This document shows positions 1-64,000 of a stretch of DNA of 64,000 bases, piece by piece. Position 1 is the stretch's first letter. Each line of letters begins with the position of its first letter. This stretch comes from a virus. The notes under the pieces were generated by a model that worked only from the letters and a program-made list of their open reading frames with translations, did no database searches and was not told the DNA's origin. The stretch is from IMG/VR virus record IMGVR_UViG_3300036770_002019, positions 1-64,000 of that record; one strand, written 5' to 3'. A program made the translations under genes and the position numbers.

Positions 1-26
1 TGATGTTCAAACTTATGGTTAACTAG

Positions 27-45
27 ACTAGATAACCAATCTAGT
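27..45 (+). terminator. Weak hairpin followed by T-rich run
   Basis: Perfect 7-bp stem ACTAGAT/ATCTAGT with loop AACCA, followed by ATTTTTGATTTT. The shape is that of an intrinsic terminator, but the stem has few G-C pairs, so termination is uncertain. No rightward gene is visible in the window before it; it could end a transcript entering from the left. Confidence 0.3.
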
Positions 46-94
46 ATTTTTGATTTTAGTTTATCCATTTTTAGAAGGTTTATAGTTAATAAAA

Positions 95-177
95 AAGGCA
101 GAGAGCTGTATTACTACAACGAGTTACGGTTGTGTTTTATGTTAAAATGACTAAAAGGTAACTCTACTCTCTGCTTT
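95..177. other. Nested inverted repeats, possible bidirectional terminator or small structured RNA
   Basis: Outer stem GCAGAGAG (98-105) pairs with CTCTCTGC (167-174), flanked by an A run on the left (91-96) and T-rich sequence on the right (175-180). Inside it, GAGTTAC (121-127) pairs with GTAACTC (158-164), and TTTTA (135-139) with TAAAA (143-147). A-run / GC stem / T-run is the pattern of a two-way terminator and would suit the end of the leftward gene at 256-495. The 77-nt outer span suggested a tRNA, but there is no T-loop or recognisable anticodon arm. Confidence 0.4.
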
Positions 178-255
178 GATTAAAAATTATAATAGAGTTA
201 TGCAACTAGCATCCACCATTGTCTATCCAATAAGGTGTTTTAACTATTTAAACTA

Positions 256-495
256 TTATAATTGCTCTACTTCAAATTTTTTCTTTTTAATCTCAAATTG
301 ACCTGATAAATCAGACAAATGTTGATTAAGTAGTTCACCAACACTACGAAGAGCTTTACACTCTTCTGGATTTTCGATTTTATTTAGAGCCTTCTGTAGC
401 TCCATTGACAAAATCACACAGTCTGCTTCAGACAACTCTAATTCAAGAGTTGTTGAAATACCTACTGATTTACGGTTAGAAGTTGAAAATTGCAT
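256..495 (-). CDS. Hypothetical protein, 79 aa
   Basis: No family recognised. The product is short and mostly helical by composition, with a lysine-rich tail (IKKKKFEVEQL) and a central run of Glu/Leu that could form a helical hairpin. The frame is open eight codons further upstream from a TTG, but the first ATG (Met followed by QFSTSN) is preferred, giving 79 residues. It lies alone on the minus strand between two repeat-rich non-coding stretches, so it is probably its own transcription unit, perhaps an early gene. No convincing -7 box was found upstream on this strand. It could be spurious, but the composition looks like real protein. Confidence 0.5.
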   Translation of the reverse strand: MQFSTSNRKSVGISTTLELELSEADCVILSMELQKALNKIENPEECKALRSVGELLNQHLSDLSGQFEIKKKKFEVEQL

Positions 496-538
496 AAAAA
501 ATGTATTTGGGTTAAACAATAATTATTCCCTCTGCACT

Positions 539-600
539 CAGTTGTAATAGTGGTGGGTTTGACACACTTACAGGTACCACGACTTGACCTATTACAACTG
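539..600. repeat. 12-bp perfect inverted repeat
   Basis: CAGTTGTAATAG (539-550) and CTATTACAACTG (589-600) are exact reverse complements separated by 38 bp. GTGGT (550-554) and ACCAC (576-580) add an inner pairing. It sits just upstream (on the minus strand) of the 256-495 gene, where an operator or a cruciform-forming element is plausible. No T run follows, so it is not a classical terminator. Confidence 0.55.
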
Positions 601-660
601 CTCACCCTTGGGAAATGAGTTGTGGTGCATTATGTGTCATACATTAAGATGTGTCAGTAA

Positions 661-751
661 TCACGGAGTATGACAAAACCGTGAAAATGGGGTGATAACG
701 GTAAGTGTTCATAATCAATCACTTACGATCGAAATGATTACCGTAATCACC
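661..751. repeat. Cluster of inverted repeats, possible origin or control element
   Basis: GGTGATAACGGTAA (691-704) pairs with TTACCGTAATCACC (738-751) with one mismatch in 14. GTAAGTG (701-707) pairs with CACTTAC (720-726), giving an alternative fold over the same bases. TCACGG (661-666) pairs with CCGTGA (679-684). No gene covers 520-790, and this density of palindromes is unlike the rest of the window. A replication origin, a packaging site or multiple operators are all possible; the sequence alone does not choose. Confidence 0.45.
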
Positions 752-790
752 GAACTATAGGAGGAGTCTTTGAAAAAAAAGAAAAAGAAG

Positions 791-808
791 AAAGCCCCGA
801 AGGGCTTT
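791..808 (-). terminator. Intrinsic terminator of the 812-994 gene
   Basis: Read on the minus strand: AAAGCCC, a TTCG tetraloop, GGGCTTT, then a pyrimidine-rich tail ending in TTCTTTTTTTT. The 7-bp stem closed by UUCG directly follows the stop codon at 812, so it ends the leftward transcript. Confidence 0.85.
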
Positions 809-811
809 CGA

Positions 812-994
812 TTAGAGCTGTACCTTTAGACCGACCACAAACTGGTCGAACAAAGCTTCGTTCTCTGTGTACACAACTGTACCACTGTGGAACACACCTG
901 CCTCGTCGATGTAATCTGCTGTGAAGCCGATACGACATGCTACTCCGTGGCGATTGACTTGCTTGTCGTGGATTCTTACAATTTCTACTAGCAT
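812..994 (-). CDS. Hypothetical protein, 60 aa
   Basis: Small protein starting MLVEIVRIHDKQVN; no family recognised. The middle part (GVACRIGFTADYIDEAG) looks like a small beta-rich fold. The frame stays open upstream to about 1084, but those codons overlap sequence without protein-like composition, so the internal ATG at 994 is preferred. A strong terminator directly after the stop supports a real single-gene unit. It faces away from the late promoters at 1103-1242, so 995-1100 is a divergent intergenic region. Confidence 0.6.
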   Translation of the reverse strand: MLVEIVRIHDKQVNRHGVACRIGFTADYIDEAGVFHSGTVVYTENEALFDQFVVGLKVQL

Positions 995-1102
995 AACTGT
1001 TTGATTTAGGGGGGACAATTTTATCCCGATAGTTAGGTGGGGTCTTTGAAGTAGTAGGACAACAAACTCGAAAACTCCTAACAAAAAAAATTTTTTATAT
1101 TT

Positions 1103-1133
1103 TTTGCAAACTACCAGAATAATAGTATATTTG
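1103..1133 (+). promoter_or_regulatory. Bacteroidota-type promoter, upstream copy
   Basis: TTTG at 1103-1106, 19-bp spacer, TATATTTG at 1126-1133: an exact match to the Bacteroidota consensus (TTTG at -33, TAnnTTTG at -7). The expected start is near 1140. Only about 60 nt later comes a terminator, so this promoter would make a very short RNA unless read-through occurs. The sequence between 995 and this promoter holds no other recognisable feature. Confidence 0.75.
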
Positions 1134-1165
1134 CATGTCTCACACCCGACTATTAAAGCAGTTTA

Positions 1166-1200
1166 AAATCCCTTAACCAAACGTGGTTGGGGATTTTTTT
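1166..1200 (+). terminator. Intrinsic terminator or attenuator
   Basis: AATCCC (1167-1172) pairs with GGGATT (1190-1195); AACCA (1175-1179) pairs with TGGTT (1184-1188) inside the same hairpin; eight T's follow. It lies directly downstream of one consensus promoter and upstream of another, so it separates a tiny transcript from the main one or acts as an attenuator. Confidence 0.8.
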
Positions 1201-1212
1201 TGTCTAAACATA

Positions 1213-1242
1213 TTGGCTAATAAATTCTTTTACATATATTTG
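1213..1242 (+). promoter_or_regulatory. Bacteroidota-type promoter, downstream copy
   Basis: TTGG near 1213-1216, 18-bp spacer, TATATTTG at 1235-1242. The -7 box and the following GCA match the promoter at 1126-1136. Transcription would start near 1249 and run through the structured segment into the fibre-like gene. Confidence 0.7.
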
Positions 1243-1249
1243 CAGCACT

Positions 1250-1480
1250 GCCTTACTGAAAGATCACCCTCGATGGCGAAAGTAGATAGAGGGTCAGAAG
1301 TCGGGTTGTAGACTGCGTAGTTGAAATAACACTAAAACATAGCGGTTGAGATGTCCCCGATAGCAGTAAAAAAAGCATCAATATAAACTCAGGGTGGGAT
1401 CAGACTATAGGCTGAAAGAAATGTCCCCACGTAGGCTAAAAACGGCTGAGCGAAATTTGATGTTAATCAGAACTCAAGGG
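1250..1480 (+). ncRNA. Candidate structured RNA or structured 5' leader, no known family recognised
   Basis: A roughly 230-nt segment with no ORF, clearly richer in G and C than its surroundings, starting where the promoter at 1213-1242 predicts. Helices found by hand: 1266-1271/1289-1294, 1312-1316/1363-1367, 1374-1381/1457-1464 (8 bp), 1388-1392/1446-1450, 1394-1398/1426-1430 and 1400-1403/1412-1415; the last four nest into one long arm. ATGTCCCC occurs twice (1351-1358, 1421-1428) followed by a similar TAG..TAAAAA..GC pattern, as if two related domains lie in tandem. A GGGGG run (1478-1482) just before the next gene could pair with the free CCCC of the first domain. It may be a stand-alone RNA or a leader controlling the next gene. 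Confidence 0.55.
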
Positions 1481-1511
1481 GGTTATTGTGTCTTGTAACA
1501 AGCAAAGAAGA

Positions 1512-3005
1512 ATGAGTTTATTTATTTTCAGTAAAGCTAAAATCACTTCTAAATCTGTAGACGTAGGAGAAACAGACATAGACTTATACGCCCCACTAAT
1601 ATCTAACCTCACAAACATTACAAGTACTCTAGGGGTAGTAACATTACACTTCAAAGATAGTGGTCCATACTCTAACTTTACTGGGGGAACATCAAACATT
1701 AGAGGATACGAGTACGCTCAAGTAAATCTAGAAGTTAATAACGGTAACGAGCAAGAAGTCATAAAAGACATAGCTCAAGCTCTCCTATCTAAAAAAACAA
1801 TTATCCTAGATTTTGTAACTAGGAACATATCCATAAACAACATCAAATCTATCCTATCCATAAAAAGATTTGATACCCCAACAATACTAACTACAGACCC
1901 ATCTTCAGGAGGAGGACTACCAGTAGGTGGGGACTTAGATCAAGTACTAACCAAACTATCTTCAACAGATGGGGATGTAGATTGGGTATACCCACACACA
2001 CTATTCATAACAGTTAGAAATACTTCTGGGGGAACACTACAAAAAGGAACCCCAGTTCACGCTACAGGAGTTACAGGTACAGTCCCTGACGTAATAGCTG
2101 CAGACGCATCTATCCCTTCAGCTATGCCTGCAACTTACGTTCTAAACGAATCAATAGCTGACAACGCTCAGGGAGTAGCAATAATAGTTGGGACAATTAC
2201 TGGGGTAGATACTTCAACATTCTCAGCTGGGGATGTTGTCTATGTAGCTTCAGGTGGGGGATTCACTAACGTAAAACCTACAGGGACAAACCTAATTCAA
2301 AACCTTGGGGTAGTAACACGATCAAACGTAACTACAGGCTCAGGGGTTGTTTACGGATCAGGAAGATCTAACGATGTCCCTAACCTCCCAACAGGGAAGT
2401 TCTTTATAGGATCAGCTACTAACACAATAGAATCAGCCTACACCCTCCCAACTGCAGATGGGGCAAGCAATCAAATACTAACAACAGATGGGGCAGGTGC
2501 TGTAACCTTTCAAAATCCTAACCCATTAGTTGTATATTCTGACGCTAACCAAATTGATCATACTGGGAGCACATCTAACACATTGATGACTTCTTTCTTA
2601 CTCCCAGGTAACTCACTAGACGTTGGGGATTTATTTTACTTAGTTTCAAGAACTAATCGCCCAACATCTCAGTCAACAAACGCTAACATCCGATATTACG
2701 TAAATACCTCAAACTCTTTATCTGGGGCTACCCTAATAGGTACTGGACCTCAAATGTCAAACACTGCTAGATATTCAGCTTTTGAAAGAACTTACGCCAT
2801 TCTTAATCAAACTACAGATACGAATGCATTCGGGTCAACATCTCTTATCTTAACAGATATAAGTACAACCACTATTGCATTCTCAACACTTGCTGTAGAC
2901 TGGAGTACTGATCAATACGTAATAATAGCTGGGCAGCTTGCTAACATTGCAGACACAATTTCAGTAATATACTTCTTTGCAGAAATAACTAAACAAAAAG
3001 TATAA
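1512..3005 (+). CDS. Phage fibre- or spike-like protein
   Basis: About 497 residues, rich in Ser, Thr, Asn and Gly, with no membrane segment. The middle part carries a motif set common in phage tail-fibre and virion decoration proteins: a block starting TLQKGTPVHATGVTG, then SAGDVVYVASGGGFTNVKP, then GSGVVYGSGRSNDVPNLPTG. The C-terminal third is a beta-rich module. The frame is also open from a GTG at 1488 preceded by AGGGGG; I chose the ATG at 1512 because it begins the conserved-looking part (MSLFIFSK). It is the first gene behind the structured leader and is joined to its successor by a stop/start overlap. Probably a fibre or receptor-contact protein; the exact virion position cannot be told. 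Confidence 0.75.
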   Translation: MSLFIFSKAKITSKSVDVGETDIDLYAPLISNLTNITSTLGVVTLHFKDSGPYSNFTGGTSNIRGYEYAQVNLEVNNGNEQEVIKDIAQALLSKKTIILDFVTRNISINNIKSILSIKRFDTPTILTTDPSSGGGLPVGGDLDQVLTKLSSTDGDVDWVYPHTLFITVRNTSGGTLQKGTPVHATGVTGTVPDVIAADASIPSAMPATYVLNESIADNAQGVAIIVGTITGVDTSTFSAGDVVYVASGGGFTNVKPTGTNLIQNLGVVTRSNVTTGSGVVYGSGRSNDVPNLPTGKFFIGSATNTIESAYTLPTADGASNQILTTDGAGAVTFQNPNPLVVYSDANQIDHTGSTSNTLMTSFLLPGNSLDVGDLFYLVSRTNRPTSQSTNANIRYYVNTSNSLSGATLIGTGPQMSNTARYSAFERTYAILNQTTDTNAFGSTSLILTDISTTTIAFSTLAVDWSTDQYVIIAGQLANIADTISVIYFFAEITKQKV

Positions 3006-3214
3006 TGACCATCCCTCAGCAACTAATCTACAGTAACAATCAAGTTACTTGGAATGACAGAACTAGAACGATAGATCAGATAGATGAATTCAATGACGAA
3101 TCTATTCACTTAACTCTTGAAGGAACTACATACTTTTTCTACGTTCAGTATACAACAGTTAACAACATCAAATACAACAACTCAACAGAATTAATAGCAG
3201 CCTTATCACAATGA
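3005..3214 (+). CDS. Hypothetical protein, 69 aa
   Basis: Starts on the last base of the previous stop codon (TAATG) and ends in an ATGA overlap with the next small gene, so translation is coupled on both sides. Acidic and aromatic, with a beta-hairpin-like stretch (LTLEGTTYFFYVQYT). No family recognised; position suggests a small virion or fibre-linked protein. Confidence 0.6.
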   Translation: MTIPQQLIYSNNQVTWNDRTRTIDQIDEFNDESIHLTLEGTTYFFYVQYTTVNNIKYNNSTELIAALSQ

Positions 3215-3339
3215 AAACAATATCAAACATAAAGCAAGACAGAAATGTTAGTAGACCTAACATTCACTCTAAAACAAAAACTAGTTCTAACAAAAACTCT
3301 AAGAACTACAGAAAACCATATAAAGGGCAAGGACGATGA
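3211..3339 (+). CDS. Small basic protein, 42 aa
   Basis: Reads MKTISNIKQDRN ... KPYKGQGR and stops at 3339. It is rich in Lys, Arg, Asn and Ser with almost no hydrophobic residues, so probably unstructured and nucleic-acid binding. Support comes from exact ATGA overlaps at both ends (3211-3214 and 3336-3339), the style of joining used throughout this operon. It fills what would otherwise be the only gap between 1512 and 4440. Confidence 0.55.
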   Translation: MKTISNIKQDRNVSRPNIHSKTKTSSNKNSKNYRKPYKGQGR

Positions 3340-3695
3340 ACCTAAAACATTTCAAACTCTCAGAATTCGACTCCCCAGACCTACCAGGTTCAGGGGAAAG
3401 AATGGATGAAGACTTTCTTAAACTACTAGACAAAGCTAGATCAATAGCTAACACCCCATTCAAAATTAACTCTGGGTATAGAACACCATCTCACAACAGT
3501 AAAGTTGGGGGAAAATCTAGTTCTTCTCACTTAAAAGGAATGGCTGCTGACATTCATTGCAATGATGATGCATCCAGATCTTTAATCGTACAAGCTCTAA
3601 TAGAAGTTGGGTTTACTAGAATCGGGATAGCTAAAACCTTTATTCACGTAGACAATGATAAAGCTAAAAATTCTAATCGTATTTGGGTTTATTAG
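3336..3695 (+). CDS. Endolysin, M15-family peptidase
   Basis: A 119-residue zinc peptidase of the M15 (VanY / D-Ala-D-Ala carboxypeptidase-like) type, expected to cut peptidoglycan cross-links at lysis. Visible ligands: H65 and D72 in SSHLKGMAADI, H104 in HVD; INSGYRTPSHNSKVGG is the usual upstream signature of the family. There is no signal peptide, so it would need a holin; a candidate holin is at 25744-26196. The gene starts in an ATGA overlap, and its last 41 bases also hold the start and signal peptide of the next gene in another frame. Confidence 0.85.
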   Translation: MNLKHFKLSEFDSPDLPGSGERMDEDFLKLLDKARSIANTPFKINSGYRTPSHNSKVGGKSSSSHLKGMAADIHCNDDASRSLIVQALIEVGFTRIGIAKTFIHVDNDKAKNSNRIWVY

Positions 3696-4440
3696 TTTAT
3701 CGTTATTCTCTCAATGTGAATACACACATATAACTTCTCTCCCATTCTCAGAAACATTCTGCCACGAGTATAATGACTGTAACTTTGTCGCAAATATTTA
3801 CACAATTAACGACAACGACTACGGCTGTTGGAGTTGTATTAACAACCCTCATTACTACGTAATAACCCCAGAGGTAGATATGTACGTAGTTCTAGATATT
3901 GTACCTAACCTATTCAGTCATTTTTCATCAAATACTGAACCACAAGTCCCAGGTTTTATACTGTTTAATGGCTGCCCAAATAACGGGGGAGAAACATTGT
4001 TTAGACCGTGGAGCTATTCAAACGGGGCTTGTTGGAATTGGGGTGTTTTAGACATTTACTGCGGATGGAGTCAATCAACAAATGCCCCTAATCTTAATCA
4101 AGGGTGTGTAACTTCTACCCCAAGTTATACAGGAATGGCTCATGAAGTAACTATGGGTTTTAATTTACTAGCTAACAACGAGTACTGGTTCTGCGTCTAC
4201 CCTCAAGGCGGTTGCCCACCGTTTACCTCAACATGTAACTGGGGATGCATAGACGTAAGCTTTTCAGGATTAACATTTCTTGAACTAAACAACTACCCCC
4301 CAAGTAACCCCCAAGTACCTACTCAAGATACTAGTACACAGCCTCGTTTTGTAAAGCTACATATACCGAACATAGGAATAATTATCAGAGACACTCAAAC
4401 TGGGAAAACCTACAACACACTAATGCAAGAAGTTAATTAG
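3655..4440 (+). CDS. Secreted cysteine-rich protein
   Basis: 261 residues. The N-terminus has a lysine-flanked hydrophobic segment (LKILIVFGFISLSLFS) followed by QCEYTH, a typical type I signal peptide; no clear lipobox. The mature part is rich in Cys, Trp, Tyr and Asn (for example CPNNGG and CNWGCIDVSF) and looks like extracellular disulfide-bonded domains of Flavobacteriia surface proteins. The start lies within the endolysin gene, 41 bases before its end. Position beside the endolysin suggests a role at the outer membrane during lysis or in blocking superinfection; both are guesses. A host-derived secreted protein is the alternative. Confidence 0.65.
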   Translation: MIKLKILIVFGFISLSLFSQCEYTHITSLPFSETFCHEYNDCNFVANIYTINDNDYGCWSCINNPHYYVITPEVDMYVVLDIVPNLFSHFSSNTEPQVPGFILFNGCPNNGGETLFRPWSYSNGACWNWGVLDIYCGWSQSTNAPNLNQGCVTSTPSYTGMAHEVTMGFNLLANNEYWFCVYPQGGCPPFTSTCNWGCIDVSFSGLTFLELNNYPPSNPQVPTQDTSTQPRFVKLHIPNIGIIIRDTQTGKTYNTLMQEVN

Positions 4441-4475
4441 TATTCAAAGATATATTCGATATTAGGTATAATGCT

Positions 4476-4501
4476 CAATATACTTCTAAACAGGTATATT
4501 G
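4476..4501. promoter_or_regulatory. Inverted repeat, possible operator
   Basis: CAATATAC (4476-4483) and GTATATTG (4494-4501) are exact reverse complements with a 10-bp spacer, in the 218-bp gap after the secreted-protein gene. No T run follows. It could bind a dimeric regulator of the downstream promoter. Confidence 0.4.
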
Positions 4502-4582
4502 CCCCTATAAATATTGAATTGCGCTCATTAATTTAAAAGTATAACCTTAAATGATAACATTACTTTTAAGGGTATATACCTT

Positions 4583-4601
4583 AATTCGCGAATCACGAAT
4601 T
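4583..4601. promoter_or_regulatory. Palindromic operator candidate at the -33 region
   Basis: ATTCGCGAAT (4584-4593) is a perfect 10-bp palindrome, and AATTCG (4583-4588) also pairs with CGAATT (4596-4601). It ends 8 bp before the -7-like box at 4609-4616, where a repressor would block RNA polymerase. The twin promoter copy at 4966-5005 lacks this palindrome. Confidence 0.45.
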
Positions 4602-4603
4602 TT

Positions 4604-4643
4604 CTTTATATACTTGTCTCAAATATTTGTTAAATTTGCAACA
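4604..4643 (+). promoter_or_regulatory. Promoter, repeat copy 1
   Basis: Contains TATACTTG (4609-4616), close to TAnnTTTG, followed by an AT-rich leader. The 40 bases match copy 2 (4966-5005) at 35 positions. It precedes the 4659 gene by a short leader. Confidence 0.55.
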
Positions 4644-4658
4644 GAAATACAAATCACT

Positions 4659-4907
4659 ATGAAAGGACTTTTTACCCCAAAACAGTTGGCTTTGTTAGCT
4701 GTCATCTTCTTCAAAGAGGATGAAACATTTATGCCTGTATATGAACAAGTAGCTATCAATGCACGTAAGTTCATTGATCTTGGTGATCCGTGGACAGATG
4801 AATCACTACTTGTTTTCATCCAGAAATCTATGGAGAGCCAGTTAGAGGGAAAACTCAAAGACGTAGCTACACTTAAGTACTATCTATCTAAGATCGCTGT
4901 ACTTTAA
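4659..4907 (+). CDS. Hypothetical protein, 82 aa
   Basis: Starts MKGLFTPKQLALLAVIFFKE. The frame is open from an ATG at 4551, but that stretch covers the palindrome, the promoter box and repeat copy 1, so the internal ATG at 4659 is chosen. The N-terminal hydrophobic run (LALLAVIFF) is short and followed by charged residues; the rest looks helical. No family recognised. It has its own promoter and a strong terminator, so it is transcribed alone, possibly as a regulatory or early protein. Confidence 0.65.
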   Translation: MKGLFTPKQLALLAVIFFKEDETFMPVYEQVAINARKFIDLGDPWTDESLLVFIQKSMESQLEGKLKDVATLKYYLSKIAVL

Positions 4908-4925
4908 TCTACCAACAAACTAAAG

Positions 4926-4955
4926 AATCCTCAGCAGTAGCTGGGGATTTTTTTT
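4926..4955 (+). terminator. Intrinsic terminator
   Basis: AATCCTCAGC (4926-4935), loop AGTA, GCTGGGGATT (4940-4949), then an eight-T run. The 10-bp stem with one G-T pair closes the 4659-4907 transcript before the next promoter. Confidence 0.9.
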
Positions 4956-4965
4956 ACATAACAAT

Positions 4966-5005
4966 CTCTATATACTTATCTCAAATATTTGCTAAATTTA
5001 CAGCA
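4966..5005 (+). promoter_or_regulatory. Promoter, repeat copy 2
   Basis: 35 of 40 bases identical to 4604-4643, with TATACTTA at 4971-4978. It begins right after the terminator and ends 4 bases before the glycosyltransferase start. The box is a poorer match to TAnnTTTG than the copy at 5727-5734. Confidence 0.5.
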
Positions 5006-5009
5006 ACCA

Positions 5010-5714
5010 ATGACTAATAAAAAAGTACTCATATTTATACCTGTGTGGGGTAGATTCCCAGAAACTAAACTCACATATCAAGGAGTGCATAGAATTCAAA
5101 AAATTCTAAAAGAAGAAAACATTGATTCTCAAGTACTTGTAGTATCCTCAGAAAAAGAACACACAGAATTAGCACTTGAGCATAAATTCTTAGTAACTGA
5201 GTGTGATAACTTCCCAATATCAGATAAACATAACTGTGGACTGGACTATGCCATGTCTTTACAGTGGGACTATCTCCTACAAATGGGGAGTAACAATCTA
5301 CTCTCAAACATATACATCAGATTCGTAGCTGCAGCAATACGAGAAAATTACAAAATGTTTGGGGGGAGATTATTCTACAACATACTCCCATGCAAAACTC
5401 AAATGACTCATTTTAAAACTAGAGCCCCATACAAACTATCAGGAGTTGGGAGAGGAATAAGAAGAGACATTATAGAAGACAGATTAAAAATAGGTCCAGT
5501 ATGGGATCAGAATCTAAACAAAGGATTAGATAAAAGTTCTAGAGAAAACTTAACTACTCCAGAAGATATAGTTGCAATTACAACAACCTCACCTCCCTCA
5601 ATCGTAGATATACGCACAAATGAAGATATTAACGATATGAGCTCTAATCCTAGACCAGTAGACAAAGAATTGTTTGTAAAATGGTTCCCAGAACTAAAAG
5701 ATTTGTTTACATAA
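5010..5714 (+). CDS. Glycosyltransferase-like protein (GT2-type fold)
   Basis: 234 residues. The N-terminus (KKVLIFIPVWGRFPETK) is the first beta strand and nucleotide-binding loop of GT-A glycosyltransferases; NCGLDYAMSLQWDYLLQMGS matches the family region where a near-conserved Asn and the metal-binding segment lie, although a clear DxD is replaced by MGSNN. It would move a sugar onto DNA, a virion protein or the host surface; the substrate cannot be read. The C-terminal 60 residues are low-complexity. Start: the ATG at 5010 (MTNKKV) rather than the one at 4989, which lies inside the promoter repeat. Single-gene unit with its own promoter. Confidence 0.6.
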   Translation: MTNKKVLIFIPVWGRFPETKLTYQGVHRIQKILKEENIDSQVLVVSSEKEHTELALEHKFLVTECDNFPISDKHNCGLDYAMSLQWDYLLQMGSNNLLSNIYIRFVAAAIRENYKMFGGRLFYNILPCKTQMTHFKTRAPYKLSGVGRGIRRDIIEDRLKIGPVWDQNLNKGLDKSSRENLTTPEDIVAITTTSPPSIVDIRTNEDINDMSSNPRPVDKELFVKWFPELKDLFT

Positions 5715-5734
5715 CAACCTTTTTTATATCTTTG
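5702..5734 (+). promoter_or_regulatory. Bacteroidota-type promoter
   Basis: TTTG at 5702-5705, 21-bp spacer, TATCTTTG at 5727-5734, an exact TAnnTTTG. The start would be near 5742, just upstream of the GroES-like ATG at 5754. The bases around the box (TTTGTCCCAAAT) resemble the two repeat promoters upstream. It probably drives the run of overlapping genes from 5754 into the terminase. Confidence 0.7.
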
Positions 5735-5753
5735 TCCCAAATCATACATAAAT

Positions 5754-6038
5754 ATGGGACAAAATACAACAATCAATTTCAACCCAACAAGAGATTGGGT
5801 TGTTCTTCCGTTAATTAAGAAAAATCAAACTGAATCTGGTTTGTACTTAACTAACGATAAGCTCTTAAAAACCAACATCTTAAAAGTAGTAGCTGTAGGA
5901 CCTGACTGCAAAGTTAAAGTTGGGGATACAGTACTAATTCACCCAAACTCTGAAGGATTAATTATTGATCTTGAAGAAGGGCAATTTGTAATGGTTAATG
6001 AATTCATGATCTGCGGAACAATCACTACAACATCATGA
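5754..6038 (+). CDS. GroES-like co-chaperonin
   Basis: 94 residues, the usual Cpn10 length. The order of elements fits GroES: PTRDWVVLPLIKK (first strand), ESGLYLT at the mobile-loop position, ILKVVAVGPDCKVKVGDTVLI (central barrel), and FVMVNEFMICGTI (last strand). Phage co-chaperonins such as T4 gp31 pair with host GroEL to fold the capsid protein; the same role, or folding of the giant cargo proteins, is inferred here. It heads an operon of tightly overlapping genes leading to the terminase and has its own consensus promoter. The family call rests on the pattern of conserved positions seen by eye. Confidence 0.75.
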   Translation: MGQNTTINFNPTRDWVVLPLIKKNQTESGLYLTNDKLLKTNILKVVAVGPDCKVKVGDTVLIHPNSEGLIIDLEEGQFVMVNEFMICGTITTTS

Positions 6039-6277
6039 ACGGAACGGTTACTATATCCTTAGAAGACTTTAAAAAGCTTGAAGAAAGCTCTAAAGTTTCG
6101 CTAGATTTAAAAAACAAAACAATCTTAGCCGCTAAGGAACTTGAAGTATTCCTATCTTTTCTTTGTACCCGCGAATCTATAACACATTACATAGATGAGT
6201 TTAATAAACAAGCCAGCAAAAGTAAAATTATCCTAGATAATGGGAGAGCAAAAATCAAATTCAATGAAGAAGCTTAA
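6035..6277 (+). CDS. Hypothetical protein, 80 aa
   Basis: Begins in an ATGA overlap with the GroES-like gene. Mainly helical with heptad-like Leu/Ile spacing (KLEESSKVSLDLKNKTI), possibly a short coiled coil. No family recognised. Its 3' end overlaps the start of the next gene by 14 bases. Confidence 0.55.
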   Translation: MNGTVTISLEDFKKLEESSKVSLDLKNKTILAAKELEVFLSFLCTRESITHYIDEFNKQASKSKIILDNGRAKIKFNEEA

Positions 6278-6578
6278 GATTAATGCAGATACTACACTCA
6301 AGTATCTTCAAGTATTTAACGGGATACTAGAATTAACCTTTAAAGAACTCGAAGTACTGTCATTACTCATTGATAACAGTGAGACTGTAGACCTTTGCTC
6401 CCCATTGAACAAAAAAATTGTAGCTGAGAAGCTGCACATTAAAGATCACAATACGTTAAACAACTACGTAAAGAGATTAAAAGACAAAGGGGCAATAGTT
6501 AAAACTAAAGATGGGTATGAGGTTAATAACTTACTCAAACCCGAAGCTAAAGTAATAATCGAAATCACAAAATTATGA
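6264..6578 (+). CDS. Winged-helix DNA-binding protein candidate
   Basis: 104 residues from MKKLKINADTTLKYL. The middle reads like a winged helix: KELEVLSLLIDNSE (helix 1), KKIVAEKLHIKDHNTLNNY (helices 2 and 3, recognition helix), then KRLKDKGAIVKTKDGYEVN (wing). Such proteins usually bind promoters; a role in early/late switching is inferred only from the fold. The ATG at 6264 is chosen over 6240 because the upstream codons overlap the previous gene. Ends in an ATGA overlap with the zinc-ribbon gene. Confidence 0.6.
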   Translation: MKKLKINADTTLKYLQVFNGILELTFKELEVLSLLIDNSETVDLCSPLNKKIVAEKLHIKDHNTLNNYVKRLKDKGAIVKTKDGYEVNNLLKPEAKVIIEITKL

Positions 6579-6856
6579 GCAACAAACCTTCATTCTTTCA
6601 GATGGTTAAAAACTTTGCTTCAGAACTAACTGAGCATATTAAAAATGGGGCAGCTATTGTAACAACTCCTCAATACGAAGGACGTCTACAAGAATGTGAT
6701 GCATGTCCACACCTACTACGAGAGGAAATGAGATGTGGATTGTGTGGATGCTACGTAGAGCACAAAGCTAAATGGGAGTCTGCATCTTGCCCAGATAACA
6801 GATGGGAAAAAACAAAAATAGGTGAGAACGGAAAAAAGCTGAACTTAAATGGATGA
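6575..6856 (+). CDS. Zinc-ribbon protein
   Basis: 93 residues with cysteines at 41, 44, 54, 57, 59 and 72 (CDACPHLLRE, CGLCGC, ASCPDNRW), enough for one zinc site with spare thiols. The motif order resembles small phage zinc-ribbon proteins found near packaging genes. The N-terminus is helical. Function unknown; its place just before the IHF-like and terminase genes suggests a DNA-packaging or regulatory partner. Confidence 0.65.
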   Translation: MSNKPSFFQMVKNFASELTEHIKNGAAIVTTPQYEGRLQECDACPHLLREEMRCGLCGCYVEHKAKWESASCPDNRWEKTKIGENGKKLNLNG

Positions 6857-7076
6857 AAAAGTAATACTGCAAAAACTATCTATGAAACACGATCTACCTA
6901 TTAATAAAATAGAAGAGATTGTATTTTATCAGTTTAAATATGCTGCGGAAATAATAAGACAGGGGAAGTTTGAATCAATTCGTATCCCATATTTTGGGAA
7001 ATTTACTGCACACCCAACACGAATTAAATATCTTTTAGACTATCATGAAAGAACTGCTAACAATAACAGAGAGTAA
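6849..7076 (+). CDS. IHF/HU-family DNA-bending protein
   Basis: 75 residues, slightly shorter than the usual 90. The HU/IHF pattern is visible: helices in KVILQKLSMKHDLP and EEIVFYQFKYAAEIIRQGK, then RIPYFGKFTAHPTRIKYL matching the conserved GFGxF turn and the start of the arm. A subunit of this type lies close to the terminase genes in crAss-like phages, where bending DNA for packaging or transcription is the presumed role. It overlaps its neighbours on both sides (8 and 32 bases). Confidence 0.65.
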   Translation: MDEKVILQKLSMKHDLPINKIEEIVFYQFKYAAEIIRQGKFESIRIPYFGKFTAHPTRIKYLLDYHERTANNNRE

Positions 7077-7542
7077 AGTTATACCATCTGCGTATGCACT
7101 CTCTATTAAAGAATTTCAAACCTTAAAACCAAGTGAATTAGCGTTTGTGTACTTCTTTACAGATCACACATCCCCATATGCTGCATATGAAGACTCAGAA
7201 AGATTAATTAAGCTTGAAGAAGAGCTAAATGTTAAACCTAATCCTAAAATTTTAGGGGCAATATCTAAATACAAAGAGCTTTCTGAAACATCTGCAGTCA
7301 AATTACTAAAAGCAGCTCGTGCATCTGTAACTAAACTAGAGAGATACTTTAAAAACGTAGACTTAGAACTAGTAGATGATAACGGAAAACCAATTTACCA
7401 CGCAAAAGACCTTATAACTAACCTAGCAAACATGGGTAAAGTAGTAGCAGGCCTTGATGAACTTGAAGAACTTGTGCAAAAACAGCAACAAAAGGACAAC
7501 CCTAACCGTGGTGGGGTAGTAACCAACAAATATTCGCAATGA
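7045..7542 (+). CDS. Candidate terminase small subunit
   Basis: 165 residues, helical, with a long charged C-terminal half (ELEELVQKQQQKD) able to form a coiled coil as small terminases do. No direct sequence signature was recognised; the call rests on length, helical character and its position directly before the large terminase, with an ATGA overlap. The start at 7045 lies inside the IHF-like gene; a later start would shorten it, but the N-terminal residues look protein-like. Confidence 0.45.
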   Translation: MKELLTITESKVIPSAYALSIKEFQTLKPSELAFVYFFTDHTSPYAAYEDSERLIKLEEELNVKPNPKILGAISKYKELSETSAVKLLKAARASVTKLERYFKNVDLELVDDNGKPIYHAKDLITNLANMGKVVAGLDELEELVQKQQQKDNPNRGGVVTNKYSQ

Positions 7543-9506
7543 AGTTTAAGAATACTCATTTATTCTCACCTGCAGCTAAAACCTTTATAGAATATGGGTA
7601 CTATACTGATGCAATTCCTGGGACTAAAGAGTACTATGAGTTTTGGGATGAAGAAAGAAAACGATGCTTACTAGGATACGAAGTAAACGGGGTAAGAGTA
7701 ACTGGATATCACTATTTTTACTTAAACTACTGTCCAATTGACCGCGCTGTAGATGCATATCTCCCAGACGGGACTAAAATAGCGCAACGTGATAGAACAT
7801 TTGCAGCATTTTATGATGGGGATTACAAATACTACCATGTAGTAGATGAATGTAGAAAAACAAACAAACATCTCCCAGTGCTAAAAGCAAGACGTAAAGG
7901 ATATTCGTACAAATCTGCAGCAATGCTTGTACGTAACTACTTCCATTTAAAGAACTCTAAGAATTTCGTATTTGCTGAGCAAAAAGAGTACTTAATTGGG
8001 GATGGAATACTTTCTAAAGCTTGGGATTTCATTTCATTTGTAGATGATAACACAGCCTGGACACAACCACGCTTGATTGACAAAGAAATGCACAAACAAG
8101 CAGGGTATAAAAAACGAGTCAACGGAGCAGATGTAGCGCTTGGGATGAAGTCTCAAATAATAGGGGTAAGTCTTAAAGATAACCCTGACAAAGTACGTGG
8201 TAAAGCTGGGGAACTAATCTTTTTTGAAGAAGCAGGTTCATTTAACGGACTCTTAAAAGCTTGGGAGGTAGCAATGCCTACAATGCGTCAAGGTTCTAAA
8301 ACTCTTGGGACTATGATAGCCTTTGGTACAGGCGGGGAAGAAGGAGTTGGGTTCGAATCTCTTGAAGAACTCTTCTATCATCCTGATGCTTACGACTGTA
8401 TGGCATTTGATAACGAATGGGATGCAGGAGCGTCAGGAACTAAATGCGGATTCTTTGTCCCAATCTATGAAAACTTAGATGGATTTATAGATGAGGACGG
8501 TAATTCACTAGTTGAAGAAGCAATTAAATTTGAAGAAGAACAAAGAGAAAAAAAGAGAAACGCTAACGACCCAAAATCTTTAGATCAATACATTGCAGAA
8601 CACCCATTCTCCCCACAAGAAGCTACACTACAAGTAACTGCCAATCTTTTTGACGTAAACTCTTTAAAAGAACAATACAACAAAGTAATAGCACACAATC
8701 TACAGTCTGAAGGGACAGCAGGGATATTATATTACACAAAAGAAGAAAAGATTGCTTTCCGCCCAAGCAGAGAAGTTACCCCAATCTATAAATACCCACA
8801 TAGAAAAGGGGATGATGTTAACGGGGCAGTTGTACTATACGAAGAACCCTTTAGAAATACAGACGGGGATGTCCCACATAATCTGTATATTATCTGTCAT
8901 GACCCTTATGCACAATCTGGGAGCTCAGATAGTGTATCTCTTGGCGCTGCATACGTATTAAAACGCCCAAACAACTTATCTAAACCTGATGACATCATTG
9001 TAGCATCTTACATTGGACGACCTAACACTCAAGATGAGTACAATCGCAATCTCTTTATGCTTGCAGATTACTTCAATGCTAAGATAGGGTTTGAGAATGA
9101 CCGTGGGGAGTTAATAGCTTACGCTAAGAGATACAGAAAACTCCACAAACTGCAAGAAGAGTTTGAGATGCTAGATAAAAGAGAGCTTAGATCAACTAAC
9201 ACTAGAAGACAATACGGTATGCACATGACTGAGCAACGTAAACGTCAAGGGGAAATATACATTAGAGATTGGTTAATCTCCCCGCGAGGTGTAGATGAAG
9301 ATGGGAATGTGACTCTCAACATGCACAGACTCTATGATCCTGCGCTTATACAAGAACTTATTAAGTTTAACCACAAAGGAAACTTCGATAGAGTAATGGC
9401 ATTAATGATCGGGATGTATCACACACGAGAGTTATATAATAGAGAGGTGGTAGAAATTACACAAGACCGTTCTATGGATGATTGGTTCGATAAGAATTAT
9501 AGATAA
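7539..9506 (+). CDS. terL: Terminase large subunit
   Basis: 655 residues; the ATPase-nuclease motor that packages DNA into the procapsid. A degenerate Walker A lies around residues 115-126 (KARRKGYSYKSA), Walker B around 226-233 (LIFFEEAG). The RNase H-like nuclease half has an acidic start at D455 (CHDPYAQSG) and a second site near 519-524 (FENDRGE). Length and motif spacing fit a complete gene. ATG start overlaps the previous stop (ATGA). The order small-subunit candidate / large subunit / portal is the standard packaging cassette. Confidence 0.93.
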   Translation: MKFKNTHLFSPAAKTFIEYGYYTDAIPGTKEYYEFWDEERKRCLLGYEVNGVRVTGYHYFYLNYCPIDRAVDAYLPDGTKIAQRDRTFAAFYDGDYKYYHVVDECRKTNKHLPVLKARRKGYSYKSAAMLVRNYFHLKNSKNFVFAEQKEYLIGDGILSKAWDFISFVDDNTAWTQPRLIDKEMHKQAGYKKRVNGADVALGMKSQIIGVSLKDNPDKVRGKAGELIFFEEAGSFNGLLKAWEVAMPTMRQGSKTLGTMIAFGTGGEEGVGFESLEELFYHPDAYDCMAFDNEWDAGASGTKCGFFVPIYENLDGFIDEDGNSLVEEAIKFEEEQREKKRNANDPKSLDQYIAEHPFSPQEATLQVTANLFDVNSLKEQYNKVIAHNLQSEGTAGILYYTKEEKIAFRPSREVTPIYKYPHRKGDDVNGAVVLYEEPFRNTDGDVPHNLYIICHDPYAQSGSSDSVSLGAAYVLKRPNNLSKPDDIIVASYIGRPNTQDEYNRNLFMLADYFNAKIGFENDRGELIAYAKRYRKLHKLQEEFEMLDKRELRSTNTRRQYGMHMTEQRKRQGEIYIRDWLISPRGVDEDGNVTLNMHRLYDPALIQELIKFNHKGNFDRVMALMIGMYHTRELYNREVVEITQDRSMDDWFDKNYR

Positions 9507-9528
9507 TTTACAATAATTTTGTACGCAT

Positions 9529-11757
9529 ATGTACGGCTCACATAAAATTCCACAACAAAGACTCCCAATAACTCAGAAAACTGAAAAGTGGAGAGAAGAA
9601 TGCGTTGATGCATTTATTAACTTATCTAAGTTCGGGCTGTCTGAGCGTAGAAACTATCTTAAAACATTGTACGATTATTACAATGGGGAGATAGACGAGC
9701 AAGATTACAAATACGTACTTAAACCGTATGGGCGTACACGAGAAAACTTCCCATCTAAGCTACGTAACTACCCAATTATAAAACCAATCATTGACCTCTT
9801 AATCGGGGAGAAATCTAAACGACCGTTAAACTATACCGTAGCAGTTAAAAACGGGGATGCAGTATCGTTAAAAGAGCAAGCTAAAAAAGAAGTTCTTATA
9901 GCTACTATACAAAAAATGTTTGTACAACAATATGTTAAACAAACAGATCCAGATACTGGGGCACAATTAGAACAAGAAGCTCCTCAGATCCCACAACAAA
10001 TACTTGAACAGTTTGAAACTAGTTATGTAGATGATAGAGCTATTAAAGGACAGCACGCTATTAACTACATAATGCAGAATGAAGAGATATACGATAAGTT
10101 TCAAAAGCTTTTCTTTCACTTTTTAGTAGCTGGGGAGTGTTACACAGAGAAAGGAGTTAGAAGAGGCGAGCCTTTTTACGACGTAATAAACCCTTTAGAT
10201 ATTGATTACGACAAAGACCCTGATATTGACTTTGTAGAAGATGGTGATTGGGCGATAATTAGAAAATTCGCACACGCATCAACTATTATAGATCAGTTTG
10301 GGGAGTACTTAACTGATAAACAAGTATTAGATCTTGAAACACCACACCAAAATTCAGTAGATTCTTATCTCTTGTACAGAGCAGAAGCTTCAGGAGCAGA
10401 TGATAACATTTACAGAAACAGACTTATTGAATGTGTAACTGTATATTGGAAAAGCCGTAAACGTATTGGGTTTGTATCTTATGAAGATCCACTAACAGGA
10501 GCAATTGAAGAGTTTCAAGTAGATGAAGATTTTAAACTACCTGCAGAATTAAAACAATTTGGTGCAAAATTAGATTGGGAGTGGGTAAATGAAGTGTGGA
10601 GAGGTACTAAGATTGATAACACATTCTTTGTAAACATTAATCCTCTCCCAAACCAAAGACTATCTCTAGATAATCCATCAAGATGTAAACTCCCAATTAA
10701 TGGGCGTAAATACTCTGACATTAACTCTAATAACATCTCATTAGTTAGCCTAGGCATCCCCTACCAACTCAACTACAACATCTACAAGTACCGTCTTGAA
10801 CTGTCGATCGCTCGATCAAAGGATATCATCGCTCAATTCGATATCAACATGATCCCTAAGAAATGGGATATGGATAAGTTCATGTATTATGTTGAGGGTA
10901 CTGGGATCGCCTGGGTTGACTATAACAAAGAGGGAATACAACTTTCCCCACAGCATCAGTCTGTCCTTGATATGTCTATTAAAACCATACAACAATATAT
11001 AGTCTTACTAGACTCTATAATGATGGAGTGGGAGAAGATCTCTGGGGTAAATAGACAACGTCAGGGAGCAATCGGGCAGTATGAAGGCAAGGGAAGTTCA
11101 CAACAAGCTATAGTACAATCCTCTCACATTACTGAAGACCTATTTAGAAAGTTTTCAAACTTTGAACAAAGAGAGCTTCAAGGCTTACTTGACTATTCTA
11201 AAGAAGCTTGGGTTACTGGTAAGAAAGGAATGTATGTAATGCCTGACACAACTATGCAGTACATAGATATAGACTCTATGCAGCATATGGAGAGTGAATA
11301 CGGAGTATTTGTTTCTGACTCTGGGGCAGATGTAGAAAAACTTAATCAAGCTAAAGGATTAGCTCAAGCTATGATTCAGAATGGTACTCCTGCATCAGAC
11401 ATACTTGAAATGCTTGACACAGATAACATAGCTGGAATTAAACAGAAAATCAAAAAGGCTGAACAAGCAAGACAGCAACTTGAGCAAGCTCAGCAAGAAG
11501 CACAAATGCAAATGCAACAACAGCAAATGCAAATGCAGCAAATGCAGCTAGAAGCTGAAGCTATAGATAAAGAAAAAGATAGACAGCTTCAATTAGAATT
11601 AGCTTTAATTAATGCAGAATCTAGAGACTCTAGTGAAAAAGAAAATATACAACTGCAAGACATGCTTAAAAAGTATGAAATGAAAGAACGAGAACTTTCT
11701 ATAAAAGAACAAGAACTTGCAGCTAAAATGAACGAAGCTTCTCAAGGTAATGACTAA
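9529..11757 (+). CDS. Portal protein
   Basis: 742 residues, following terL by 22 bases. The pattern fits crAss-like portals: an N-terminal wing starting after KLRNYPIIKPIIDLLIGEKSKRP (positions 80-100, quoted in two parts here: KLRNYPIIKP, IIDLLIGEKSKR), the stretch VNRQRQGAIGQYEGKGSSQ, and a long C-terminal helical barrel. The last 150 residues are a Gln/Met-rich coiled coil (QMQMQQQQMQMQQM) ending in charged heptads. It forms the ring through which DNA enters and leaves and docks the connector proteins. A TAATTTTG lies just before the start, but without a -33 box it is probably not a promoter. Confidence 0.85.
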   Translation: MYGSHKIPQQRLPITQKTEKWREECVDAFINLSKFGLSERRNYLKTLYDYYNGEIDEQDYKYVLKPYGRTRENFPSKLRNYPIIKPIIDLLIGEKSKRPLNYTVAVKNGDAVSLKEQAKKEVLIATIQKMFVQQYVKQTDPDTGAQLEQEAPQIPQQILEQFETSYVDDRAIKGQHAINYIMQNEEIYDKFQKLFFHFLVAGECYTEKGVRRGEPFYDVINPLDIDYDKDPDIDFVEDGDWAIIRKFAHASTIIDQFGEYLTDKQVLDLETPHQNSVDSYLLYRAEASGADDNIYRNRLIECVTVYWKSRKRIGFVSYEDPLTGAIEEFQVDEDFKLPAELKQFGAKLDWEWVNEVWRGTKIDNTFFVNINPLPNQRLSLDNPSRCKLPINGRKYSDINSNNISLVSLGIPYQLNYNIYKYRLELSIARSKDIIAQFDINMIPKKWDMDKFMYYVEGTGIAWVDYNKEGIQLSPQHQSVLDMSIKTIQQYIVLLDSIMMEWEKISGVNRQRQGAIGQYEGKGSSQQAIVQSSHITEDLFRKFSNFEQRELQGLLDYSKEAWVTGKKGMYVMPDTTMQYIDIDSMQHMESEYGVFVSDSGADVEKLNQAKGLAQAMIQNGTPASDILEMLDTDNIAGIKQKIKKAEQARQQLEQAQQEAQMQMQQQQMQMQQMQLEAEAIDKEKDRQLQLELALINAESRDSSEKENIQLQDMLKKYEMKERELSIKEQELAAKMNEASQGND

Positions 11758-14116
11758 CGCAGAAAGAAAAGAAATACTACAACAAACAAGACAAGCTCAA
11801 CAGCTTGGGTTTAAAGGGTCTGTTGTAGATGTACTCGCAAACCCTGCAATACTGCAAGAGTTTGTACAAAGTGTAGGAAATCAAAGAAATCAACAAAATC
11901 AAAACGTAGAAGTAGCTGCAACCCCACAGCAACAACAGCAAGGTCTGAGAGGACGTTCTCAAGCTGAACTTCCAGCTCAAATGGTTTTCCCTAACGTCTC
12001 TCCTAATACCCCATTCAACACTGTGGGGATGAAAGCCCCAATAAATATAGAAAAGTATAATGAGCAGGGACATCTGGTAAAATCATATGAGAACGTTCCC
12101 CCAGGCATTACTAATCTCCCAATGGGACCGCAGAGAGGGACAGTTATTGAAACTCCTGCTAATATGCAAAGTGGGGGTAGGAAAAAATACCAAAGCGGTA
12201 GCCCAACGGAATATTTTGAAAAACCACCACTAACCTCATCTGACTTTGATTATACTGCAGACAGATCTAGAGGTAATGCTAGATTCTTTTCAGATCCCAT
12301 TACAGGAGAACCATTTCCTTTAGTAAATCTTCCAGCAGCAGAAGTTGTTACACAAAGAACTCCTTATAATCAATTATCTAATCAATCTTTATTAGCAGGT
12401 GTTAGCCAGGCAAAACCTTGGTTTGAAGCTGGAAATAAGGAGATGGGATATAGAGTTTTACAAGAAAGAGAAAAAGATTTACAAAGAGCTAGTCTTATAA
12501 ATGAATTTACTGGTATTCCTGCAATGGGTAGAACAGCAGATAGGATTAAAAATGATCCTGCTGATTTGTTTAGTTTGGAAGGAGGACTAGATGCCTTATC
12601 TTTTATACCTAGTACAATTCTAGCTAATAAAGGTGTAAAAGCTTTAGGACAACAACTCAGCCCTTTAGTAAAAAATTCAGCACCTGCAGTTCGTGGTACT
12701 TTTGTAAATCCTCCTGCAAGCAGCAAAATTTCTAAAGGGGTTAGCGGCACTAGCAGTCTTATAGATGAGGTGCTAGGAGAGATTGTAAGAGGAAAAAGTA
12801 ATAGAAAAGCTATTGCAGAAGGCAACGAATGGCTGGAAAATTGGATTAAAAGCCCAGTCACCCAACAAAAAATTGAAAATTCTTTAAGTCCTAAATTAGA
12901 TATAATTGGGAAAGAAATAGATAAAGCTAACGCTAATAAAGATTTTCTTTATAGTGCAAGACTATTAGACGAGTTTGATAAAACTGCAGCAGGAATGTAT
13001 CAAGCTCAAACTTTTGTGCCTAACAGTAGAGAGTACCCGTTATTAAAACAGCTGGATCAAAATTTACAACAATACCTTACAAAAAATGCAAGAGAACCAA
13101 TTCATTCTGGAAATAGGGGGGTAAGCTACATGCATGGCTATGATCCTCAACTTAGAAGATCCATAGAGCAAGGTCAATACACGCCCAGTGATAGATACGG
13201 TAGCTGGATTTCTAGAAAATTAAATATACCTCAATCTAAAAGAGTAGGTACAACTATACACGAAGGCACACATGATTGGGTACCTGCAGGAACTTTTAGC
13301 CGATCTGGAATGAGAAATACTGCTCTAGATAATATGGATCCTGCCATTAAAAAAGATTTTTTAGAATGGGAAGATTTAAGAAAGAAAGGTAATAACCCAG
13401 AAACAGTTATGGGAGAGCAAAGAGCTTATCAAGCTTACTTAGCTGATCCTACTGAGCAGCATGCCAGAATTATGGAGTTAAGGAAACAACTTAATATTAC
13501 ACCAGACTATGAAATGGATTTAGAAGATGCAGAAAAAGTTTTAGACTGGGTTGCTGCGGGAGGAAGTAATATAGATTCAAGATTTTTAAATACAATAGAT
13601 AGAGATCCTAAAAAACTTGCTGAACTATTCAATAAATTTTGGATGGCTCCTGCAGTAGCTGTTGGAGCAGGAGCAGCTGCCGTAGCTGGATCAGAACCTA
13701 AACAAATAATTCCACCTAACTTTAGATATGGAGGTCCTATTTCTTATCAAAATGGAGGTTTACCTGGAGAAATGCTTTATAGATCTACATCAGCTGGAGC
13801 TCCTTTAGCTTACAACTCACCAACAGCTAATGGTTACTTATTACCAGATCCTAATAGACCTGAGTTAATGAACACAGGTGCAACTGAATATAAAATGGGG
13901 GTAGATAATGATTTAATCCCAACAGTTGTAAATGGAATGTATTTTAGTCCTGAAGATGCATACAATAGATATAAACTGACTGGTGAGAAGTTTAAACCTA
14001 CTGCAGATCCTTCAGCATACAGCAAATTCTACGATGAGATAAACAGGCTTGGGATAATGAAACAAAAAAGAAGTGGAGGCAAAAAACCAAAGTATAAAGC
14101 CCCTAAAATGTACTAA
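11750..14116 (+). CDS. Virion-associated protein with a zincin-like (HEGTH) module
   Basis: 788 residues, overlapping the portal gene by 8 bases. N-terminus helical and Gln-rich; the C-terminal part after residue 660 (NFRYGGPISYQNGGLPGE) has the Gly/Tyr-rich style of crAss-like virion proteins. Residues 504-508 read HEGTH, followed by DWVPAG, with downstream YLADPTEQHARIMELR, a combination seen in phage zincin-like domains; the third zinc ligand is not certain. The central stretch (about residues 144-710) has base usage unlike its flanks, suggesting a swapped-in module. It could be a maturation protease or an ejected protease; being next to the portal favours a head-internal or cargo protein. 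Confidence 0.6.
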   Translation: MTNAERKEILQQTRQAQQLGFKGSVVDVLANPAILQEFVQSVGNQRNQQNQNVEVAATPQQQQQGLRGRSQAELPAQMVFPNVSPNTPFNTVGMKAPINIEKYNEQGHLVKSYENVPPGITNLPMGPQRGTVIETPANMQSGGRKKYQSGSPTEYFEKPPLTSSDFDYTADRSRGNARFFSDPITGEPFPLVNLPAAEVVTQRTPYNQLSNQSLLAGVSQAKPWFEAGNKEMGYRVLQEREKDLQRASLINEFTGIPAMGRTADRIKNDPADLFSLEGGLDALSFIPSTILANKGVKALGQQLSPLVKNSAPAVRGTFVNPPASSKISKGVSGTSSLIDEVLGEIVRGKSNRKAIAEGNEWLENWIKSPVTQQKIENSLSPKLDIIGKEIDKANANKDFLYSARLLDEFDKTAAGMYQAQTFVPNSREYPLLKQLDQNLQQYLTKNAREPIHSGNRGVSYMHGYDPQLRRSIEQGQYTPSDRYGSWISRKLNIPQSKRVGTTIHEGTHDWVPAGTFSRSGMRNTALDNMDPAIKKDFLEWEDLRKKGNNPETVMGEQRAYQAYLADPTEQHARIMELRKQLNITPDYEMDLEDAEKVLDWVAAGGSNIDSRFLNTIDRDPKKLAELFNKFWMAPAVAVGAGAAAVAGSEPKQIIPPNFRYGGPISYQNGGLPGEMLYRSTSAGAPLAYNSPTANGYLLPDPNRPELMNTGATEYKMGVDNDLIPTVVNGMYFSPEDAYNRYKLTGEKFKPTADPSAYSKFYDEINRLGIMKQKRSGGKKPKYKAPKMY
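12181..13880 (+). other. In-frame segment with foreign base usage (zincin module)
   Basis: Within this stretch Gly and Pro codons rarely make TGGG or CCCA strings. By hand I count about 12 TGGG/CCCA in 12301-13860 against about 22 in the equally long portal stretch 9541-11100; codons such as GCT GGA and CTT CCA replace the phage's habitual GCT GGG and CTC CCA. Phage style returns near 13890 (ATCCCA, TGGGG). Edges are approximate. Confidence 0.5.
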
Positions 14117-14180
14117 GTGCTATATATTTAATAACTCTTGTAAAAAATATTTTTATAGTTAAGCTATAAAATACTTTAAA

Positions 14181-14188
14181 TACTTTTG
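14181..14188 (+). promoter_or_regulatory. Possible promoter -7 box before the scaffold and capsid genes
   Basis: TACTTTTG matches TAnnTTTG in the 88-bp gap between 14116 and 14205. A matching -33 box is not obvious. TATAG and CTATA flank it upstream as a short inverted repeat. Placement before the most highly expressed genes makes a promoter likely. Confidence 0.45.
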
Positions 14189-14204
14189 TAAAACAACAAA
14201 CACA

Positions 14205-15260
14205 ATGGAAAAATTAGATTTAAACTCACTTTCTCTAGACAACGTTCTAGGAGATGGATTAGATTCGATTCAAGAAGATGAACAACTTCTTGATAAAGAA
14301 GAAGAAACAGAAAAAGTCGAAACAGAAGAAGAAGATGATGATTCAGTAAAAACTGATGATAATTCAGATGACTCAGATGACTCAGATGATTCGGATGGTA
14401 GTGACTCTGACATAGATTCCGTAGCAGGTGAAATTGCTAAAACTCTTGGTTTTGAACTAGAAAACGAATACGCTGATACAGTCGAGGGACTGACAGAGTT
14501 TACTAGGGATCTTGGACAGCAAATTGCAGAAGAACAATTAAACAGATTGTTTGAGCAATTCCCAGATGTACAAAAGCATTTAGATTATGTACTTGCTGGG
14601 GGAGATTCTAAAAAGTTCTTTGAGGCATACAATCCTAACACTGATTATAACAACTTTAAAATCAGTGAGAAGGATGTAAATTCACAAAAAGCAGTGCTTG
14701 CCCAATACCTACAACTAAAAGGGCACGATAATCAGTTTATTCAAGAAATGCTTGAAGACTACGAAGACTCAGGTAAGTTGTACAATAAAGCAACACAAGC
14801 TCAATCAGCGTTAGCTAAGGCTCAAGAAGAGTATAGAATAACTTTAGTAGAGCAACAAAAGCAAGAGCAACAACGTATCCAAGAAGAAACTGATAAGTTT
14901 TGGGAGGGAGTTGCAGGAATTATAGAATCTGGAAATGAGTTTGCAGGAATTAGAATCCCAGACAAACAAAAATCTAAATTCTTTGACTATATCTCTGAAC
15001 CTGTAGGTAAAAACGGGGAAACCCAACGAGATATTGATTACGCTAATGCACAATTAGAAGTAAAACTAGCAATGGATTATTTGATGTACAACGGATTTAA
15101 ACTAGAGGACATCATCAATACAAAAGCTAAAACTGTAAGCGCTAAAAACTTGAAAGAACGTATTACTAAAAACGAAGAGAGAGTTAAGAGTGCTTCAAAA
15201 CAAAGTAGACAACAAAGAAATTTTGATCCAGACAATCTGGACATGACCGCGCTTTTTTAA
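14205..15260 (+). CDS. Scaffolding-protein candidate
   Basis: 351 residues. Residues 20-70 are extremely acidic with a tandem SDD repeat (DDSDDSDDSDGSDSD) encoded by 9-bp DNA repeats. The middle is helical, and residues 195-230 (KAQEEYRITLVEQQKQEQ) form a coiled coil. Acidic, helical, directly before the capsid gene: the usual profile of a capsid scaffold. No sequence family is recognised, so a minor head protein is an alternative. Confidence 0.6.
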   Translation: MEKLDLNSLSLDNVLGDGLDSIQEDEQLLDKEEETEKVETEEEDDDSVKTDDNSDDSDDSDDSDGSDSDIDSVAGEIAKTLGFELENEYADTVEGLTEFTRDLGQQIAEEQLNRLFEQFPDVQKHLDYVLAGGDSKKFFEAYNPNTDYNNFKISEKDVNSQKAVLAQYLQLKGHDNQFIQEMLEDYEDSGKLYNKATQAQSALAKAQEEYRITLVEQQKQEQQRIQEETDKFWEGVAGIIESGNEFAGIRIPDKQKSKFFDYISEPVGKNGETQRDIDYANAQLEVKLAMDYLMYNGFKLEDIINTKAKTVSAKNLKERITKNEERVKSASKQSRQQRNFDPDNLDMTALF

Positions 15261-15294
15261 ACATAGGCAACTAACAATTAAATAATAGAATATC

Positions 15295-16716
15295 ATGGCT
15301 CTAATGCAGGTACTTAAAACCTATTACAACGACCAGCAAATGACCGACACAAACTCGTTGGTCAATGCTCTTATGGAGAAGCCCGAAGAGCTCTCCCCAA
15401 TTATCACTCACCTCGCAGGACGTGAAGAAAAGAAATTCCCTCTTTCTTTCTTGACTGAAGGAGTTGGTAACACTAAATCTATCGACCGCTTTGAGTATGA
15501 ATACCGTGTAAAAACTCACGAAGTAAACGTGCGCCCTGTAGTATCATCTTTGGGTACTGGTGCGGGTGGATCTATCTTTACAGTAGTATTCCCTGACAAG
15601 TGGTTTATTTTCCCTTACACGCTTGTATCTCAATCTGGGGTATTAGCACGTATCATGACTGAGCCTCAACCTACTGCAGGTGGTTATGAGTACAAACTTA
15701 AACTTGTATCTCCTGACCAATCTTCAATGCCAGCTGCTGATATTACTGCAGGCGCATTGTTTGGTATGTTGTACGCAAACGTAGGTGTAGATTTCTCTCG
15801 TGGAAATGCTTCTAACTGGGCAGCCCCAGGTCTTGTTCGTTCTAAAATTGGTACGATTCGTAAATCTTACCACTTTGCAGGTAACGCTAAAGACTATGTA
15901 GCTCAGTTCGAACTCCCAATGAAAGAAGGACGTACTACTAAACTTTGGATGGATTACGAAGAGTACCGTCACATGCTCAAGTTCAAAGAAGAGTGTGAAA
16001 TGTACTACTGGTATGGTGAGAAAACTTATGACAACAATGGTGTTAACCAAATGTTGGATGAGAATGGCCAACCTGTAATCTCTGGTCCAGGTCTCTTTGA
16101 GCAGATCATTAACAAAGACTCTTACTCAACTTTGACTCAAAACAAAATTGAGGATGTTATTGGTGATTTGTTCTACGGTATGACTGACGCTACTGATAAG
16201 CAAGTAACATTGTTTACAGGTATTGGTGGGGCTCGTGAATTTGATCGTGCACTTCGTAACTACTACAGCGGTTCAGGTAACGGATACCTACAAACTACTG
16301 AAGCTAAGTTTATCACTGGCAGCGGTCGCAGCCTTGGAATTACTGGTTACTTTACTTCTTATGACCACATTGATGGACATACTGTAAACGTAGTTAAAGT
16401 TCCATTGTTTGATCACGGTCCAGTAGCTCAAGCTTCTCAAAAGCACCCAGAATCTGGCCTCCCACTTGAATCATACAGAATGGTGTTTGTAGATCAATCA
16501 ACTTATGATGGTCAAAACAACCTTCAAATGATCAACAAAAAAGGTCGTGAAATGCTTCGTTGGTGTGTTGCAGGTTCAGTAGTTCCTAACGGATTTACTT
16601 CTACTGACACTCGCGCATCAGATATTGACGGTGCTTCAGTTCACATGCTTAAGACTGCAGGTATCTTGCTTCGCCGCTTTGATACCAGCTTGGATCTTCA
16701 GTGTGTTGCATCGTAA
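15295..16716 (+). CDS. Major capsid protein (HK97 fold, crAss-like)
   Basis: 473 residues beginning MALMQVLKTYYNDQQMTDTN. Length, position after the scaffold candidate and style (FPDKWFIFPYTLVSQSG, EYRHMLKFKEECEMYYWYGE, YYSGSGNGYL) match crAss-like capsid proteins. Codon choice differs from most of the window: CGT for Arg, GGT for Gly, CTT and GCT are favoured, as expected for a very abundant product. A long hairpin follows its stop codon. Confidence 0.85.
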   Translation: MALMQVLKTYYNDQQMTDTNSLVNALMEKPEELSPIITHLAGREEKKFPLSFLTEGVGNTKSIDRFEYEYRVKTHEVNVRPVVSSLGTGAGGSIFTVVFPDKWFIFPYTLVSQSGVLARIMTEPQPTAGGYEYKLKLVSPDQSSMPAADITAGALFGMLYANVGVDFSRGNASNWAAPGLVRSKIGTIRKSYHFAGNAKDYVAQFELPMKEGRTTKLWMDYEEYRHMLKFKEECEMYYWYGEKTYDNNGVNQMLDENGQPVISGPGLFEQIINKDSYSTLTQNKIEDVIGDLFYGMTDATDKQVTLFTGIGGAREFDRALRNYYSGSGNGYLQTTEAKFITGSGRSLGITGYFTSYDHIDGHTVNVVKVPLFDHGPVAQASQKHPESGLPLESYRMVFVDQSTYDGQNNLQMINKKGREMLRWCVAGSVVPNGFTSTDTRASDIDGASVHMLKTAGILLRRFDTSLDLQCVAS

Positions 16717-16722
16717 TTTGTG

Positions 16723-16769
16723 TTTGGTTTGCAGAAAGGGGGGTGTAACAGCCCCTCTTTCAAAACCAA
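16723..16769 (+). terminator. Hairpin after the capsid gene
   Basis: GAAAGGGG (16734-16741) pairs with CCCCTCTTTC (16752-16761) with one bulged T, and outer TGGTTT (16724-16729) pairs with AAACCA near 16763-16768. The T run after it is short and broken, so it may only partly terminate or may stabilise the capsid mRNA 3' end. Confidence 0.6.
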
Positions 16770-16811
16770 CTTTTAATATAAACCCTAGTTATTCTTAAAC
16801 TAAAAAGAACC

Positions 16812-17618
16812 ATGAAAAAAATCATTATCAGACGCAAAGAGGTTTTGAATCACCTCCCAAAAGAGATTCGAGCAGGAGCTAAAGTAACAATTGGCTCTAT
16901 TTATGTAGGACGTCAACCACTTAAAGGAGTTGAAGGGGAAGAAGCACAGAAATTGCTTAAAGACATTATTGATGTCCCAAGTAACCACCAAGACTGGCCT
17001 AAAAAAGAAAAAGACTTTTGGGCATCTATGAGAGTTAAAGTACCATTCGAAGGAAAAGAACTGGACATTAGTACCGACGAAGATGGGAATCCATTTAACA
17101 CTATGGATTACTTAACTTACAAATGGTGCCTTAAACACAGATTAGTGGCATCCACAAAGGAAGAGATGGAAGCTGATGGACGTAAAAGATTTTACATCTA
17201 CGACCCAGAAAAAGATCTTCTTAAAAAGAATGCAGAAGTTAAGGTTTCTAAAGAAGCAGATAAAGAATTTATCAAGCTTACAGGAAATACAGATAAAATG
17301 CGGATGTTACTCAGAGTATTATCTGTAGGATCTCGTCCTGAAAACTTAACTGACATGGAAGTAGAGAACATGCTTTACGAACTTAAAAACCAAAGTGCTG
17401 CAAAGTTCCTCAAGCATGCTATCGACCAAGATCTGGAAATTAGATCTGAAGTTTCAGAAATGATTGAATATGGAGTAATTCGCTTGATTGGGAATCAACA
17501 TATCTACATTGATGAAACTATCGGGGAAAATATCACAGATACAATTGTATACTTTAAGAATAAAAAGAACTCTGGCGCAGTAAACGCTATGAGGGCACAA
17601 CTTAAAGAATTGAAGTGA
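16812..17618 (+). CDS. Hypothetical virion protein after the capsid gene
   Basis: 268 residues, helical and charged, starting with a basic stretch (MKKIIIRRKEVLNHLPKEIR). No known domain recognised. A protein of this size follows the capsid gene in crAss-like phages and is thought to be structural. Its stop overlaps the next start (GTGA), so the two are translated together. Confidence 0.6.
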   Translation: MKKIIIRRKEVLNHLPKEIRAGAKVTIGSIYVGRQPLKGVEGEEAQKLLKDIIDVPSNHQDWPKKEKDFWASMRVKVPFEGKELDISTDEDGNPFNTMDYLTYKWCLKHRLVASTKEEMEADGRKRFYIYDPEKDLLKKNAEVKVSKEADKEFIKLTGNTDKMRMLLRVLSVGSRPENLTDMEVENMLYELKNQSAAKFLKHAIDQDLEIRSEVSEMIEYGVIRLIGNQHIYIDETIGENITDTIVYFKNKKNSGAVNAMRAQLKELK

Positions 17619-18730
17619 CCATAAATGAAATGCATATAGCTGTTAACCTGGGGGTGCAAAAGATTGCATCCTTCCAGGTTGACAACTTTTTACCTCAAGA
17701 GATTGACCATGAGTTAAACTCTGCTATGGATAGATTTATCAAACAACGATACTATCCATTAGGTAATAAGTACAGAAAAGGATTTGAGCAATCTCAAAAG
17801 CGAATTGATGACCTTAGAACTTTAGTGTCTACAAATGTTGCTAGCACCTTCTTGTTAGACAGTATTGAACTGTCAGACAATGTGTTAGATGATAACTACT
17901 TTGCAGATACTGCAGCACTCCCAAATGATTACTTATTTTTAGTAAATTTGAGGGCAGATTTGTTTGATGTATGTACTCCTACTACATTTAACATTGTAGC
18001 AGAAACATTCGCTTATCAAATAATAAACTTAACTCCCCCAATTACTGGGTATTATCTTACTAGAGTGCAGATACAATTATCAAGCAACAACCCAGTAACA
18101 GTAATTCAAAACAACAATGGGATTACTTACGATCAATTGCTTGATTCAAACAACTACACAAACAACTGTTGCACACCAGTACTATCTATAGAAACAAGTA
18201 CTCAAGGAAATACAGTAGAATTAACCCCAACTGTAGATGGGAATGAAATTTATTTAAAGATCGACACAGATCTATGGCAAGGTCCTTTAGTTACAACATT
18301 AACTTGGAGTAATGGATCTGAAACAGAGATTGTAACAATGGGAACCTACCAATCACACACAATAAGAAGAAGAGCGCTCCCAACAAACATAACACCTATT
18401 AGAAGAATTGTAGTATGTAGTTATTCTCAACTTGATGATATTTATACCTTACTCCAAGATCCTTTTAATACGACAAAAAGCACAGAGCCTAAATATACAT
18501 TAGATGAAAACTTTGTAAGAATATACACGACCAATGAATTTATAATTTCAAATGCGAGGATTACCTATATTAGGAGACCTCAAAGAATGAATAGAATTAT
18601 TGGGGTTGGTTGTGAACTTCCAGAGCATACACATCAAGAGATTGTAGAAATGGCTATAAAAAGCATACTAGAGGGAATACAAGACCCTAGGTATCAATCA
18701 CAGTCTATGGAAAACATGGAGAGTGAATAA
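17615..18730 (+). CDS. Connector (ring-type) protein candidate
   Basis: 371 residues. The N-terminus (KIASFQVDNFLPQEIDHELN, then SAMDRFIKQRYY) has the pattern of the crAss-like proteins that form rings under the portal: two helices, then a Thr/Asn-rich beta domain. The middle (residues 120-235) is a beta-rich insertion with paired Cys (NNCCTPVL). GTG start in a GTGA overlap; an ATG five codons later is possible. Which ring of the neck it forms cannot be decided. Confidence 0.6.
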   Translation: MTINEMHIAVNLGVQKIASFQVDNFLPQEIDHELNSAMDRFIKQRYYPLGNKYRKGFEQSQKRIDDLRTLVSTNVASTFLLDSIELSDNVLDDNYFADTAALPNDYLFLVNLRADLFDVCTPTTFNIVAETFAYQIINLTPPITGYYLTRVQIQLSSNNPVTVIQNNNGITYDQLLDSNNYTNNCCTPVLSIETSTQGNTVELTPTVDGNEIYLKIDTDLWQGPLVTTLTWSNGSETEIVTMGTYQSHTIRRRALPTNITPIRRIVVCSYSQLDDIYTLLQDPFNTTKSTEPKYTLDENFVRIYTTNEFIISNARITYIRRPQRMNRIIGVGCELPEHTHQEIVEMAIKSILEGIQDPRYQSQSMENMESE

Positions 18731-18767
18731 TTAATTTAATGTTTAATCCCAAAAAATAACAAAAACA

Positions 18768-19853
18768 ATGGGAACTAATTTATCACAAGTGTTTATCTCA
18801 AACACTGACGTTTTGGAGTCAGGTACGTCTTTTACAGGCATTGCTAGCACCCCAGAAATTGGAATCTGGAACCTTGCAGGTAACTCAGGTGCAGGCGCTT
18901 ATGTAAATACAGCTTTGTATCAAGCTACTGCTGACTTGACAGATTTGGATACTGGTGAAACACTGGCAGCTATTGCAAATCCGTTGTGGTTCTACAACAA
19001 TTTGCAATTTGTTCAAGGTACTGCAGGTAACCCAATTGCTACCCCAATGATTAATACACGAAACATTCGTCGTATTAAGTATGATCCATTTGTAGTATCT
19101 GCAGGTCATCAAACTGTTATTGATGTTGGTACTGCACTTAACAGCAAAAATGCAACCTTTAAATTTGTACTTAGAACAACTCCTGTAGATCAGTTGAGTT
19201 TTTATGATGCAGATGGTACTGGTTTGCCTGATTTGTCTGGGGGTGGGTATCAATTTCCTCTAGCGGCATTTAACACCACTAACCACAAAGTTATTAATGT
19301 TGAGTCATTGTTTGCGGCACGCCCAACCAACGATGAGGCAGGTGTTTACGATCACTTGGTTACGCTTATTGCAGCTAACCCTATATTGAATGCTTTGTTC
19401 AATGTTACGGATGGCACTACTACTTGTACTATTGCAGCACGTCACCCTGGTGTTATCTTCGATCTTATCATTAACAATGATACTGACGAAACTACCCTTG
19501 CATCTTCAGTTCAAACTGTAACTGGATTTGTACCAGGTACAGGTAATGCTTGGCAAGTTCTTGGTGAGGAAATTCGTTGCAGAAGCCGCTACGGTAACTT
19601 CAACCGCATGTACCTACCACAAAACATGCCTACTTACACCCAAGCTACATATCAGTACGACAAAATCACTATCGAGTACGAACACAACTGGCCAACTTCT
19701 ACAGGTATTGCACCTGCTGGAACTCTTAATCAAGTTGTATTGTACTTCACTGATACTGATGGTACTGCGCCTGTAGTTGGTGATTCAGGTACAGCTACTT
19801 ACGATAATGCCTTTGGCCTTACTATCGCAACTGCTGCTGAATTTATTTGGTAA
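18768..19853 (+). CDS. Abundant virion protein (capsid auxiliary or tail component)
   Basis: 361 residues, beta-rich, Thr/Asn/Ala-rich, no transmembrane part. Like the capsid gene, it uses CGT, GGT and CTT codons far more than its neighbours, and it ends at a strong terminator; both features point to a product made in many copies. Candidates are a capsid decoration protein or a main tail-building subunit. No domain recognised from sequence alone. Confidence 0.6.
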   Translation: MGTNLSQVFISNTDVLESGTSFTGIASTPEIGIWNLAGNSGAGAYVNTALYQATADLTDLDTGETLAAIANPLWFYNNLQFVQGTAGNPIATPMINTRNIRRIKYDPFVVSAGHQTVIDVGTALNSKNATFKFVLRTTPVDQLSFYDADGTGLPDLSGGGYQFPLAAFNTTNHKVINVESLFAARPTNDEAGVYDHLVTLIAANPILNALFNVTDGTTTCTIAARHPGVIFDLIINNDTDETTLASSVQTVTGFVPGTGNAWQVLGEEIRCRSRYGNFNRMYLPQNMPTYTQATYQYDKITIEYEHNWPTSTGIAPAGTLNQVVLYFTDTDGTAPVVGDSGTATYDNAFGLTIATAAEFIW

Positions 19854-19859
19854 TAAAAT

Positions 19860-19898
19860 GGGAGGGTCTAAGAAACACTTAGCCCTCCCTTTATTTTT
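19860..19898 (+). terminator. Strong intrinsic terminator
   Basis: GGGAGGG (19860-19866) pairs with CCCTCCC (19883-19889) and CTAAG (19868-19872) with CTTAG (19878-19882), loop AAACA; TTTATTTTTAA follows. It closes the capsid-region transcript. Confidence 0.9.
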
Positions 19899-19903
19899 AA
19901 ATT

Positions 19904-20356
19904 ATGATAAACTCTAATTGTACTCAGATCTTATTTAATATACCAGTACCTGCAAATGCTGTAGGTAATGTTACAATTGAAGTAACTAATGGGGACGGAA
20001 CCGTTCAAAACTTTCCAGCTGTTGCGGTTGGGGGATTTGTAACTATTAACGTAAATATGGTTACAAGCGGAGTTGTATCATATGCAGTTCTTAGAGCAAA
20101 CAATGTAATTACAACTGGGACACTTGTATCTGGGTGTGAAATTGATTGCTGTTTAGCAAAACTCGTAGAGTCTGCTATTAATTGCACATGTAAATGTGAC
20201 AAATGTAAAGAAGAGCTCATGCGAGCTGAAAAAATTTATCTACTATTAGCTGCTGCTAAATTTGCAGCAGAGATAGAGAATAACTATGATGACGCTGTCG
20301 CCAAGTATAATAAAGCTAGAGAATTCTGCACAGAAGTTTGTGCTTGTGGATGTTAA
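19904..20356 (+). CDS. Cysteine-rich small virion protein
   Basis: 150 residues: a beta-rich N-terminal half, then a Cys-rich middle (CEIDCCLAKL, CTCKCDKCKEEL), a helical stretch, and a C-terminal CTEVCACGC. The clustered Cys could bind metal or form disulfides. It comes right before the Cys-repeat fibre gene with only 3 bases between, so it may attach that fibre to the particle. No family named with confidence. Confidence 0.55.
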   Translation: MINSNCTQILFNIPVPANAVGNVTIEVTNGDGTVQNFPAVAVGGFVTINVNMVTSGVVSYAVLRANNVITTGTLVSGCEIDCCLAKLVESAINCTCKCDKCKEELMRAEKIYLLLAAAKFAAEIENNYDDAVAKYNKAREFCTEVCACGC

Positions 20357-20359
20357 ACT

Positions 20360-23300
20360 ATGAGATTATTTTACGCACAGTCTGGGGATAATAAAGTTAC
20401 GGTAACAGCACCGTTTAATACGTTCACATCTAAATCATCTTTTGATGCTTTATATGGGGTAAAGCCTTACGCGTATACAGATGGTGATGGTAAAAGACAT
20501 GAGTTTAAGTCAACAGATTTTCAAAGTATAAACTACTATCCACAAAACAACGGACACTACTACATAGAGATTTTATTCTCAGCAAGCTTTACACCGAAGA
20601 ATGGGGCAATTCTTCATCTTAAAGCAATGTTTGAGTCCAAAGCTGAGCAAGTATTTACACTTCCATATGTAAAACAAAGCTCTGTAAAAGATGGGGAAGC
20701 CAGCGTTCAACAAGCTACAATAGCTATTACTAGAGAGGCTACTACTACAATAGCAAACACAGCATACAAAGTATATGTAAATTCTCAATTAGTTGAAACT
20801 AAGGCTATTCAGTCAAAAGCATTTAGTGGGGATATAAACTTATATCAAAACCCTGCGGATTCTGTTATTGAGTTTGTTGGGGTAACTAGTCAGTCAGAAC
20901 TAATCCCACAGTATCTTAACAACAACAAAGGTAAGTTCTTAACTAGTTCTGACTTCCTTGCAACTATTAATAACGAATCTTCTTACTTCTACGTATTTAC
21001 AGATAGACTATCTACAGAACCATTTGTAGTAGCTAATAAAGTAGGGTGTTTAGACGCAACAGCTAGCAATTACAATATTGCAGCTAAACCGCAGTTTAAT
21101 AACAACAGCTGTATATACGATTACAGAGAACCTAGAAATGTAGTAATTACAACTACTGTAGCATCTTCAAAGTTCCCAAATGTAACTATAACATATTCAG
21201 AAACTAACTTAGATAGTGCTAGTTATGACAATGCGGCTAACTTTACATCCTCTGTATCCATTAACGGGGCTACTGCAACTACGTTAACAACTACGGTCAA
21301 TGTAGAAGATGATGTTACAACATTATTTATTAAAGGTGAAAATGCCCCAGCATCAAGTAACTTAGATTCTTTAGTTGGGATTGATCTCCCATTTGCAAGA
21401 ATAACAGTTCTAGACAATGTTAATTCAGAAGATAGATCTTTCTTCTTCCCAACATTCAGAGCAACATCGAGTGGATGTGTAGATAACACAGCACTTAACT
21501 ATGAAGCAGGATCAACTCCTTGTACAAACTGCTGTTTATACTGCAACGATTTAGTTAATGGTCTGCAGTCAATATCATTTAACGGTCCTTTAGGATTTTC
21601 AAGTAGTAATGATGTTACCAATGATGATAATACAACTGTCTATGGAAGTATAGATATAGTATTTTCAGAACCAACTGAGTTTTTTAACAACCTCAGTAAC
21701 TTGCTAGTTAGCATGTCTAATACTTATTGGACAATTAATTACTACAATGTAAATCAAGTAGTTTTACCACAATCTCAGGGACTACAAGCAACTATATCTG
21801 GATCAGCACTTATAAATGACACAAACGATGCAGGAAGTGCTGCACAAATACAATTCGTAACCCCACCATCTAATAACTCTGGTTTATTCCCAGGAAATCA
21901 ATACTACGCAGAGTATGTATTTAATAATGGGAGTGGGTGCACATTTTATGCATATGCTTTATTTACAGTCCCATTTAATGGATGTCTAGACCCGTCAGCT
22001 ACTAATTACTCACCTTTACCAGGAAACACAGGGTTAGGAAATTGCACATACAGCTCAGATCAAACAGATTGTACACAATCAATTATAGCATCTATTACAC
22101 AACCTACTGTAATAACAAATGCATATGCTTTAGCTAGCTTAACAGTATTTGGGCAGGCTTCTGATGGAGTCAATGCAGATGTTTATGGAGAGTATACAAT
22201 ACTTTACAGTCTATACGAAATTAGTAGCGGGGCATTTATTGGTACTTACGTAGTAGATTCTGCAGTAGTTGTAGGACCTGGTAACCCATTTGTTACGTCA
22301 ATATCTTTACCCCCAAACACTTCAGCTACAATAACTATCACAGAACTTAATTCTAGTTGTAGTGAAGTTCTTCAAATATTCCATCCTGGGATAGTTCAAG
22401 TATTTGGGTGCACAGATCCTCTAGCCGTAAATTACAATTCGACTGCAACAGCAGAGAATGGTTCATGTGTATACTGTGACCAACTAGACTTAAGAGCTTT
22501 ATCTTTTACAAATGCTAGTGGTTCATGCTCATCGTCAAACTCAGATGGGACTATAACATTTGCAGTAACTAATGCCCCTGGGACATTCTATATTGTAATA
22601 GTACCGCTAATTGCCCCAGCTTACCAGCTCCCCCCTAACCAACTTATAGCTACTAACTTATCTGCAGGTATATATACTGCACAAGTAGTAGTTAATATGG
22701 GTCCAGGTATCAACTGTATTATAGACCTAAATGAATCAATAGGTATAGGAGTAACTACAAGTGGATGTGGCTGTACAAACCCATTAGCTGTAAACTTCAA
22801 TCCATTAGCAACTGAAGATGATGGAAGTTGTATAATTTTAGGGTGTACGGACGAATTAGCAATTAATTACTCCCCAAACGCTACTGTATCTGACGGATCT
22901 TGTATATACAACGTCAACCCAATAGAACCTGCGTGCATTCCAAACAGTGTAGATAACACTAATACTTACGATGTTACATTAAGTAACATACGTAGATGTC
23001 TTTCAAAAGAAGGAACTACACTTCTATTTAAAATACGTGGTGGGGTTAAGTGTGATACTACAGATCAAATAAAAATTACTTTAGTAACTTATTTACTTGG
23101 GAGATTAGGATTAGATTGTTTGTATAACTGTAACTACACATTCGACTACAATGGTCAAGAGATTGATTGCGAAAATCTTTGGACTCTTGGGGGACCTAGT
23201 GGTCCTGAGCTAGAATGGGATACTACTACAATCTATGCAGCTGGAGATATGATTAGATATACATCTAATGGAATTACTAGTTACTACACTACAATAGAGG

Positions 23301-23530
23301 CAGGGCAAGCTTTATTACCCCCACCAGCAGAGCCTTTAAAATGGATAAGATGTCAGGATTATTCATTACCTTCGGGAACAGAAACATATCTAAATACTTT
23401 CATTAACTTTGCAAGAAAGTTTTGTTTAGTTTGTTTTTCAGACCCACTACCTGTAGCTCAATCCATAAGTGTAGAAAACAATTTACTTGGGGGAATAACT
23501 TTAGAAAACGGGGATAACATACAATTATAA
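20360..23530 (+). CDS. Large fibre or adhesin with GCTDPxAxNY repeats
   Basis: 1056 residues, Asn/Thr/Ser-rich, beta-structured. At least six copies of the module GCxDxxAxNYxxxAxxxxxxSC are visible, near residues 229, 372, 535, 683, 805 and 832; clear ones read FGCTDPLAVNYNSTATAENG and LGCTDELAINYSPNATVSDG. Such repeats are frequent in secreted and surface proteins of Flavobacteriia, so the phage appears to use a host-type extracellular module. The C-terminus (about 900-1056) is a separate domain with its own Cys pattern (CDTTDQ, CLYNCNY). Likely receptor-binding fibre. TAATG overlap with the next gene. Confidence 0.65.
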   Translation: MRLFYAQSGDNKVTVTAPFNTFTSKSSFDALYGVKPYAYTDGDGKRHEFKSTDFQSINYYPQNNGHYYIEILFSASFTPKNGAILHLKAMFESKAEQVFTLPYVKQSSVKDGEASVQQATIAITREATTTIANTAYKVYVNSQLVETKAIQSKAFSGDINLYQNPADSVIEFVGVTSQSELIPQYLNNNKGKFLTSSDFLATINNESSYFYVFTDRLSTEPFVVANKVGCLDATASNYNIAAKPQFNNNSCIYDYREPRNVVITTTVASSKFPNVTITYSETNLDSASYDNAANFTSSVSINGATATTLTTTVNVEDDVTTLFIKGENAPASSNLDSLVGIDLPFARITVLDNVNSEDRSFFFPTFRATSSGCVDNTALNYEAGSTPCTNCCLYCNDLVNGLQSISFNGPLGFSSSNDVTNDDNTTVYGSIDIVFSEPTEFFNNLSNLLVSMSNTYWTINYYNVNQVVLPQSQGLQATISGSALINDTNDAGSAAQIQFVTPPSNNSGLFPGNQYYAEYVFNNGSGCTFYAYALFTVPFNGCLDPSATNYSPLPGNTGLGNCTYSSDQTDCTQSIIASITQPTVITNAYALASLTVFGQASDGVNADVYGEYTILYSLYEISSGAFIGTYVVDSAVVVGPGNPFVTSISLPPNTSATITITELNSSCSEVLQIFHPGIVQVFGCTDPLAVNYNSTATAENGSCVYCDQLDLRALSFTNASGSCSSSNSDGTITFAVTNAPGTFYIVIVPLIAPAYQLPPNQLIATNLSAGIYTAQVVVNMGPGINCIIDLNESIGIGVTTSGCGCTNPLAVNFNPLATEDDGSCIILGCTDELAINYSPNATVSDGSCIYNVNPIEPACIPNSVDNTNTYDVTLSNIRRCLSKEGTTLLFKIRGGVKCDTTDQIKITLVTYLLGRLGLDCLYNCNYTFDYNGQEIDCENLWTLGGPSGPELEWDTTTIYAAGDMIRYTSNGITSYYTTIEAGQALLPPPAEPLKWIRCQDYSLPSGTETYLNTFINFARKFCLVCFSDPLPVAQSISVENNLLGGITLENGDNIQL

Positions 23531-24933
23531 TGGCTACAATAACTAACCTAGCAGCTCTAACAAAAACTAACGTAACCACTAATGATTACTTGTTAGTAGC
23601 TAACTCAGCTAAACAAACCAATACTAAGTTTCAGCTTTCTACTTTATTCCCAACAGTTCAAACAAAAGCTGGGGCTTCTGGAGCTGACTTGTTTGTAGAT
23701 ATTACAGATAAAAATGTAATCAATCTTAAAGGTATTGAGTCTGCAAATAATAAAATTACAGTTACTACAGCTGCTAACGATATTGTACTAACTCTCGCAG
23801 AAGCTAATATAGATCTAGCTAATTGTGACAATACTACCTCAACATTTCTATCTAGTGTCAATCTTACATCTAATGTAACAGGTACTCTCCCAGTAGCTAA
23901 TGGGGGTACAAACGCTACATCCTTTTTAGATAAAGCTGTTGTTATAACGCAAGCTTCTGGTACTGACACTCTTAGCTCTTTGGCTATGACTACTAACGGT
24001 CAATTGTTAATTGGGGGTACTAGCGGTCCACAAGTAGCTACGTTAACTGCAGGTACTAACATCACTATAACTAATGGGGATGGGGCTATTACTATCAATT
24101 CATCTTTAGCATCTGTATCCTCAGATCTAGATATGAATAACAACGACATAGATCTTGGAACAGGCTATATTAGTTCAGATGGTAATAGTAATGGTGTTAG
24201 AGTTACAGGAAATAATGCATACGTAGGTACTGCAGCATCTTATTTTAACTCTGCGGTACTTAATCTAAGTGGGGGAATAGATCTACTCACAAATACATCT
24301 CACACCATTAAAGTAGTAGCAGGAACAACTCCTGGAACACTAACTGTACAAGGACAAGATACTACTACTACAAATGGTAATGGGGGTAATTTAACTTTAT
24401 CTGCAGGAGATGCAGACGGCAGTGGTACAGGTGGACAACTAAATCTTTATGGAGGGGATACTGGATCTGGGACAGGGGGCAGTATTAAACTTATTACTTC
24501 AGTAGCAGGTACATATACTGACGCTATAACTATAGATGGGAGTTCTGACGTTACTGTAAATAACGGTAGTTTAATTATTGCTCAAGCTACTGAAGGATTA
24601 GTACATACTAACAAAGGAGCTGTAACACAGGCTACTAGCCACGCAACTGGGGTTACTGTAAATGCAACTTCAGGAATTATAACATTAGCAGGGGTAGCCC
24701 TGAATGCTGCTGCAGAAGCAGAGTTTACAGTAACAAATGGTGCTGTAACTACAGGATCTTTGATACTTCTAACAGTACAATGCCCAGCTGCAGCATCAGA
24801 GACAGATAATGCAACTTTAGTAGCTCAACTGAGTGGGGTAAGTAATGGAAGTTTTAACATCCGTCTTACTAACCCAGGAGCTGGAAATACATCAACCAAC
24901 GCACACAAAATAAACTTCTTAGTTATAAATTAA
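23530..24933 (+). CDS. Tail-fibre protein
   Basis: 467 residues. It carries standard phage-fibre strings: VTGTLPVANGGTNATS near residue 115-130, QLLIGGTSGPQVATLTAGTN, ITNGDGAITI, then glycine-rich turns (NGGNLTLSAGDADGSGTGGQ). The C-terminal 100 residues (AAEAEFTVTNGAVTTGSLIL) form a compact domain typical of fibre tips. It likely forms trimeric fibres with the preceding gene product; start overlaps the previous stop (TAATG). Confidence 0.75.
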   Translation: MATITNLAALTKTNVTTNDYLLVANSAKQTNTKFQLSTLFPTVQTKAGASGADLFVDITDKNVINLKGIESANNKITVTTAANDIVLTLAEANIDLANCDNTTSTFLSSVNLTSNVTGTLPVANGGTNATSFLDKAVVITQASGTDTLSSLAMTTNGQLLIGGTSGPQVATLTAGTNITITNGDGAITINSSLASVSSDLDMNNNDIDLGTGYISSDGNSNGVRVTGNNAYVGTAASYFNSAVLNLSGGIDLLTNTSHTIKVVAGTTPGTLTVQGQDTTTTNGNGGNLTLSAGDADGSGTGGQLNLYGGDTGSGTGGSIKLITSVAGTYTDAITIDGSSDVTVNNGSLIIAQATEGLVHTNKGAVTQATSHATGVTVNATSGIITLAGVALNAAAEAEFTVTNGAVTTGSLILLTVQCPAAASETDNATLVAQLSGVSNGSFNIRLTNPGAGNTSTNAHKINFLVIN

Positions 24934-24943
24934 TCGCAAACAC

Positions 24944-25348
24944 ATGACACAAATTACAGGAACTAACAGAGAGTTTTTACAAATTTTAAAAGCTCTTGAA
25001 TCAGTAAAAACCTTAAAAGGTAAAACTTTTGCACTTCTAGTTGCTAAAAATATTAGCAGTATTACAGAACATCTTCAACCTATCGAAAAAGCTTCTATCC
25101 CTTCTAAAGACTTTCAAGAGCTTTCAGTAAAAGTTCACAAACTTATCGAAGAAGAAAAGTCAGAAGAAATAGAGAAAATTGAAAGTGAGCATGTTGAAAT
25201 AATTGAAGAACGTAAACATCAATTAGACAATGTTGAGAAGATGCTGAATATGGAAAGCAGTGTAGGAGTTAATTTAATAAGTGAAGAACATTTACCTAGT
25301 GATATCACAGCAGATCAAATTTATGGGCTGCTTAAAATCTTAAAATAA
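24944..25348 (+). CDS. Hypothetical protein with coiled coil, 134 aa
   Basis: Helical; residues 65-100 (KLIEEEKSEEIEKIESEHVE) form a strongly charged coiled coil. No family recognised. It lies between fibre genes and a small beta-rich protein; a fibre-assembly or tail-linked role is plausible but not shown. Confidence 0.5.
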   Translation: MTQITGTNREFLQILKALESVKTLKGKTFALLVAKNISSITEHLQPIEKASIPSKDFQELSVKVHKLIEEEKSEEIEKIESEHVEIIEERKHQLDNVEKMLNMESSVGVNLISEEHLPSDITADQIYGLLKILK

Positions 25349-25740
25349 TGGCTGCAATTAATTTCAAAGTAGAATTAAAATCATCTGGGCTATTATCCGC
25401 CCCACTATTATTATTTGCTGCAGATACAATTGTAGCTACAGGAGTAGTTGCTAAAGCAGCTAAGCTTATAACAGCTGTTAATGGGGCAGCAGTTACATTA
25501 TTCCCCAAAGCAGACTTTACAGATGCTGACGGTCAAGCCCTTGTCTTCATAAAAAATACAGGCAGTACTTACGATCTATTTGTAGAAGCTGGTACTGATG
25601 TAGAGTTTATTAAACTAAAACCTGGGCAATTTGCAGCCTTTCCGTGGTACACAGATAACAGTTCTGGGCAGGACCTTAAAGTCTATGCTAGTAATGCATC
25701 TGGTACTACTGTAGATGCCACATTAATTGAAATAACTTAA
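25348..25740 (+). CDS. Small beta-rich structural protein, 130 aa
   Basis: Starts on the last base of the previous stop. Ala/Val/Thr-rich with alternating hydrophobic residues (ALVFIKNTGSTYDLFVEAG, FIKLKPGQFAAFPWY), the pattern of small phage decoration or fibre-adaptor proteins. No catalytic motif. Family not identified. Confidence 0.5.
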   Translation: MAAINFKVELKSSGLLSAPLLLFAADTIVATGVVAKAAKLITAVNGAAVTLFPKADFTDADGQALVFIKNTGSTYDLFVEAGTDVEFIKLKPGQFAAFPWYTDNSSGQDLKVYASNASGTTVDATLIEIT

Positions 25741-25743
25741 GTT

Positions 25744-26196
25744 ATGAGTGGAGTATTAGGAAGAATATTTGGGGGTTTAGCTTCTCAAGCTTCAACTATC
25801 ATTGATGAGGTAGTTACAACTCAAGAAGAAAAACTTGAGTTAAAAATGAAGCTTGAGCAACTAATCATGGATGCTGAACTTGCAGCAGACCAAGAAATAA
25901 CCAAACGCTGGGAAGTGGATATGGTTAATGGTAATTGGTTAAGTAAGAGCATTCGACCTCTGACACTAGCCTTCCTAGTAATAGCTACAGTGTTACTTGT
26001 ATTTATTGATGCAGGTGCTATAAACTTTGAAGTTAAAGAACACTGGGTTAACCTACTTGAACTAGTTTTGATTACAGTAATAGGAGCCTACTTTGGTGGG
26101 AGATCTTATGAAAAATCAAGAATTATTGTAAATGAAACTAGGTCTAGAAAAGAAGAAAGACATGAAAGAAGAAATAAAAGACTTTCTGAGGACTAA
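25744..26196 (+). CDS. Holin candidate (3TM-holin-like family)
   Basis: 150 residues. Amphipathic N-terminal half with charged helices, then two membrane segments (about 72-92, PLTLAFLVIATVLLVFI; 101-119, WVNLLELVLITVIGAYFGG) and a highly basic tail (RSRKEERHERRNKR). The RPLTL lead into the first segment and the GAYFGGRSYEK exit are typical of the phage 'holin of 3TMs' family, here with two clear spans. It would make the inner-membrane hole for the endolysin at 3336, although the genes are far apart. Confidence 0.6.
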   Translation: MSGVLGRIFGGLASQASTIIDEVVTTQEEKLELKMKLEQLIMDAELAADQEITKRWEVDMVNGNWLSKSIRPLTLAFLVIATVLLVFIDAGAINFEVKEHWVNLLELVLITVIGAYFGGRSYEKSRIIVNETRSRKEERHERRNKRLSED

Positions 26197-27277
26197 CCCA
26201 GGGTATCTTAAAACAAGTATAGAAAGAATATCACACAGAGTAAACTGCAGTGATTTAAATCTATGCAGAGACGCTTTGAATGAAGTTAAGTTTGAACTTA
26301 AAAACAAGAACGTAAATGTAATAAGTGAGTTTAATAAACACTTGCAAGATAATGATATTCATCCTGACGATGTAATAAGTGTAAAGTATTGGCAAACAGC
26401 TTCTGGTAAACAAAGATTCTCAATCGTAACAAAGAATGAGCAGAATTCCGTACAAGACATTAAAGAGGAAATACAAAACTTTGCAAAACTTCACAGTACG
26501 AATGTACCAACAGTACTACGATCTTTTGATATTTCTAAACCGATAGCTTACGAAATATCTCTCCCAGACCTTCATTATGGGAAGATGCATTCTAAGACAC
26601 TCAATGAAATTGAATCTGAATTTTTACAAGTTATACACAACCTTGTAGACCAAGCTGTAAATTTAGACATTGAGAAGTTTATACTCCCAATTGGGAATGA
26701 TGGTATGAACTCTGAAGGAATGCGGCAGACAACTACTAAAGGTACTCCACAGCAAGACTCTGCAGGATGGAAAGAAACATTTAGAGGGTATTGGAACCTA
26801 ATAGTAAGAGCAATAGACTACTTAAAAGAAATTGCCCCAGTGGATGTAATAATTATATCTGGGAATCACGATTACGAAAGAATGTTCTATGTGGGGGATG
26901 TACTTGCAGGATGGTATAGAAATGATGAAAATGTTGTTATAGATAATTCAGAATCTTCTCGTAAATACATTGAGTATGGAGTAAATATGATTATGTTTAC
27001 ACATGGGGATAAAGAAAAGCCTAATGACATCCCATTAATAATGGCTACTGAACAACCAGAAATGTTTGCAAAGGCTTCTCACAGAGAAGCTCATTGTGGG
27101 CACTTTCACAAAGAAATGCTAAATGAGTACAGGGGAGTTAAAGTCAGATTTATACCTAGTATTTGCCCTAATGATGAGTGGCACAAACTCATGGGGTATG
27201 AGGCTAAACGAACAGGGCAAGCTTTTATTTGGTGCAAAAAAACTGGATTCTATGGATACTTCCAAACAAACCTCTGA
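26162..27277 (+). CDS. Calcineurin-like metallophosphoesterase with N-terminal helical domain
   Basis: 371 residues from MKEEIKDFLRTNPGYL (an upstream ATG at 26132 is possible). The five metal-binding motifs of the family appear in order: DLHYGK, LPIGNDG, ISGNHDYE, MFTHGDKE and CGHFHKE. Such enzymes cut phosphodiester or phosphomonoester bonds with two metal ions; SbcD/Mre11-like nuclease action on DNA is a reasonable guess. The first 70 residues look like a helix-turn-helix. The gene sits in the virion operon after the holin, which is an odd place for a DNA-repair enzyme, so it could be carried in the particle or act on host DNA. Confidence 0.7.
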   Translation: MKEEIKDFLRTNPGYLKTSIERISHRVNCSDLNLCRDALNEVKFELKNKNVNVISEFNKHLQDNDIHPDDVISVKYWQTASGKQRFSIVTKNEQNSVQDIKEEIQNFAKLHSTNVPTVLRSFDISKPIAYEISLPDLHYGKMHSKTLNEIESEFLQVIHNLVDQAVNLDIEKFILPIGNDGMNSEGMRQTTTKGTPQQDSAGWKETFRGYWNLIVRAIDYLKEIAPVDVIIISGNHDYERMFYVGDVLAGWYRNDENVVIDNSESSRKYIEYGVNMIMFTHGDKEKPNDIPLIMATEQPEMFAKASHREAHCGHFHKEMLNEYRGVKVRFIPSICPNDEWHKLMGYEAKRTGQAFIWCKKTGFYGYFQTNL

Positions 27278-27536
27278 TGAGGATTTCTCTTACTATGAAG
27301 AGGATGAAATATTGGATGAAGCATATTACAATGCTTATCTAATAATTACCAATAGAATGACTTTAGATGAATTAATAACTTCTAAAGGGGAAATAACATT
27401 CATTCCATATGATCCTGGAGTACCAGAAACAATAGAACTGATTTTAGATGATATGATTGATTATTTTTCATCAACTGAAGAATACGAAATATGTGCAGAG
27501 TTAGTAAAAGTTAAAGAGAAATTAAATGACACTTGA
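27252..27536 (+). CDS. Acidic hypothetical protein, 94 aa
   Basis: Starts MDTSKQTSDEDFSYY inside the end of the phosphoesterase gene. Strongly acidic (EEDEILDEAYYNAY, LILDDMIDYFSS). The upstream part of the frame (from 27123) is a shadow of the enzyme gene. Strong negative charge hints at a DNA mimic or inhibitor of the preceding enzyme, but this is speculation. Confidence 0.5.
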   Translation: MDTSKQTSDEDFSYYEEDEILDEAYYNAYLIITNRMTLDELITSKGEITFIPYDPGVPETIELILDDMIDYFSSTEEYEICAELVKVKEKLNDT

Positions 27537-28191
27537 TGAAATTGCATACAACCTTCTAAATCTAGTTCGCGGAGGTAGATCTAATCACGATGAAAACATC
27601 TCGCTTGATCAAATTAAATTTAATATCAAGCATTACAGAGCTGTATTCATTCGTAGAGATTTTGCACGCAATGGACTTATTACACGGCACTTAGAGCAAG
27701 ATCTTGGGTGCCTTAATCTTATTAGGGTAGACGCATCTAAGTGTTGTTCTTTACCTTCTACTTGCCCTGTATACAGAACAGAATTACCTCTCCCTAAAAC
27801 GGTTAGATTTAATTTCAAAGAAGCTATTACCTACACAGGTGATATTACAGGATTAGGGCGTATCCCAATGGTACAACCTTATGAAATAGCATATATTCCT
27901 TACGATAAGCACACAAGCAACAATCCTAAAACTTATATGATTGAAGACTACTTGTATGTCTATAATCCTAAAGGTATGGATGTTATAAATGTACGTGGGA
28001 TATTCGAAGATCCTGAAGAAGTGCAAAGATTTAAAACTTGTGATGGACCTTGCTATGATGAAAACTTCTCATTCCCCATGCCAATGGATATGGTTAGTTT
28101 AATAACTGCAGGACTACTAAATGGAGAACTAAAACTACTGGCAGGATCATTTACAGATGATGAGAATGACAGACAACAAGATAGAGAATAA
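27526..28191 (+). CDS. Connector or neck protein candidate, 221 aa
   Basis: The N-terminus (MTLDEIAYNLLNLVRGGRSN, ISLDQIKFNIKHYRAVFIRR) is typical of small crAss-like neck/ring proteins. The rest is beta-rich with scattered Cys (ASKCCSLPSTCP) and ends in a charged tail. It precedes small structural genes and the second ring candidate at 30759. Assignment rests on the N-terminal pattern and order. Confidence 0.55.
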   Translation: MTLDEIAYNLLNLVRGGRSNHDENISLDQIKFNIKHYRAVFIRRDFARNGLITRHLEQDLGCLNLIRVDASKCCSLPSTCPVYRTELPLPKTVRFNFKEAITYTGDITGLGRIPMVQPYEIAYIPYDKHTSNNPKTYMIEDYLYVYNPKGMDVINVRGIFEDPEEVQRFKTCDGPCYDENFSFPMPMDMVSLITAGLLNGELKLLAGSFTDDENDRQQDRE

Positions 28192-28481
28192 TGAATACAA
28201 ACGAAGAAAGATTGCTAAACGCAATCAAAAACCTTACAAGAAATTCTTTAGGTCAGTGTGGATCTATTATCATAGATGACACTGTAGAGCATGTAGGTCC
28301 ATATACAGCAATAACAGCTATTGGAACTGCTGCAGCAATCATTGATACCTCTGAGTGTGATTTAGGTCCTTTAGAAGATCAACCAGCAACAATTACTATA
28401 CCGCAAGGTGTAACAATATTTGGGGAGTTTAACTCTATCGAACTAGATTCAGGAGTTGTAATTGCGTACAAACAATGCTAA
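28191..28481 (+). CDS. Small structural protein, 96 aa
   Basis: Start overlaps the previous stop (TAATG). The C-terminal half (ITIPQGVTIFGEFNSIELDSGVVIAYK) was read in two parts, TIPQGVTIFGEF and NSIELDSGVVIAY; this pattern occurs in small phage fibre-adaptor proteins. Likely part of the neck or fibre attachment; no catalytic features. Confidence 0.55.
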   Translation: MNTNEERLLNAIKNLTRNSLGQCGSIIIDDTVEHVGPYTAITAIGTAAAIIDTSECDLGPLEDQPATITIPQGVTIFGEFNSIELDSGVVIAYKQC

Positions 28482-28969
28482 AATTAGGAACAAGTGTTCA
28501 GAGCGTAGTTAGTAGAGGGGGCATTACTAAAGTATGCCTTAATCCTAACTATACTTCAGATTTTAGTGCTGGGGTAGATGGTTGGACAGGAGATACAGGT
28601 ATTAGCGCTATTATAGGAAATAGAGATTCTATTGGAGGTTTGAATGACAACTTAGGTGTTAGATTTGCTGTAGGCATCCCTATTATCACTAAAACCCTAG
28701 CTGAAGAAGTTTCATCAGGATGTACATATACATACAGTCTTAGGGTATTCATACCAACTGGCAATAAAGATGTAACGTATATTAGTAGACTCCTAATAGG
28801 GGGAGAAGAAATACCAATTTCAGGTGAAGCCATTGCAACCAATACTTGGACTTTATTTACTGGAACTTTTACTGCATCACAAACATTAACTAGCTTCGGG
28901 ATAGAGTTTAATGCTGGTAGTGCAAGTTCTGAATTAGCTTACTTAAGAGAGATATCATTAACACTTTAA
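28475..28969 (+). CDS. Beta-sandwich protein, carbohydrate-binding-like
   Basis: 164 residues with a jelly-roll pattern: GWTGDTGISAIIGNRDS, TYTYSLRVFIPTGNKDV, NTWTLFTGTFTASQTL, LREISLTL. This arrangement is common in carbohydrate-binding modules on tail fibres and glycosidases. It could bind host-surface glycans. No enzyme residues are evident. Confidence 0.5.
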   Translation: MLKLGTSVQSVVSRGGITKVCLNPNYTSDFSAGVDGWTGDTGISAIIGNRDSIGGLNDNLGVRFAVGIPIITKTLAEEVSSGCTYTYSLRVFIPTGNKDVTYISRLLIGGEEIPISGEAIATNTWTLFTGTFTASQTLTSFGIEFNAGSASSELAYLREISLTL

Positions 28970-28973
28970 GATT

Positions 28974-29243
28974 ATGTCCTCACCAGCTTGGCAACGAAAA
29001 GAAGGCAAAAACCCTAAAGGAGGGTTAAATGCAAAAGGTAGAGCAAGTTATAAAGCTGCTAATCCTGGATCTAAATTAGGAGCTCCACAACCAAAAGGAG
29101 GAAAAAGACGTAATTCTTTTTGTTCTAGGATGTGCGGAATGAAAAGTAAATTGACTTCAAAGAAAACAGCAAGCGACCCAAATTCAAGAATAAATAAATC
29201 ATTAAGAATCTGGAACTGCGGTTCCTGCAGCAATTGGAAATAA
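28974..29243 (+). CDS. Small basic phage protein (DUF6321-like)
   Basis: 89 residues, very basic. PAWQRKEGKNPKGGLNAKGR at the N-terminus, KGGKRRNSFCSRMCGMKSKL in the middle and SLRIWNCGSCSNWK at the end are strings I know from a widespread family of small phage proteins of unknown function. Positive charge and Gly/Lys content suggest DNA or RNA binding in the virion. The family number is from memory. Confidence 0.6.
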   Translation: MSSPAWQRKEGKNPKGGLNAKGRASYKAANPGSKLGAPQPKGGKRRNSFCSRMCGMKSKLTSKKTASDPNSRINKSLRIWNCGSCSNWK

Positions 29244-29452
29244 TGGAGATACTAACCGTGTATGAAATCGTAATTATTGCCTCAGCTTTAGTGGGGACTT
29301 ATGTAAAAATGAATATTGAGATTAATAAGGTTAAATCTCGTATATTTGTTTTAGAACAAAATCACAGTGAAATAACAACAATGCTAAGAAAATTAGATAA
29401 AGATCTTACAGAGATTAAAATCTTATTAGCACGTAAACAATTAGACACATGA
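29243..29452 (+). CDS. Small membrane protein with coiled coil
   Basis: 69 residues. One N-terminal membrane segment (VYEIVIIASALVGTYVKM) followed by a coiled coil (SRIFVLEQNHSEITTMLRKL). The start is the ATG overlapping the previous stop, not the TTG at 29234. Size and plan fit an inner-membrane spanin or an accessory holin; either is unproven. ATGA overlap with the next gene. Confidence 0.5.
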   Translation: MEILTVYEIVIIASALVGTYVKMNIEINKVKSRIFVLEQNHSEITTMLRKLDKDLTEIKILLARKQLDT

Positions 29453-29748
29453 TGACACTAATTATAATCATTTCAATTATCTCAGTACTAGGTGCTGTAG
29501 TTATAATTTATTTAGCTAACCTTCATAACGGGGGCATTGTAGATAACAATAAAAACTTTATCTCAGACAATGTAGACGATAAAGCTAAAGAAATAAAAAA
29601 AGAAATTAATCGACGTGTAGAAAACGTTAAACTTGAAGTAGAAGATGTAACTACAGCTATAGGAAATGCTATAGATGGTTTAGATGACATCTCAAAAGCT
29701 GCAGCAGGGGCTAACAGAAAAGGACGTCCAAAACATAAGCAGAAATGA
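29449..29748 (+). CDS. Small membrane protein with charged helical tail
   Basis: 99 residues: an N-terminal membrane segment (LIIIISIISVLGAVVIIYLA), then a long charged helix (DDKAKEIKKEINRRVENVK) and a basic end (GRPKHKQK). It pairs with the preceding membrane protein by an ATGA overlap. Together they could be lysis-related partners or membrane anchors for virion assembly. Confidence 0.5.
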   Translation: MMTLIIIISIISVLGAVVIIYLANLHNGGIVDNNKNFISDNVDDKAKEIKKEINRRVENVKLEVEDVTTAIGNAIDGLDDISKAAAGANRKGRPKHKQK

Positions 29749-30287
29749 AACAAATGCTTAAACGTAAAGACGGGTCTTATTCTCAAAGAGGGCTTTGGGA
29801 TAACATTCGCGCAAACAAAGGGTCAGGTAAAAAACCTACCAAAGACATGCTTAAACAAGAAAATAAAATTAAAGAAATGAACTCAAAACCTAAATCAAAA
29901 TCTCCCTCAAAGAAAATGGGTGGAGGATATAAAGCTCCACAATACCAAATGGGTGGGGATATGATTGAACCGTCTAAAGAAGTCAACTTTGATCGTCCTA
30001 TGGCTCAATCAGGCATGGCTAAATCTAAAAAAATGAAGCCAGATTACATTGATATTGACAAAGACGGAAACAAAACAGAGCCGATGAAAAATGCCGCTTC
30101 AAATAAAAAAATGAAAAGCGGAGGAGGCAAATCAATGAAGCCTGGAGGTGGTGGAAGATTTGAAAAACTAGTTGGAGAACTCAAAGGTAAAGGAAAATCT
30201 GAAGATTCAGCTAAAGCAATAGCAGCTTCAATTGGGAGGAAAAAATACGGTAAGTCAAGATTTCAAGAAATGGCTAAAAAAGGATAA
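29745..30287 (+). CDS. Lysine-rich virion protein
   Basis: 180 residues, strongly basic, with Lys/Met/Gly-rich low-complexity stretches (KSKSPSKKMGGGYKAPQ, KKMKSGGGKSMKPGGGGRF) and a compact C-terminal helical part (SAKAIAASIGRKKYGKSRFQ) known from other phage virion proteins. It probably binds packaged DNA or a negatively charged neighbour. ATGA overlap with the previous gene and TAATG with the next. Confidence 0.5.
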   Translation: MKQMLKRKDGSYSQRGLWDNIRANKGSGKKPTKDMLKQENKIKEMNSKPKSKSPSKKMGGGYKAPQYQMGGDMIEPSKEVNFDRPMAQSGMAKSKKMKPDYIDIDKDGNKTEPMKNAASNKKMKSGGGKSMKPGGGGRFEKLVGELKGKGKSEDSAKAIAASIGRKKYGKSRFQEMAKKG

Positions 30288-30772
30288 TGCATACATTGAC
30301 AGACATATATAAACACTACAGAGCTAATACAGCATCACCCGTAGACAAAGCTACGTTTAAAAACATCTGTGAGGAGTTTAATATGTCTGTCATAGAAAAT
30401 TTGATATTAGAAGGGAAAAGCTTTAACATGAGAAATAACCTTTCTAATATCTCTGTTCGTCGTATAGAACGTAATCCTTCATGTCCTACAATAGATTGGT
30501 GGGAAAGTAATAAGTACAAACAAGAGCTTATCGAAGAAGGGGTAAAGATATTTGATCCAGAAACAGGGGAAGGAAAGAAATGGTTTATATACTATACAGA
30601 TCCTTGGTATTGTAAGTATCATTGGGAAAAACATAAGTGTAAAATCCCTAACAAAACTGTTTATAGATTTACCCCAACAAGAGGACTAAAAGGAAATAAA
30701 GAAAAACTAACAGCGCTACTAAAAGAAGACGAGCTTGCTTACTTAAAATTCAAAAAACATGGCAATATATAA
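30287..30772 (+). CDS. Conserved phage hypothetical, 161 aa
   Basis: N-terminal helices, then ISVRRIERNPSCPTIDWWES and IYYTDPWYCKYHWEKHKCK, with C-terminal VYRFTPTRGLKGNKEKLTAL. This set of strings recurs in phage proteins near neck genes; function unknown. Aromatic- and Cys-rich centre; two Cys could bind metal with the nearby His. Confidence 0.5.
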   Translation: MHTLTDIYKHYRANTASPVDKATFKNICEEFNMSVIENLILEGKSFNMRNNLSNISVRRIERNPSCPTIDWWESNKYKQELIEEGVKIFDPETGEGKKWFIYYTDPWYCKYHWEKHKCKIPNKTVYRFTPTRGLKGNKEKLTALLKEDELAYLKFKKHGNI

Positions 30773-31649
30773 AACTATATCTAGTAAGGTTATCTTGCGA
30801 AAGATCTTTCGAGATATTAAACCTAATCACGATAATTGGATTGATGATGCCATTGAATGGATTGGGGAAGCATTAGAGCACATTGGGAGTTCAACGCAGC
30901 TAGATACTAAAGTTTGTGTTCTCCCAATTTCTAATTACAAAGGGTTACTCCCAAATGATTTCTATTACTCGCAAATGGTTGGGGTAAACAATGCTGTAGC
31001 CCCATCTATTGAAACAGAACTCGATGAGTTATTGTCTCAAGTAAATGATATTCAAGCTCAGTTAGCAGCTAACCCTAACCAAGACTTGACTTATCAAATG
31101 AGAGAACTTAACTCTCGAATCGTAGTTCTTGAGAATATCTACATGTCAGATAGCTCTATGGTTACACCATTAGCTTACTGTACTACAGCATTCCCAAATG
31201 CAGAAGCTTGCCCAGAATGTGTAAATCAAACTACCACAGTCAAAGAATGTTACTTCATTGAAAATGATAGAATTAAAACTTCTTTTGCTTCTGGTAAAGT
31301 TTGTATAAGCTACAAAGCATTCCCAACAGATGAAGATTGTTACCCACTAGTACCAGACGATATTAGTTTCAAAGAAGCTATGTTTTGGTATGTATATAAG
31401 AAAATGCTTTTAGGTGGGGATACACCTGTAGAAAATGGGATAAACTATGTATTTGCCGAACAACAGTGGAAATACTACTGTACACAGGCAAGAAACGCAG
31501 CTAATTACCCAGACATTGATAGATACGAGTCATTTATGAATCAATGGGTTAGACTTATCCCAAACATTAACAGACACTCAGCTGGGTTTGAAAATCTCGG
31601 AACTAGAGAAACATTACATAGAGGATCAGCTAATACTTACGGATTGTGA
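30759..31649 (+). CDS. Ring/neck connector protein candidate
   Basis: 296 residues. The N-terminal half (VILRKIFRDIKPNHDNWIDD, AIEWIGEALEHIGS) and the C-terminal WRYY-like helical segments fit crAss-like neck proteins encoded just before the large muzzle protein. Four Cys in CTTAFPNAEACPECVNQT may bind metal. The stop overlaps the GTG start of the next gene (GTGA). Confidence 0.6.
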   Translation: MAIYKTISSKVILRKIFRDIKPNHDNWIDDAIEWIGEALEHIGSSTQLDTKVCVLPISNYKGLLPNDFYYSQMVGVNNAVAPSIETELDELLSQVNDIQAQLAANPNQDLTYQMRELNSRIVVLENIYMSDSSMVTPLAYCTTAFPNAEACPECVNQTTTVKECYFIENDRIKTSFASGKVCISYKAFPTDEDCYPLVPDDISFKEAMFWYVYKKMLLGGDTPVENGINYVFAEQQWKYYCTQARNAANYPDIDRYESFMNQWVRLIPNINRHSAGFENLGTRETLHRGSANTYGL

Positions 31650-34600
31650 AGAAGTTTTTAAAAGGTATGCATAAAGACGCAGAGCGCGTTGATATGCCAG
31701 ACGGTACTTACAGAGATGCTCTTAACGCTAACCTCTATTATACAAAAGGAGCTATTGTAAATGAGCAAGGAACAGTACTTGTGGGTGAATATAATTCCCC
31801 AAACTTTCCTATACAAAATATTATAGGTCAGTGCGCATTAGAAGACGGTAGAATTATAGTATTTGCTATTGACACTAATCCTGACACTAATGGAACCAAT
31901 GTTATCTCTTTAGTAACCCCAAAACAAAACAAATACGAGGTATTATACAGAAACGATGATTTAAACTTTCAACCAAATTTTACAATAGAAGCTACAGCTA
32001 AAATAGACAGTAAAAACAAAATAAAAGTCTATTTTACAGATAACTATATTTCAAAACTTGTAGAGCCAGAGACAGGGATAGAGTACATAGATGAATATAA
32101 CCCACCAAGAGTGTTTGATATATCTAAACAGTTAGAGTATTTGCAGACTATTCCTACAGTTACTACTGCTGACCAAACTGTGCTGTACACAGCTGATGAA
32201 AATTTTACTGTAGATAAATTAGACATATTTATGAATGCTGGATTTATCCCAGAATTCACAACAGTAAATATAATAGAAGGAGGTGGGGTATTAAGTGGTA
32301 CGTATCACTTAGCACTGGCGTATGTAGATGAAGACAGAAATACTACTAATTTCTTAACAGCTTCAAATGCAGTACACATTGTAACAACTAATGAGAACGC
32401 TCTCCCAACAGAATCTATTACAGGGGATCCACAAGGCTCTCAAAGTAATAAATCTATTTCCTGGAACTTCACAATACCAGAAGATGCAAGAAACTACACT
32501 TTTATTCAACCTGTAGTTATTCAAAGATTTGGGGGAGGTCAGAACCAAGAAACAAGTGAATTTGCATATGCGCTTGATCTTGTCAGAATAGAGCAAGGAG
32601 AAGTACAATCTGTTACATATACTGGATTAGAAACTGTAGCACAAGCAAGTGTATCTGAAGTTATAATTGATTATGTAAGATATGAAACTGCTAAAACATT
32701 TGTGCAGTTGGATAACAGATTGTATGTATCAAATTTGCAATCTCGTGGAGATATAGGGTTTCAAAGATTTGCAAATTCTATTACTTTGCGAGCTATAACT
32801 GAAGAAATTAAACGTTTTGACCCTAGATATTTTGATGTGATAAACATAAACAAAGGGTACACAAACTTACTATCCCCATCTAATCAAGCATCTTTTAGAC
32901 AAAATGATACTATACTAGACATTTATAAACCTATACAAGGTAACGATCACCCCGATCTAGATGACGAACAAATAGATAAGTTTACAGGAAGAGTTCGAAA
33001 AGGTTACAAAGATGTTAAACTTTCATACAATAAAAAATCTTACAGACGTTCTGAAGTATACGCTTTTTACATTTCTTTTGTTCTAAAAGATGGTACTGAA
33101 ACATACGCATACCATATACCTGGAAGAAACGTATTAACAATCGGTGATACAGGATATCTTGAAAATGAATCAATTAGTGATCATACACCTACAGATTTTG
33201 AAAATAATGTAGGTTTCAATACTGCAGAGATACTAGAACTGTATGAAAATGCTAAACTTCACCAAGTAACTGACACACAAGTTATTCTAAGCGAGATAGC
33301 TGGAGTAGAAGTATCCACAAGCTACTGGGAAAATAATGAAGAATTATATCCAGCATCTGCAGACTTCACAGTTTGGGAAACTGACGAAGATGGGGAACCT
33401 ATACAAACTGGAGATTTAAGAGGAACTAAAGTTAGGCATCATAAAATGCCTTCAAACAAACACCCAAACTACTCTTTTATAACAGGGACGCAGTCCTGGG
33501 ATAATGATAACTCAAACGCAGTAAATCAATTTTCCCCAAACTTATTTGAAAATAACAATGAGAATCAAACTTTAGAACTTGCGGAAAACATAAGACTTCT
33601 TGGGGTACAGTTGGAAAATATACACATCCCCAAATTTATACTTAAGCAAGTTCAAGGATACAAAATATACTACGCTAAAAGAAACCAAAAAGATAAAACA
33701 ATATTAGGTCAAAGTATCCCAGTTCCTGGGGCATTACGAGCTAATACTGTTTTAAGTATGTACACACCCATAGCAAAATTTGGGCCGTACAACAGAGCTT
33801 GGTGGATGTACGGGGGAATCCCCCCGTCAGGACTCTATTATCCGCTAATAGATTCTAAATTTTTTAACGGGAGTTTTTACAAAGGCTTCTCTATTTTCAA
33901 GTTTCATGATTTTAACCTGCTTAAAAATAAGCACACATTAAGTGGGGCATCTCACGTGGATGTTCAAAGCATACTAACATTTAGATATTACGCAGGAGGA
34001 CCTGGGTCTAAAGATAGACCTGTACCAGACAACGATTCTCATACATTTTCTAATACAGAGTGGGGACCTAACGCGGAGATAGGAAATACCTCATTCCCTA
34101 ATGATCCAGATAATCAATACGTGTCTGGGATTAGAGCTTGGGCTACATCTGTGTTTATAGCTGCTGGATATCATGAACCACAAACAGTTACCTACAGCAC
34201 TCAATTCTTTTTGCAAAACAGTGTAGTAGCTAATAAACTCAACAACATACAGAGTATATACACAATACAACCTAAGAGTACAACATATTTACCTGGTTCT
34301 ACACATTTAGAAACTACAGACTCTGGAGCTTATCATGGAGCTAGATATTTATTAAATTTTGCAGGGGAATCTTCAATAGCAGTTGGATTAAGTTCAGGTC
34401 TCCCAATGCTAGTAGGATTTTTACTAAACGCAGAATCTCCTGACAGACCTGACGCATCTCAAGAATTTTGGTGGTACCCAAATAATGGATGGTTAAATCC
34501 TGAAAATGGGGAGGTTGGTAATTTTAACTGGGTTCTGAATCTAAATAAACCTTACCTAGATCCCCTAGAAACATTCTCAGTCGGTGGGCATCCCGCAGCT

Positions 34601-36694
34601 TACTTAATTAATCTATGTACAATTAAAGAAAATGTATATGATTCTTTTGACGAACAGCAACTGGTTTGGACAGGATATTATAAATCTTTAAGAAACGTAG
34701 ATATAAATACAGGAGAAGATCTTGTAGATTCTAATAACTACTACGAAGGAGCTCAGTCTGAAGAAGTGTTTGGGGGAGATACCTATATAACTAGATATGG
34801 ATTTAGAAGTACAGTTCTTTCGTACGGACATCATAACTGGATTGGGGGAGGTACACAAACAGATATCCCATTTAATTTATCTACTGGATTTACAGGAAGT
34901 ACTGAGATATGGGATAGTTCATTTGACGCAGATACGTTACTAGGTACTGACGAAGCTAACACAGATCTCGGCAGTAGTTATAGATGGGTAATAGGTAATA
35001 ACACCCCAATAGCTACTATATTTTATTTCTACTGCGAATCTGAAGATTTAATAGGGTATCGACATTCTGCAGATGCATTGGCAGGAGTACCTGAAAAAGA
35101 TGGCAGATTCTTTGATGGGTCTGTAGCCGCATCTGTATTGTTTAAAAGTCCAGTTAGTGATGGTACCAGCATGGATAACATGCTCTACATGAATAACTAT
35201 TCTTTAGGGCAAGATATAAAAGTAGCTATTCCTCTCCCTAAAACTTTTGATAATGTAACTGTATTTCCTACAAGAACAATTAGAAGCGAAGTAGACGAAG
35301 GCACATTAGACGACAAGTATAGAAAGTATAAAGCATTAGAATACAAAGATGTGCCTAAAAACAGAGGTAGTGTATGGGATATTTTTACCGTAGGTTCTGT
35401 ATTGTACATACATACAAAAAACTCTTTGTTTGTAACAAAAGGTAAAGAAAATCTTCAACTGGGGGATGCTTCACAAGCATTTATCGGTAGTGGGGATATA
35501 TTTAGCCAAGATCCTGATGAACTAGTTTCTACAACTGAAGGATATGGTGGTACAGATGCTCAATTTGCAAGTATCACTACTCGATACGGACACTTCTTTA
35601 TTAACAGAAATTATCGTAAGGTATTTCTATTTACTAATCAAATAGAAGAAATAAGTTCATATGGTATGGAGAAGTGGTTTATAGATAACCTACCATACAC
35701 AATAGAAAATTTTGGGGTAGATTTAAGTTTGTATCCTTCAATAAGTACGGATGCTCCTACAAACTATTTTGGATTTACAGCTGGGTATGATCCTAAATTT
35801 AAAAGAATCCTATTAACTAAAACAGAGTTAAAACCTACACCTTTGTTTATAAGTTTGTTTAACAACAACTTAATACAAGTAGTAGAAGGAATTATGCAGT
35901 TCCCTACAAACTATCAAGGCAGTGTTATATTTGGGGAGTTAACTTTTGAAAATACTAACTTCTTTACACGAGGAGGTTGGACATTATCCTATTACCCAGA
36001 ATACAAATTTTGGGGAAGCAGGCATAGTTATATCCCACGTATATATTCTTATACGACTTCTGAATACTATAGTTTAGTAAACTTTTCAGAATCAGAAGAA
36101 GGACAAGTTTGGGAACATAGTGATTTGAATAACCCTGGAAACTTTTACAATACGCTTTATAATTTTGAATTTGAATACATAGATAATAGCTCACCTGGAG
36201 CATCTAAAGTATTCTCAAGTATATATTATTGGACCGAAATTCAATCCTCTAACAATGTAAATACTATTCAATCTATAAAGTATACCTCACCAGGATTTAC
36301 TAGTTTTTATGTGTATAATACACAACAAATATCTGGGGAACCTACAACAATTAACTACTTAAACAATATACGTCTTGTAGATAAGTTTTGGTATATAAAT
36401 AGTTTTAGAGATTTATCTTTAACTGCTAGCTTAACTACGACTGATTTAGTAACTAACACACCTAACGTACAAGAAGTGTTTGTTCAAGGTGTTACTGCCC
36501 CTATTCAAGACACAACAATGTTTGTTGAAGAAGGAGTAGTAAATTTAGACTACATTGACTCATCTAAAGATTGGTTTGAACAAAGAAGATTTGTAGATCA
36601 GTATCTAGGTGTAAGATTGATATGCAACAATTTAACAGGAAATTTGGTACATTTGTATGCAGCTGGGACTAAATTTCGCAACTCATTCAGATAA
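31646..36694 (+). CDS. Large tail protein (stabilisation / muzzle type)
   Basis: 1682 residues. The N-terminus (MKKFLKGMHKDAERVDMPDG, then TYRDALNANLYYTKGAIVNE) is the mark of the crAss-like 'stabilisation' protein, comparable in place to the muzzle protein that plugs the tail tip. The remainder is rich in aromatic and Asn residues and beta structure, without catalytic motif. GTG start in a GTGA overlap. It is followed directly by the cargo genes, as expected for this phage group. Confidence 0.75.
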   Translation: MKKFLKGMHKDAERVDMPDGTYRDALNANLYYTKGAIVNEQGTVLVGEYNSPNFPIQNIIGQCALEDGRIIVFAIDTNPDTNGTNVISLVTPKQNKYEVLYRNDDLNFQPNFTIEATAKIDSKNKIKVYFTDNYISKLVEPETGIEYIDEYNPPRVFDISKQLEYLQTIPTVTTADQTVLYTADENFTVDKLDIFMNAGFIPEFTTVNIIEGGGVLSGTYHLALAYVDEDRNTTNFLTASNAVHIVTTNENALPTESITGDPQGSQSNKSISWNFTIPEDARNYTFIQPVVIQRFGGGQNQETSEFAYALDLVRIEQGEVQSVTYTGLETVAQASVSEVIIDYVRYETAKTFVQLDNRLYVSNLQSRGDIGFQRFANSITLRAITEEIKRFDPRYFDVININKGYTNLLSPSNQASFRQNDTILDIYKPIQGNDHPDLDDEQIDKFTGRVRKGYKDVKLSYNKKSYRRSEVYAFYISFVLKDGTETYAYHIPGRNVLTIGDTGYLENESISDHTPTDFENNVGFNTAEILELYENAKLHQVTDTQVILSEIAGVEVSTSYWENNEELYPASADFTVWETDEDGEPIQTGDLRGTKVRHHKMPSNKHPNYSFITGTQSWDNDNSNAVNQFSPNLFENNNENQTLELAENIRLLGVQLENIHIPKFILKQVQGYKIYYAKRNQKDKTILGQSIPVPGALRANTVLSMYTPIAKFGPYNRAWWMYGGIPPSGLYYPLIDSKFFNGSFYKGFSIFKFHDFNLLKNKHTLSGASHVDVQSILTFRYYAGGPGSKDRPVPDNDSHTFSNTEWGPNAEIGNTSFPNDPDNQYVSGIRAWATSVFIAAGYHEPQTVTYSTQFFLQNSVVANKLNNIQSIYTIQPKSTTYLPGSTHLETTDSGAYHGARYLLNFAGESSIAVGLSSGLPMLVGFLLNAESPDRPDASQEFWWYPNNGWLNPENGEVGNFNWVLNLNKPYLDPLETFSVGGHPAAYLINLCTIKENVYDSFDEQQLVWTGYYKSLRNVDINTGEDLVDSNNYYEGAQSEEVFGGDTYITRYGFRSTVLSYGHHNWIGGGTQTDIPFNLSTGFTGSTEIWDSSFDADTLLGTDEANTDLGSSYRWVIGNNTPIATIFYFYCESEDLIGYRHSADALAGVPEKDGRFFDGSVAASVLFKSPVSDGTSMDNMLYMNNYSLGQDIKVAIPLPKTFDNVTVFPTRTIRSEVDEGTLDDKYRKYKALEYKDVPKNRGSVWDIFTVGSVLYIHTKNSLFVTKGKENLQLGDASQAFIGSGDIFSQDPDELVSTTEGYGGTDAQFASITTRYGHFFINRNYRKVFLFTNQIEEISSYGMEKWFIDNLPYTIENFGVDLSLYPSISTDAPTNYFGFTAGYDPKFKRILLTKTELKPTPLFISLFNNNLIQVVEGIMQFPTNYQGSVIFGELTFENTNFFTRGGWTLSYYPEYKFWGSRHSYIPRIYSYTTSEYYSLVNFSESEEGQVWEHSDLNNPGNFYNTLYNFEFEYIDNSSPGASKVFSSIYYWTEIQSSNNVNTIQSIKYTSPGFTSFYVYNTQQISGEPTTINYLNNIRLVDKFWYINSFRDLSLTASLTTTDLVTNTPNVQEVFVQGVTAPIQDTTMFVEEGVVNLDYIDSSKDWFEQRRFVDQYLGVRLICNNLTGNLVHLYAAGTKFRNSFR

Positions 36695-39576
36695 TGAAAT
36701 CTTCAACTAAAAAATACTTTAACTCTGATAAGAAGTTTAACAAGCGAATTAAAAAGCAGGCTAGCGCTTTACCTTTAAGTGCTACAACTACTACTTTACA
36801 GACCGATGCTGATCAGCAAGGAACTTTGGGATTGTTGCAGCAAACTCAATTAGAGCAAGAACGTGCTCTACAACAAGAAGCTACCGCAGAGTATCAACAA
36901 CAGCTTGAAGCAGAACAGCAAAGAACACAGCAAGCAGTGTCTGCGATCCCTCAAGCTTTAACAACAGCTAAAGAAGTTAGTAGCACAGCAAAAGATGCAA
37001 TAGCAGCTTTAGGGCAAAAAGGTGCAAAAGTTGCAGGTAAAGGATTCGCTAAAACGTCTACAGCTGTAGCTCCTGTTGCATTAGCAGCTACTTTAGCAGG
37101 GGAGGGTATTAAATATTTCTCAGCTGATGACGATGATACAAAATATAATGCAGGTGAAATCGGTGGAGGACTTCTTTCAGGTGCAGGACAAGGAGCTTCT
37201 TACGGAGCCTTAGCTGGAAGCATTATACCTGGATTTGGGAATGTTGCAGGTGCGGCAATAGGAGCAACAATAGGCGCTGGTGTAAGCGGAGCTAAAATGC
37301 TTATAGATAGAAAGAACGCTAGAGAGGGGCAAGAGTTAGAAGATAGAATTAAGAGCAGACGTGATACAGAATTTGCACAAAGAAATACAGATTTATTTAA
37401 CCAAGCATTTGGGGCTCAAGGAAGAGATCTAGGTTACAATGTAGGATCAAGTGTTTCTAACTCTTACTTACCTGGGTTTCAAAGAGCAGAAACTGGGGGT
37501 AAAAAAGTCCCTGGGGGAGTTATTAAACCTCTCCCATTTGGGGCAGTTGAATTTAGAGGTAATAAACATGGGGAGTCAGGTAAAGGCTCTGATAGTGGTA
37601 TTATCTTAGAAGAGGGGGGTAAAATGTCTCCTGGTGTAGAGGTAGAGGATAAGGAAACTATGGATAAGGTCAAATTCGCTAACGGTAGAGAAGATGACTA
37701 CATATTTTCTTCTTACTTAAAACTTGGAGGGAAATCATTTGCACAAAGACATAAAGAAATTCTTCAATCTGGGGGAGATCAGGAGCAGATACAAAACTTA
37801 GCTAAAATGCAAGAAGAAAAAGCTAAGGAAGTTGAACGTACTCCTGTAGGACCAACTGATCAATACGGTCCAAGAGGTCAAGAATATATTGCTAAGTATG
37901 GGGGAGTTAGAAAAAAATATCAAGCTGGTATGGGACCAATTGCTGGAAGGCAGTCTAATTATAACTCATCTATGGTTAGACCTATAGAAGAAGTGGCAGC
38001 ATACCACAAAGCCATGGGAAAAGATTCTTTTTGGTACAAGTTTAAACCATATGATATAAAAGATTTTTTTAAAGATGAGGTAGTAGAATTCCCAAAAACA
38101 TTTCAACAACTAGACTCTGCTAAATACAGTGTTCCTTTAAATATTCCACAACCTACTCCACAACCTAAACAATATGGTGGTAGGATGAAAGCTCAGACAT
38201 CATTACCACCAGAGCAACAAGCACGTGTCGAAGAAAGTAAAAATCTACTGGATGCAATTGACGCCGGGGCTATTCAAGCTGGAGATTATGCAGGTGCCCA
38301 AGTTGCAGCTCAAAGTGCAGCTGCTAATGCCGCAGCCGCAGATACTCCTGTACAAACGCTAGAAATGCAGCCTACGACCTTATTTCCATATTTAGACCTT
38401 TTAAATAATCCTAATTTTAGGCTAATGATGGAAAATGCGGAACGAAGAAGTCAAAGGCCAGCTACCCAAACTTCTGCAGCTGAATCAAATGAAGCTACTA
38501 CTGATACAACTGAATTTAATGGTCAAGGATTAACCCCAGACAATACACCTAATTTACCAGCAGGAATGGCTTGGTTTGACAATGGGGATGGTACATGGTC
38601 TATAATTCCAAGTGTAGCAGTAGGGGAAGCAGAGGTAGTAACAAAGAGAAAGCGTACACCACTATTTCCAAATATGCCGTATGAGGAAGAAACAGGTATG
38701 CAAACAAAAGAGAACAAAGATGAATCTACTTTAGACTTTAAAAAAGAACAAAAGTTAAACATCCCACCCCCAAGAGTAAGAGATGTTCCTCCTTTAGCTT
38801 ATTTAGGAACTGCAGCTCAATTGCTTGGGCCATTAATGGCTTTAAGAACTTCTTACCCCGAACCTCAAAAAATAAGTGCAGGAGTTCAAGGTTTAACTAA
38901 ATTGGGGAGAGTAAATTTCAACGCAGAAAGAGCAACAAATATAAATAGCTCTACAGCGGCTAACAGATTTATTCAAAACACTAGTGCGGGACCTGCAGCA
39001 ATTGCAGCTACTATTGCAAGTAATAATGCAGCTCGTGAAGGATCTATGCAACTGGCATCTCAAGAAGCTAGAACAAATATGCAATTAGCTAATGCAGAAG
39101 AGCAATTAAATGCTAATATTGTAGCACAAAATATGGCTAGAGATTTGCAAGCTCAAGGATTGAATACTGAAGCTCAAAATATGCTTGATCAACTTGAGTA
39201 TCAAAATCGAATAAATGCTTTTGATACTATGGGGGCTATAGGAGCTCAGTTTGCATCTGATGTAATGCAATATAAAGCTACGGAAAGAGAAGCACGCGCT
39301 AATCAAATTGCTGGGGAATATACTCGTGAAGGATACGTTACTGCAATGCAGAATCGCCCTAAATATAGACGAATGCTTAAAGAAGCGGGTATTGATCCTA
39401 ATGATACTCGCACAGTGCAAAGAATTGCTGCAGAAATGTACAATCCAAATATGACTCTCGACGAACAAGAAGAAATGTTTAGACAATATGTTATTGAGCT
39501 AAATAAAACTAAAGAGAAAGAAGACAAAAGATTTGGGGGTTATATAAAGAAATACGGTAAAGTCTCTAAAAAATAA
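36694..39576 (+). CDS. Ejected cargo protein candidate, 960 aa
   Basis: Residues 35-90 are a Gln-rich coiled coil. Residues 155-205 hold a glycine-zipper stretch (GGGLLSGAGQGASYGALAGS, IIPGFGNVAGAAIGATIGAG), the type seen in proteins that insert into or cross the host envelope. A conserved virion block follows (FRGNKHGESGKGSDSGIILE; EDDYIFSSYLKLGGKSFAQR). The C-terminal third is helical. Likely travels in the head and exits with the DNA. TAATG start overlap with the muzzle gene. Confidence 0.6.
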   Translation: MKSSTKKYFNSDKKFNKRIKKQASALPLSATTTTLQTDADQQGTLGLLQQTQLEQERALQQEATAEYQQQLEAEQQRTQQAVSAIPQALTTAKEVSSTAKDAIAALGQKGAKVAGKGFAKTSTAVAPVALAATLAGEGIKYFSADDDDTKYNAGEIGGGLLSGAGQGASYGALAGSIIPGFGNVAGAAIGATIGAGVSGAKMLIDRKNAREGQELEDRIKSRRDTEFAQRNTDLFNQAFGAQGRDLGYNVGSSVSNSYLPGFQRAETGGKKVPGGVIKPLPFGAVEFRGNKHGESGKGSDSGIILEEGGKMSPGVEVEDKETMDKVKFANGREDDYIFSSYLKLGGKSFAQRHKEILQSGGDQEQIQNLAKMQEEKAKEVERTPVGPTDQYGPRGQEYIAKYGGVRKKYQAGMGPIAGRQSNYNSSMVRPIEEVAAYHKAMGKDSFWYKFKPYDIKDFFKDEVVEFPKTFQQLDSAKYSVPLNIPQPTPQPKQYGGRMKAQTSLPPEQQARVEESKNLLDAIDAGAIQAGDYAGAQVAAQSAAANAAAADTPVQTLEMQPTTLFPYLDLLNNPNFRLMMENAERRSQRPATQTSAAESNEATTDTTEFNGQGLTPDNTPNLPAGMAWFDNGDGTWSIIPSVAVGEAEVVTKRKRTPLFPNMPYEEETGMQTKENKDESTLDFKKEQKLNIPPPRVRDVPPLAYLGTAAQLLGPLMALRTSYPEPQKISAGVQGLTKLGRVNFNAERATNINSSTAANRFIQNTSAGPAAIAATIASNNAAREGSMQLASQEARTNMQLANAEEQLNANIVAQNMARDLQAQGLNTEAQNMLDQLEYQNRINAFDTMGAIGAQFASDVMQYKATEREARANQIAGEYTREGYVTAMQNRPKYRRMLKEAGIDPNDTRTVQRIAAEMYNPNMTLDEQEEMFRQYVIELNKTKEKEDKRFGGYIKKYGKVSKK

Positions 39577-39580
39577 TACT

Positions 39581-41653
39581 ATGAGATTAGATTCTATAAG
39601 GTTTAATGCCCCAAGAAGTATGTACGTAGATCCAAGATCCGTACAAGTTAGTAATACTTTAAGAGAAAGGTATGCCTCTAACTTTCAGTCAGTTGACCAA
39701 CTAGAAGCACAACTTGCAGCTTTAAATGTAGCAGATTTTGAAGGAGATCAAAAACTTAAAAAACAGTTATTAGAATCCACTAGATCTAGACTTGAAGCTT
39801 TAGCTGAAAGAGGGGATTATGAAAATCTATCTTTACCTGTGGCGCAAACAGCTCAACAGTTTAGAAAGCAATACACCCCATTAGAACAGAACTTTAATAA
39901 ATACCAAGAGTATGTAGCAGAAGTGAATCGCCGATATAAAGAAGGGGAGATAGATGCAGAAACATATGCAGAAGCTATCCCTGCAGCTAAACATAGCTAT
40001 ACAGGATTACAAGTAGATGAATCTGGGAATATTGATCCTAAAAGCTACTTCTCTGGGATGCAACTTGTAAAAGATGTAGAGATTTTCCCATTAGTTGAAG
40101 AATCTATTAAAGGAATAGTTGCAGAGGAGTTTGGACAGCAAGCTCAATATCTAGGGCAAGGTCCTGATGGTCAATTTAAAGTGTCTACTTCTGATGGAAT
40201 AAGGTTTGTATCTGCTGAAAGAGTACAAGCTATTTATCAAGAAGTATTAGCTAGACCTGATGTACAAGCAGCATTGGCTCAAAAAGCTAAATTAAGAACT
40301 TATAATTTAGACGGTACGCAGATACAAAACACTATCAATACTGACATTCAAACATATCAAGAAGAATTAGCTAAAGCTCAAACTTTGTTAACTACAGGAG
40401 GACTAAATGCTCAAGAAACAACACAGGTACAAAAAACTATGGATCAAATCCAAGGAGAAATAACCAGGTTAAGTACTCTTGGGGAGAGTCGACAAAGAGA
40501 GTATATTCAAGATAGGGAAATTGAAGGAATACTAAGACCGATTACTTCTGCAGTACTTGCTAAGAATGTTTGGCAGCAGAGACCTGCTTCTGAGAATTAT
40601 ACTAGACAGGATTGGGATGAAATGTATAAAATGTACCGTGATGATAGTTTACAAAGATCAAGAGCGGCAGCTGCAGATAAAACCGTTCCAGTAGCTATAG
40701 ATGCTGCAGGAAATGTTGTAATACAACAAGAAGCAGATCCTAATAGTGTTATTGCAAGTATGGATGCAAGTTTAAAAGCTACTAAAGAGTATGAAAGAAT
40801 TGCTAAAGAAGAAAATTTAAGTCCCGAAGCATTAAAAAGTAACGAAGAGGCTAGAATTGCTCAGTACATAAATTACGATCTTGCACAAGAGAGGCTTTTA
40901 GGGGCAGCTCTGGAGGCAGGAGTAGTAGTAGAATTAGCTGCCAATGGCAGACCTAAAAATACATCATGGTGGACAAATCTATCTCCAAAGGAACTATCTA
41001 AAATAGAAAATGTATTTGAAGATGATGAAAGTCCTTACTACTGGCAAAAACCTGTAAATCTATCTATGCAAGTATCTGATAACGAAACTTTTGCCAAATT
41101 CAAAACAGAAGTTATTAGGGCTTTTGAAGGCGCCCCACAATTAGCTGCTCAAATTTTAAATAAAAACGGAGAGTTTGAAACAGGTAAACTTGGAGATCTT
41201 GAAGGTAAAAAGATATCAAATATTGGTATATCTAGAGCCCCCTACCAAGGTATGTCAAGTACTAACCAAATTCAAATTACTTACGAAGATGGGACAGTAG
41301 CTATGGTAGATGCAAGTAAAGTTACATCTCCAGTGTTAGACGAAATACAATCTTCCCCAGTGTTTAAAATGAACTCGGTAACTCAAGCAGTAAGTCTTAA
41401 CCCAAGATTTAATAGTACAACCCCATATGTACTTGCTACTCAATTTAAACTAACTAATGATGCAGGAGTTGAACAGAAAAAGCACGTACAGATTCTTATC
41501 TATCCTGCAGATAGAATAACGGATCAGACATACAAATTAGAGGATACTAGATATCAAGTAGTTATTGATGAGAAACCATCTCCTAAAATGACTCCTGCAG
41601 AATTAGCTACTGAGCTGGAAACTACTGGTCTTGGAACAATCATACTACCATGA
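39581..41653 (+). CDS. Cargo/virion coiled-coil protein, 690 aa
   Basis: Starts MRLDSIRFNAPRSMYVDPRS. Almost entirely helical up to residue 400 with repeated Glu/Gln/Ala heptads (SVDQLEAQLAALNVADFEGD), then a mixed C-terminal half. No enzymatic motif. Position between the Gly-zipper protein and the giant proteins matches the crAss-like cargo cluster. ATGA overlap with the next gene. Confidence 0.6.
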   Translation: MRLDSIRFNAPRSMYVDPRSVQVSNTLRERYASNFQSVDQLEAQLAALNVADFEGDQKLKKQLLESTRSRLEALAERGDYENLSLPVAQTAQQFRKQYTPLEQNFNKYQEYVAEVNRRYKEGEIDAETYAEAIPAAKHSYTGLQVDESGNIDPKSYFSGMQLVKDVEIFPLVEESIKGIVAEEFGQQAQYLGQGPDGQFKVSTSDGIRFVSAERVQAIYQEVLARPDVQAALAQKAKLRTYNLDGTQIQNTINTDIQTYQEELAKAQTLLTTGGLNAQETTQVQKTMDQIQGEITRLSTLGESRQREYIQDREIEGILRPITSAVLAKNVWQQRPASENYTRQDWDEMYKMYRDDSLQRSRAAAADKTVPVAIDAAGNVVIQQEADPNSVIASMDASLKATKEYERIAKEENLSPEALKSNEEARIAQYINYDLAQERLLGAALEAGVVVELAANGRPKNTSWWTNLSPKELSKIENVFEDDESPYYWQKPVNLSMQVSDNETFAKFKTEVIRAFEGAPQLAAQILNKNGEFETGKLGDLEGKKISNIGISRAPYQGMSSTNQIQITYEDGTVAMVDASKVTSPVLDEIQSSPVFKMNSVTQAVSLNPRFNSTTPYVLATQFKLTNDAGVEQKKHVQILIYPADRITDQTYKLEDTRYQVVIDEKPSPKMTPAELATELETTGLGTIILP

Positions 41654-44600
41654 GTGAACTACAAACAGAAAATATAAGCTCTTTTACTGGTTTACCAATA
41701 ACTCCTAAAGAAAAGAAACCAGAGGTGAGCGCTTTAACAGGTCTACCAATAACTAATCGTGCGGTTAGAACTGGGGTATTAGGTAATGTTCTTGGGCAAG
41801 CTGCCTCTGGTAATGTTAACTTGTTAGATCAGATGTCTTACAAAGACTATGAGTCTTACAAAAGTTATGGAGTAGCTGTATTGCCTGGTGTAGACTGGGA
41901 TGAGCAAAGAGCTCAAAATCAATGGCGGTTAGAGAAATGGGCTTATGGAGCTACTAAAGCAGGAGTAACTTTTGGCACTTCGCTTTTAGAAAACACGGTA
42001 GGTCTAGTTGTAGGATTAGGATCAATAGCTACTGGTGGAAGTTTTTACGACAACCCATTTGGTAGAGGATTGGATAGTGTAAATGAATACTTTGCAGAAG
42101 CACTCCCAAACTATTATACAAGAGAAGAACAAAACGCTTCTGCTTTAGGTGGGATGATGTATGCAAACTTTTGGGCTGATAAAGTATTAAATGGTGTAGG
42201 ATATGTAGCAGGAAGTATTGCTACTGATGCAGCATTAGCATACCTTACAGGAGGAACAAGTTTAGTTGGGACTGCTGCCAGATACTCACTAAAGTTTGGG
42301 GGAGTTCTATCTAAAGCACAAAAAGCTCAGGCTATATCCAACGTATACAAATTAACTAACTCAGCTCGACAAGGGGCAAAAATAGCAGATGTTTTAACTG
42401 ATGGGGCAAATGCTACAAGTAAACTTAAAAAACTGCGTGGAGCTAGGACAGCTTATGGCAGAGCTGAATCTGGGCTAATATCTGCTATTGGTGAATCTAA
42501 CATTGAAGCAAGACAAGCTAAAAATGAAACTCTGCAAGGACTTAAAGAGCAATATGCGCTGCAGAATGGAATATCAGAAGATGAAATTCCTGCAGAAATA
42601 CTAGCAGGTATGGAAGCTTCTGCTACTGCAGCAGGAAATGTTGTATTTGGTATTAACCTCCCAGTAGTGGGGTTAACCAATATGGTTACTATTGGGAGAA
42701 TGTTAGGCCCAGGCTATAAACGATCTCTTCAAAAAGCTGCTCAAGAACGAGCTAAAAAATCTATTTACAATATTGGTGTTGGGAGAGAAGCTGATGAATT
42801 TGTAGATCTTGGATTGCAAGGTAATGCTGTTAAAAGAGCATTTGTAAAAGGTTCTAGAAAATTCGGAGAGAATTTTACTTCTGCATTATCAGAAGCTGGG
42901 CAAGAAGCTACTCAATTCTTTGCTTCTACGTACGCACAAGATTACTATAAAAACAAGTATTTCGGGAGAGCTGAGGGTATTGATGGAATGATTGACTCCG
43001 CTGTTTATGGGCTAGAGCAAACTTTTGGGACTAAAGAGGGTCTTGAGTCTGCTCTTATTGGGGCAATAGTTGGGGGTGGAACTGTTGGGGTACGTAATCT
43101 TAACAGAATTAGAAAAGGTGAAGAGTCCCTATCCCAAATCAAAACTAAAAATACACAAACAGTATTAGACATAGTTAACAGTACTAATGGTGTAGTAGAT
43201 GCTGTAGAAAGAGCTAAAAGCGCAGATACTTCTAACAAGCTTGCTCAAGCTATGGATAAACTCATAGCCGTAGCATCTGATCCGACAGTAGACAAAGCAA
43301 CTAGAGATAGGGCTCAAAAACAATTTAAAGATTTACAGTATCAACTTGTAGCTAATGAAGCATTTACTCTTCTTGAATTTGGGAGAGAAGATATTCTTAT
43401 GCAGCAATTAGATGATGCTAAAGATTTAGATGATGCTGAGTTTAAAAAAGCTTTTGGGTATGATGTTAACCAACCTCTTCCTGAAGGAGGGAAAGCTGCA
43501 ATTGTAGATAAAATTAAAGATAGGATAAAGGAGCATAAAAAGGTAAAAGGGCAGATAGAGGAACTTGCCCCAAGACTCGAAAGAACTACAGGACTCCCAA
43601 GAACTTTGATGTCTAAAGAACAACAGCAGCAGGAAGATGAACTTATAGAAGCTAACAATTTCTACAGAAAAGCTCTATACAGCAGAGCCTCTGCAATATC
43701 AGGTTACAATACCAGAGCTGCCTCTATGGGGGTAGAAATGCAAAGAATAGCCTCTGAAACAGGGGTATCTTTGAATAGGGGAGCTATGGAAGATTTTGAA
43801 TTCGATCAACTAGAGATTGAATTCGAAGACAATGATGAAGTAAAAGTTCAGGATGGGGGTAAAGTAAAAGGCAAACTTGTAGAGGAACTTCAAAAAGTTT
43901 ATGCAGACCTACAAAAGAAAAACCCACTAGCAGCTAAAGAGTTTGCAACTCTTGCACAAGATTACTTGCATATAGTAGCTGAAAGACAAGCAGCAGTTAA
44001 TTCTTTTGAAGCCTTGACTGATAAGAATGGATTAGAAAAAAGTGAGTACTTACGAAAGCGTCAAGAAGCAATGGAGGCTGAGGCTGCTAAAAAACAAGCA
44101 GAGGCAGAAGCCAAAGTTATTATAGACACAGCTGAAACTGCAAAAGATTTAGAAAAAGTACCTGATAATGCTACAAAGGAGCAGAAGGAATTAGCCAAAG
44201 CTAAAGCCAAAAGACTGCAAAGAGAGGCAGTTAAACGTGCTAAAAAGTACGAAAATAAAACTCTAGATGAACTTAGAGAAATAGATACTGAAGCATTAGC
44301 ACAACTTCCTGATGGGGAAATTGAGTTAGCCGCTCTTGAACTAGCTATTAACAGAGCTAAGAAAAAAGAACAAAGTCAACCAGCAATTGATCAAACTGAA
44401 CCTGAAGCAGTTGAAGAAGCCTTCATCCCTGAAAATGTAGGAGAAGTTCAAATAGTATCAGCTAACAGTAGAGAGTTTGTAATAGCTGGGAAAGTATTCT
44501 ACAATTATGCAGCTGACCCTATATCTGCTATTAACAGAAACGAAGATGGGGTTATAATATCAGTAACTCTTTTAGATGAGAGTTTAAACCCACGTACATT

Positions 44601-47600
44601 TAGGAATGAAGCTACAGTAGATTCTTTAGCTTATGCTATACTTGCAGCACAATACAACACTCCTTCTGACCCAGAGATAACTGAAACAATAGAAGAAGAT
44701 GTTGTTGTACGTACAGAAGCTGTTGCAGAATCAGTAGAAAAACTAGAGCGAAAAGCAAAACTTCCTCAAAATAAAGTTGAGAATTCTCCTGTAGAAGCTA
44801 TTAAAGCTCAACTGTTTGAACTGCATAGGGACTTAGAGGAGATAGTGGAAACTTTAGAAGAAAGACACGCTATACTCAGAGAGCAAAAAGTAAATAAAAA
44901 GAATAGAAGCAGAGACCCTCAGATACAAGAACTTACAAAATTAAAAGCTACTGTAGAAAAGCTTATAGCAGAAAGAAAGCAAGAACTAGAGAAGTTTAAA
45001 CAAGAAGAAGTAAACCTTGAAGATGCAGAGAACAGACTTAATAAACTACGTACTGAGATAAATAAACTCTCCGAAGAAATTGCGGAGCTTGAAGCATTAG
45101 AATCAAGATTAGAAGAAGGGGGAGTTCAAGAACAAGCTCTTGCTAATGTTAAACAGGCTCGCAGAAAAAAACAAGCAACTAAGAATAGACTTAGTCGTGA
45201 ATTAAATAGTATTCAAAATGAAAAAGTTGACTCTACAAGAGATGCAAGACAGGCTGCCGAAAGACTTGCAGGACCAATTAAAGGGCAAGCCAATGAAGGA
45301 GAAGGTGCAAATACTACTCCAGGACCTGGAACAGAGGGGAGAATTGTAGCCTCTAGAACAGATAGAACTGAACAAGCTGCAGAAGAAGTTGAACAAGCAG
45401 AGAGAAACGCTTCTGGGGAGCTTAGAGATCAAGGAGCAGGTCAAGCTCGTGGAGTGAAAGCTGATCAAGTTACTATAACCCCAACCCCTGCAGCTCCATC
45501 AACTCCTGTTTCTACAGATGCTAAAGCTGATATAGAAAGAAGAAAACAAGAATTAGGATTACAAAAAGTATTAAATATTTATCCTCCCGACCAATCTGGA
45601 GGTTATAGAATAAAAATAAAAGGAGATAAATATGAAGTTCTTGTTCAATTTACAGGCAAAAAGTGGGATATTTTTCCTAAACAAAAAAACGGAGATTTTC
45701 AAGCAACAGACCCTGAAACAGGTGATGCTTTATTAATTAATAAAGAACAAAGTAGAAAATTAGTAGAGAAATATTTACCTAAAAAGCTTGTTGATTTAAT
45801 AGAATCAGCTGATTCTATTAAAGGGGTTGATAATCAAATAAAATTTGAACAAGGTGAAATTAAAGAATATGTAGATTTATTTAGAAAAGAATGGTTACAA
45901 GAAAGAATACCTATAGAAAAAGAATTATTAGAATTTTATCAATCTGATAAATTTGACAGAGAAAAAGAAGCTAAAGAAAGAATAATAAAAGCACAACAAG
46001 AAGTAATTGCTAAATACGATGCAGAACTAGCTGCTTTAAAACAACAATCTACTGCAGGTACATTTACACCTACTACTCCGTATGGAACTCCTAAAGGACC
46101 AGAGTTAACTACCGCTTCTACTCAATCTTCTGAGGCAATTCCAGTACAGCAATTACGCCCACAATCAGGATTAGATATTGCTGTACTCCCAAGTAACTTT
46201 GATACCTCTCCTGCATCTCCTGGAAGTGTATATGTAAACCCTGACGGCTCTCTCCCAATGAGTTCTCCTGCATCTCAAACTATAAATGGGGAAGCAGTTA
46301 TAATTGAGGATGGGGCGCTGTACAATTTTGATGATGACTTTGTTGGGAAAACTGTAACATTTGAAGTTAGAGAAGATACTGATTGGGCTAAAGAACAATC
46401 TGATCTTAGCTGGAAAAATGCCCCAATATATGTAGTTCTTGATGGACAAAGAATTGCTCTTTTACAGTCTTATAATGAAGCTAAGAATACAGGTACTGCA
46501 AGAGAGGCTATTTACAGAATGTACAAAGAGGGGAAAACTCCACAAGCAGTTACTACTGGTAGAGGAGCTTTCAGCTTTTTAAATGCTATTAACCCTGATA
46601 CAGGTAAACCTGAGTTTGTAAATCCTTTAGAAGAATTTGAATCTCCTGCTTTTGCAGTTATTAGTAGCGAGGCAAAACAAGTTAGATATATAATCGGTCC
46701 AGGATCTAATCTCCCACAATCAGAGTTAGATAAAATGCAACAAGACTTGGATGAGCAAGCTTCTAAACTAGATAAAGATAAATTTACAGAAGGGCAGGTA
46801 GTTATGGTTGTACGTACCCCAAATGGTAAGTATACAACCTATCCTGTATCTACTAAGAATTTAACTGAAGAGAGTACAAAACTTGCTCTCAAGTTAATGA
46901 GTGAAAACAAAATAGTTGAACTGTTAGACTTAGTTGGGGTTAATGCCGACCCATATAACTGGGCAAGTAGAGCTCAAGGGAAACCATCCTTTTTACATTA
47001 TGTAGAGGCTGGTGACTTTTTTGTATTCCACAGCGATTCTGCAAATCAATTAGTGTCTATTAACTCTACAGAGTTAAGTAAAGCTATGCGTGGGGAGAAA
47101 TTCTCTTTTGGGTATGTTCTTGGACCTACAACTGAGGACAATGATAGATTCGATAAAGATGAAAAAAGAAAAGACCACTCGGCTATTGGTAAGTTTATAG
47201 TTTCAGATCTAACAGCTTTACTTAAAAGAAAGAAGTACCAAGTATCAAAAGAATCTGTAAACGATAAAAATGCTCGTATAGTAAATCCAGAAACTGGGGA
47301 AGCTCAAAACTATCAAGAGTATATTTTTGGGGGAGGTCTTGCACAAGTAGATACTAGAAATAATAAAGGGTCTGTATTCCACGGACTTCAAATTAAATTT
47401 GGGGCAATAGAGTCAGACAGTAAAACAAAAGGAGCTACAACTGCAGCTGCAACTTCTGTACACTCTAAACCTGCAACTACGTCTACTACTGAAGTAGTTA
47501 GATCTGAGGGTAAAAAAGCAGGTAGAGTTAGAAAAACAGAAAAAGTGGTAACTTTGAGTGAGTTAGGAGCTCAACCATCTGATGAAATAAAAGCACAGTT

Positions 47601-47760
47601 AATGGCTGAAATGCAAGGAGTTACCCCACAAAACTTAGCAGATCTTGTAGGTAAATCCGCACCAGTTGCTCCTACAGCTGGGGGAATTAAAGTACTTTCT
47701 AAAAATGATTTGAACTCTCTGATAGATTTTGGAGATGAACTTAACAATATCTGTAAATAA
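41650..47760 (+). CDS. Giant cargo protein, 2036 aa
   Basis: The N-terminus contains the short repeat TGLPIT twice (near residues 13 and 31). Residues 95-215 are glycine-zipper/hydrophobic (TVGLVVGLGSIATGGS; VAGSIATDAALAYLTGGTS), suited to membrane passage; residues 330-420 and 540-850 are helical and coiled coil. Residues about 800-900 and 1050-1180 are highly charged helices. Residues 1287-1493 form a segment with distinct base usage. No catalytic motif found. It ends in ICK, as does the next giant protein. A partner in the virion RNA polymerase or ejection complex is plausible. Confidence 0.6.
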   Translation: MSELQTENISSFTGLPITPKEKKPEVSALTGLPITNRAVRTGVLGNVLGQAASGNVNLLDQMSYKDYESYKSYGVAVLPGVDWDEQRAQNQWRLEKWAYGATKAGVTFGTSLLENTVGLVVGLGSIATGGSFYDNPFGRGLDSVNEYFAEALPNYYTREEQNASALGGMMYANFWADKVLNGVGYVAGSIATDAALAYLTGGTSLVGTAARYSLKFGGVLSKAQKAQAISNVYKLTNSARQGAKIADVLTDGANATSKLKKLRGARTAYGRAESGLISAIGESNIEARQAKNETLQGLKEQYALQNGISEDEIPAEILAGMEASATAAGNVVFGINLPVVGLTNMVTIGRMLGPGYKRSLQKAAQERAKKSIYNIGVGREADEFVDLGLQGNAVKRAFVKGSRKFGENFTSALSEAGQEATQFFASTYAQDYYKNKYFGRAEGIDGMIDSAVYGLEQTFGTKEGLESALIGAIVGGGTVGVRNLNRIRKGEESLSQIKTKNTQTVLDIVNSTNGVVDAVERAKSADTSNKLAQAMDKLIAVASDPTVDKATRDRAQKQFKDLQYQLVANEAFTLLEFGREDILMQQLDDAKDLDDAEFKKAFGYDVNQPLPEGGKAAIVDKIKDRIKEHKKVKGQIEELAPRLERTTGLPRTLMSKEQQQQEDELIEANNFYRKALYSRASAISGYNTRAASMGVEMQRIASETGVSLNRGAMEDFEFDQLEIEFEDNDEVKVQDGGKVKGKLVEELQKVYADLQKKNPLAAKEFATLAQDYLHIVAERQAAVNSFEALTDKNGLEKSEYLRKRQEAMEAEAAKKQAEAEAKVIIDTAETAKDLEKVPDNATKEQKELAKAKAKRLQREAVKRAKKYENKTLDELREIDTEALAQLPDGEIELAALELAINRAKKKEQSQPAIDQTEPEAVEEAFIPENVGEVQIVSANSREFVIAGKVFYNYAADPISAINRNEDGVIISVTLLDESLNPRTFRNEATVDSLAYAILAAQYNTPSDPEITETIEEDVVVRTEAVAESVEKLERKAKLPQNKVENSPVEAIKAQLFELHRDLEEIVETLEERHAILREQKVNKKNRSRDPQIQELTKLKATVEKLIAERKQELEKFKQEEVNLEDAENRLNKLRTEINKLSEEIAELEALESRLEEGGVQEQALANVKQARRKKQATKNRLSRELNSIQNEKVDSTRDARQAAERLAGPIKGQANEGEGANTTPGPGTEGRIVASRTDRTEQAAEEVEQAERNASGELRDQGAGQARGVKADQVTITPTPAAPSTPVSTDAKADIERRKQELGLQKVLNIYPPDQSGGYRIKIKGDKYEVLVQFTGKKWDIFPKQKNGDFQATDPETGDALLINKEQSRKLVEKYLPKKLVDLIESADSIKGVDNQIKFEQGEIKEYVDLFRKEWLQERIPIEKELLEFYQSDKFDREKEAKERIIKAQQEVIAKYDAELAALKQQSTAGTFTPTTPYGTPKGPELTTASTQSSEAIPVQQLRPQSGLDIAVLPSNFDTSPASPGSVYVNPDGSLPMSSPASQTINGEAVIIEDGALYNFDDDFVGKTVTFEVREDTDWAKEQSDLSWKNAPIYVVLDGQRIALLQSYNEAKNTGTAREAIYRMYKEGKTPQAVTTGRGAFSFLNAINPDTGKPEFVNPLEEFESPAFAVISSEAKQVRYIIGPGSNLPQSELDKMQQDLDEQASKLDKDKFTEGQVVMVVRTPNGKYTTYPVSTKNLTEESTKLALKLMSENKIVELLDLVGVNADPYNWASRAQGKPSFLHYVEAGDFFVFHSDSANQLVSINSTELSKAMRGEKFSFGYVLGPTTEDNDRFDKDEKRKDHSAIGKFIVSDLTALLKRKKYQVSKESVNDKNARIVNPETGEAQNYQEYIFGGGLAQVDTRNNKGSVFHGLQIKFGAIESDSKTKGATTAAATSVHSKPATTSTTEVVRSEGKKAGRVRKTEKVVTLSELGAQPSDEIKAQLMAEMQGVTPQNLADLVGKSAPVAPTAGGIKVLSKNDLNSLIDFGDELNNICK
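45510..46130 (+). other. In-frame segment with foreign base usage in the 2036-aa cargo protein
   Basis: A very A-rich stretch (many AAA, TTA, GAA codons) with only one TGGG/CCCA by hand count in 620 bases, against roughly one per 70 bases in ordinary phage genes here. It encodes a compact-looking domain (YRIKIKGDKYEVLVQFTGKK) then helices. The protein on both sides is low-complexity linker, so this looks like a module slotted between linkers. Confidence 0.5.
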
Positions 47761-47766
47761 AAACTG

Positions 47767-50700
47767 ATGGCAACTTGTCCTAATAGAAATTTAAAAGCTT
47801 GGAAAGATTTAGAAGCTGTTCAAGGAGAATCAATTGCATTAGCGATATGGGATAGATTTGATGGTCGTCCCCCAGAATTCTTTTACTCTACCCCACTTAA
47901 AGAGGGGACAGTAATAACAAAAGGATTTGATGTTCAGACTAGATTTACTGAGGAGCAGAATAATGCTATTCTTGATAGTATTATCTACATGCTCATGGAG
48001 CAAAAAAAGCAAGAAGGCTTTAAGATAGAAGAGCAAATTGGAAATAAATCCACCAAAGGCTCTATCCCTAATTTCTTTCTGCAGCAAGCTTATGAGAATG
48101 AAAATGGAACAGCTGTTAGTTTAGAAGTAGCAGAATCTATTTGGGGGAAAGAGCAAGCATACGAAACGGCTGTAAGAGAAAATCTCCCAGAAGAAACTCA
48201 AAATGCATTGTATGATGAGTGGGTAAATGCTATGGAAGAATCAGATGTTTATGAATCTGAACACCCAGCACGTGAAGCCTTTCTTGATATTTATGAGTTT
48301 TGGAATGGGGGTATTATTACCACAGGTAAAACAGAGAATGAAGTAAAATCTGACATAGCTTTAGGTAATATAGATATTGTTGGGTGGAGAGAACTCCTAT
48401 CTAATAGAATTAAAGAGTTTGGGTATTCTATCTCAAACGTCGAACAAGAGGTAGAATTTGCATCAGACGAGGACATACTAGAAAGAATCTACAGTAAAGC
48501 TAGTATGGAAGAAGACCCTTCAAAAAAATTATCTGGGAGGATGAAAGAGCTATTAGCTACTATCCCTAACAGACAATTAAATTTCCTAGGGTTAGCTAGT
48601 TATTTACCTGCAGATCAGATATATAAAGAACTTGCTACAACATTTGCAGGGTTGCAGAACTTCCCTGAAATGCTTGCTCAAGTAGAGACATTAGCATTAC
48701 ATAAACCTCAGTACGAAGCGGTGTCTGAGTTTATGAAAGGATTGAATAAAAAAGATGCTGCAGCTTTCAGTAGAATCTTTGCACAATCTGCAAATGAGTT
48801 TTTGTTGATTAGAGTAGAAGCTAAAACTCCTGCAGGAGATGTAGTTAGAATATTTAACCCAAACGAAAACAGGATTGAGAGATCTATAGCTACTACTTGG
48901 AAGAACGGAGCTGTAGAATCTAACATAGCTAAACCAAAAGCTATCTACAAAGTAACAGAGGAAGGCCTAGAAATAGATCAAAATAAAGCTAAAGCTATTG
49001 CAGAAAATTGGTTATTGGTTAGAAGAGGTATTGCAGGTGTAGATTCGGTATCATCTACTCAGGGGGAGATATCTAAACCTGTACAAGCTCTAACTGATAT
49101 GCTGTGGAATATGGGGATATACTTAGGTGACCCAGAGATTAAACAAGAAACAGCCAATAACCTACAACAAGTTGTAAATACAGGAATATTTGTAGTAGAG
49201 AAAGGTAGAAGACAAAAACTTACAGGTAGAGCTGCTTATAACTACATTGCAAACAAAGAGGGTAAAAGCTTAGCAAGACTTGTATCTCAATTTGTAGTAC
49301 TTAGCCCTGATGGAACTAAAGTTGAAAAAACTTTACGAACAGTTTCCACTACAATGTATGAGTCTCAAGGCTCAACAGTAAGACACTTAGCATCGTTTGC
49401 CCCATTGTTTTTTGAAATGCGTGGGGATAGTTTTGTTAATGGGAAAGGTAAACAAATCTACCCAATTAATTTACGCCATCATTTAGGTCAAGTATTTGAA
49501 ACTCTTGGGAGTTCTACAGAGGATAAAACTAAGATGATGGATATGTATAGAGAGGATAAATTCTTTGCTCCTGTAGAAGGGAAAAATGAATTTGACTCTA
49601 TACTTTTTAGACTTCTACAATCCCCAGAATTTACTAATGAGTTTAGAGCATTTGATTTAGATGCCCTCAAAGATGTTACTATTCCTGATGGTACTGTAGA
49701 TTACGAAAACTTCTCAAATACAGACTCTCTACGCACAAGATTAATTGCATACATCAACTCAGGTAATAGATCTACAGGATTAATTGCTATCCCTATTCAA
49801 TCTGATAGAAAGAAGTTTACTTTCTTCCCATTTGTACGTACAAAAAATTTAGCTGGTACACGAAAAGGTACTTTTGGGATAACAGGGATGACTAAAAACG
49901 ACATCATACTTGGACTTATAGTGCAAGATATGATGCGTATTGCTCATGGTAGAGGAATTCTTAGCAATCAAGTAACTGAAGACGGACTCCCAAACCCACC
50001 AAAAGACCTTCCTGAAACGTATAAAAAGAATTTAAGTTCCCCAAAATCTATGCAATTTGATGGGACTTTAGTTGGGTCAGAAGGTAACATCCCTATTGTA
50101 ACAGATGCTAGGCTTGAATCTAAAACTGGGGAATACTTCATTAGTGATTACATAGAAGAGTTTCTAACTGATCCAGAAGAGCTTAGAGACATTGAACCAG
50201 AAGTATTTAACGAAATACAGACTAAGATCAATGTAATGGTTGAGAGAGCTAACGAATACTTTCTCAACCAAGCTAAGATTTTAGATACTAAAATAAAAGA
50301 ACAAGGGATAACTCTCCCAACAGAGGCACGAGAGTTTGGGGATAGAATGTCATTACTTGAAAATTATGTATTTGATGAGTTCTTAGGTAGAAACGAGATA
50401 TCTAAAATACTTAGAGGTAGTAGAGCTCACGTAAAAGATATTCAAACCTTTTACAAAAGAGTTGGGCATGCTACTACTCCTGGGATGGAGGTAGCTTTAG
50501 CATCAGATTTAGCTATAAATGGATTGCAGGAAGTAGATGGGATAAGCAACTATGGGATGCCTGATACTTTTATAGAAGCTACTTTTAATGATATTAAGCT
50601 TAACTTGGATGAAGAGATGCGTACACGCGCGATAGAAAGAGCTGAAGCAATTCGAGACGGACTTATTGAAGCTGGGTATGATGCTGATTTTGCACAGTCA

Positions 50701-53700
50701 ATGGCAGAAGAATACATGCCTAATGAAGTAGAGGGTACAGACGCACAGGGGTTGATTTCAATAGATTTCTATAGAGATCTAATGCAAGGTAAAGGAGAGT
50801 GGACAATCAACGAAGAGAAAGCTTACGATGCATACAAACAAGCACCCGAAGGAAGTAAGCAATTTGTATATCAAACAGGCTTTACCCCACAAGGATTTAA
50901 ACCAGGAGATGCAGTACCTTTTTATCCGCAAAAACCTTACTATGAGTACAATGAACTTGTAGGTGGGGTTGTTACGACTGACTCACATAAAAACTCTTAT
51001 CACTTACTATTAGAAGGGGAAACAAAAAGTAACCCTGTAAAAGACAATCTAAGACGGAGAATGGAGGCTGTTGGAGAGTATGCAGGCTTGCAACGTATTG
51101 GGGTAGCTAACTTTGTAACAGCAAAGAAGATTAAGATCAACAAGGTTAATACTTTGACTGATAAAGTTGGTGGGCTATCTAATGTAGGAACTAATACAGT
51201 TAACAGTAGAGGACTAAGATTCCCTCAAGAGATCCCAAAAAAGAAAGCTTCTACTACAATGTTTAACCGTCAGGTTAGAAAGAATACAATATCGAACATT
51301 GATCCTAATCACACGTACACATTAAATGCGGGGTTAGATACTGAAATAAAAATATCAGGCCAAGAAATGCTTGATATGTATCACGCCGCTATAGAACGTA
51401 AAATAGAACTAGAATTTAAGCAAGTAGAGAAAGAGCTTGGGGTAGATAAAATACAGAAAGCTTTAGCTAAACAAGATGTTGAAGAGTATAATGCAGCTTT
51501 AACTTCATTTCTACGTAAGCTTAGAGATAAGATTAAAGACAATAACATTGAAAGGGATCTCCCAACTAACTATGATGCTGGGTTAAGAATTGAGTTAGAT
51601 GAAGCTGGGAGACCTCAATACCAAATTCCACTAGACTTCCCTATATACTTTGAAAAGTATGAAAGAGTACTCCTTGGGATGGCTGTTAATGCTGCATTTA
51701 AACAGAAAGTTCCAGGAATGGAGGCTGTGCAAGTTGCAGAAATTGGGGGATATGCTGAATCTGGGGAGTTAAACTTTTACGAAATCCAAAAAGATAAATC
51801 AGGTACCCCAAGAGTAGTTCACATGGAGGTAATGATTCGTGAGGATATAGCTCGTAAATTTGGGTTAGAGCCTGGACAAGACTTAGACTCACTCCCAGAA
51901 GAACTAAGACGTATTATAGGGTATCGTATCCCCAACCAAGGAAAATCTTCTACAGTAATAATGAAGATTAAACGAATCCTACCAGCTAATTATGCAAAAG
52001 CTGTTATAGTTCCTGCTCAATTAACTAAACTCACAGGATCTGACTTCGATATTGATAAGATGTTCTTGATGTTCCCAGAAGTTAGACAAACAGATGCTGG
52101 ACCAGTTAAAGTTCGTCCTCCTTATGAGGGGATATTAGGAAAAGCTGTCCAGCCTGTAGCGGAATCAATTAATATTTATGCAGGAGATAATCAAAATGCA
52201 GATTTAAGTAATTTCGCAATTCGTCCTTTTGTTGTGCAGGGCGTGGAATACAAATCTGTAGAACAATATTTCCAATCTAAAAAGTTTGAAATTGCCGAAG
52301 TTCTTGAATTTGACACACAAGAAGCTGCTGATAAAGTCTTTGCAATAGCTGATAAGATTATGGAGACATCTTCTGGAGCGCAGTTAAAAAGACTAGGAAA
52401 CACAAGAATACCAGGCGTAACTTTTAACGAAGAAAGTTGGAATGTATATGGAGAAGAAGCCATGTATGTGGGTATTTATGAAAGTTTTAATCAGAACCCA
52501 GAAGCAAGAAAACGTTTATTACAAACAGGCAATGCAGAACTAACCCACAAACAAGATAAATCTAAGTGGGGGAAAAAGTTCCCTGAAATACTAACTAGAG
52601 TTAGGGAAGAACTTAAAAAAGAATATCCGCAAGATGTACCTATAAAACCAACCCAACCTTCACAACAAGATTTAAGCACTCCTACTGCTATCAAACCAGG
52701 AGTAGAAAAATTATTTGATTCTAATCCTGAATTAGCTAATCAAGTATATGAAGCTTTGGGGTTTGATAATTTTACTAATCAGGAAAAAGAAACCTTAATA
52801 GCACAATTAAGAAATCCATTATTTGATTTAGTAAGAGGTACTGAATTGTATAATAAATATAAAGGAGAAACTATACCTTACGGCTATTCAGAAAATTCTT
52901 GGAAATTACTTATTTCTGGAATAACTGAATCTAAACTAGATTTAAATAAAATTTTATTAGGTTATAAACAAAGACTTTTAGAAGAAGAAAACACACCTAT
53001 TAGAGAAACAGGTATTGACGAAAAAACAGGATTACCAAAAGGATTTAATCCTTCTACTGGTGCATTTGAAGGAGGATTTGGAGAAATTTCAGAAAAAGAA
53101 AATGCAATAAAAACTTCTAAAAATAAAATAAATGTTTTAAATAAATTTATACAACAAAAACAACAAGCTCTACAACTATACTCTCAATACTTAGATACAG
53201 GTAAACAAGATATAGAAGGATTTAAAGATTTTGCTAAATCTCCACTACAACAAGATATAAGCATAGATAAAATAACAGATATATCTATCCTAAACAATAT
53301 CATTTTAGATGTAGTAGAAGCTGTTCAAGCTAATCTACTCCACGTAAATGAATCTATGGCTCCATTAGATGAATCTACTCTACCTAGATTAGTTGCAGAT
53401 ATTGAAGCTAAATTCCCAGAATTACAAGCCCCACTAGAGTTTGCTAGTGTAGACATTGAGACAGAAATGGGGATACGAAATACTATAGGTAGAGCTATGC
53501 GTGGATTGTGGGCTAACTTTATAGCTGGTCATGCTGTAGCTGCTTTTGGGGATATTGTAGTAAATGCTAACTACGAATTAAATTTAGATGGGAAAGCATA
53601 CCCAAAACTTATAGGAGTTGCAGGGCAAGAAGTTGCAGAGTTCGACAGAGGAGTTCCTATTAACATGATAGGTTCTAGATACTTATCTGCCGCAGTAGAT

Positions 53701-55401
53701 GCTGCTAAAAAACCTTATCAGTATACACTTAATGATAGAACTTTTACTTACCCTATAGAAGCTTATTGGATGGCCTTCTCTGGGGATACAAAAGCGCTGC
53801 ATGATTTCTTGAATGTCCCAATCATAAGACAGTTTACTGATTTGTTTTATACAAAGTATGGAGCCAAACCTATACTAATGGAGAATGCACTATTAGATGT
53901 TATCCCTAAAATGTATAAAGACAGCTTGAAAGAAGATAGGTTACGTCCAGCTACCTCAATGACAAGAGAAGAACTTGCAAACCCACAAGATCTTCCTCCT
54001 GCTAGACAGTACGAGCTGCTATTAAACATGTTAAAGTTTAGAGAGGCTGGTAGATCTATGACTCAAATGTTTAAGGTTATTGCCCCAGATTCTATGGATG
54101 GTATGAACAGCATAGATTCTATTAAATCATACAGAAGTAGACAGAATCAGTTTAACCCTAACATTACAAGCCCAGAAAATCAAATCTTCATAAACCCAAA
54201 TGCTCCTTTAGAGCCTGTAGTAGATCAATTTATAGGACAAGTAAGTGTATATGGAATGCAGAGAGGGTTTTCTAATCTCTTTTTGGATATTGCAGATATG
54301 GCTGCTAAGATATTCCCCATGACTGTATCCCCAGCTATGGATAATCTGGACATGAGAATAATGGATTTAACTGGGAATACACAATTAAATCCTGAAGCGC
54401 ATAGAGATATTAGAAGAGCAGCTATGCTAAGTGTATTTGCTCAAGAAGAATCCCCATTAAGAGAATTCTTCAGTGATACGCACCTAAAACTAAACTATCT
54501 AAACAAGGATAGTAACTTGGTTACAAAGCTCAGGGACTTGAAAGTAAAGTATCCTAAACTTGCAGAAAACTTGTTTATTAGAAAGTTTGTGGAGAACAAT
54601 GATAATGACCTCCCAGAAACTAAAGTGTTCTTGTTAGATTTCGATACATCTTATCAAATGACTAGGTTTGAAAAAGATGCAGTAACTTTAGCAGCATACA
54701 GATTACTTAAACGACCAGAAGAAGTTGTTGGGAAAGATGCTTCGATAGAAGATAGACAATCTATAATAAACTTAGCTGAAGATCTGTTGATGAACACATT
54801 AATAGTTCATGGGTTTAAACAAACGACTGGTTCATACCAAGATCTTATACCTGTAACATTCTTTACAGATAATAGGTTTGCACGTTACAACAATCCTGGG
54901 GAAAGACTTGGATCCCCAGTTAAATACTTTAGACAGCAGATGACTTCTATGTATACCATAGATACTTTTGATAACTTTGCAGTAGATTTTATACGCCAAA
55001 GCTTTCAAACGTCTCCTGGTGGATACACATTAGTCCAAGGTATACGAAAGAAAGCAACACCTAATGAAATCGTTTTAAGTGATAAAGACAAGATTAGAAT
55101 GTACAGAAATGGGTACCCAATTCCTTTTATTACAGTGACAAACTCTACAACTAACGAAACATTCTTGTACGCATCTGGTCATATTTTAACTTCAGGAACT
55201 GTAGAAGGAAAGTATGTAAAAGTTAATCCTTTAGGGGTAGACAGTAAATTAATAGAAGCAACAAACCCTGATAAGTCTGTAATCAATGAACAAGGATTAC
55301 CACTATCATCTATTGTTATGACTTCTACAACTACAGGAATTTCAACTAATGCAGGCTCAATAGCCTCTACAGAGAACCAACAATCTATAATCTGCAAATA
55401 A
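47767..55401 (+). CDS. Virion DNA-dependent RNA polymerase (crAss-like, gp66 type) with inserted NADAR domain
   Basis: 2544 residues. D1426, D1428 and D1430 in TGSDFDIDKMF are the metal-binding aspartates of the single-chain RNA polymerase known from phi14:2 gp66 and related to YonO and eukaryotic RNA-silencing polymerases. The upstream part (residues 1100-1425) ends with KIKRILPANYAKAVIVPAQL, the strand leading into the barrel. About 35 residues after the active site the chain switches to a NADAR domain (1466-1622) and a second module, and polymerase-like sequence returns near 1845-1850 (LNNIILDVVEAVQANLLHV). The enzyme is packed in the head, ejected, and would transcribe early genes. Long helical N- and C-terminal parts probably guide ejection. 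It starts MATCPNRN, 7 bases after the previous stop. Confidence 0.85.
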   Translation: MATCPNRNLKAWKDLEAVQGESIALAIWDRFDGRPPEFFYSTPLKEGTVITKGFDVQTRFTEEQNNAILDSIIYMLMEQKKQEGFKIEEQIGNKSTKGSIPNFFLQQAYENENGTAVSLEVAESIWGKEQAYETAVRENLPEETQNALYDEWVNAMEESDVYESEHPAREAFLDIYEFWNGGIITTGKTENEVKSDIALGNIDIVGWRELLSNRIKEFGYSISNVEQEVEFASDEDILERIYSKASMEEDPSKKLSGRMKELLATIPNRQLNFLGLASYLPADQIYKELATTFAGLQNFPEMLAQVETLALHKPQYEAVSEFMKGLNKKDAAAFSRIFAQSANEFLLIRVEAKTPAGDVVRIFNPNENRIERSIATTWKNGAVESNIAKPKAIYKVTEEGLEIDQNKAKAIAENWLLVRRGIAGVDSVSSTQGEISKPVQALTDMLWNMGIYLGDPEIKQETANNLQQVVNTGIFVVEKGRRQKLTGRAAYNYIANKEGKSLARLVSQFVVLSPDGTKVEKTLRTVSTTMYESQGSTVRHLASFAPLFFEMRGDSFVNGKGKQIYPINLRHHLGQVFETLGSSTEDKTKMMDMYREDKFFAPVEGKNEFDSILFRLLQSPEFTNEFRAFDLDALKDVTIPDGTVDYENFSNTDSLRTRLIAYINSGNRSTGLIAIPIQSDRKKFTFFPFVRTKNLAGTRKGTFGITGMTKNDIILGLIVQDMMRIAHGRGILSNQVTEDGLPNPPKDLPETYKKNLSSPKSMQFDGTLVGSEGNIPIVTDARLESKTGEYFISDYIEEFLTDPEELRDIEPEVFNEIQTKINVMVERANEYFLNQAKILDTKIKEQGITLPTEAREFGDRMSLLENYVFDEFLGRNEISKILRGSRAHVKDIQTFYKRVGHATTPGMEVALASDLAINGLQEVDGISNYGMPDTFIEATFNDIKLNLDEEMRTRAIERAEAIRDGLIEAGYDADFAQSMAEEYMPNEVEGTDAQGLISIDFYRDLMQGKGEWTINEEKAYDAYKQAPEGSKQFVYQTGFTPQGFKPGDAVPFYPQKPYYEYNELVGGVVTTDSHKNSYHLLLEGETKSNPVKDNLRRRMEAVGEYAGLQRIGVANFVTAKKIKINKVNTLTDKVGGLSNVGTNTVNSRGLRFPQEIPKKKASTTMFNRQVRKNTISNIDPNHTYTLNAGLDTEIKISGQEMLDMYHAAIERKIELEFKQVEKELGVDKIQKALAKQDVEEYNAALTSFLRKLRDKIKDNNIERDLPTNYDAGLRIELDEAGRPQYQIPLDFPIYFEKYERVLLGMAVNAAFKQKVPGMEAVQVAEIGGYAESGELNFYEIQKDKSGTPRVVHMEVMIREDIARKFGLEPGQDLDSLPEELRRIIGYRIPNQGKSSTVIMKIKRILPANYAKAVIVPAQLTKLTGSDFDIDKMFLMFPEVRQTDAGPVKVRPPYEGILGKAVQPVAESINIYAGDNQNADLSNFAIRPFVVQGVEYKSVEQYFQSKKFEIAEVLEFDTQEAADKVFAIADKIMETSSGAQLKRLGNTRIPGVTFNEESWNVYGEEAMYVGIYESFNQNPEARKRLLQTGNAELTHKQDKSKWGKKFPEILTRVREELKKEYPQDVPIKPTQPSQQDLSTPTAIKPGVEKLFDSNPELANQVYEALGFDNFTNQEKETLIAQLRNPLFDLVRGTELYNKYKGETIPYGYSENSWKLLISGITESKLDLNKILLGYKQRLLEEENTPIRETGIDEKTGLPKGFNPSTGAFEGGFGEISEKENAIKTSKNKINVLNKFIQQKQQALQLYSQYLDTGKQDIEGFKDFAKSPLQQDISIDKITDISILNNIILDVVEAVQANLLHVNESMAPLDESTLPRLVADIEAKFPELQAPLEFASVDIETEMGIRNTIGRAMRGLWANFIAGHAVAAFGDIVVNANYELNLDGKAYPKLIGVAGQEVAEFDRGVPINMIGSRYLSAAVDAAKKPYQYTLNDRTFTYPIEAYWMAFSGDTKALHDFLNVPIIRQFTDLFYTKYGAKPILMENALLDVIPKMYKDSLKEDRLRPATSMTREELANPQDLPPARQYELLLNMLKFREAGRSMTQMFKVIAPDSMDGMNSIDSIKSYRSRQNQFNPNITSPENQIFINPNAPLEPVVDQFIGQVSVYGMQRGFSNLFLDIADMAAKIFPMTVSPAMDNLDMRIMDLTGNTQLNPEAHRDIRRAAMLSVFAQEESPLREFFSDTHLKLNYLNKDSNLVTKLRDLKVKYPKLAENLFIRKFVENNDNDLPETKVFLLDFDTSYQMTRFEKDAVTLAAYRLLKRPEEVVGKDASIEDRQSIINLAEDLLMNTLIVHGFKQTTGSYQDLIPVTFFTDNRFARYNNPGERLGSPVKYFRQQMTSMYTIDTFDNFAVDFIRQSFQTSPGGYTLVQGIRKKATPNEIVLSDKDKIRMYRNGYPIPFITVTNSTTNETFLYASGHILTSGTVEGKYVKVNPLGVDSKLIEATNPDKSVINEQGLPLSSIVMTSTTTGISTNAGSIASTENQQSIICK
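52140..53320 (+). other. NADAR-containing insert within the RNA polymerase gene
   Basis: In frame, about 390 codons (residues 1458-1851). The first part is a NADAR/YbiA-like domain: INIYAGDNQNADLSNF, then VEYKSVEQYFQSKKFE, LKRLGNT, AMYVGIYESFNQNPEARKRL, LQTGNAELTHKQDKSKWG and FPEILTRVREEL, in the family's order. The second part (VYEALGFDNFTNQEKETLIA to QQKQQALQLYSQYLDT) is a separate module. By hand only six TGGG/CCCA occur in 52141-53300, under half the surrounding density. The C-terminal edge is less sure than the N-terminal edge. Confidence 0.7.
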
Positions 55402-58400
55402 TGAGCTGCGAATATAAAATAAACGGGAAAACAGACCCAACCCATACAGAGTTATTCAACTATGTTGCGAATAACAGAGAGAGATCTGCAGACGAAGTAT
55501 ACAGAATACTGAGAGAAGCAGGCATAGCAATTAAAAAAAATGATGCTGGAGGGAATCCTCGTATGTACTTAGTTATGGGTACAGATAGCTCTGTTAGCTA
55601 CAAACGAGCTCAAGACATAAATTTAGGAGCTAGATTATTTTTTGGAGTGCCTCAAAACGAAAGACTTTTAGAGTACACTAATCTAGGTACTAGAAGTAAC
55701 AAATTTACTGGGGTAAATACTCTGTTTGGGTTGAGGATTAATGAGTCCGTTTTAAAAAATATGGAGTCACCTCAACAGCAGTATGAAAATATTGCAGAGA
55801 TACTTGAAGAGGAGGCTAGAAGAGTTATCTTAGACACTCCATCCCCATTTAGGGATGATTATTTATTATCGGAGGCTGCTCTTCAAGCTAATAATTCTGA
55901 AAGATCTAAGTTTTCTAAGATGGCTCAAAATAGTGTAGATAACACTGTTAAGCAAATTACAAAACTAAAACAGGCATTTAAGAATGCTGGTATTGATGTA
56001 GAGGTAAGATTAGATGGGGATATCGAAGAAAAGGGGGTTTTACTTCCAGTAAGTGAAGACAACCCAAATCCAGTAATACTTCTTAACCCAAACGAAATTA
56101 CAGAAGATACTGTATACCATGAGTTTGCTCACTTGTTCATAGATTTATTGGGGTATAATCACCCACTTGTACAACAAGCTATGGAAGAGCTTAGAGGTAG
56201 TGAACTTTACCAAGAAGTATTAGAGTACTACCCCGAGCTGGAAGGAGATACTGAAAGATTAGATAAAGAAGTACTTGCAACAGCAATAGGATTAGAAGGG
56301 GCACGAATGGAGAAGAAGGCCCCTAACAAATTACAATCCATTATAAATAGAATATTCAGAGCTATAGGAAAGTTACTTGGGGTATCTCAAAACGCAGTTT
56401 CTCAGTTAGCTGTAAATATGATTGTGAATGAAATAGATGTTACTCAATTTAGAGGGGCACTATCTTCATATGCTCAAATGAGTAAAGCTGAACGCAATGT
56501 AAAAAACATTGTAGAAACTCTTAGGGAGAAAACAGAAACAGCTATTCTACAATTAGAGTCTCTCCCATTTAAAAACGAAGCCGCTATTAACGAACTCAAA
56601 CTCCAGCAATCTAAACTAGAGACGGTTACAGAAGTAGAGGGTTTGATTGACTTTGTTAACTACACAACTAGATTAGCTGCTAGAGCTGAAACAACTTTTG
56701 AAAACATCTTAACTGAGTATTCTCCTAATCCTGCACTAATTACTGGGGAAAAAAGATTACAAATGCTGCAACAATTGCATCAAGTACATCAATGGTTGCA
56801 GGCATTTCACAATAACACTAGCAAAAATGGGTCTACACTTACAGCTATCAAGTTAGAGCTACGTAAAAAAACAGATGCTGTAGAAGCTTCTGGTGGGAAT
56901 ATAGCAGAGCTAACAGCTTTTAAAACCAGACTGGCAGATGCTATTGATGTATTAGATGAGTTAGACGAAAAGTATGCTAAAGTGGGTATCCCAATTCTAG
57001 CAGATCTTCTATTAGAATATAACAAACCGCAGATCGACGATAAAATTAATGCAGCAATAGAAAAAGTCCGCACTACTGGTAGAGAATTTGGGTTGGAGAG
57101 AAAGACCCCTGAATTTAGAGAACTGCAAAGACAGCTTAAAGCAGGAGAAATAACTAAACAAGAGTTTGATGCTGCAAAGATTGAATTGAATATAAAACAT
57201 CTACAAGCCCGTAAAATTGGGAGAGAAGCTATTATTCAAGAGCTTACTGAGAGTCAAAAGAATAAAAGCTGGTTATCATATATGATGGATCCAGTTATAT
57301 ACTCATCTCAACCAGCTATACAGTTATTTGCAGGACACGTTAAAGCAGCACTATACAGAGCTGCAGATAAGTTTAGAGAAACTAAATATGAACTCAGAGA
57401 CATCTACAGAGAGTATGCAGAGTCAAGACCTGGGACGGAATTTGACGATGCAGCTTTCAACGAACCTGTTCTTGAAACTTACACATATGAAGTTATAGAT
57501 TGGGAGGAAACTAAGAAGACTGGGGAACATGTAACTAAGAGAATGAATCTTTTAAGTTTTGTTCAACCTTATGATGTTGGGAAGTATTACCAGGCAGAAA
57601 CAGATGCAATTACATCTTTAGCTAAAAAATATAATCGACCTACAGACCCAGACGAATTAAAAGCTTGGACTAAATCTAAAAAAGCAACTCAATATTATGC
57701 TGAGCTTTCGCAATGGTATGCAGAAAACTCTGTAATGGCAGAAGATGCTCAAGAGAGATATGATACTTTAATAAGTAAAAGAAAAGCTCTCCAAGTAGAA
57801 TTAGAACAAGCTTTACAGGTAGGGAATTCTAATAAAGTTGGGTTGTTAGAAGCAGAGATAGCTTCTTTATCTACTCAAATTGGGGCAGCATATGACTTTA
57901 GAGCTAAACAATTTAAAGGTTCATTCGCTCGACCAAATGATAAGTACAGATCTGAAAAGTACGAAAAGCTTGTAAAAGATAAATCGTCTGTAGAATATAG
58001 ATACTATCAAGCGTTATTAAATGAGTACAAGAAATCTCAAAAGAAATTAGGACGTACAAACCAAGTTAGAAATAGTTGGAATGACTTTTCTTACATACTC
58101 CCAACAGTTAGAAAATCTACCCTTAATAAAACAATAGAGGGGGCAAGTTCTATAGATGTATCTCAAGTTGTATCTGCAGGTAAAGATATGATTAAAGATA
58201 CGTATGAAATCCTGGAAACAGATACTGACTACGGGGTACTTGTAGGATTAAATGGGGAAAGATTACAAACTGTACCTGTATTCTTTACAAACCCTGTAGA
58301 TGAAAAAGATGTAAGTAGGGATGCTCTTGGGAGCATACTTAAGTTTACACATATGTCCAACATGTTTGAAGAAAAATCTAAGATACTTGGGTCTGTAGAA

Positions 58401-59966
58401 ATGATGAGAAGTGTTATTGAACAGCGAGGAACTTTAGAGCAAGATGAATCAGGTAACCCAGCGTTTAATAAAGTTACAGCCAGACTTAAAAATATGGCCA
58501 AGCGTGCTGTAACACAAGACCCTAAAAAAGACCCAGATAATCAATTTAGACATTTAAGTGAATTCATAGACTCTGTATTCTATGGGGAAAAAGATCTTAA
58601 AAATCAATTAAATGCATCAATAAGATTATTTGGGAAAGAGATAGACATATCTGGGAATAAACTTTCTCAAACAGCAACAACTCTAACTGCAGCTACGTCA
58701 TTGATTGGGAACAAGCTGCAAGCAGTTAACCAGATAATAATGGATAATGAACGTTTGATTGAAGAAGGGATTGCAGGAGAGTACTTTGGGAAATTAGATT
58801 TAGCTTGGGCAAAAGGAGAGTACTATAAAAATCTACTGACTTTAAAGACAGTAAAAGATGCAGGTAGTTTTGCTAAGGATAATAAAATGCTTCAAGCTGC
58901 AGAGCTATTAGATGCATTATCTGATTTAATAGACAGCAATGGGGATAGAGTTACAGGAGCTCGTCTTAAAAAGTATCTGTCCTTTGATACAGGATTCTTT
59001 ATGCAGAACATGGCAGAACATGAAACTGCTTTAACACGAATGCTTGCTGTAGCTAGAGGATACAAAGGAAAGCTAAAAGATGCTGCAGGTAATGTAATAT
59101 TGAACGAAAAGAACGAACCTGCAGATTTATACGACCTGCTTGTAAAAGATAAAAAAGGAATGTTAACTCTGGACCCAAGAGTAGCTAATATTACTTTGTA
59201 CGATGTAAGGAGTACATTAGCAGGATTACAAAAGAAATCCAATCAGCTTAAAGGATCAGTAGATAGGTCTATGGCTGAAAGAAGAGCTGCAGGAAAGATG
59301 GTTACTTTGTTTAGAAGATTCTTAGCCCCAGGTTTTAGAAGACATTGGGGTCATGGAGGGTTAGCTAACGTAGCTTTCTTACATGTAGATACAGAAACAG
59401 GAATGCTGTCTGAAGGAGCGTATTGGACTACATTCAAATACATTCGAGATCAAGTACAAAGTATAGCTACAAAACAACCAGCTAATGTTTGGAATTTATT
59501 AACTGCAGATGAAAAAGCTAACGTACGTAGAACTGCTGCACAATCTACATTCTTTTTAAGTTCTATGATTTTAAGTGGATTGTTAATGGGGGCAGCAGCA
59601 GATGAGGACGATGAGGAAAAAGCTGCTCAATACATTTTCTGGGCGTACCAAGCTAGAAGACTGCAGACTGAACTTGGGGCATTCTTATCCCCAAAAGAAG
59701 TGTACAACATTACTAAATCCCCATCAGCTGCTTCTAGGCCTATAATGAATATATATGATCTAATGACACATATTGTTTTCAAAGAGATACCGTATGCTTT
59801 AGGTGCAGATGGATTAGAAAAAGATATTTTCTACCAACGCAAAAGCGGGGAATTTGAAAAAGGGGATAGAAAAGTAATTAAGAAGATCAGATCTGTTATC
59901 CCAGTATGGAGCGGGTTAAACAAAAACGCTGAAGAGGCTATTAAGTGGTTTGATCTTAATGGGTAA
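55401..59966 (+). CDS. Giant cargo protein with zincin metallopeptidase domain, 1521 aa
   Basis: Residues 240-244 read HEFAH (in EDTVYHEFAHLFIDLLGY), with a downstream DKEVLATAIGLEG whose Glu can be the third zinc ligand: a gluzincin-type peptidase. The rest is mostly helical with long charged coiled coils; the C-terminal part has a hydrophobic stretch (FFLSSMILSGLLMGAAA) and a conserved-looking end (FWAYQARRLQTELGAFLSPK). Peptidases in crAss-like cargo proteins may process the giant proteins or cut host envelope proteins during entry. TAATG overlap with the polymerase gene; last gene before the terminator. Confidence 0.7.
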   Translation: MSCEYKINGKTDPTHTELFNYVANNRERSADEVYRILREAGIAIKKNDAGGNPRMYLVMGTDSSVSYKRAQDINLGARLFFGVPQNERLLEYTNLGTRSNKFTGVNTLFGLRINESVLKNMESPQQQYENIAEILEEEARRVILDTPSPFRDDYLLSEAALQANNSERSKFSKMAQNSVDNTVKQITKLKQAFKNAGIDVEVRLDGDIEEKGVLLPVSEDNPNPVILLNPNEITEDTVYHEFAHLFIDLLGYNHPLVQQAMEELRGSELYQEVLEYYPELEGDTERLDKEVLATAIGLEGARMEKKAPNKLQSIINRIFRAIGKLLGVSQNAVSQLAVNMIVNEIDVTQFRGALSSYAQMSKAERNVKNIVETLREKTETAILQLESLPFKNEAAINELKLQQSKLETVTEVEGLIDFVNYTTRLAARAETTFENILTEYSPNPALITGEKRLQMLQQLHQVHQWLQAFHNNTSKNGSTLTAIKLELRKKTDAVEASGGNIAELTAFKTRLADAIDVLDELDEKYAKVGIPILADLLLEYNKPQIDDKINAAIEKVRTTGREFGLERKTPEFRELQRQLKAGEITKQEFDAAKIELNIKHLQARKIGREAIIQELTESQKNKSWLSYMMDPVIYSSQPAIQLFAGHVKAALYRAADKFRETKYELRDIYREYAESRPGTEFDDAAFNEPVLETYTYEVIDWEETKKTGEHVTKRMNLLSFVQPYDVGKYYQAETDAITSLAKKYNRPTDPDELKAWTKSKKATQYYAELSQWYAENSVMAEDAQERYDTLISKRKALQVELEQALQVGNSNKVGLLEAEIASLSTQIGAAYDFRAKQFKGSFARPNDKYRSEKYEKLVKDKSSVEYRYYQALLNEYKKSQKKLGRTNQVRNSWNDFSYILPTVRKSTLNKTIEGASSIDVSQVVSAGKDMIKDTYEILETDTDYGVLVGLNGERLQTVPVFFTNPVDEKDVSRDALGSILKFTHMSNMFEEKSKILGSVEMMRSVIEQRGTLEQDESGNPAFNKVTARLKNMAKRAVTQDPKKDPDNQFRHLSEFIDSVFYGEKDLKNQLNASIRLFGKEIDISGNKLSQTATTLTAATSLIGNKLQAVNQIIMDNERLIEEGIAGEYFGKLDLAWAKGEYYKNLLTLKTVKDAGSFAKDNKMLQAAELLDALSDLIDSNGDRVTGARLKKYLSFDTGFFMQNMAEHETALTRMLAVARGYKGKLKDAAGNVILNEKNEPADLYDLLVKDKKGMLTLDPRVANITLYDVRSTLAGLQKKSNQLKGSVDRSMAERRAAGKMVTLFRRFLAPGFRRHWGHGGLANVAFLHVDTETGMLSEGAYWTTFKYIRDQVQSIATKQPANVWNLLTADEKANVRRTAAQSTFFLSSMILSGLLMGAAADEDDEEKAAQYIFWAYQARRLQTELGAFLSPKEVYNITKSPSAASRPIMNIYDLMTHIVFKEIPYALGADGLEKDIFYQRKSGEFEKGDRKVIKKIRSVIPVWSGLNKNAEEAIKWFDLNG

Positions 59967-59972
59967 TTAAAA

Positions 59973-59998
59973 AAAAGAGAGGGGCTAACCTCTCTTTT
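59973..59998. terminator. Bidirectional terminator between the two gene blocks
   Basis: AAAAGAGAGG (59973-59982) pairs with CCTCTCTTTT (59989-59998), loop GGCTAA; A's precede and CTTTTTTA follows, so it works on both strands. It separates the converging virion operon and the leftward replication operon, whose stop codon lies inside it. Confidence 0.9.
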
Positions 59999-60320
59999 CT
60001 TTTTTAATTGCTACTACTAGCAGGGTTAGATACCCAAGAAGATCCATAACTGAGTCTTCAGTATTATCATCTACCCCCACATTTCTAATGCGTGATAGTT
60101 TATCATCTATTCTAACTGCAATCGAATCCGATGCTTTTAGTTTAGAGAATATCCTAATCGGGGATAGAGCTGAATCTCCATAAGCTGTATTCTTAGTTTT
60201 AAGAAGTTCTTTAACTTCATCTAAAACTTTGATTGCTTCTATTATAGTTGGGTGTTCTATCTTCTGTACATTTGGTCTAAATTCTGAAGGCTCTGAAGAG
60301 CTCCAAACTGTGTCAGTCAT
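59985..60320 (-). CDS. Small DUF1599/MazG-like protein
   Basis: 111 residues. Residues 38-80 (KNTAYGDSALSPIRIFSKL, then IAVRIDDKLSRIRN) and 90-105 (EDSVMDLLGYLTLLVVAI) form the pattern of the phage family related to nucleotide pyrophosphohydrolases, where EDxxxDLxGYL helps bind metal. It could act in nucleotide metabolism. Last gene of the leftward operon, overlapping the glycosylase gene by 8 bases. Confidence 0.6.
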   Translation of the reverse strand: MTDTVWSSSEPSEFRPNVQKIEHPTIIEAIKVLDEVKELLKTKNTAYGDSALSPIRIFSKLKASDSIAVRIDDKLSRIRNVGVDDNTEDSVMDLLGYLTLLVVAIKKEKRG

Positions 60321-61017
60321 TGTATAATTGTATTTGTTCGCTATCTGTTAATTGTGTAGGTAAAGTAAACCAATTTATTTTAGACTCAAGCATTTCATCA
60401 ATTTTAACGAAGTGCCCATTCCCAAAAAACCCAGCTCTCCCAAAATTATACATTTCTGCAGCTGGGTGAGCTGATATCAGTACCTTATCTTCAGGGATGT
60501 ACTTTTTATACTTCTCAGCATGTTTACCCCAAAGGACAAAAATAGTGTTAGGTTTATGTTTTACAATATGCTTGATTACATTAGTTGTAAAAAATGTCCA
60601 TAAATGAGAATGACTCCCAGGAGTATCTTTTACAACACTTAAAGCTGTATTAAAAAGAAGTACCCCTTGTTTACCCCAATGTGTCAAAGAGTAATCAAAT
60701 TCATCTGGGGTGTAGTTATATTGAGCGTTTAACTCTCTTGTGATAACTTTAAGACTAGGGGGTATTGGGGTAGATTTAACCCCAAATGATACCCCAATAG
60801 CTTGTCCATTATGATAAGGATCTTGCCCAAGTATAACTACTTTAACTTCTGACAGTTGGCATAATTCAAAAGCTTTGAATGTATCTGCCCCATCAGGGTA
60901 TACCTTAGAAGTTAATTTATCTTTTTTTATTGTATCTTGAAGAGTTTGAAACTCTTTTGAAGAAAATAGGGGGGACATTACATCCCCCCAATCTCCTAAC
61001 TTATCTTTCCAAGTCAT
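60313..61017 (-). CDS. ung: Uracil-DNA glycosylase (family 1)
   Basis: 234 residues, full length. The water-activating motif GQDPYHNGQAIGVSF has D66 and H69; N123 lies in GVLLFNTALSV; FVLWGKHAEKYKKYI is the usual next segment; the DNA-intercalation loop starts at H184 (SAHPAAEMYNFGRAGFFGNG), longer and less canonical than the common HPSPLS. It removes uracil from DNA, protecting the AT-rich genome from misincorporated dUMP. It overlaps the upstream gene by ATGA. Confidence 0.9.
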   Translation of the reverse strand: MTWKDKLGDWGDVMSPLFSSKEFQTLQDTIKKDKLTSKVYPDGADTFKAFELCQLSEVKVVILGQDPYHNGQAIGVSFGVKSTPIPPSLKVITRELNAQYNYTPDEFDYSLTHWGKQGVLLFNTALSVVKDTPGSHSHLWTFFTTNVIKHIVKHKPNTIFVLWGKHAEKYKKYIPEDKVLISAHPAAEMYNFGRAGFFGNGHFVKIDEMLESKINWFTLPTQLTDSEQIQLYND

Positions 61018-61766
61018 GGTAAATAATATTCAGGGTTAAATACTTCATCTTCTATAGTAATTCTACTATGTAGTTCACTGTTATGATCAAGTTCGATATC
61101 TAGTTTAGCTTCAAGTTCCTTTCTTAATGATTCGGTTTGAAACAATACCTTCCCAGTATACCCATCTATATCAAATCCATGAAATTCAAGTATCTTCAAC
61201 TTCCATATATCATCAATCTGCGAATACCTCCCTTTAATAAAATGCTCATACGATTTGATAGCTGAATCTGGGATATTGAATACAAACAGTACATGATAGG
61301 GGTCAGGGTCAATTTTATGCCTAAAAGATATGAAAGAGCACAGCGCTTCTTCGAACTTTAGAAACAACTGCTCCCCTGAAAATCTGTACAGTAAGGCAAT
61401 AGTCCTCCCAGCATCCTCTATAGCACTCCCAATAAAACAGTTTATAAATAAACTATCCCACATGAATAAATTTCTATTCCCACCCAAGAAAGGGAATATA
61501 AATATACTAGAGTTGGTGGTTTTAGCTGTTAATAAATCATACCCAACCAACTTACCATTTACAATAGCTGGGTAAATATGATTAAACTTAAATGGGTACT
61601 TTAATTTTGGGGTTAAAACATCACCAACTTGTAACACCAAATCATCATTATGTAACTTAATAATATTTCCTTCTGTATCTGTGTCCCTGTTTAAATTCAG
61701 TACCCCACCAGAAAGTCTTACAATTCTGGCGTTTTTTACAGTAAAAGAAAATTTAGAAGTTACCAT
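61014..61766 (-). CDS. Hypothetical protein, 250 aa
   Basis: Mixed alpha/beta. The first 90 residues are beta-rich with an exposed turn (NLNRDTDTEGNIIKLHNDD), the rest alternates hydrophobic strands and helices (FLGGNRNLFMWDSLFINCF; YHVLFVFNIPDSAIK). No known family or catalytic motif recognised. Coupled on both sides to DNA-metabolism genes, so a replication or recombination role is likely but unproven. Confidence 0.55.
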   Translation of the reverse strand: MVTSKFSFTVKNARIVRLSGGVLNLNRDTDTEGNIIKLHNDDLVLQVGDVLTPKLKYPFKFNHIYPAIVNGKLVGYDLLTAKTTNSSIFIFPFLGGNRNLFMWDSLFINCFIGSAIEDAGRTIALLYRFSGEQLFLKFEEALCSFISFRHKIDPDPYHVLFVFNIPDSAIKSYEHFIKGRYSQIDDIWKLKILEFHGFDIDGYTGKVLFQTESLRKELEAKLDIELDHNSELHSRITIEDEVFNPEYYLP

Positions 61767-62545
61767 TCATCATCAGATTGAGTGTTGTTTGAAATTGTTT
61801 CTATGTTATGTACTACAAGTTCAGGAATAATATTACTCCCAAACTCCCTAATAACATCCTGTGGTGTTTTTAAGAGGTACACTAATCTAAAAGTCTGATT
61901 GAATTTAAAGATTCCTTCAGTCATACCAAACTGCTCCACATACTTTTTAATAGTAAATGCTTCAAAATCCTTTGTTCTGTCCTTTAACCAATTTTCTGCT
62001 GTCTTCTCCCCTACTCCTCTTAATCCTGGTATGTTATCAGTAGAGTCCCCCATCAACACTTGTTTCCAAAGAAACCACAATGCTACGCCAGGGGAAGTAT
62101 GTACAAATTCTGTTGTACGATAGTTGTAATGCATGCCAACACATTGATACAATACATCTTTATCTGGGGAACAAATGATAGTTTTACGTTCCGTATTATA
62201 TGCATAATACGCAACTAAATCATCTGCCTCAAGTTCTGAAATGTATGTAAATCTCCAACGCTGTATTAAATATTCCACTAAAGCTGGGAATATAATAGGC
62301 CTTGAAGATCTGGAATCTTTACGTTTGGCTTTATACAAAGGGTCAACATTATATCTAAAACATTGACCTTTAGTAAGAAAACCTGCAAAAGAAGAGGTGT
62401 TGCAACTGTTCAACATATGATAAATACGTTGATCAAGTCCAGCAACAGCCTCCTCTAATGTAGGTTTATCCATCTCGTAGTACAACAGAGAATCCCCATC
62501 AATCAAACAAATATCATTACCTTTTGGGATTCTCTCTATACTCAT
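61760..62545 (-). CDS. 5'-3' exonuclease (flap-endonuclease family)
   Basis: 261 residues, the size of T7 gp6 and PolI 5'-nuclease domains. The acidic metal sites are visible: D16 and D18 (LIDGDSLLYY), E106, D108 and D109 (ELEADDL), D128 and D130 (CSPDKDVLY), D167 and D170 (LMGDSTDNIPG). The following helix-hairpin-helix (GLRGVGEKTAENWL) binds DNA. It would remove primers or flaps in phage replication and recombination. Start overlaps the stop of the rIIB-like gene. Confidence 0.88.
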   Translation of the reverse strand: MSIERIPKGNDICLIDGDSLLYYEMDKPTLEEAVAGLDQRIYHMLNSCNTSSFAGFLTKGQCFRYNVDPLYKAKRKDSRSSRPIIFPALVEYLIQRWRFTYISELEADDLVAYYAYNTERKTIICSPDKDVLYQCVGMHYNYRTTEFVHTSPGVALWFLWKQVLMGDSTDNIPGLRGVGEKTAENWLKDRTKDFEAFTIKKYVEQFGMTEGIFKFNQTFRLVYLLKTPQDVIREFGSNIIPELVVHNIETISNNTQSDDEW

Positions 62546-63714
62546 TATAAGTTCATAAGATTGTTAACGTCACTTTGGATCTCTGTAATTGCATTAGAAT
62601 ATTCTTTTGCAATAGCAGCTCTCATCTCTTCCCACTCACTGTCAGTCTTAGCTGCATAAGTAGATGAATGATAGATAGATCCATTAATCCCAGTCAAACT
62701 AGAATGTACGAAATACTGCAAGCAACGAACAGCTCCTGTAGAATCATCAGGTATTGCCCCAACATGCATAGGATCTACAAACACATTGTGAATCTCACCT
62801 GAGTAATTGTTGATGTACACCAATCCCCCAAAATGAAGACCTTTAACACAAGATGCACGATCGTTAGTGTTTACTTTATCCCAAGAATCTAAGCGATGTA
62901 CACATCCCACTTTAATGAAATGCCCAGGCTTAGAATATCCATTAGGGCCCTCACAATAGAATGCATCTCCACCTTGACCTTGAACTGCAGGTTCAAACAA
63001 ACGATCTTCTACAAACTCTGGGAGACCTTCAGATTCAATCTCCCCAGTATCTGCGTTGAATGTACGCTTATATCTATCTACAATCTCCCCAGTCGCAGTA
63101 TCAAACTTGTGTAGAATCTCCCTAGATACTTTGTACCCATTCAATAACCCCTCTTTAGTGATTTTGATTTGATACATAGTAGCTCTTTCCTCAGCAACTT
63201 CTTCACTGAGTCCATGCTTCTCCATAAACTCTTTCTTAAGTTTAGGGTGAACATACTTCATGTTAATGAAATTGAACATTCTCTCAGAGAACTCTTCACC
63301 TCTCCCATCTTTGAGCTTTGTGCGAAGAACAGGGTTACGTAACCAACGAGTCCATAATTTAATAAGAGGTTCAAAATCTACCCCCATATCCATAGACTCG
63401 TAGATACGATCTACAAGAGCTTTAGGTATAGGAACATTTGTGATACTTGTACCGCTTTTCAAGAAAAACTCTTTTGTTACAGGATTAACATAAATGAATT
63501 CACACTTATCTTGAACAAGTTTAGAGTAATCATGAATTAGTAAAGTAGAGAACTCTTCTAAAGCAAGATTGTACTCCTGGATAGTTGTTGCAGTATTTGC
63601 TTTGTCAGCTACTTTCAACATTGACTGATACAAATCTCTATCGTATGATACAGAAAACGATTCGTTTCCATACGATCCGCTGATGTGATCATTAATAACA
63701 TTTACACTAATCAT
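62545..63714 (-). CDS. rIIB-like protein
   Basis: 389 residues. The central part (FEPLIKLWTRWLRNPVLRTK, then RMFNFINMKYVHPKLKKEFM) and the C-terminal ASCVKGLHFGGLVYINNY and VFVDPMHVGAIPDD segments match the rIIB-like family that crAss-like phages carry. In T4 rIIB affects membrane state and exclusion of other phages; the mechanism here is unknown. No membrane segment is seen. It leads the leftward operon within the window, with a short AT-rich gap before the cut gene upstream. Confidence 0.7.
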   Translation of the reverse strand: MISVNVINDHISGSYGNESFSVSYDRDLYQSMLKVADKANTATTIQEYNLALEEFSTLLIHDYSKLVQDKCEFIYVNPVTKEFFLKSGTSITNVPIPKALVDRIYESMDMGVDFEPLIKLWTRWLRNPVLRTKLKDGRGEEFSERMFNFINMKYVHPKLKKEFMEKHGLSEEVAEERATMYQIKITKEGLLNGYKVSREILHKFDTATGEIVDRYKRTFNADTGEIESEGLPEFVEDRLFEPAVQGQGGDAFYCEGPNGYSKPGHFIKVGCVHRLDSWDKVNTNDRASCVKGLHFGGLVYINNYSGEIHNVFVDPMHVGAIPDDSTGAVRCLQYFVHSSLTGINGSIYHSSTYAAKTDSEWEEMRAAIAKEYSNAITEIQSDVNNLMNL

Positions 63715-63735
63715 AAATTTTTAATTTTAAAGTGT

Positions 63736-64000
63736 TTATACTTGTGGTAAATTAATTTCAATATCAAGCTTACCACGAGACTTGATGTAATGTTCTATTT
63801 CTTTCTTGAAATCTTCATCTTTATAGTACGGAAATCTCAAATTATCTAGTATGTGATGTATCCCTTCTATAAACTCATCCTTTGTTCTAGCAAGTTTAAC
63901 TATCTCAGAATCAAATGCTTCAACTGCTTTTATATCTGTAAAAATAAACAATTCCCTTGACTTATTCGCTACAAGTGTATCATCATAATTAACAGACTCA
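63736..64000 (-). CDS. Partial hypothetical protein, open at the window edge
   Basis: The frame ends at 63736 and stays open upstream to the last base (codons reading ESVNYDDTLVANKS before LFIFTDIKAVEAFD). The TTG at 63951 is therefore unlikely to be the true start. Helical and charged; no domain recognised. A gap of 21 bases separates it from the rIIB-like gene, and an rIIA-like partner would be expected next to rIIB, but the visible part does not show one. Confidence 0.6.
   Translation of the reverse strand, partial: ESVNYDDTLVANKSRELFIFTDIKAVEAFDSEIVKLARTKDEFIEGIHHILDNLRFPYYKDEDFKKEIEHYIKSRGKLDIEINLPQV

Follow-up and report, generated by a model that had tools for sequence, protein, structure and literature searches.

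The packaging RNA (pRNA) of phage phi29 is a structured RNA made as a separate transcript. The putRNA of phage HK022 acts in cis from just behind a phage promoter, where it suppresses both intrinsic and Rho-dependent termination without any phage protein, and its effect persists over at least 10 kb (PMC9378689). HK022, an enterobacterial phage, carries two such put sites of ~70 nt in its early operons, each forming two stem-loops. ROOL and GOLLD are phage-encoded, conserved and elaborate RNAs whose function is unknown (PMC12286853), while the manA and wcaG leader motifs are structured RNAs known chiefly from marine metagenomes and from phages (PMC2864571). In addition, phage-associated candidates from Bacteroidetes are mentioned in a survey, published in 2021, of structured RNAs across human microbiomes, whose text does not name crAss-like phages (PMC8040213).

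The DNA analysed here (the window) comprises bases 1-64000 of a virus record 86,682 bases long, from an uncultured crAss-like phage. Matches to phage families were obtained for its terminase, portal and major head proteins, and by terminase its closest named relatives are Crassvirales phages, at ~42% identity. CrAss-like phages rank with the most abundant phages in the human gut and are widespread in water. To our knowledge, how their late genes are controlled is poorly understood. In crAss001, the host RNA polymerase is thought to transcribe the middle and late genes (PMC8375218).

An earlier note on this DNA had proposed an unknown structured RNA or leader at 1250-1480. The RNA is there, with an end that lies beyond the proposed one, at about 1492. 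The family member in the window occupies 1262-1492, and its core (1262-1470) scores 178.8 bits with covariance model R1 and 176.5 bits with model R2. The leader RNA is ~240 nt in size and contains at least six helices and a pseudoknot (Table 1). From the comparison of sequences, it is close to certain that this is a genuine structured RNA family, whose fold is kept through compensatory changes. The family is apparently undescribed, with no relative found. The RNA is most likely a cis-acting 5′ leader that serves the whole rightward operon and probably governs transcription of the virion genes, and we infer that the host RNA polymerase transcribes it within a long virion-gene mRNA.

Table 1. 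Coordinates of the leader RNA, its structural parts and its flanking features in the window.
Feature	Position	Strand	Parts	Pairing and support
Bacteroidota-type promoter	1213-1243	+	TTG at 1213, TATATTTGC at 1235; expected start near 1248	
Whole leader RNA element	1248-1492	+		Covariance models R1 / R2 and 3′ motif
P1 hairpin	1266-1294	+	1266-1271 with 1289-1294	99.3% paired; 5/6 pairs changed on both sides
P2	1300-1361	+	1300-1305 with 1356-1361	100% paired (72 sequences); 2 pairs changed on both sides
P2a hairpin within P2	1311-1347	+		90.6% paired; 3/3 pairs changed on both sides; found by mutual information in relatives
Pseudoknot	1350-1468	+	GAU 1350-1352 with AUC 1466-1468	Three pairs
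P3, outer helix of long arm	1375-1463	+	1375-1381 with 1457-1463	98.8% paired; 7/7 pairs changed on both sides
P4	1388-1450	+	1388-1392 with 1446-1450	All five modelled pairs changed on both sides
P5	1394-1430	+	1394-1398 with 1426-1430, then 1403-1405 with 1423-1425	100% paired; 4/8 pairs changed on both sides
Conserved 3′ motif AGGGGGUUAUUGUGUC	1477-1492	+		AGGGG in 72/72 distinct sequences
Fibre-like protein gene, first of operon	1512-3005	+	Likely start ATG 1512	

The consensus promoter that the earlier note had read ahead of the stretch is of the Bacteroidota type and is one of only four sites on the window's + strand that fit the spaced promoter consensus (1103, 1213 and 5702, plus a weak match at 28639). 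Of 70 distinct loci, 58 have a TAnnTT[TC]G promoter 12-45 nt ahead of the RNA core, compared to 2.5% of random places. From the predicted start onwards the stretch is also GC-richer and free of genes, as had been observed: no open frame runs through 1248-1511, and its GC content of 0.437, against 0.366 for the window, exceeds that of 96% of equal-sized windows. Open frames of 190-195 amino acids do cross the element in a few loci, and these look like chance upstream extensions of an amidase frame. The second site, at 1103, belongs to another Bacteroidota-type promoter (window 1103-1200; TTTG at 1103, TATATTTGC at 1126), behind which a terminator hairpin at 1171-1192 with a T run would allow a transcript of ~60 nt preceding the leader promoter. 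Further upstream, an inverted repeat (GGTGGGGTCTTTGAA...TCGAAAACTCC, 1011-1096) with an A/T run behind it is recognisable in loci L002 and L005; it may act as a terminator or as a leader for the leftward block. Within the rightward operon, a promoter-like site precedes a Cpn10-like gene (5702-6035).

The minimum free energy of the single sequence does not differ from that of shuffled sequences (z = 0.05), which means that structure is not demonstrable from one sequence and that the comparative test is decisive. This result was not counted against structure, since the minimum-free-energy test is uninformative for a pseudoknotted RNA. Among the 72 distinct sequences, standard pairs occupy 98.6% of the paired cells, and 23 of 32 pairs have changed on both sides, giving 477 double-change cells compared to 130.8 ± 17.4 in shuffles. 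The covariation score is 0.607 against 0.236 ± 0.008 in shuffles, and it falls to 0.095 or less when the pairing partners are slid by 1-3 columns. The 72-sequence alignment was fitted to the model and is biased towards it; a plain MAFFT alignment of ten sequences still gives 45 double-change cells versus 15.6 and a score of 0.481 versus 0.265. Model-free mutual information places mostly modelled pairs in its top ranks, and it added P2a and the pseudoknot. Family members thus share helices P1-P5 with compensatory changes, together with the 3′ AGGGG motif. The earlier note had made its proposal depend, in advance, on such changes appearing in related crAss-like phages.

The same evidence bears on a reading in which DNA, as a promoter, origin or packaging site, is what is conserved. 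A strand-switch region does lie nearby in most loci, but the compensatory exchanges, the many G-U pairs and the covariation within the pseudoknot agree with pairing in RNA, and the orientation of the element to promoter and operon is fixed. Conservation of DNA instead of RNA is very improbable.

The four nested helices that had been drawn as one long arm all show compensatory changes, the outermost running over 1375-1381/1457-1463 where 1374-1381/1457-1464 had been given, and the helices suspected in the first half are borne out as P1 and P2. The GGG/CCC pairs of P2 are invariant in the 72 sequences. In the window's lineage, P2a pairs GACUGC (1311-1316) with GCGGUU (1342-1347), a window pairing read by eye. 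In P4, two pairs form in 84% of cells and three in 100%. The loop region of P5 contains CUAUAGGCUGA, and this loop motif served as a search key. The pseudoknot joins the bases just 5′ of a conserved UCCCC to those just 3′ of P3; it is paired in 99.5% of cells, with U-A/C-G and U-A/A-U exchanges and 23 double changes versus 5.8 in shuffles. A short hairpin at the 5′ side, P0, ends at the first core base and fits 58 of 71 sequences (8.7 ± 2.8 in shuffles; nine base triplets); no clear longer version was seen in the window, and P0 is not counted as part of it. At the 3′ end, a terminal hairpin GGRUA/URYCC is a possibility, folded by part of the sequences only (mean z ~1.06).

It had also been suggested that two related domains stand in tandem, because ATGTCCCC occurs at 1351-1358 and again at 1421-1428. 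This did not hold in relatives, where only the first CCCC is invariant and the second becomes UUCCUCC or GCCCCC with its own pairing kept. A further suggestion was that a GGGGG near the fibre gene start can pair with a free CCCC. The GGGGG is real (1478-1482), and the AGGGG is kept in every distinct sequence, mostly 7-13 nt downstream of the modelled core; the pairing itself is possible and unproven.

In another reading, the leader is a switch that would sense a ligand or protein and time late gene expression, with P2 (GGG/CCC) and GGGG/CCCC as alternative folds. The invariance of the GGG, the CCCC and the 3′ GGGG is as expected for competing pairings, but invariance without covariation does not prove an alternative pairing, and no terminator or platform that sequesters a start site is evident. 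A switch appears quite unlikely.

No match to the window or to the RNA of ten carrier loci was found in Rfam 15 (4227 families, curated scores), so that no Rfam family covers the RNA, and permissive Rfam scans gave only weak hits far below the curated scores. The only Rfam matches in the ten carrier loci are two unrelated tRNAs in L158, whose two tRNA genes lie near the RNA (387-469 and 1855-1925 (-)). ARAGORN found no tRNA or tmRNA, and the impression that the RNA resembles neither these nor ROOL or GOLLD agrees with both searches. No paper on the RNA family was found among open-access journal articles.

The family comprises ~95 viral contigs, of which 72 distinct sequences were aligned, plus cr118_1, a crAss-like phage of the gut. 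The fibre protein, used as a query, yielded L002, which has the same element at ~81% identity upstream of its fibre gene; L005 and L006 were found by sequence pattern, and further relatives by a terminase scan. A scan with another window protein (3655-4437) found no relatives. Model R1 found the element in more distant phages as well (L046 and the record behind L074), and model R2, built from 12 sequences, matched cr118_1 (NC_055872.1:66610-66803, 72.5 bits, E = 2e-15). A scan with the loop motif CTATAGGCTGANAGAAATG returned 96 viral contigs, and R2 matched every locus searched from them; it also matched all 92 sources of the combined search, which gave the 72 distinct sequences. In bacterial and archaeal genomes, the loop motif occurs only three times, as 19-base chance matches without the structure. 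The R2 search found no element in cr113_1, cr115_1, cr1_1, cr130_1, ProJPt-Bp1, crAss001, cr10_1, cr109_1 and phi14:2; in all of these except phi14:2, the stretch ahead of the terminase was also searched without speed filters. The element was likewise not found in Flavobacterium phages Fpv1 and FpV4, nor in DAC15, Carjivirus communis (BK010471), cr131_1 and cr110_1. The phages scored negative include cultured crAss-like phages, and they may have a diverged version below the reach of the model.

One copy of the RNA is present per genome, both in the window's own record and in 24 of 24 records searched for copy number. A crAss-like TerL is present in 23 of these 24 and lies on the same strand, ~2-17 kb downstream of the RNA by listed coordinates (in G033, only when the record is read as circular). 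Downstream genes share the strand of the RNA (63 of 63 loci). On the upstream side, most genes have the opposite strand in 32 of 40 loci; in the other 8, rightward genes also precede the RNA, which therefore does not open its block in every case. In the window and its closest relatives, the first gene encodes a fibre, and in the window the N-terminus read from the likely ATG aligns with L002 and L006; elsewhere the first gene encodes Amidase_2, DUF5675, a Cpn10-like protein or others. Because the position of the RNA is kept while the first gene changes, control of a single gene is disfavoured and action on the whole transcript is favoured. The earlier proposal of a riboregulator of the late operon fits this conserved position.

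The first gene starts 17-167 nt downstream of the GGGG in the last conserved motif. In many loci, the gap between this GGGG and the start codon is only 17-21 nt and holds no terminator, which makes a separate small RNA less likely than a leader. Ahead of the following start codon, the longest T run measures mostly 1-5. These features argue against a trans-acting phage RNA that is transcribed from the late promoter and then freed by processing, for example a packaging RNA like phi29 pRNA or an RNA that binds a host or phage protein. A compact pseudoknotted fold, a single copy per genome and the proximity of terminase and portal genes would suit such an RNA, as would a possible protein partner: a gene for a very basic small protein adjoins the RNA in 35 loci and was found in carriers only. 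On the other hand, this gene was not found in some carriers, and no Rfam family matches the RNA. A trans-acting RNA is rather unlikely.

In the 35 loci, relatives of the basic gene have their ends 30-130 nt ahead of the RNA core, and the window has its small, very basic gene at 3211-3339 (MKTISNIKQDRNVSRPNIHSKTK...YKGQGR). Its product is a possible RNA-binding partner of the leader RNA. Two other candidate factors were rejected: a TROVE (Ro/Y-RNA-like) protein is absent from the carriers tested and present in crAss001 (NC_049977.1 97428-97901 (-)), and a NusG-type phage factor is absent.

The leader might also shield the 5′ end of the virion-gene mRNA from RNases or recruit ribosomes, which would raise late expression. 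It does occupy the extreme 5′ end of the transcript expected here, ahead of first genes that vary, and AAGGGGGU is similar to a Shine-Dalgarno sequence, allowing for one G-U pair. However, Bacteroidota seldom use Shine-Dalgarno signals, the distance from the GGGG to the start codon is far from uniform, and a shield would need less exact conservation than is observed. Neither role is probable.

A put-like effect of the leader on RNA polymerase is the reading ranked first, ahead of an RNA acting in trans, a leader that protects the mRNA or recruits ribosomes, and a switch; by analogy with putRNA we give it a probability of roughly 0.4. The host RNA polymerase would transcribe the leader as the 5′ end of the virion-gene mRNA, from ~1248 to 59998. 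The nascent leader would fold on leaving the polymerase and, acting in cis on the whole transcript and not on one gene, would make the polymerase elongate past pauses and termination. As with HK022 putRNA, the main target would be Rho action, both on the long untranslated leader and along the ~58 kb operon. The part that moves could be the invariant CCCC, for which both the GGG of P2 and the 3′ GGGG are possible partners. The few promoter-like sites on the + strand and a strong terminator hairpin at the end of the rightward operon (59973-59998, between converging operons) were counted in favour of a put-like effect; a size ~3 times that of putRNA and a place at a virion-gene operon, not at early operons, were counted against it. 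Intrinsic terminators show no excess in the scanned operon parts (all but 21000-41000), so that a need for antitermination would rest on Rho or on distance.

It is possible, if on balance doubtful, that the family represents an undescribed class of large RNA-only elongation controllers, in which one pseudoknotted leader enables the host RNA polymerase to transcribe tens of kb. If true, the principle of put would operate in a different phylum and a different phase of infection, and the leader RNA may be a further natural example of transcription elongation controlled by RNA alone. The newness claimed here is that of the RNA family; were the mechanism put-like, it would be a fresh variation on a known kind. 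In any case, a conserved and strongly covarying RNA at the promoter of the virion-gene operon offers a concrete, testable entry to late-gene control.

Compared with known systems, the leader RNA shares with phi29 pRNA that it is a phage-encoded structured RNA, here ahead of the terminase gene on the same strand. Where pRNA is a separate transcript, the RNA here appears to be a leader, with no terminator behind it, and it matches no Rfam family. ROOL and GOLLD far exceed it in size and are often located close to tRNA islands, whereas the leader RNA lies at an operon promoter, matches neither Rfam model and is not several hundred nt long. The manA and wcaG motifs are also phage leaders, but they are tied to cyanophage metabolic genes, and the leader RNA matches no Rfam family. 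In position, the leader RNA resembles HK022 putL and putR, which are cis-acting structured phage RNAs located behind an operon promoter, independently of the first gene (PMC9378689); in 58 of 70 loci the leader likewise follows a phage promoter directly, and its action in cis is what we infer. HK022 put counters pausing and termination by way of the beta-prime zinc-binding domain, an activity that the leader may share. With ~240 nt, a pseudoknot, one copy, a virion-gene operon and a Bacteroidota-type promoter, the leader RNA is not a member of put, from which it differs in size, architecture and copy number.
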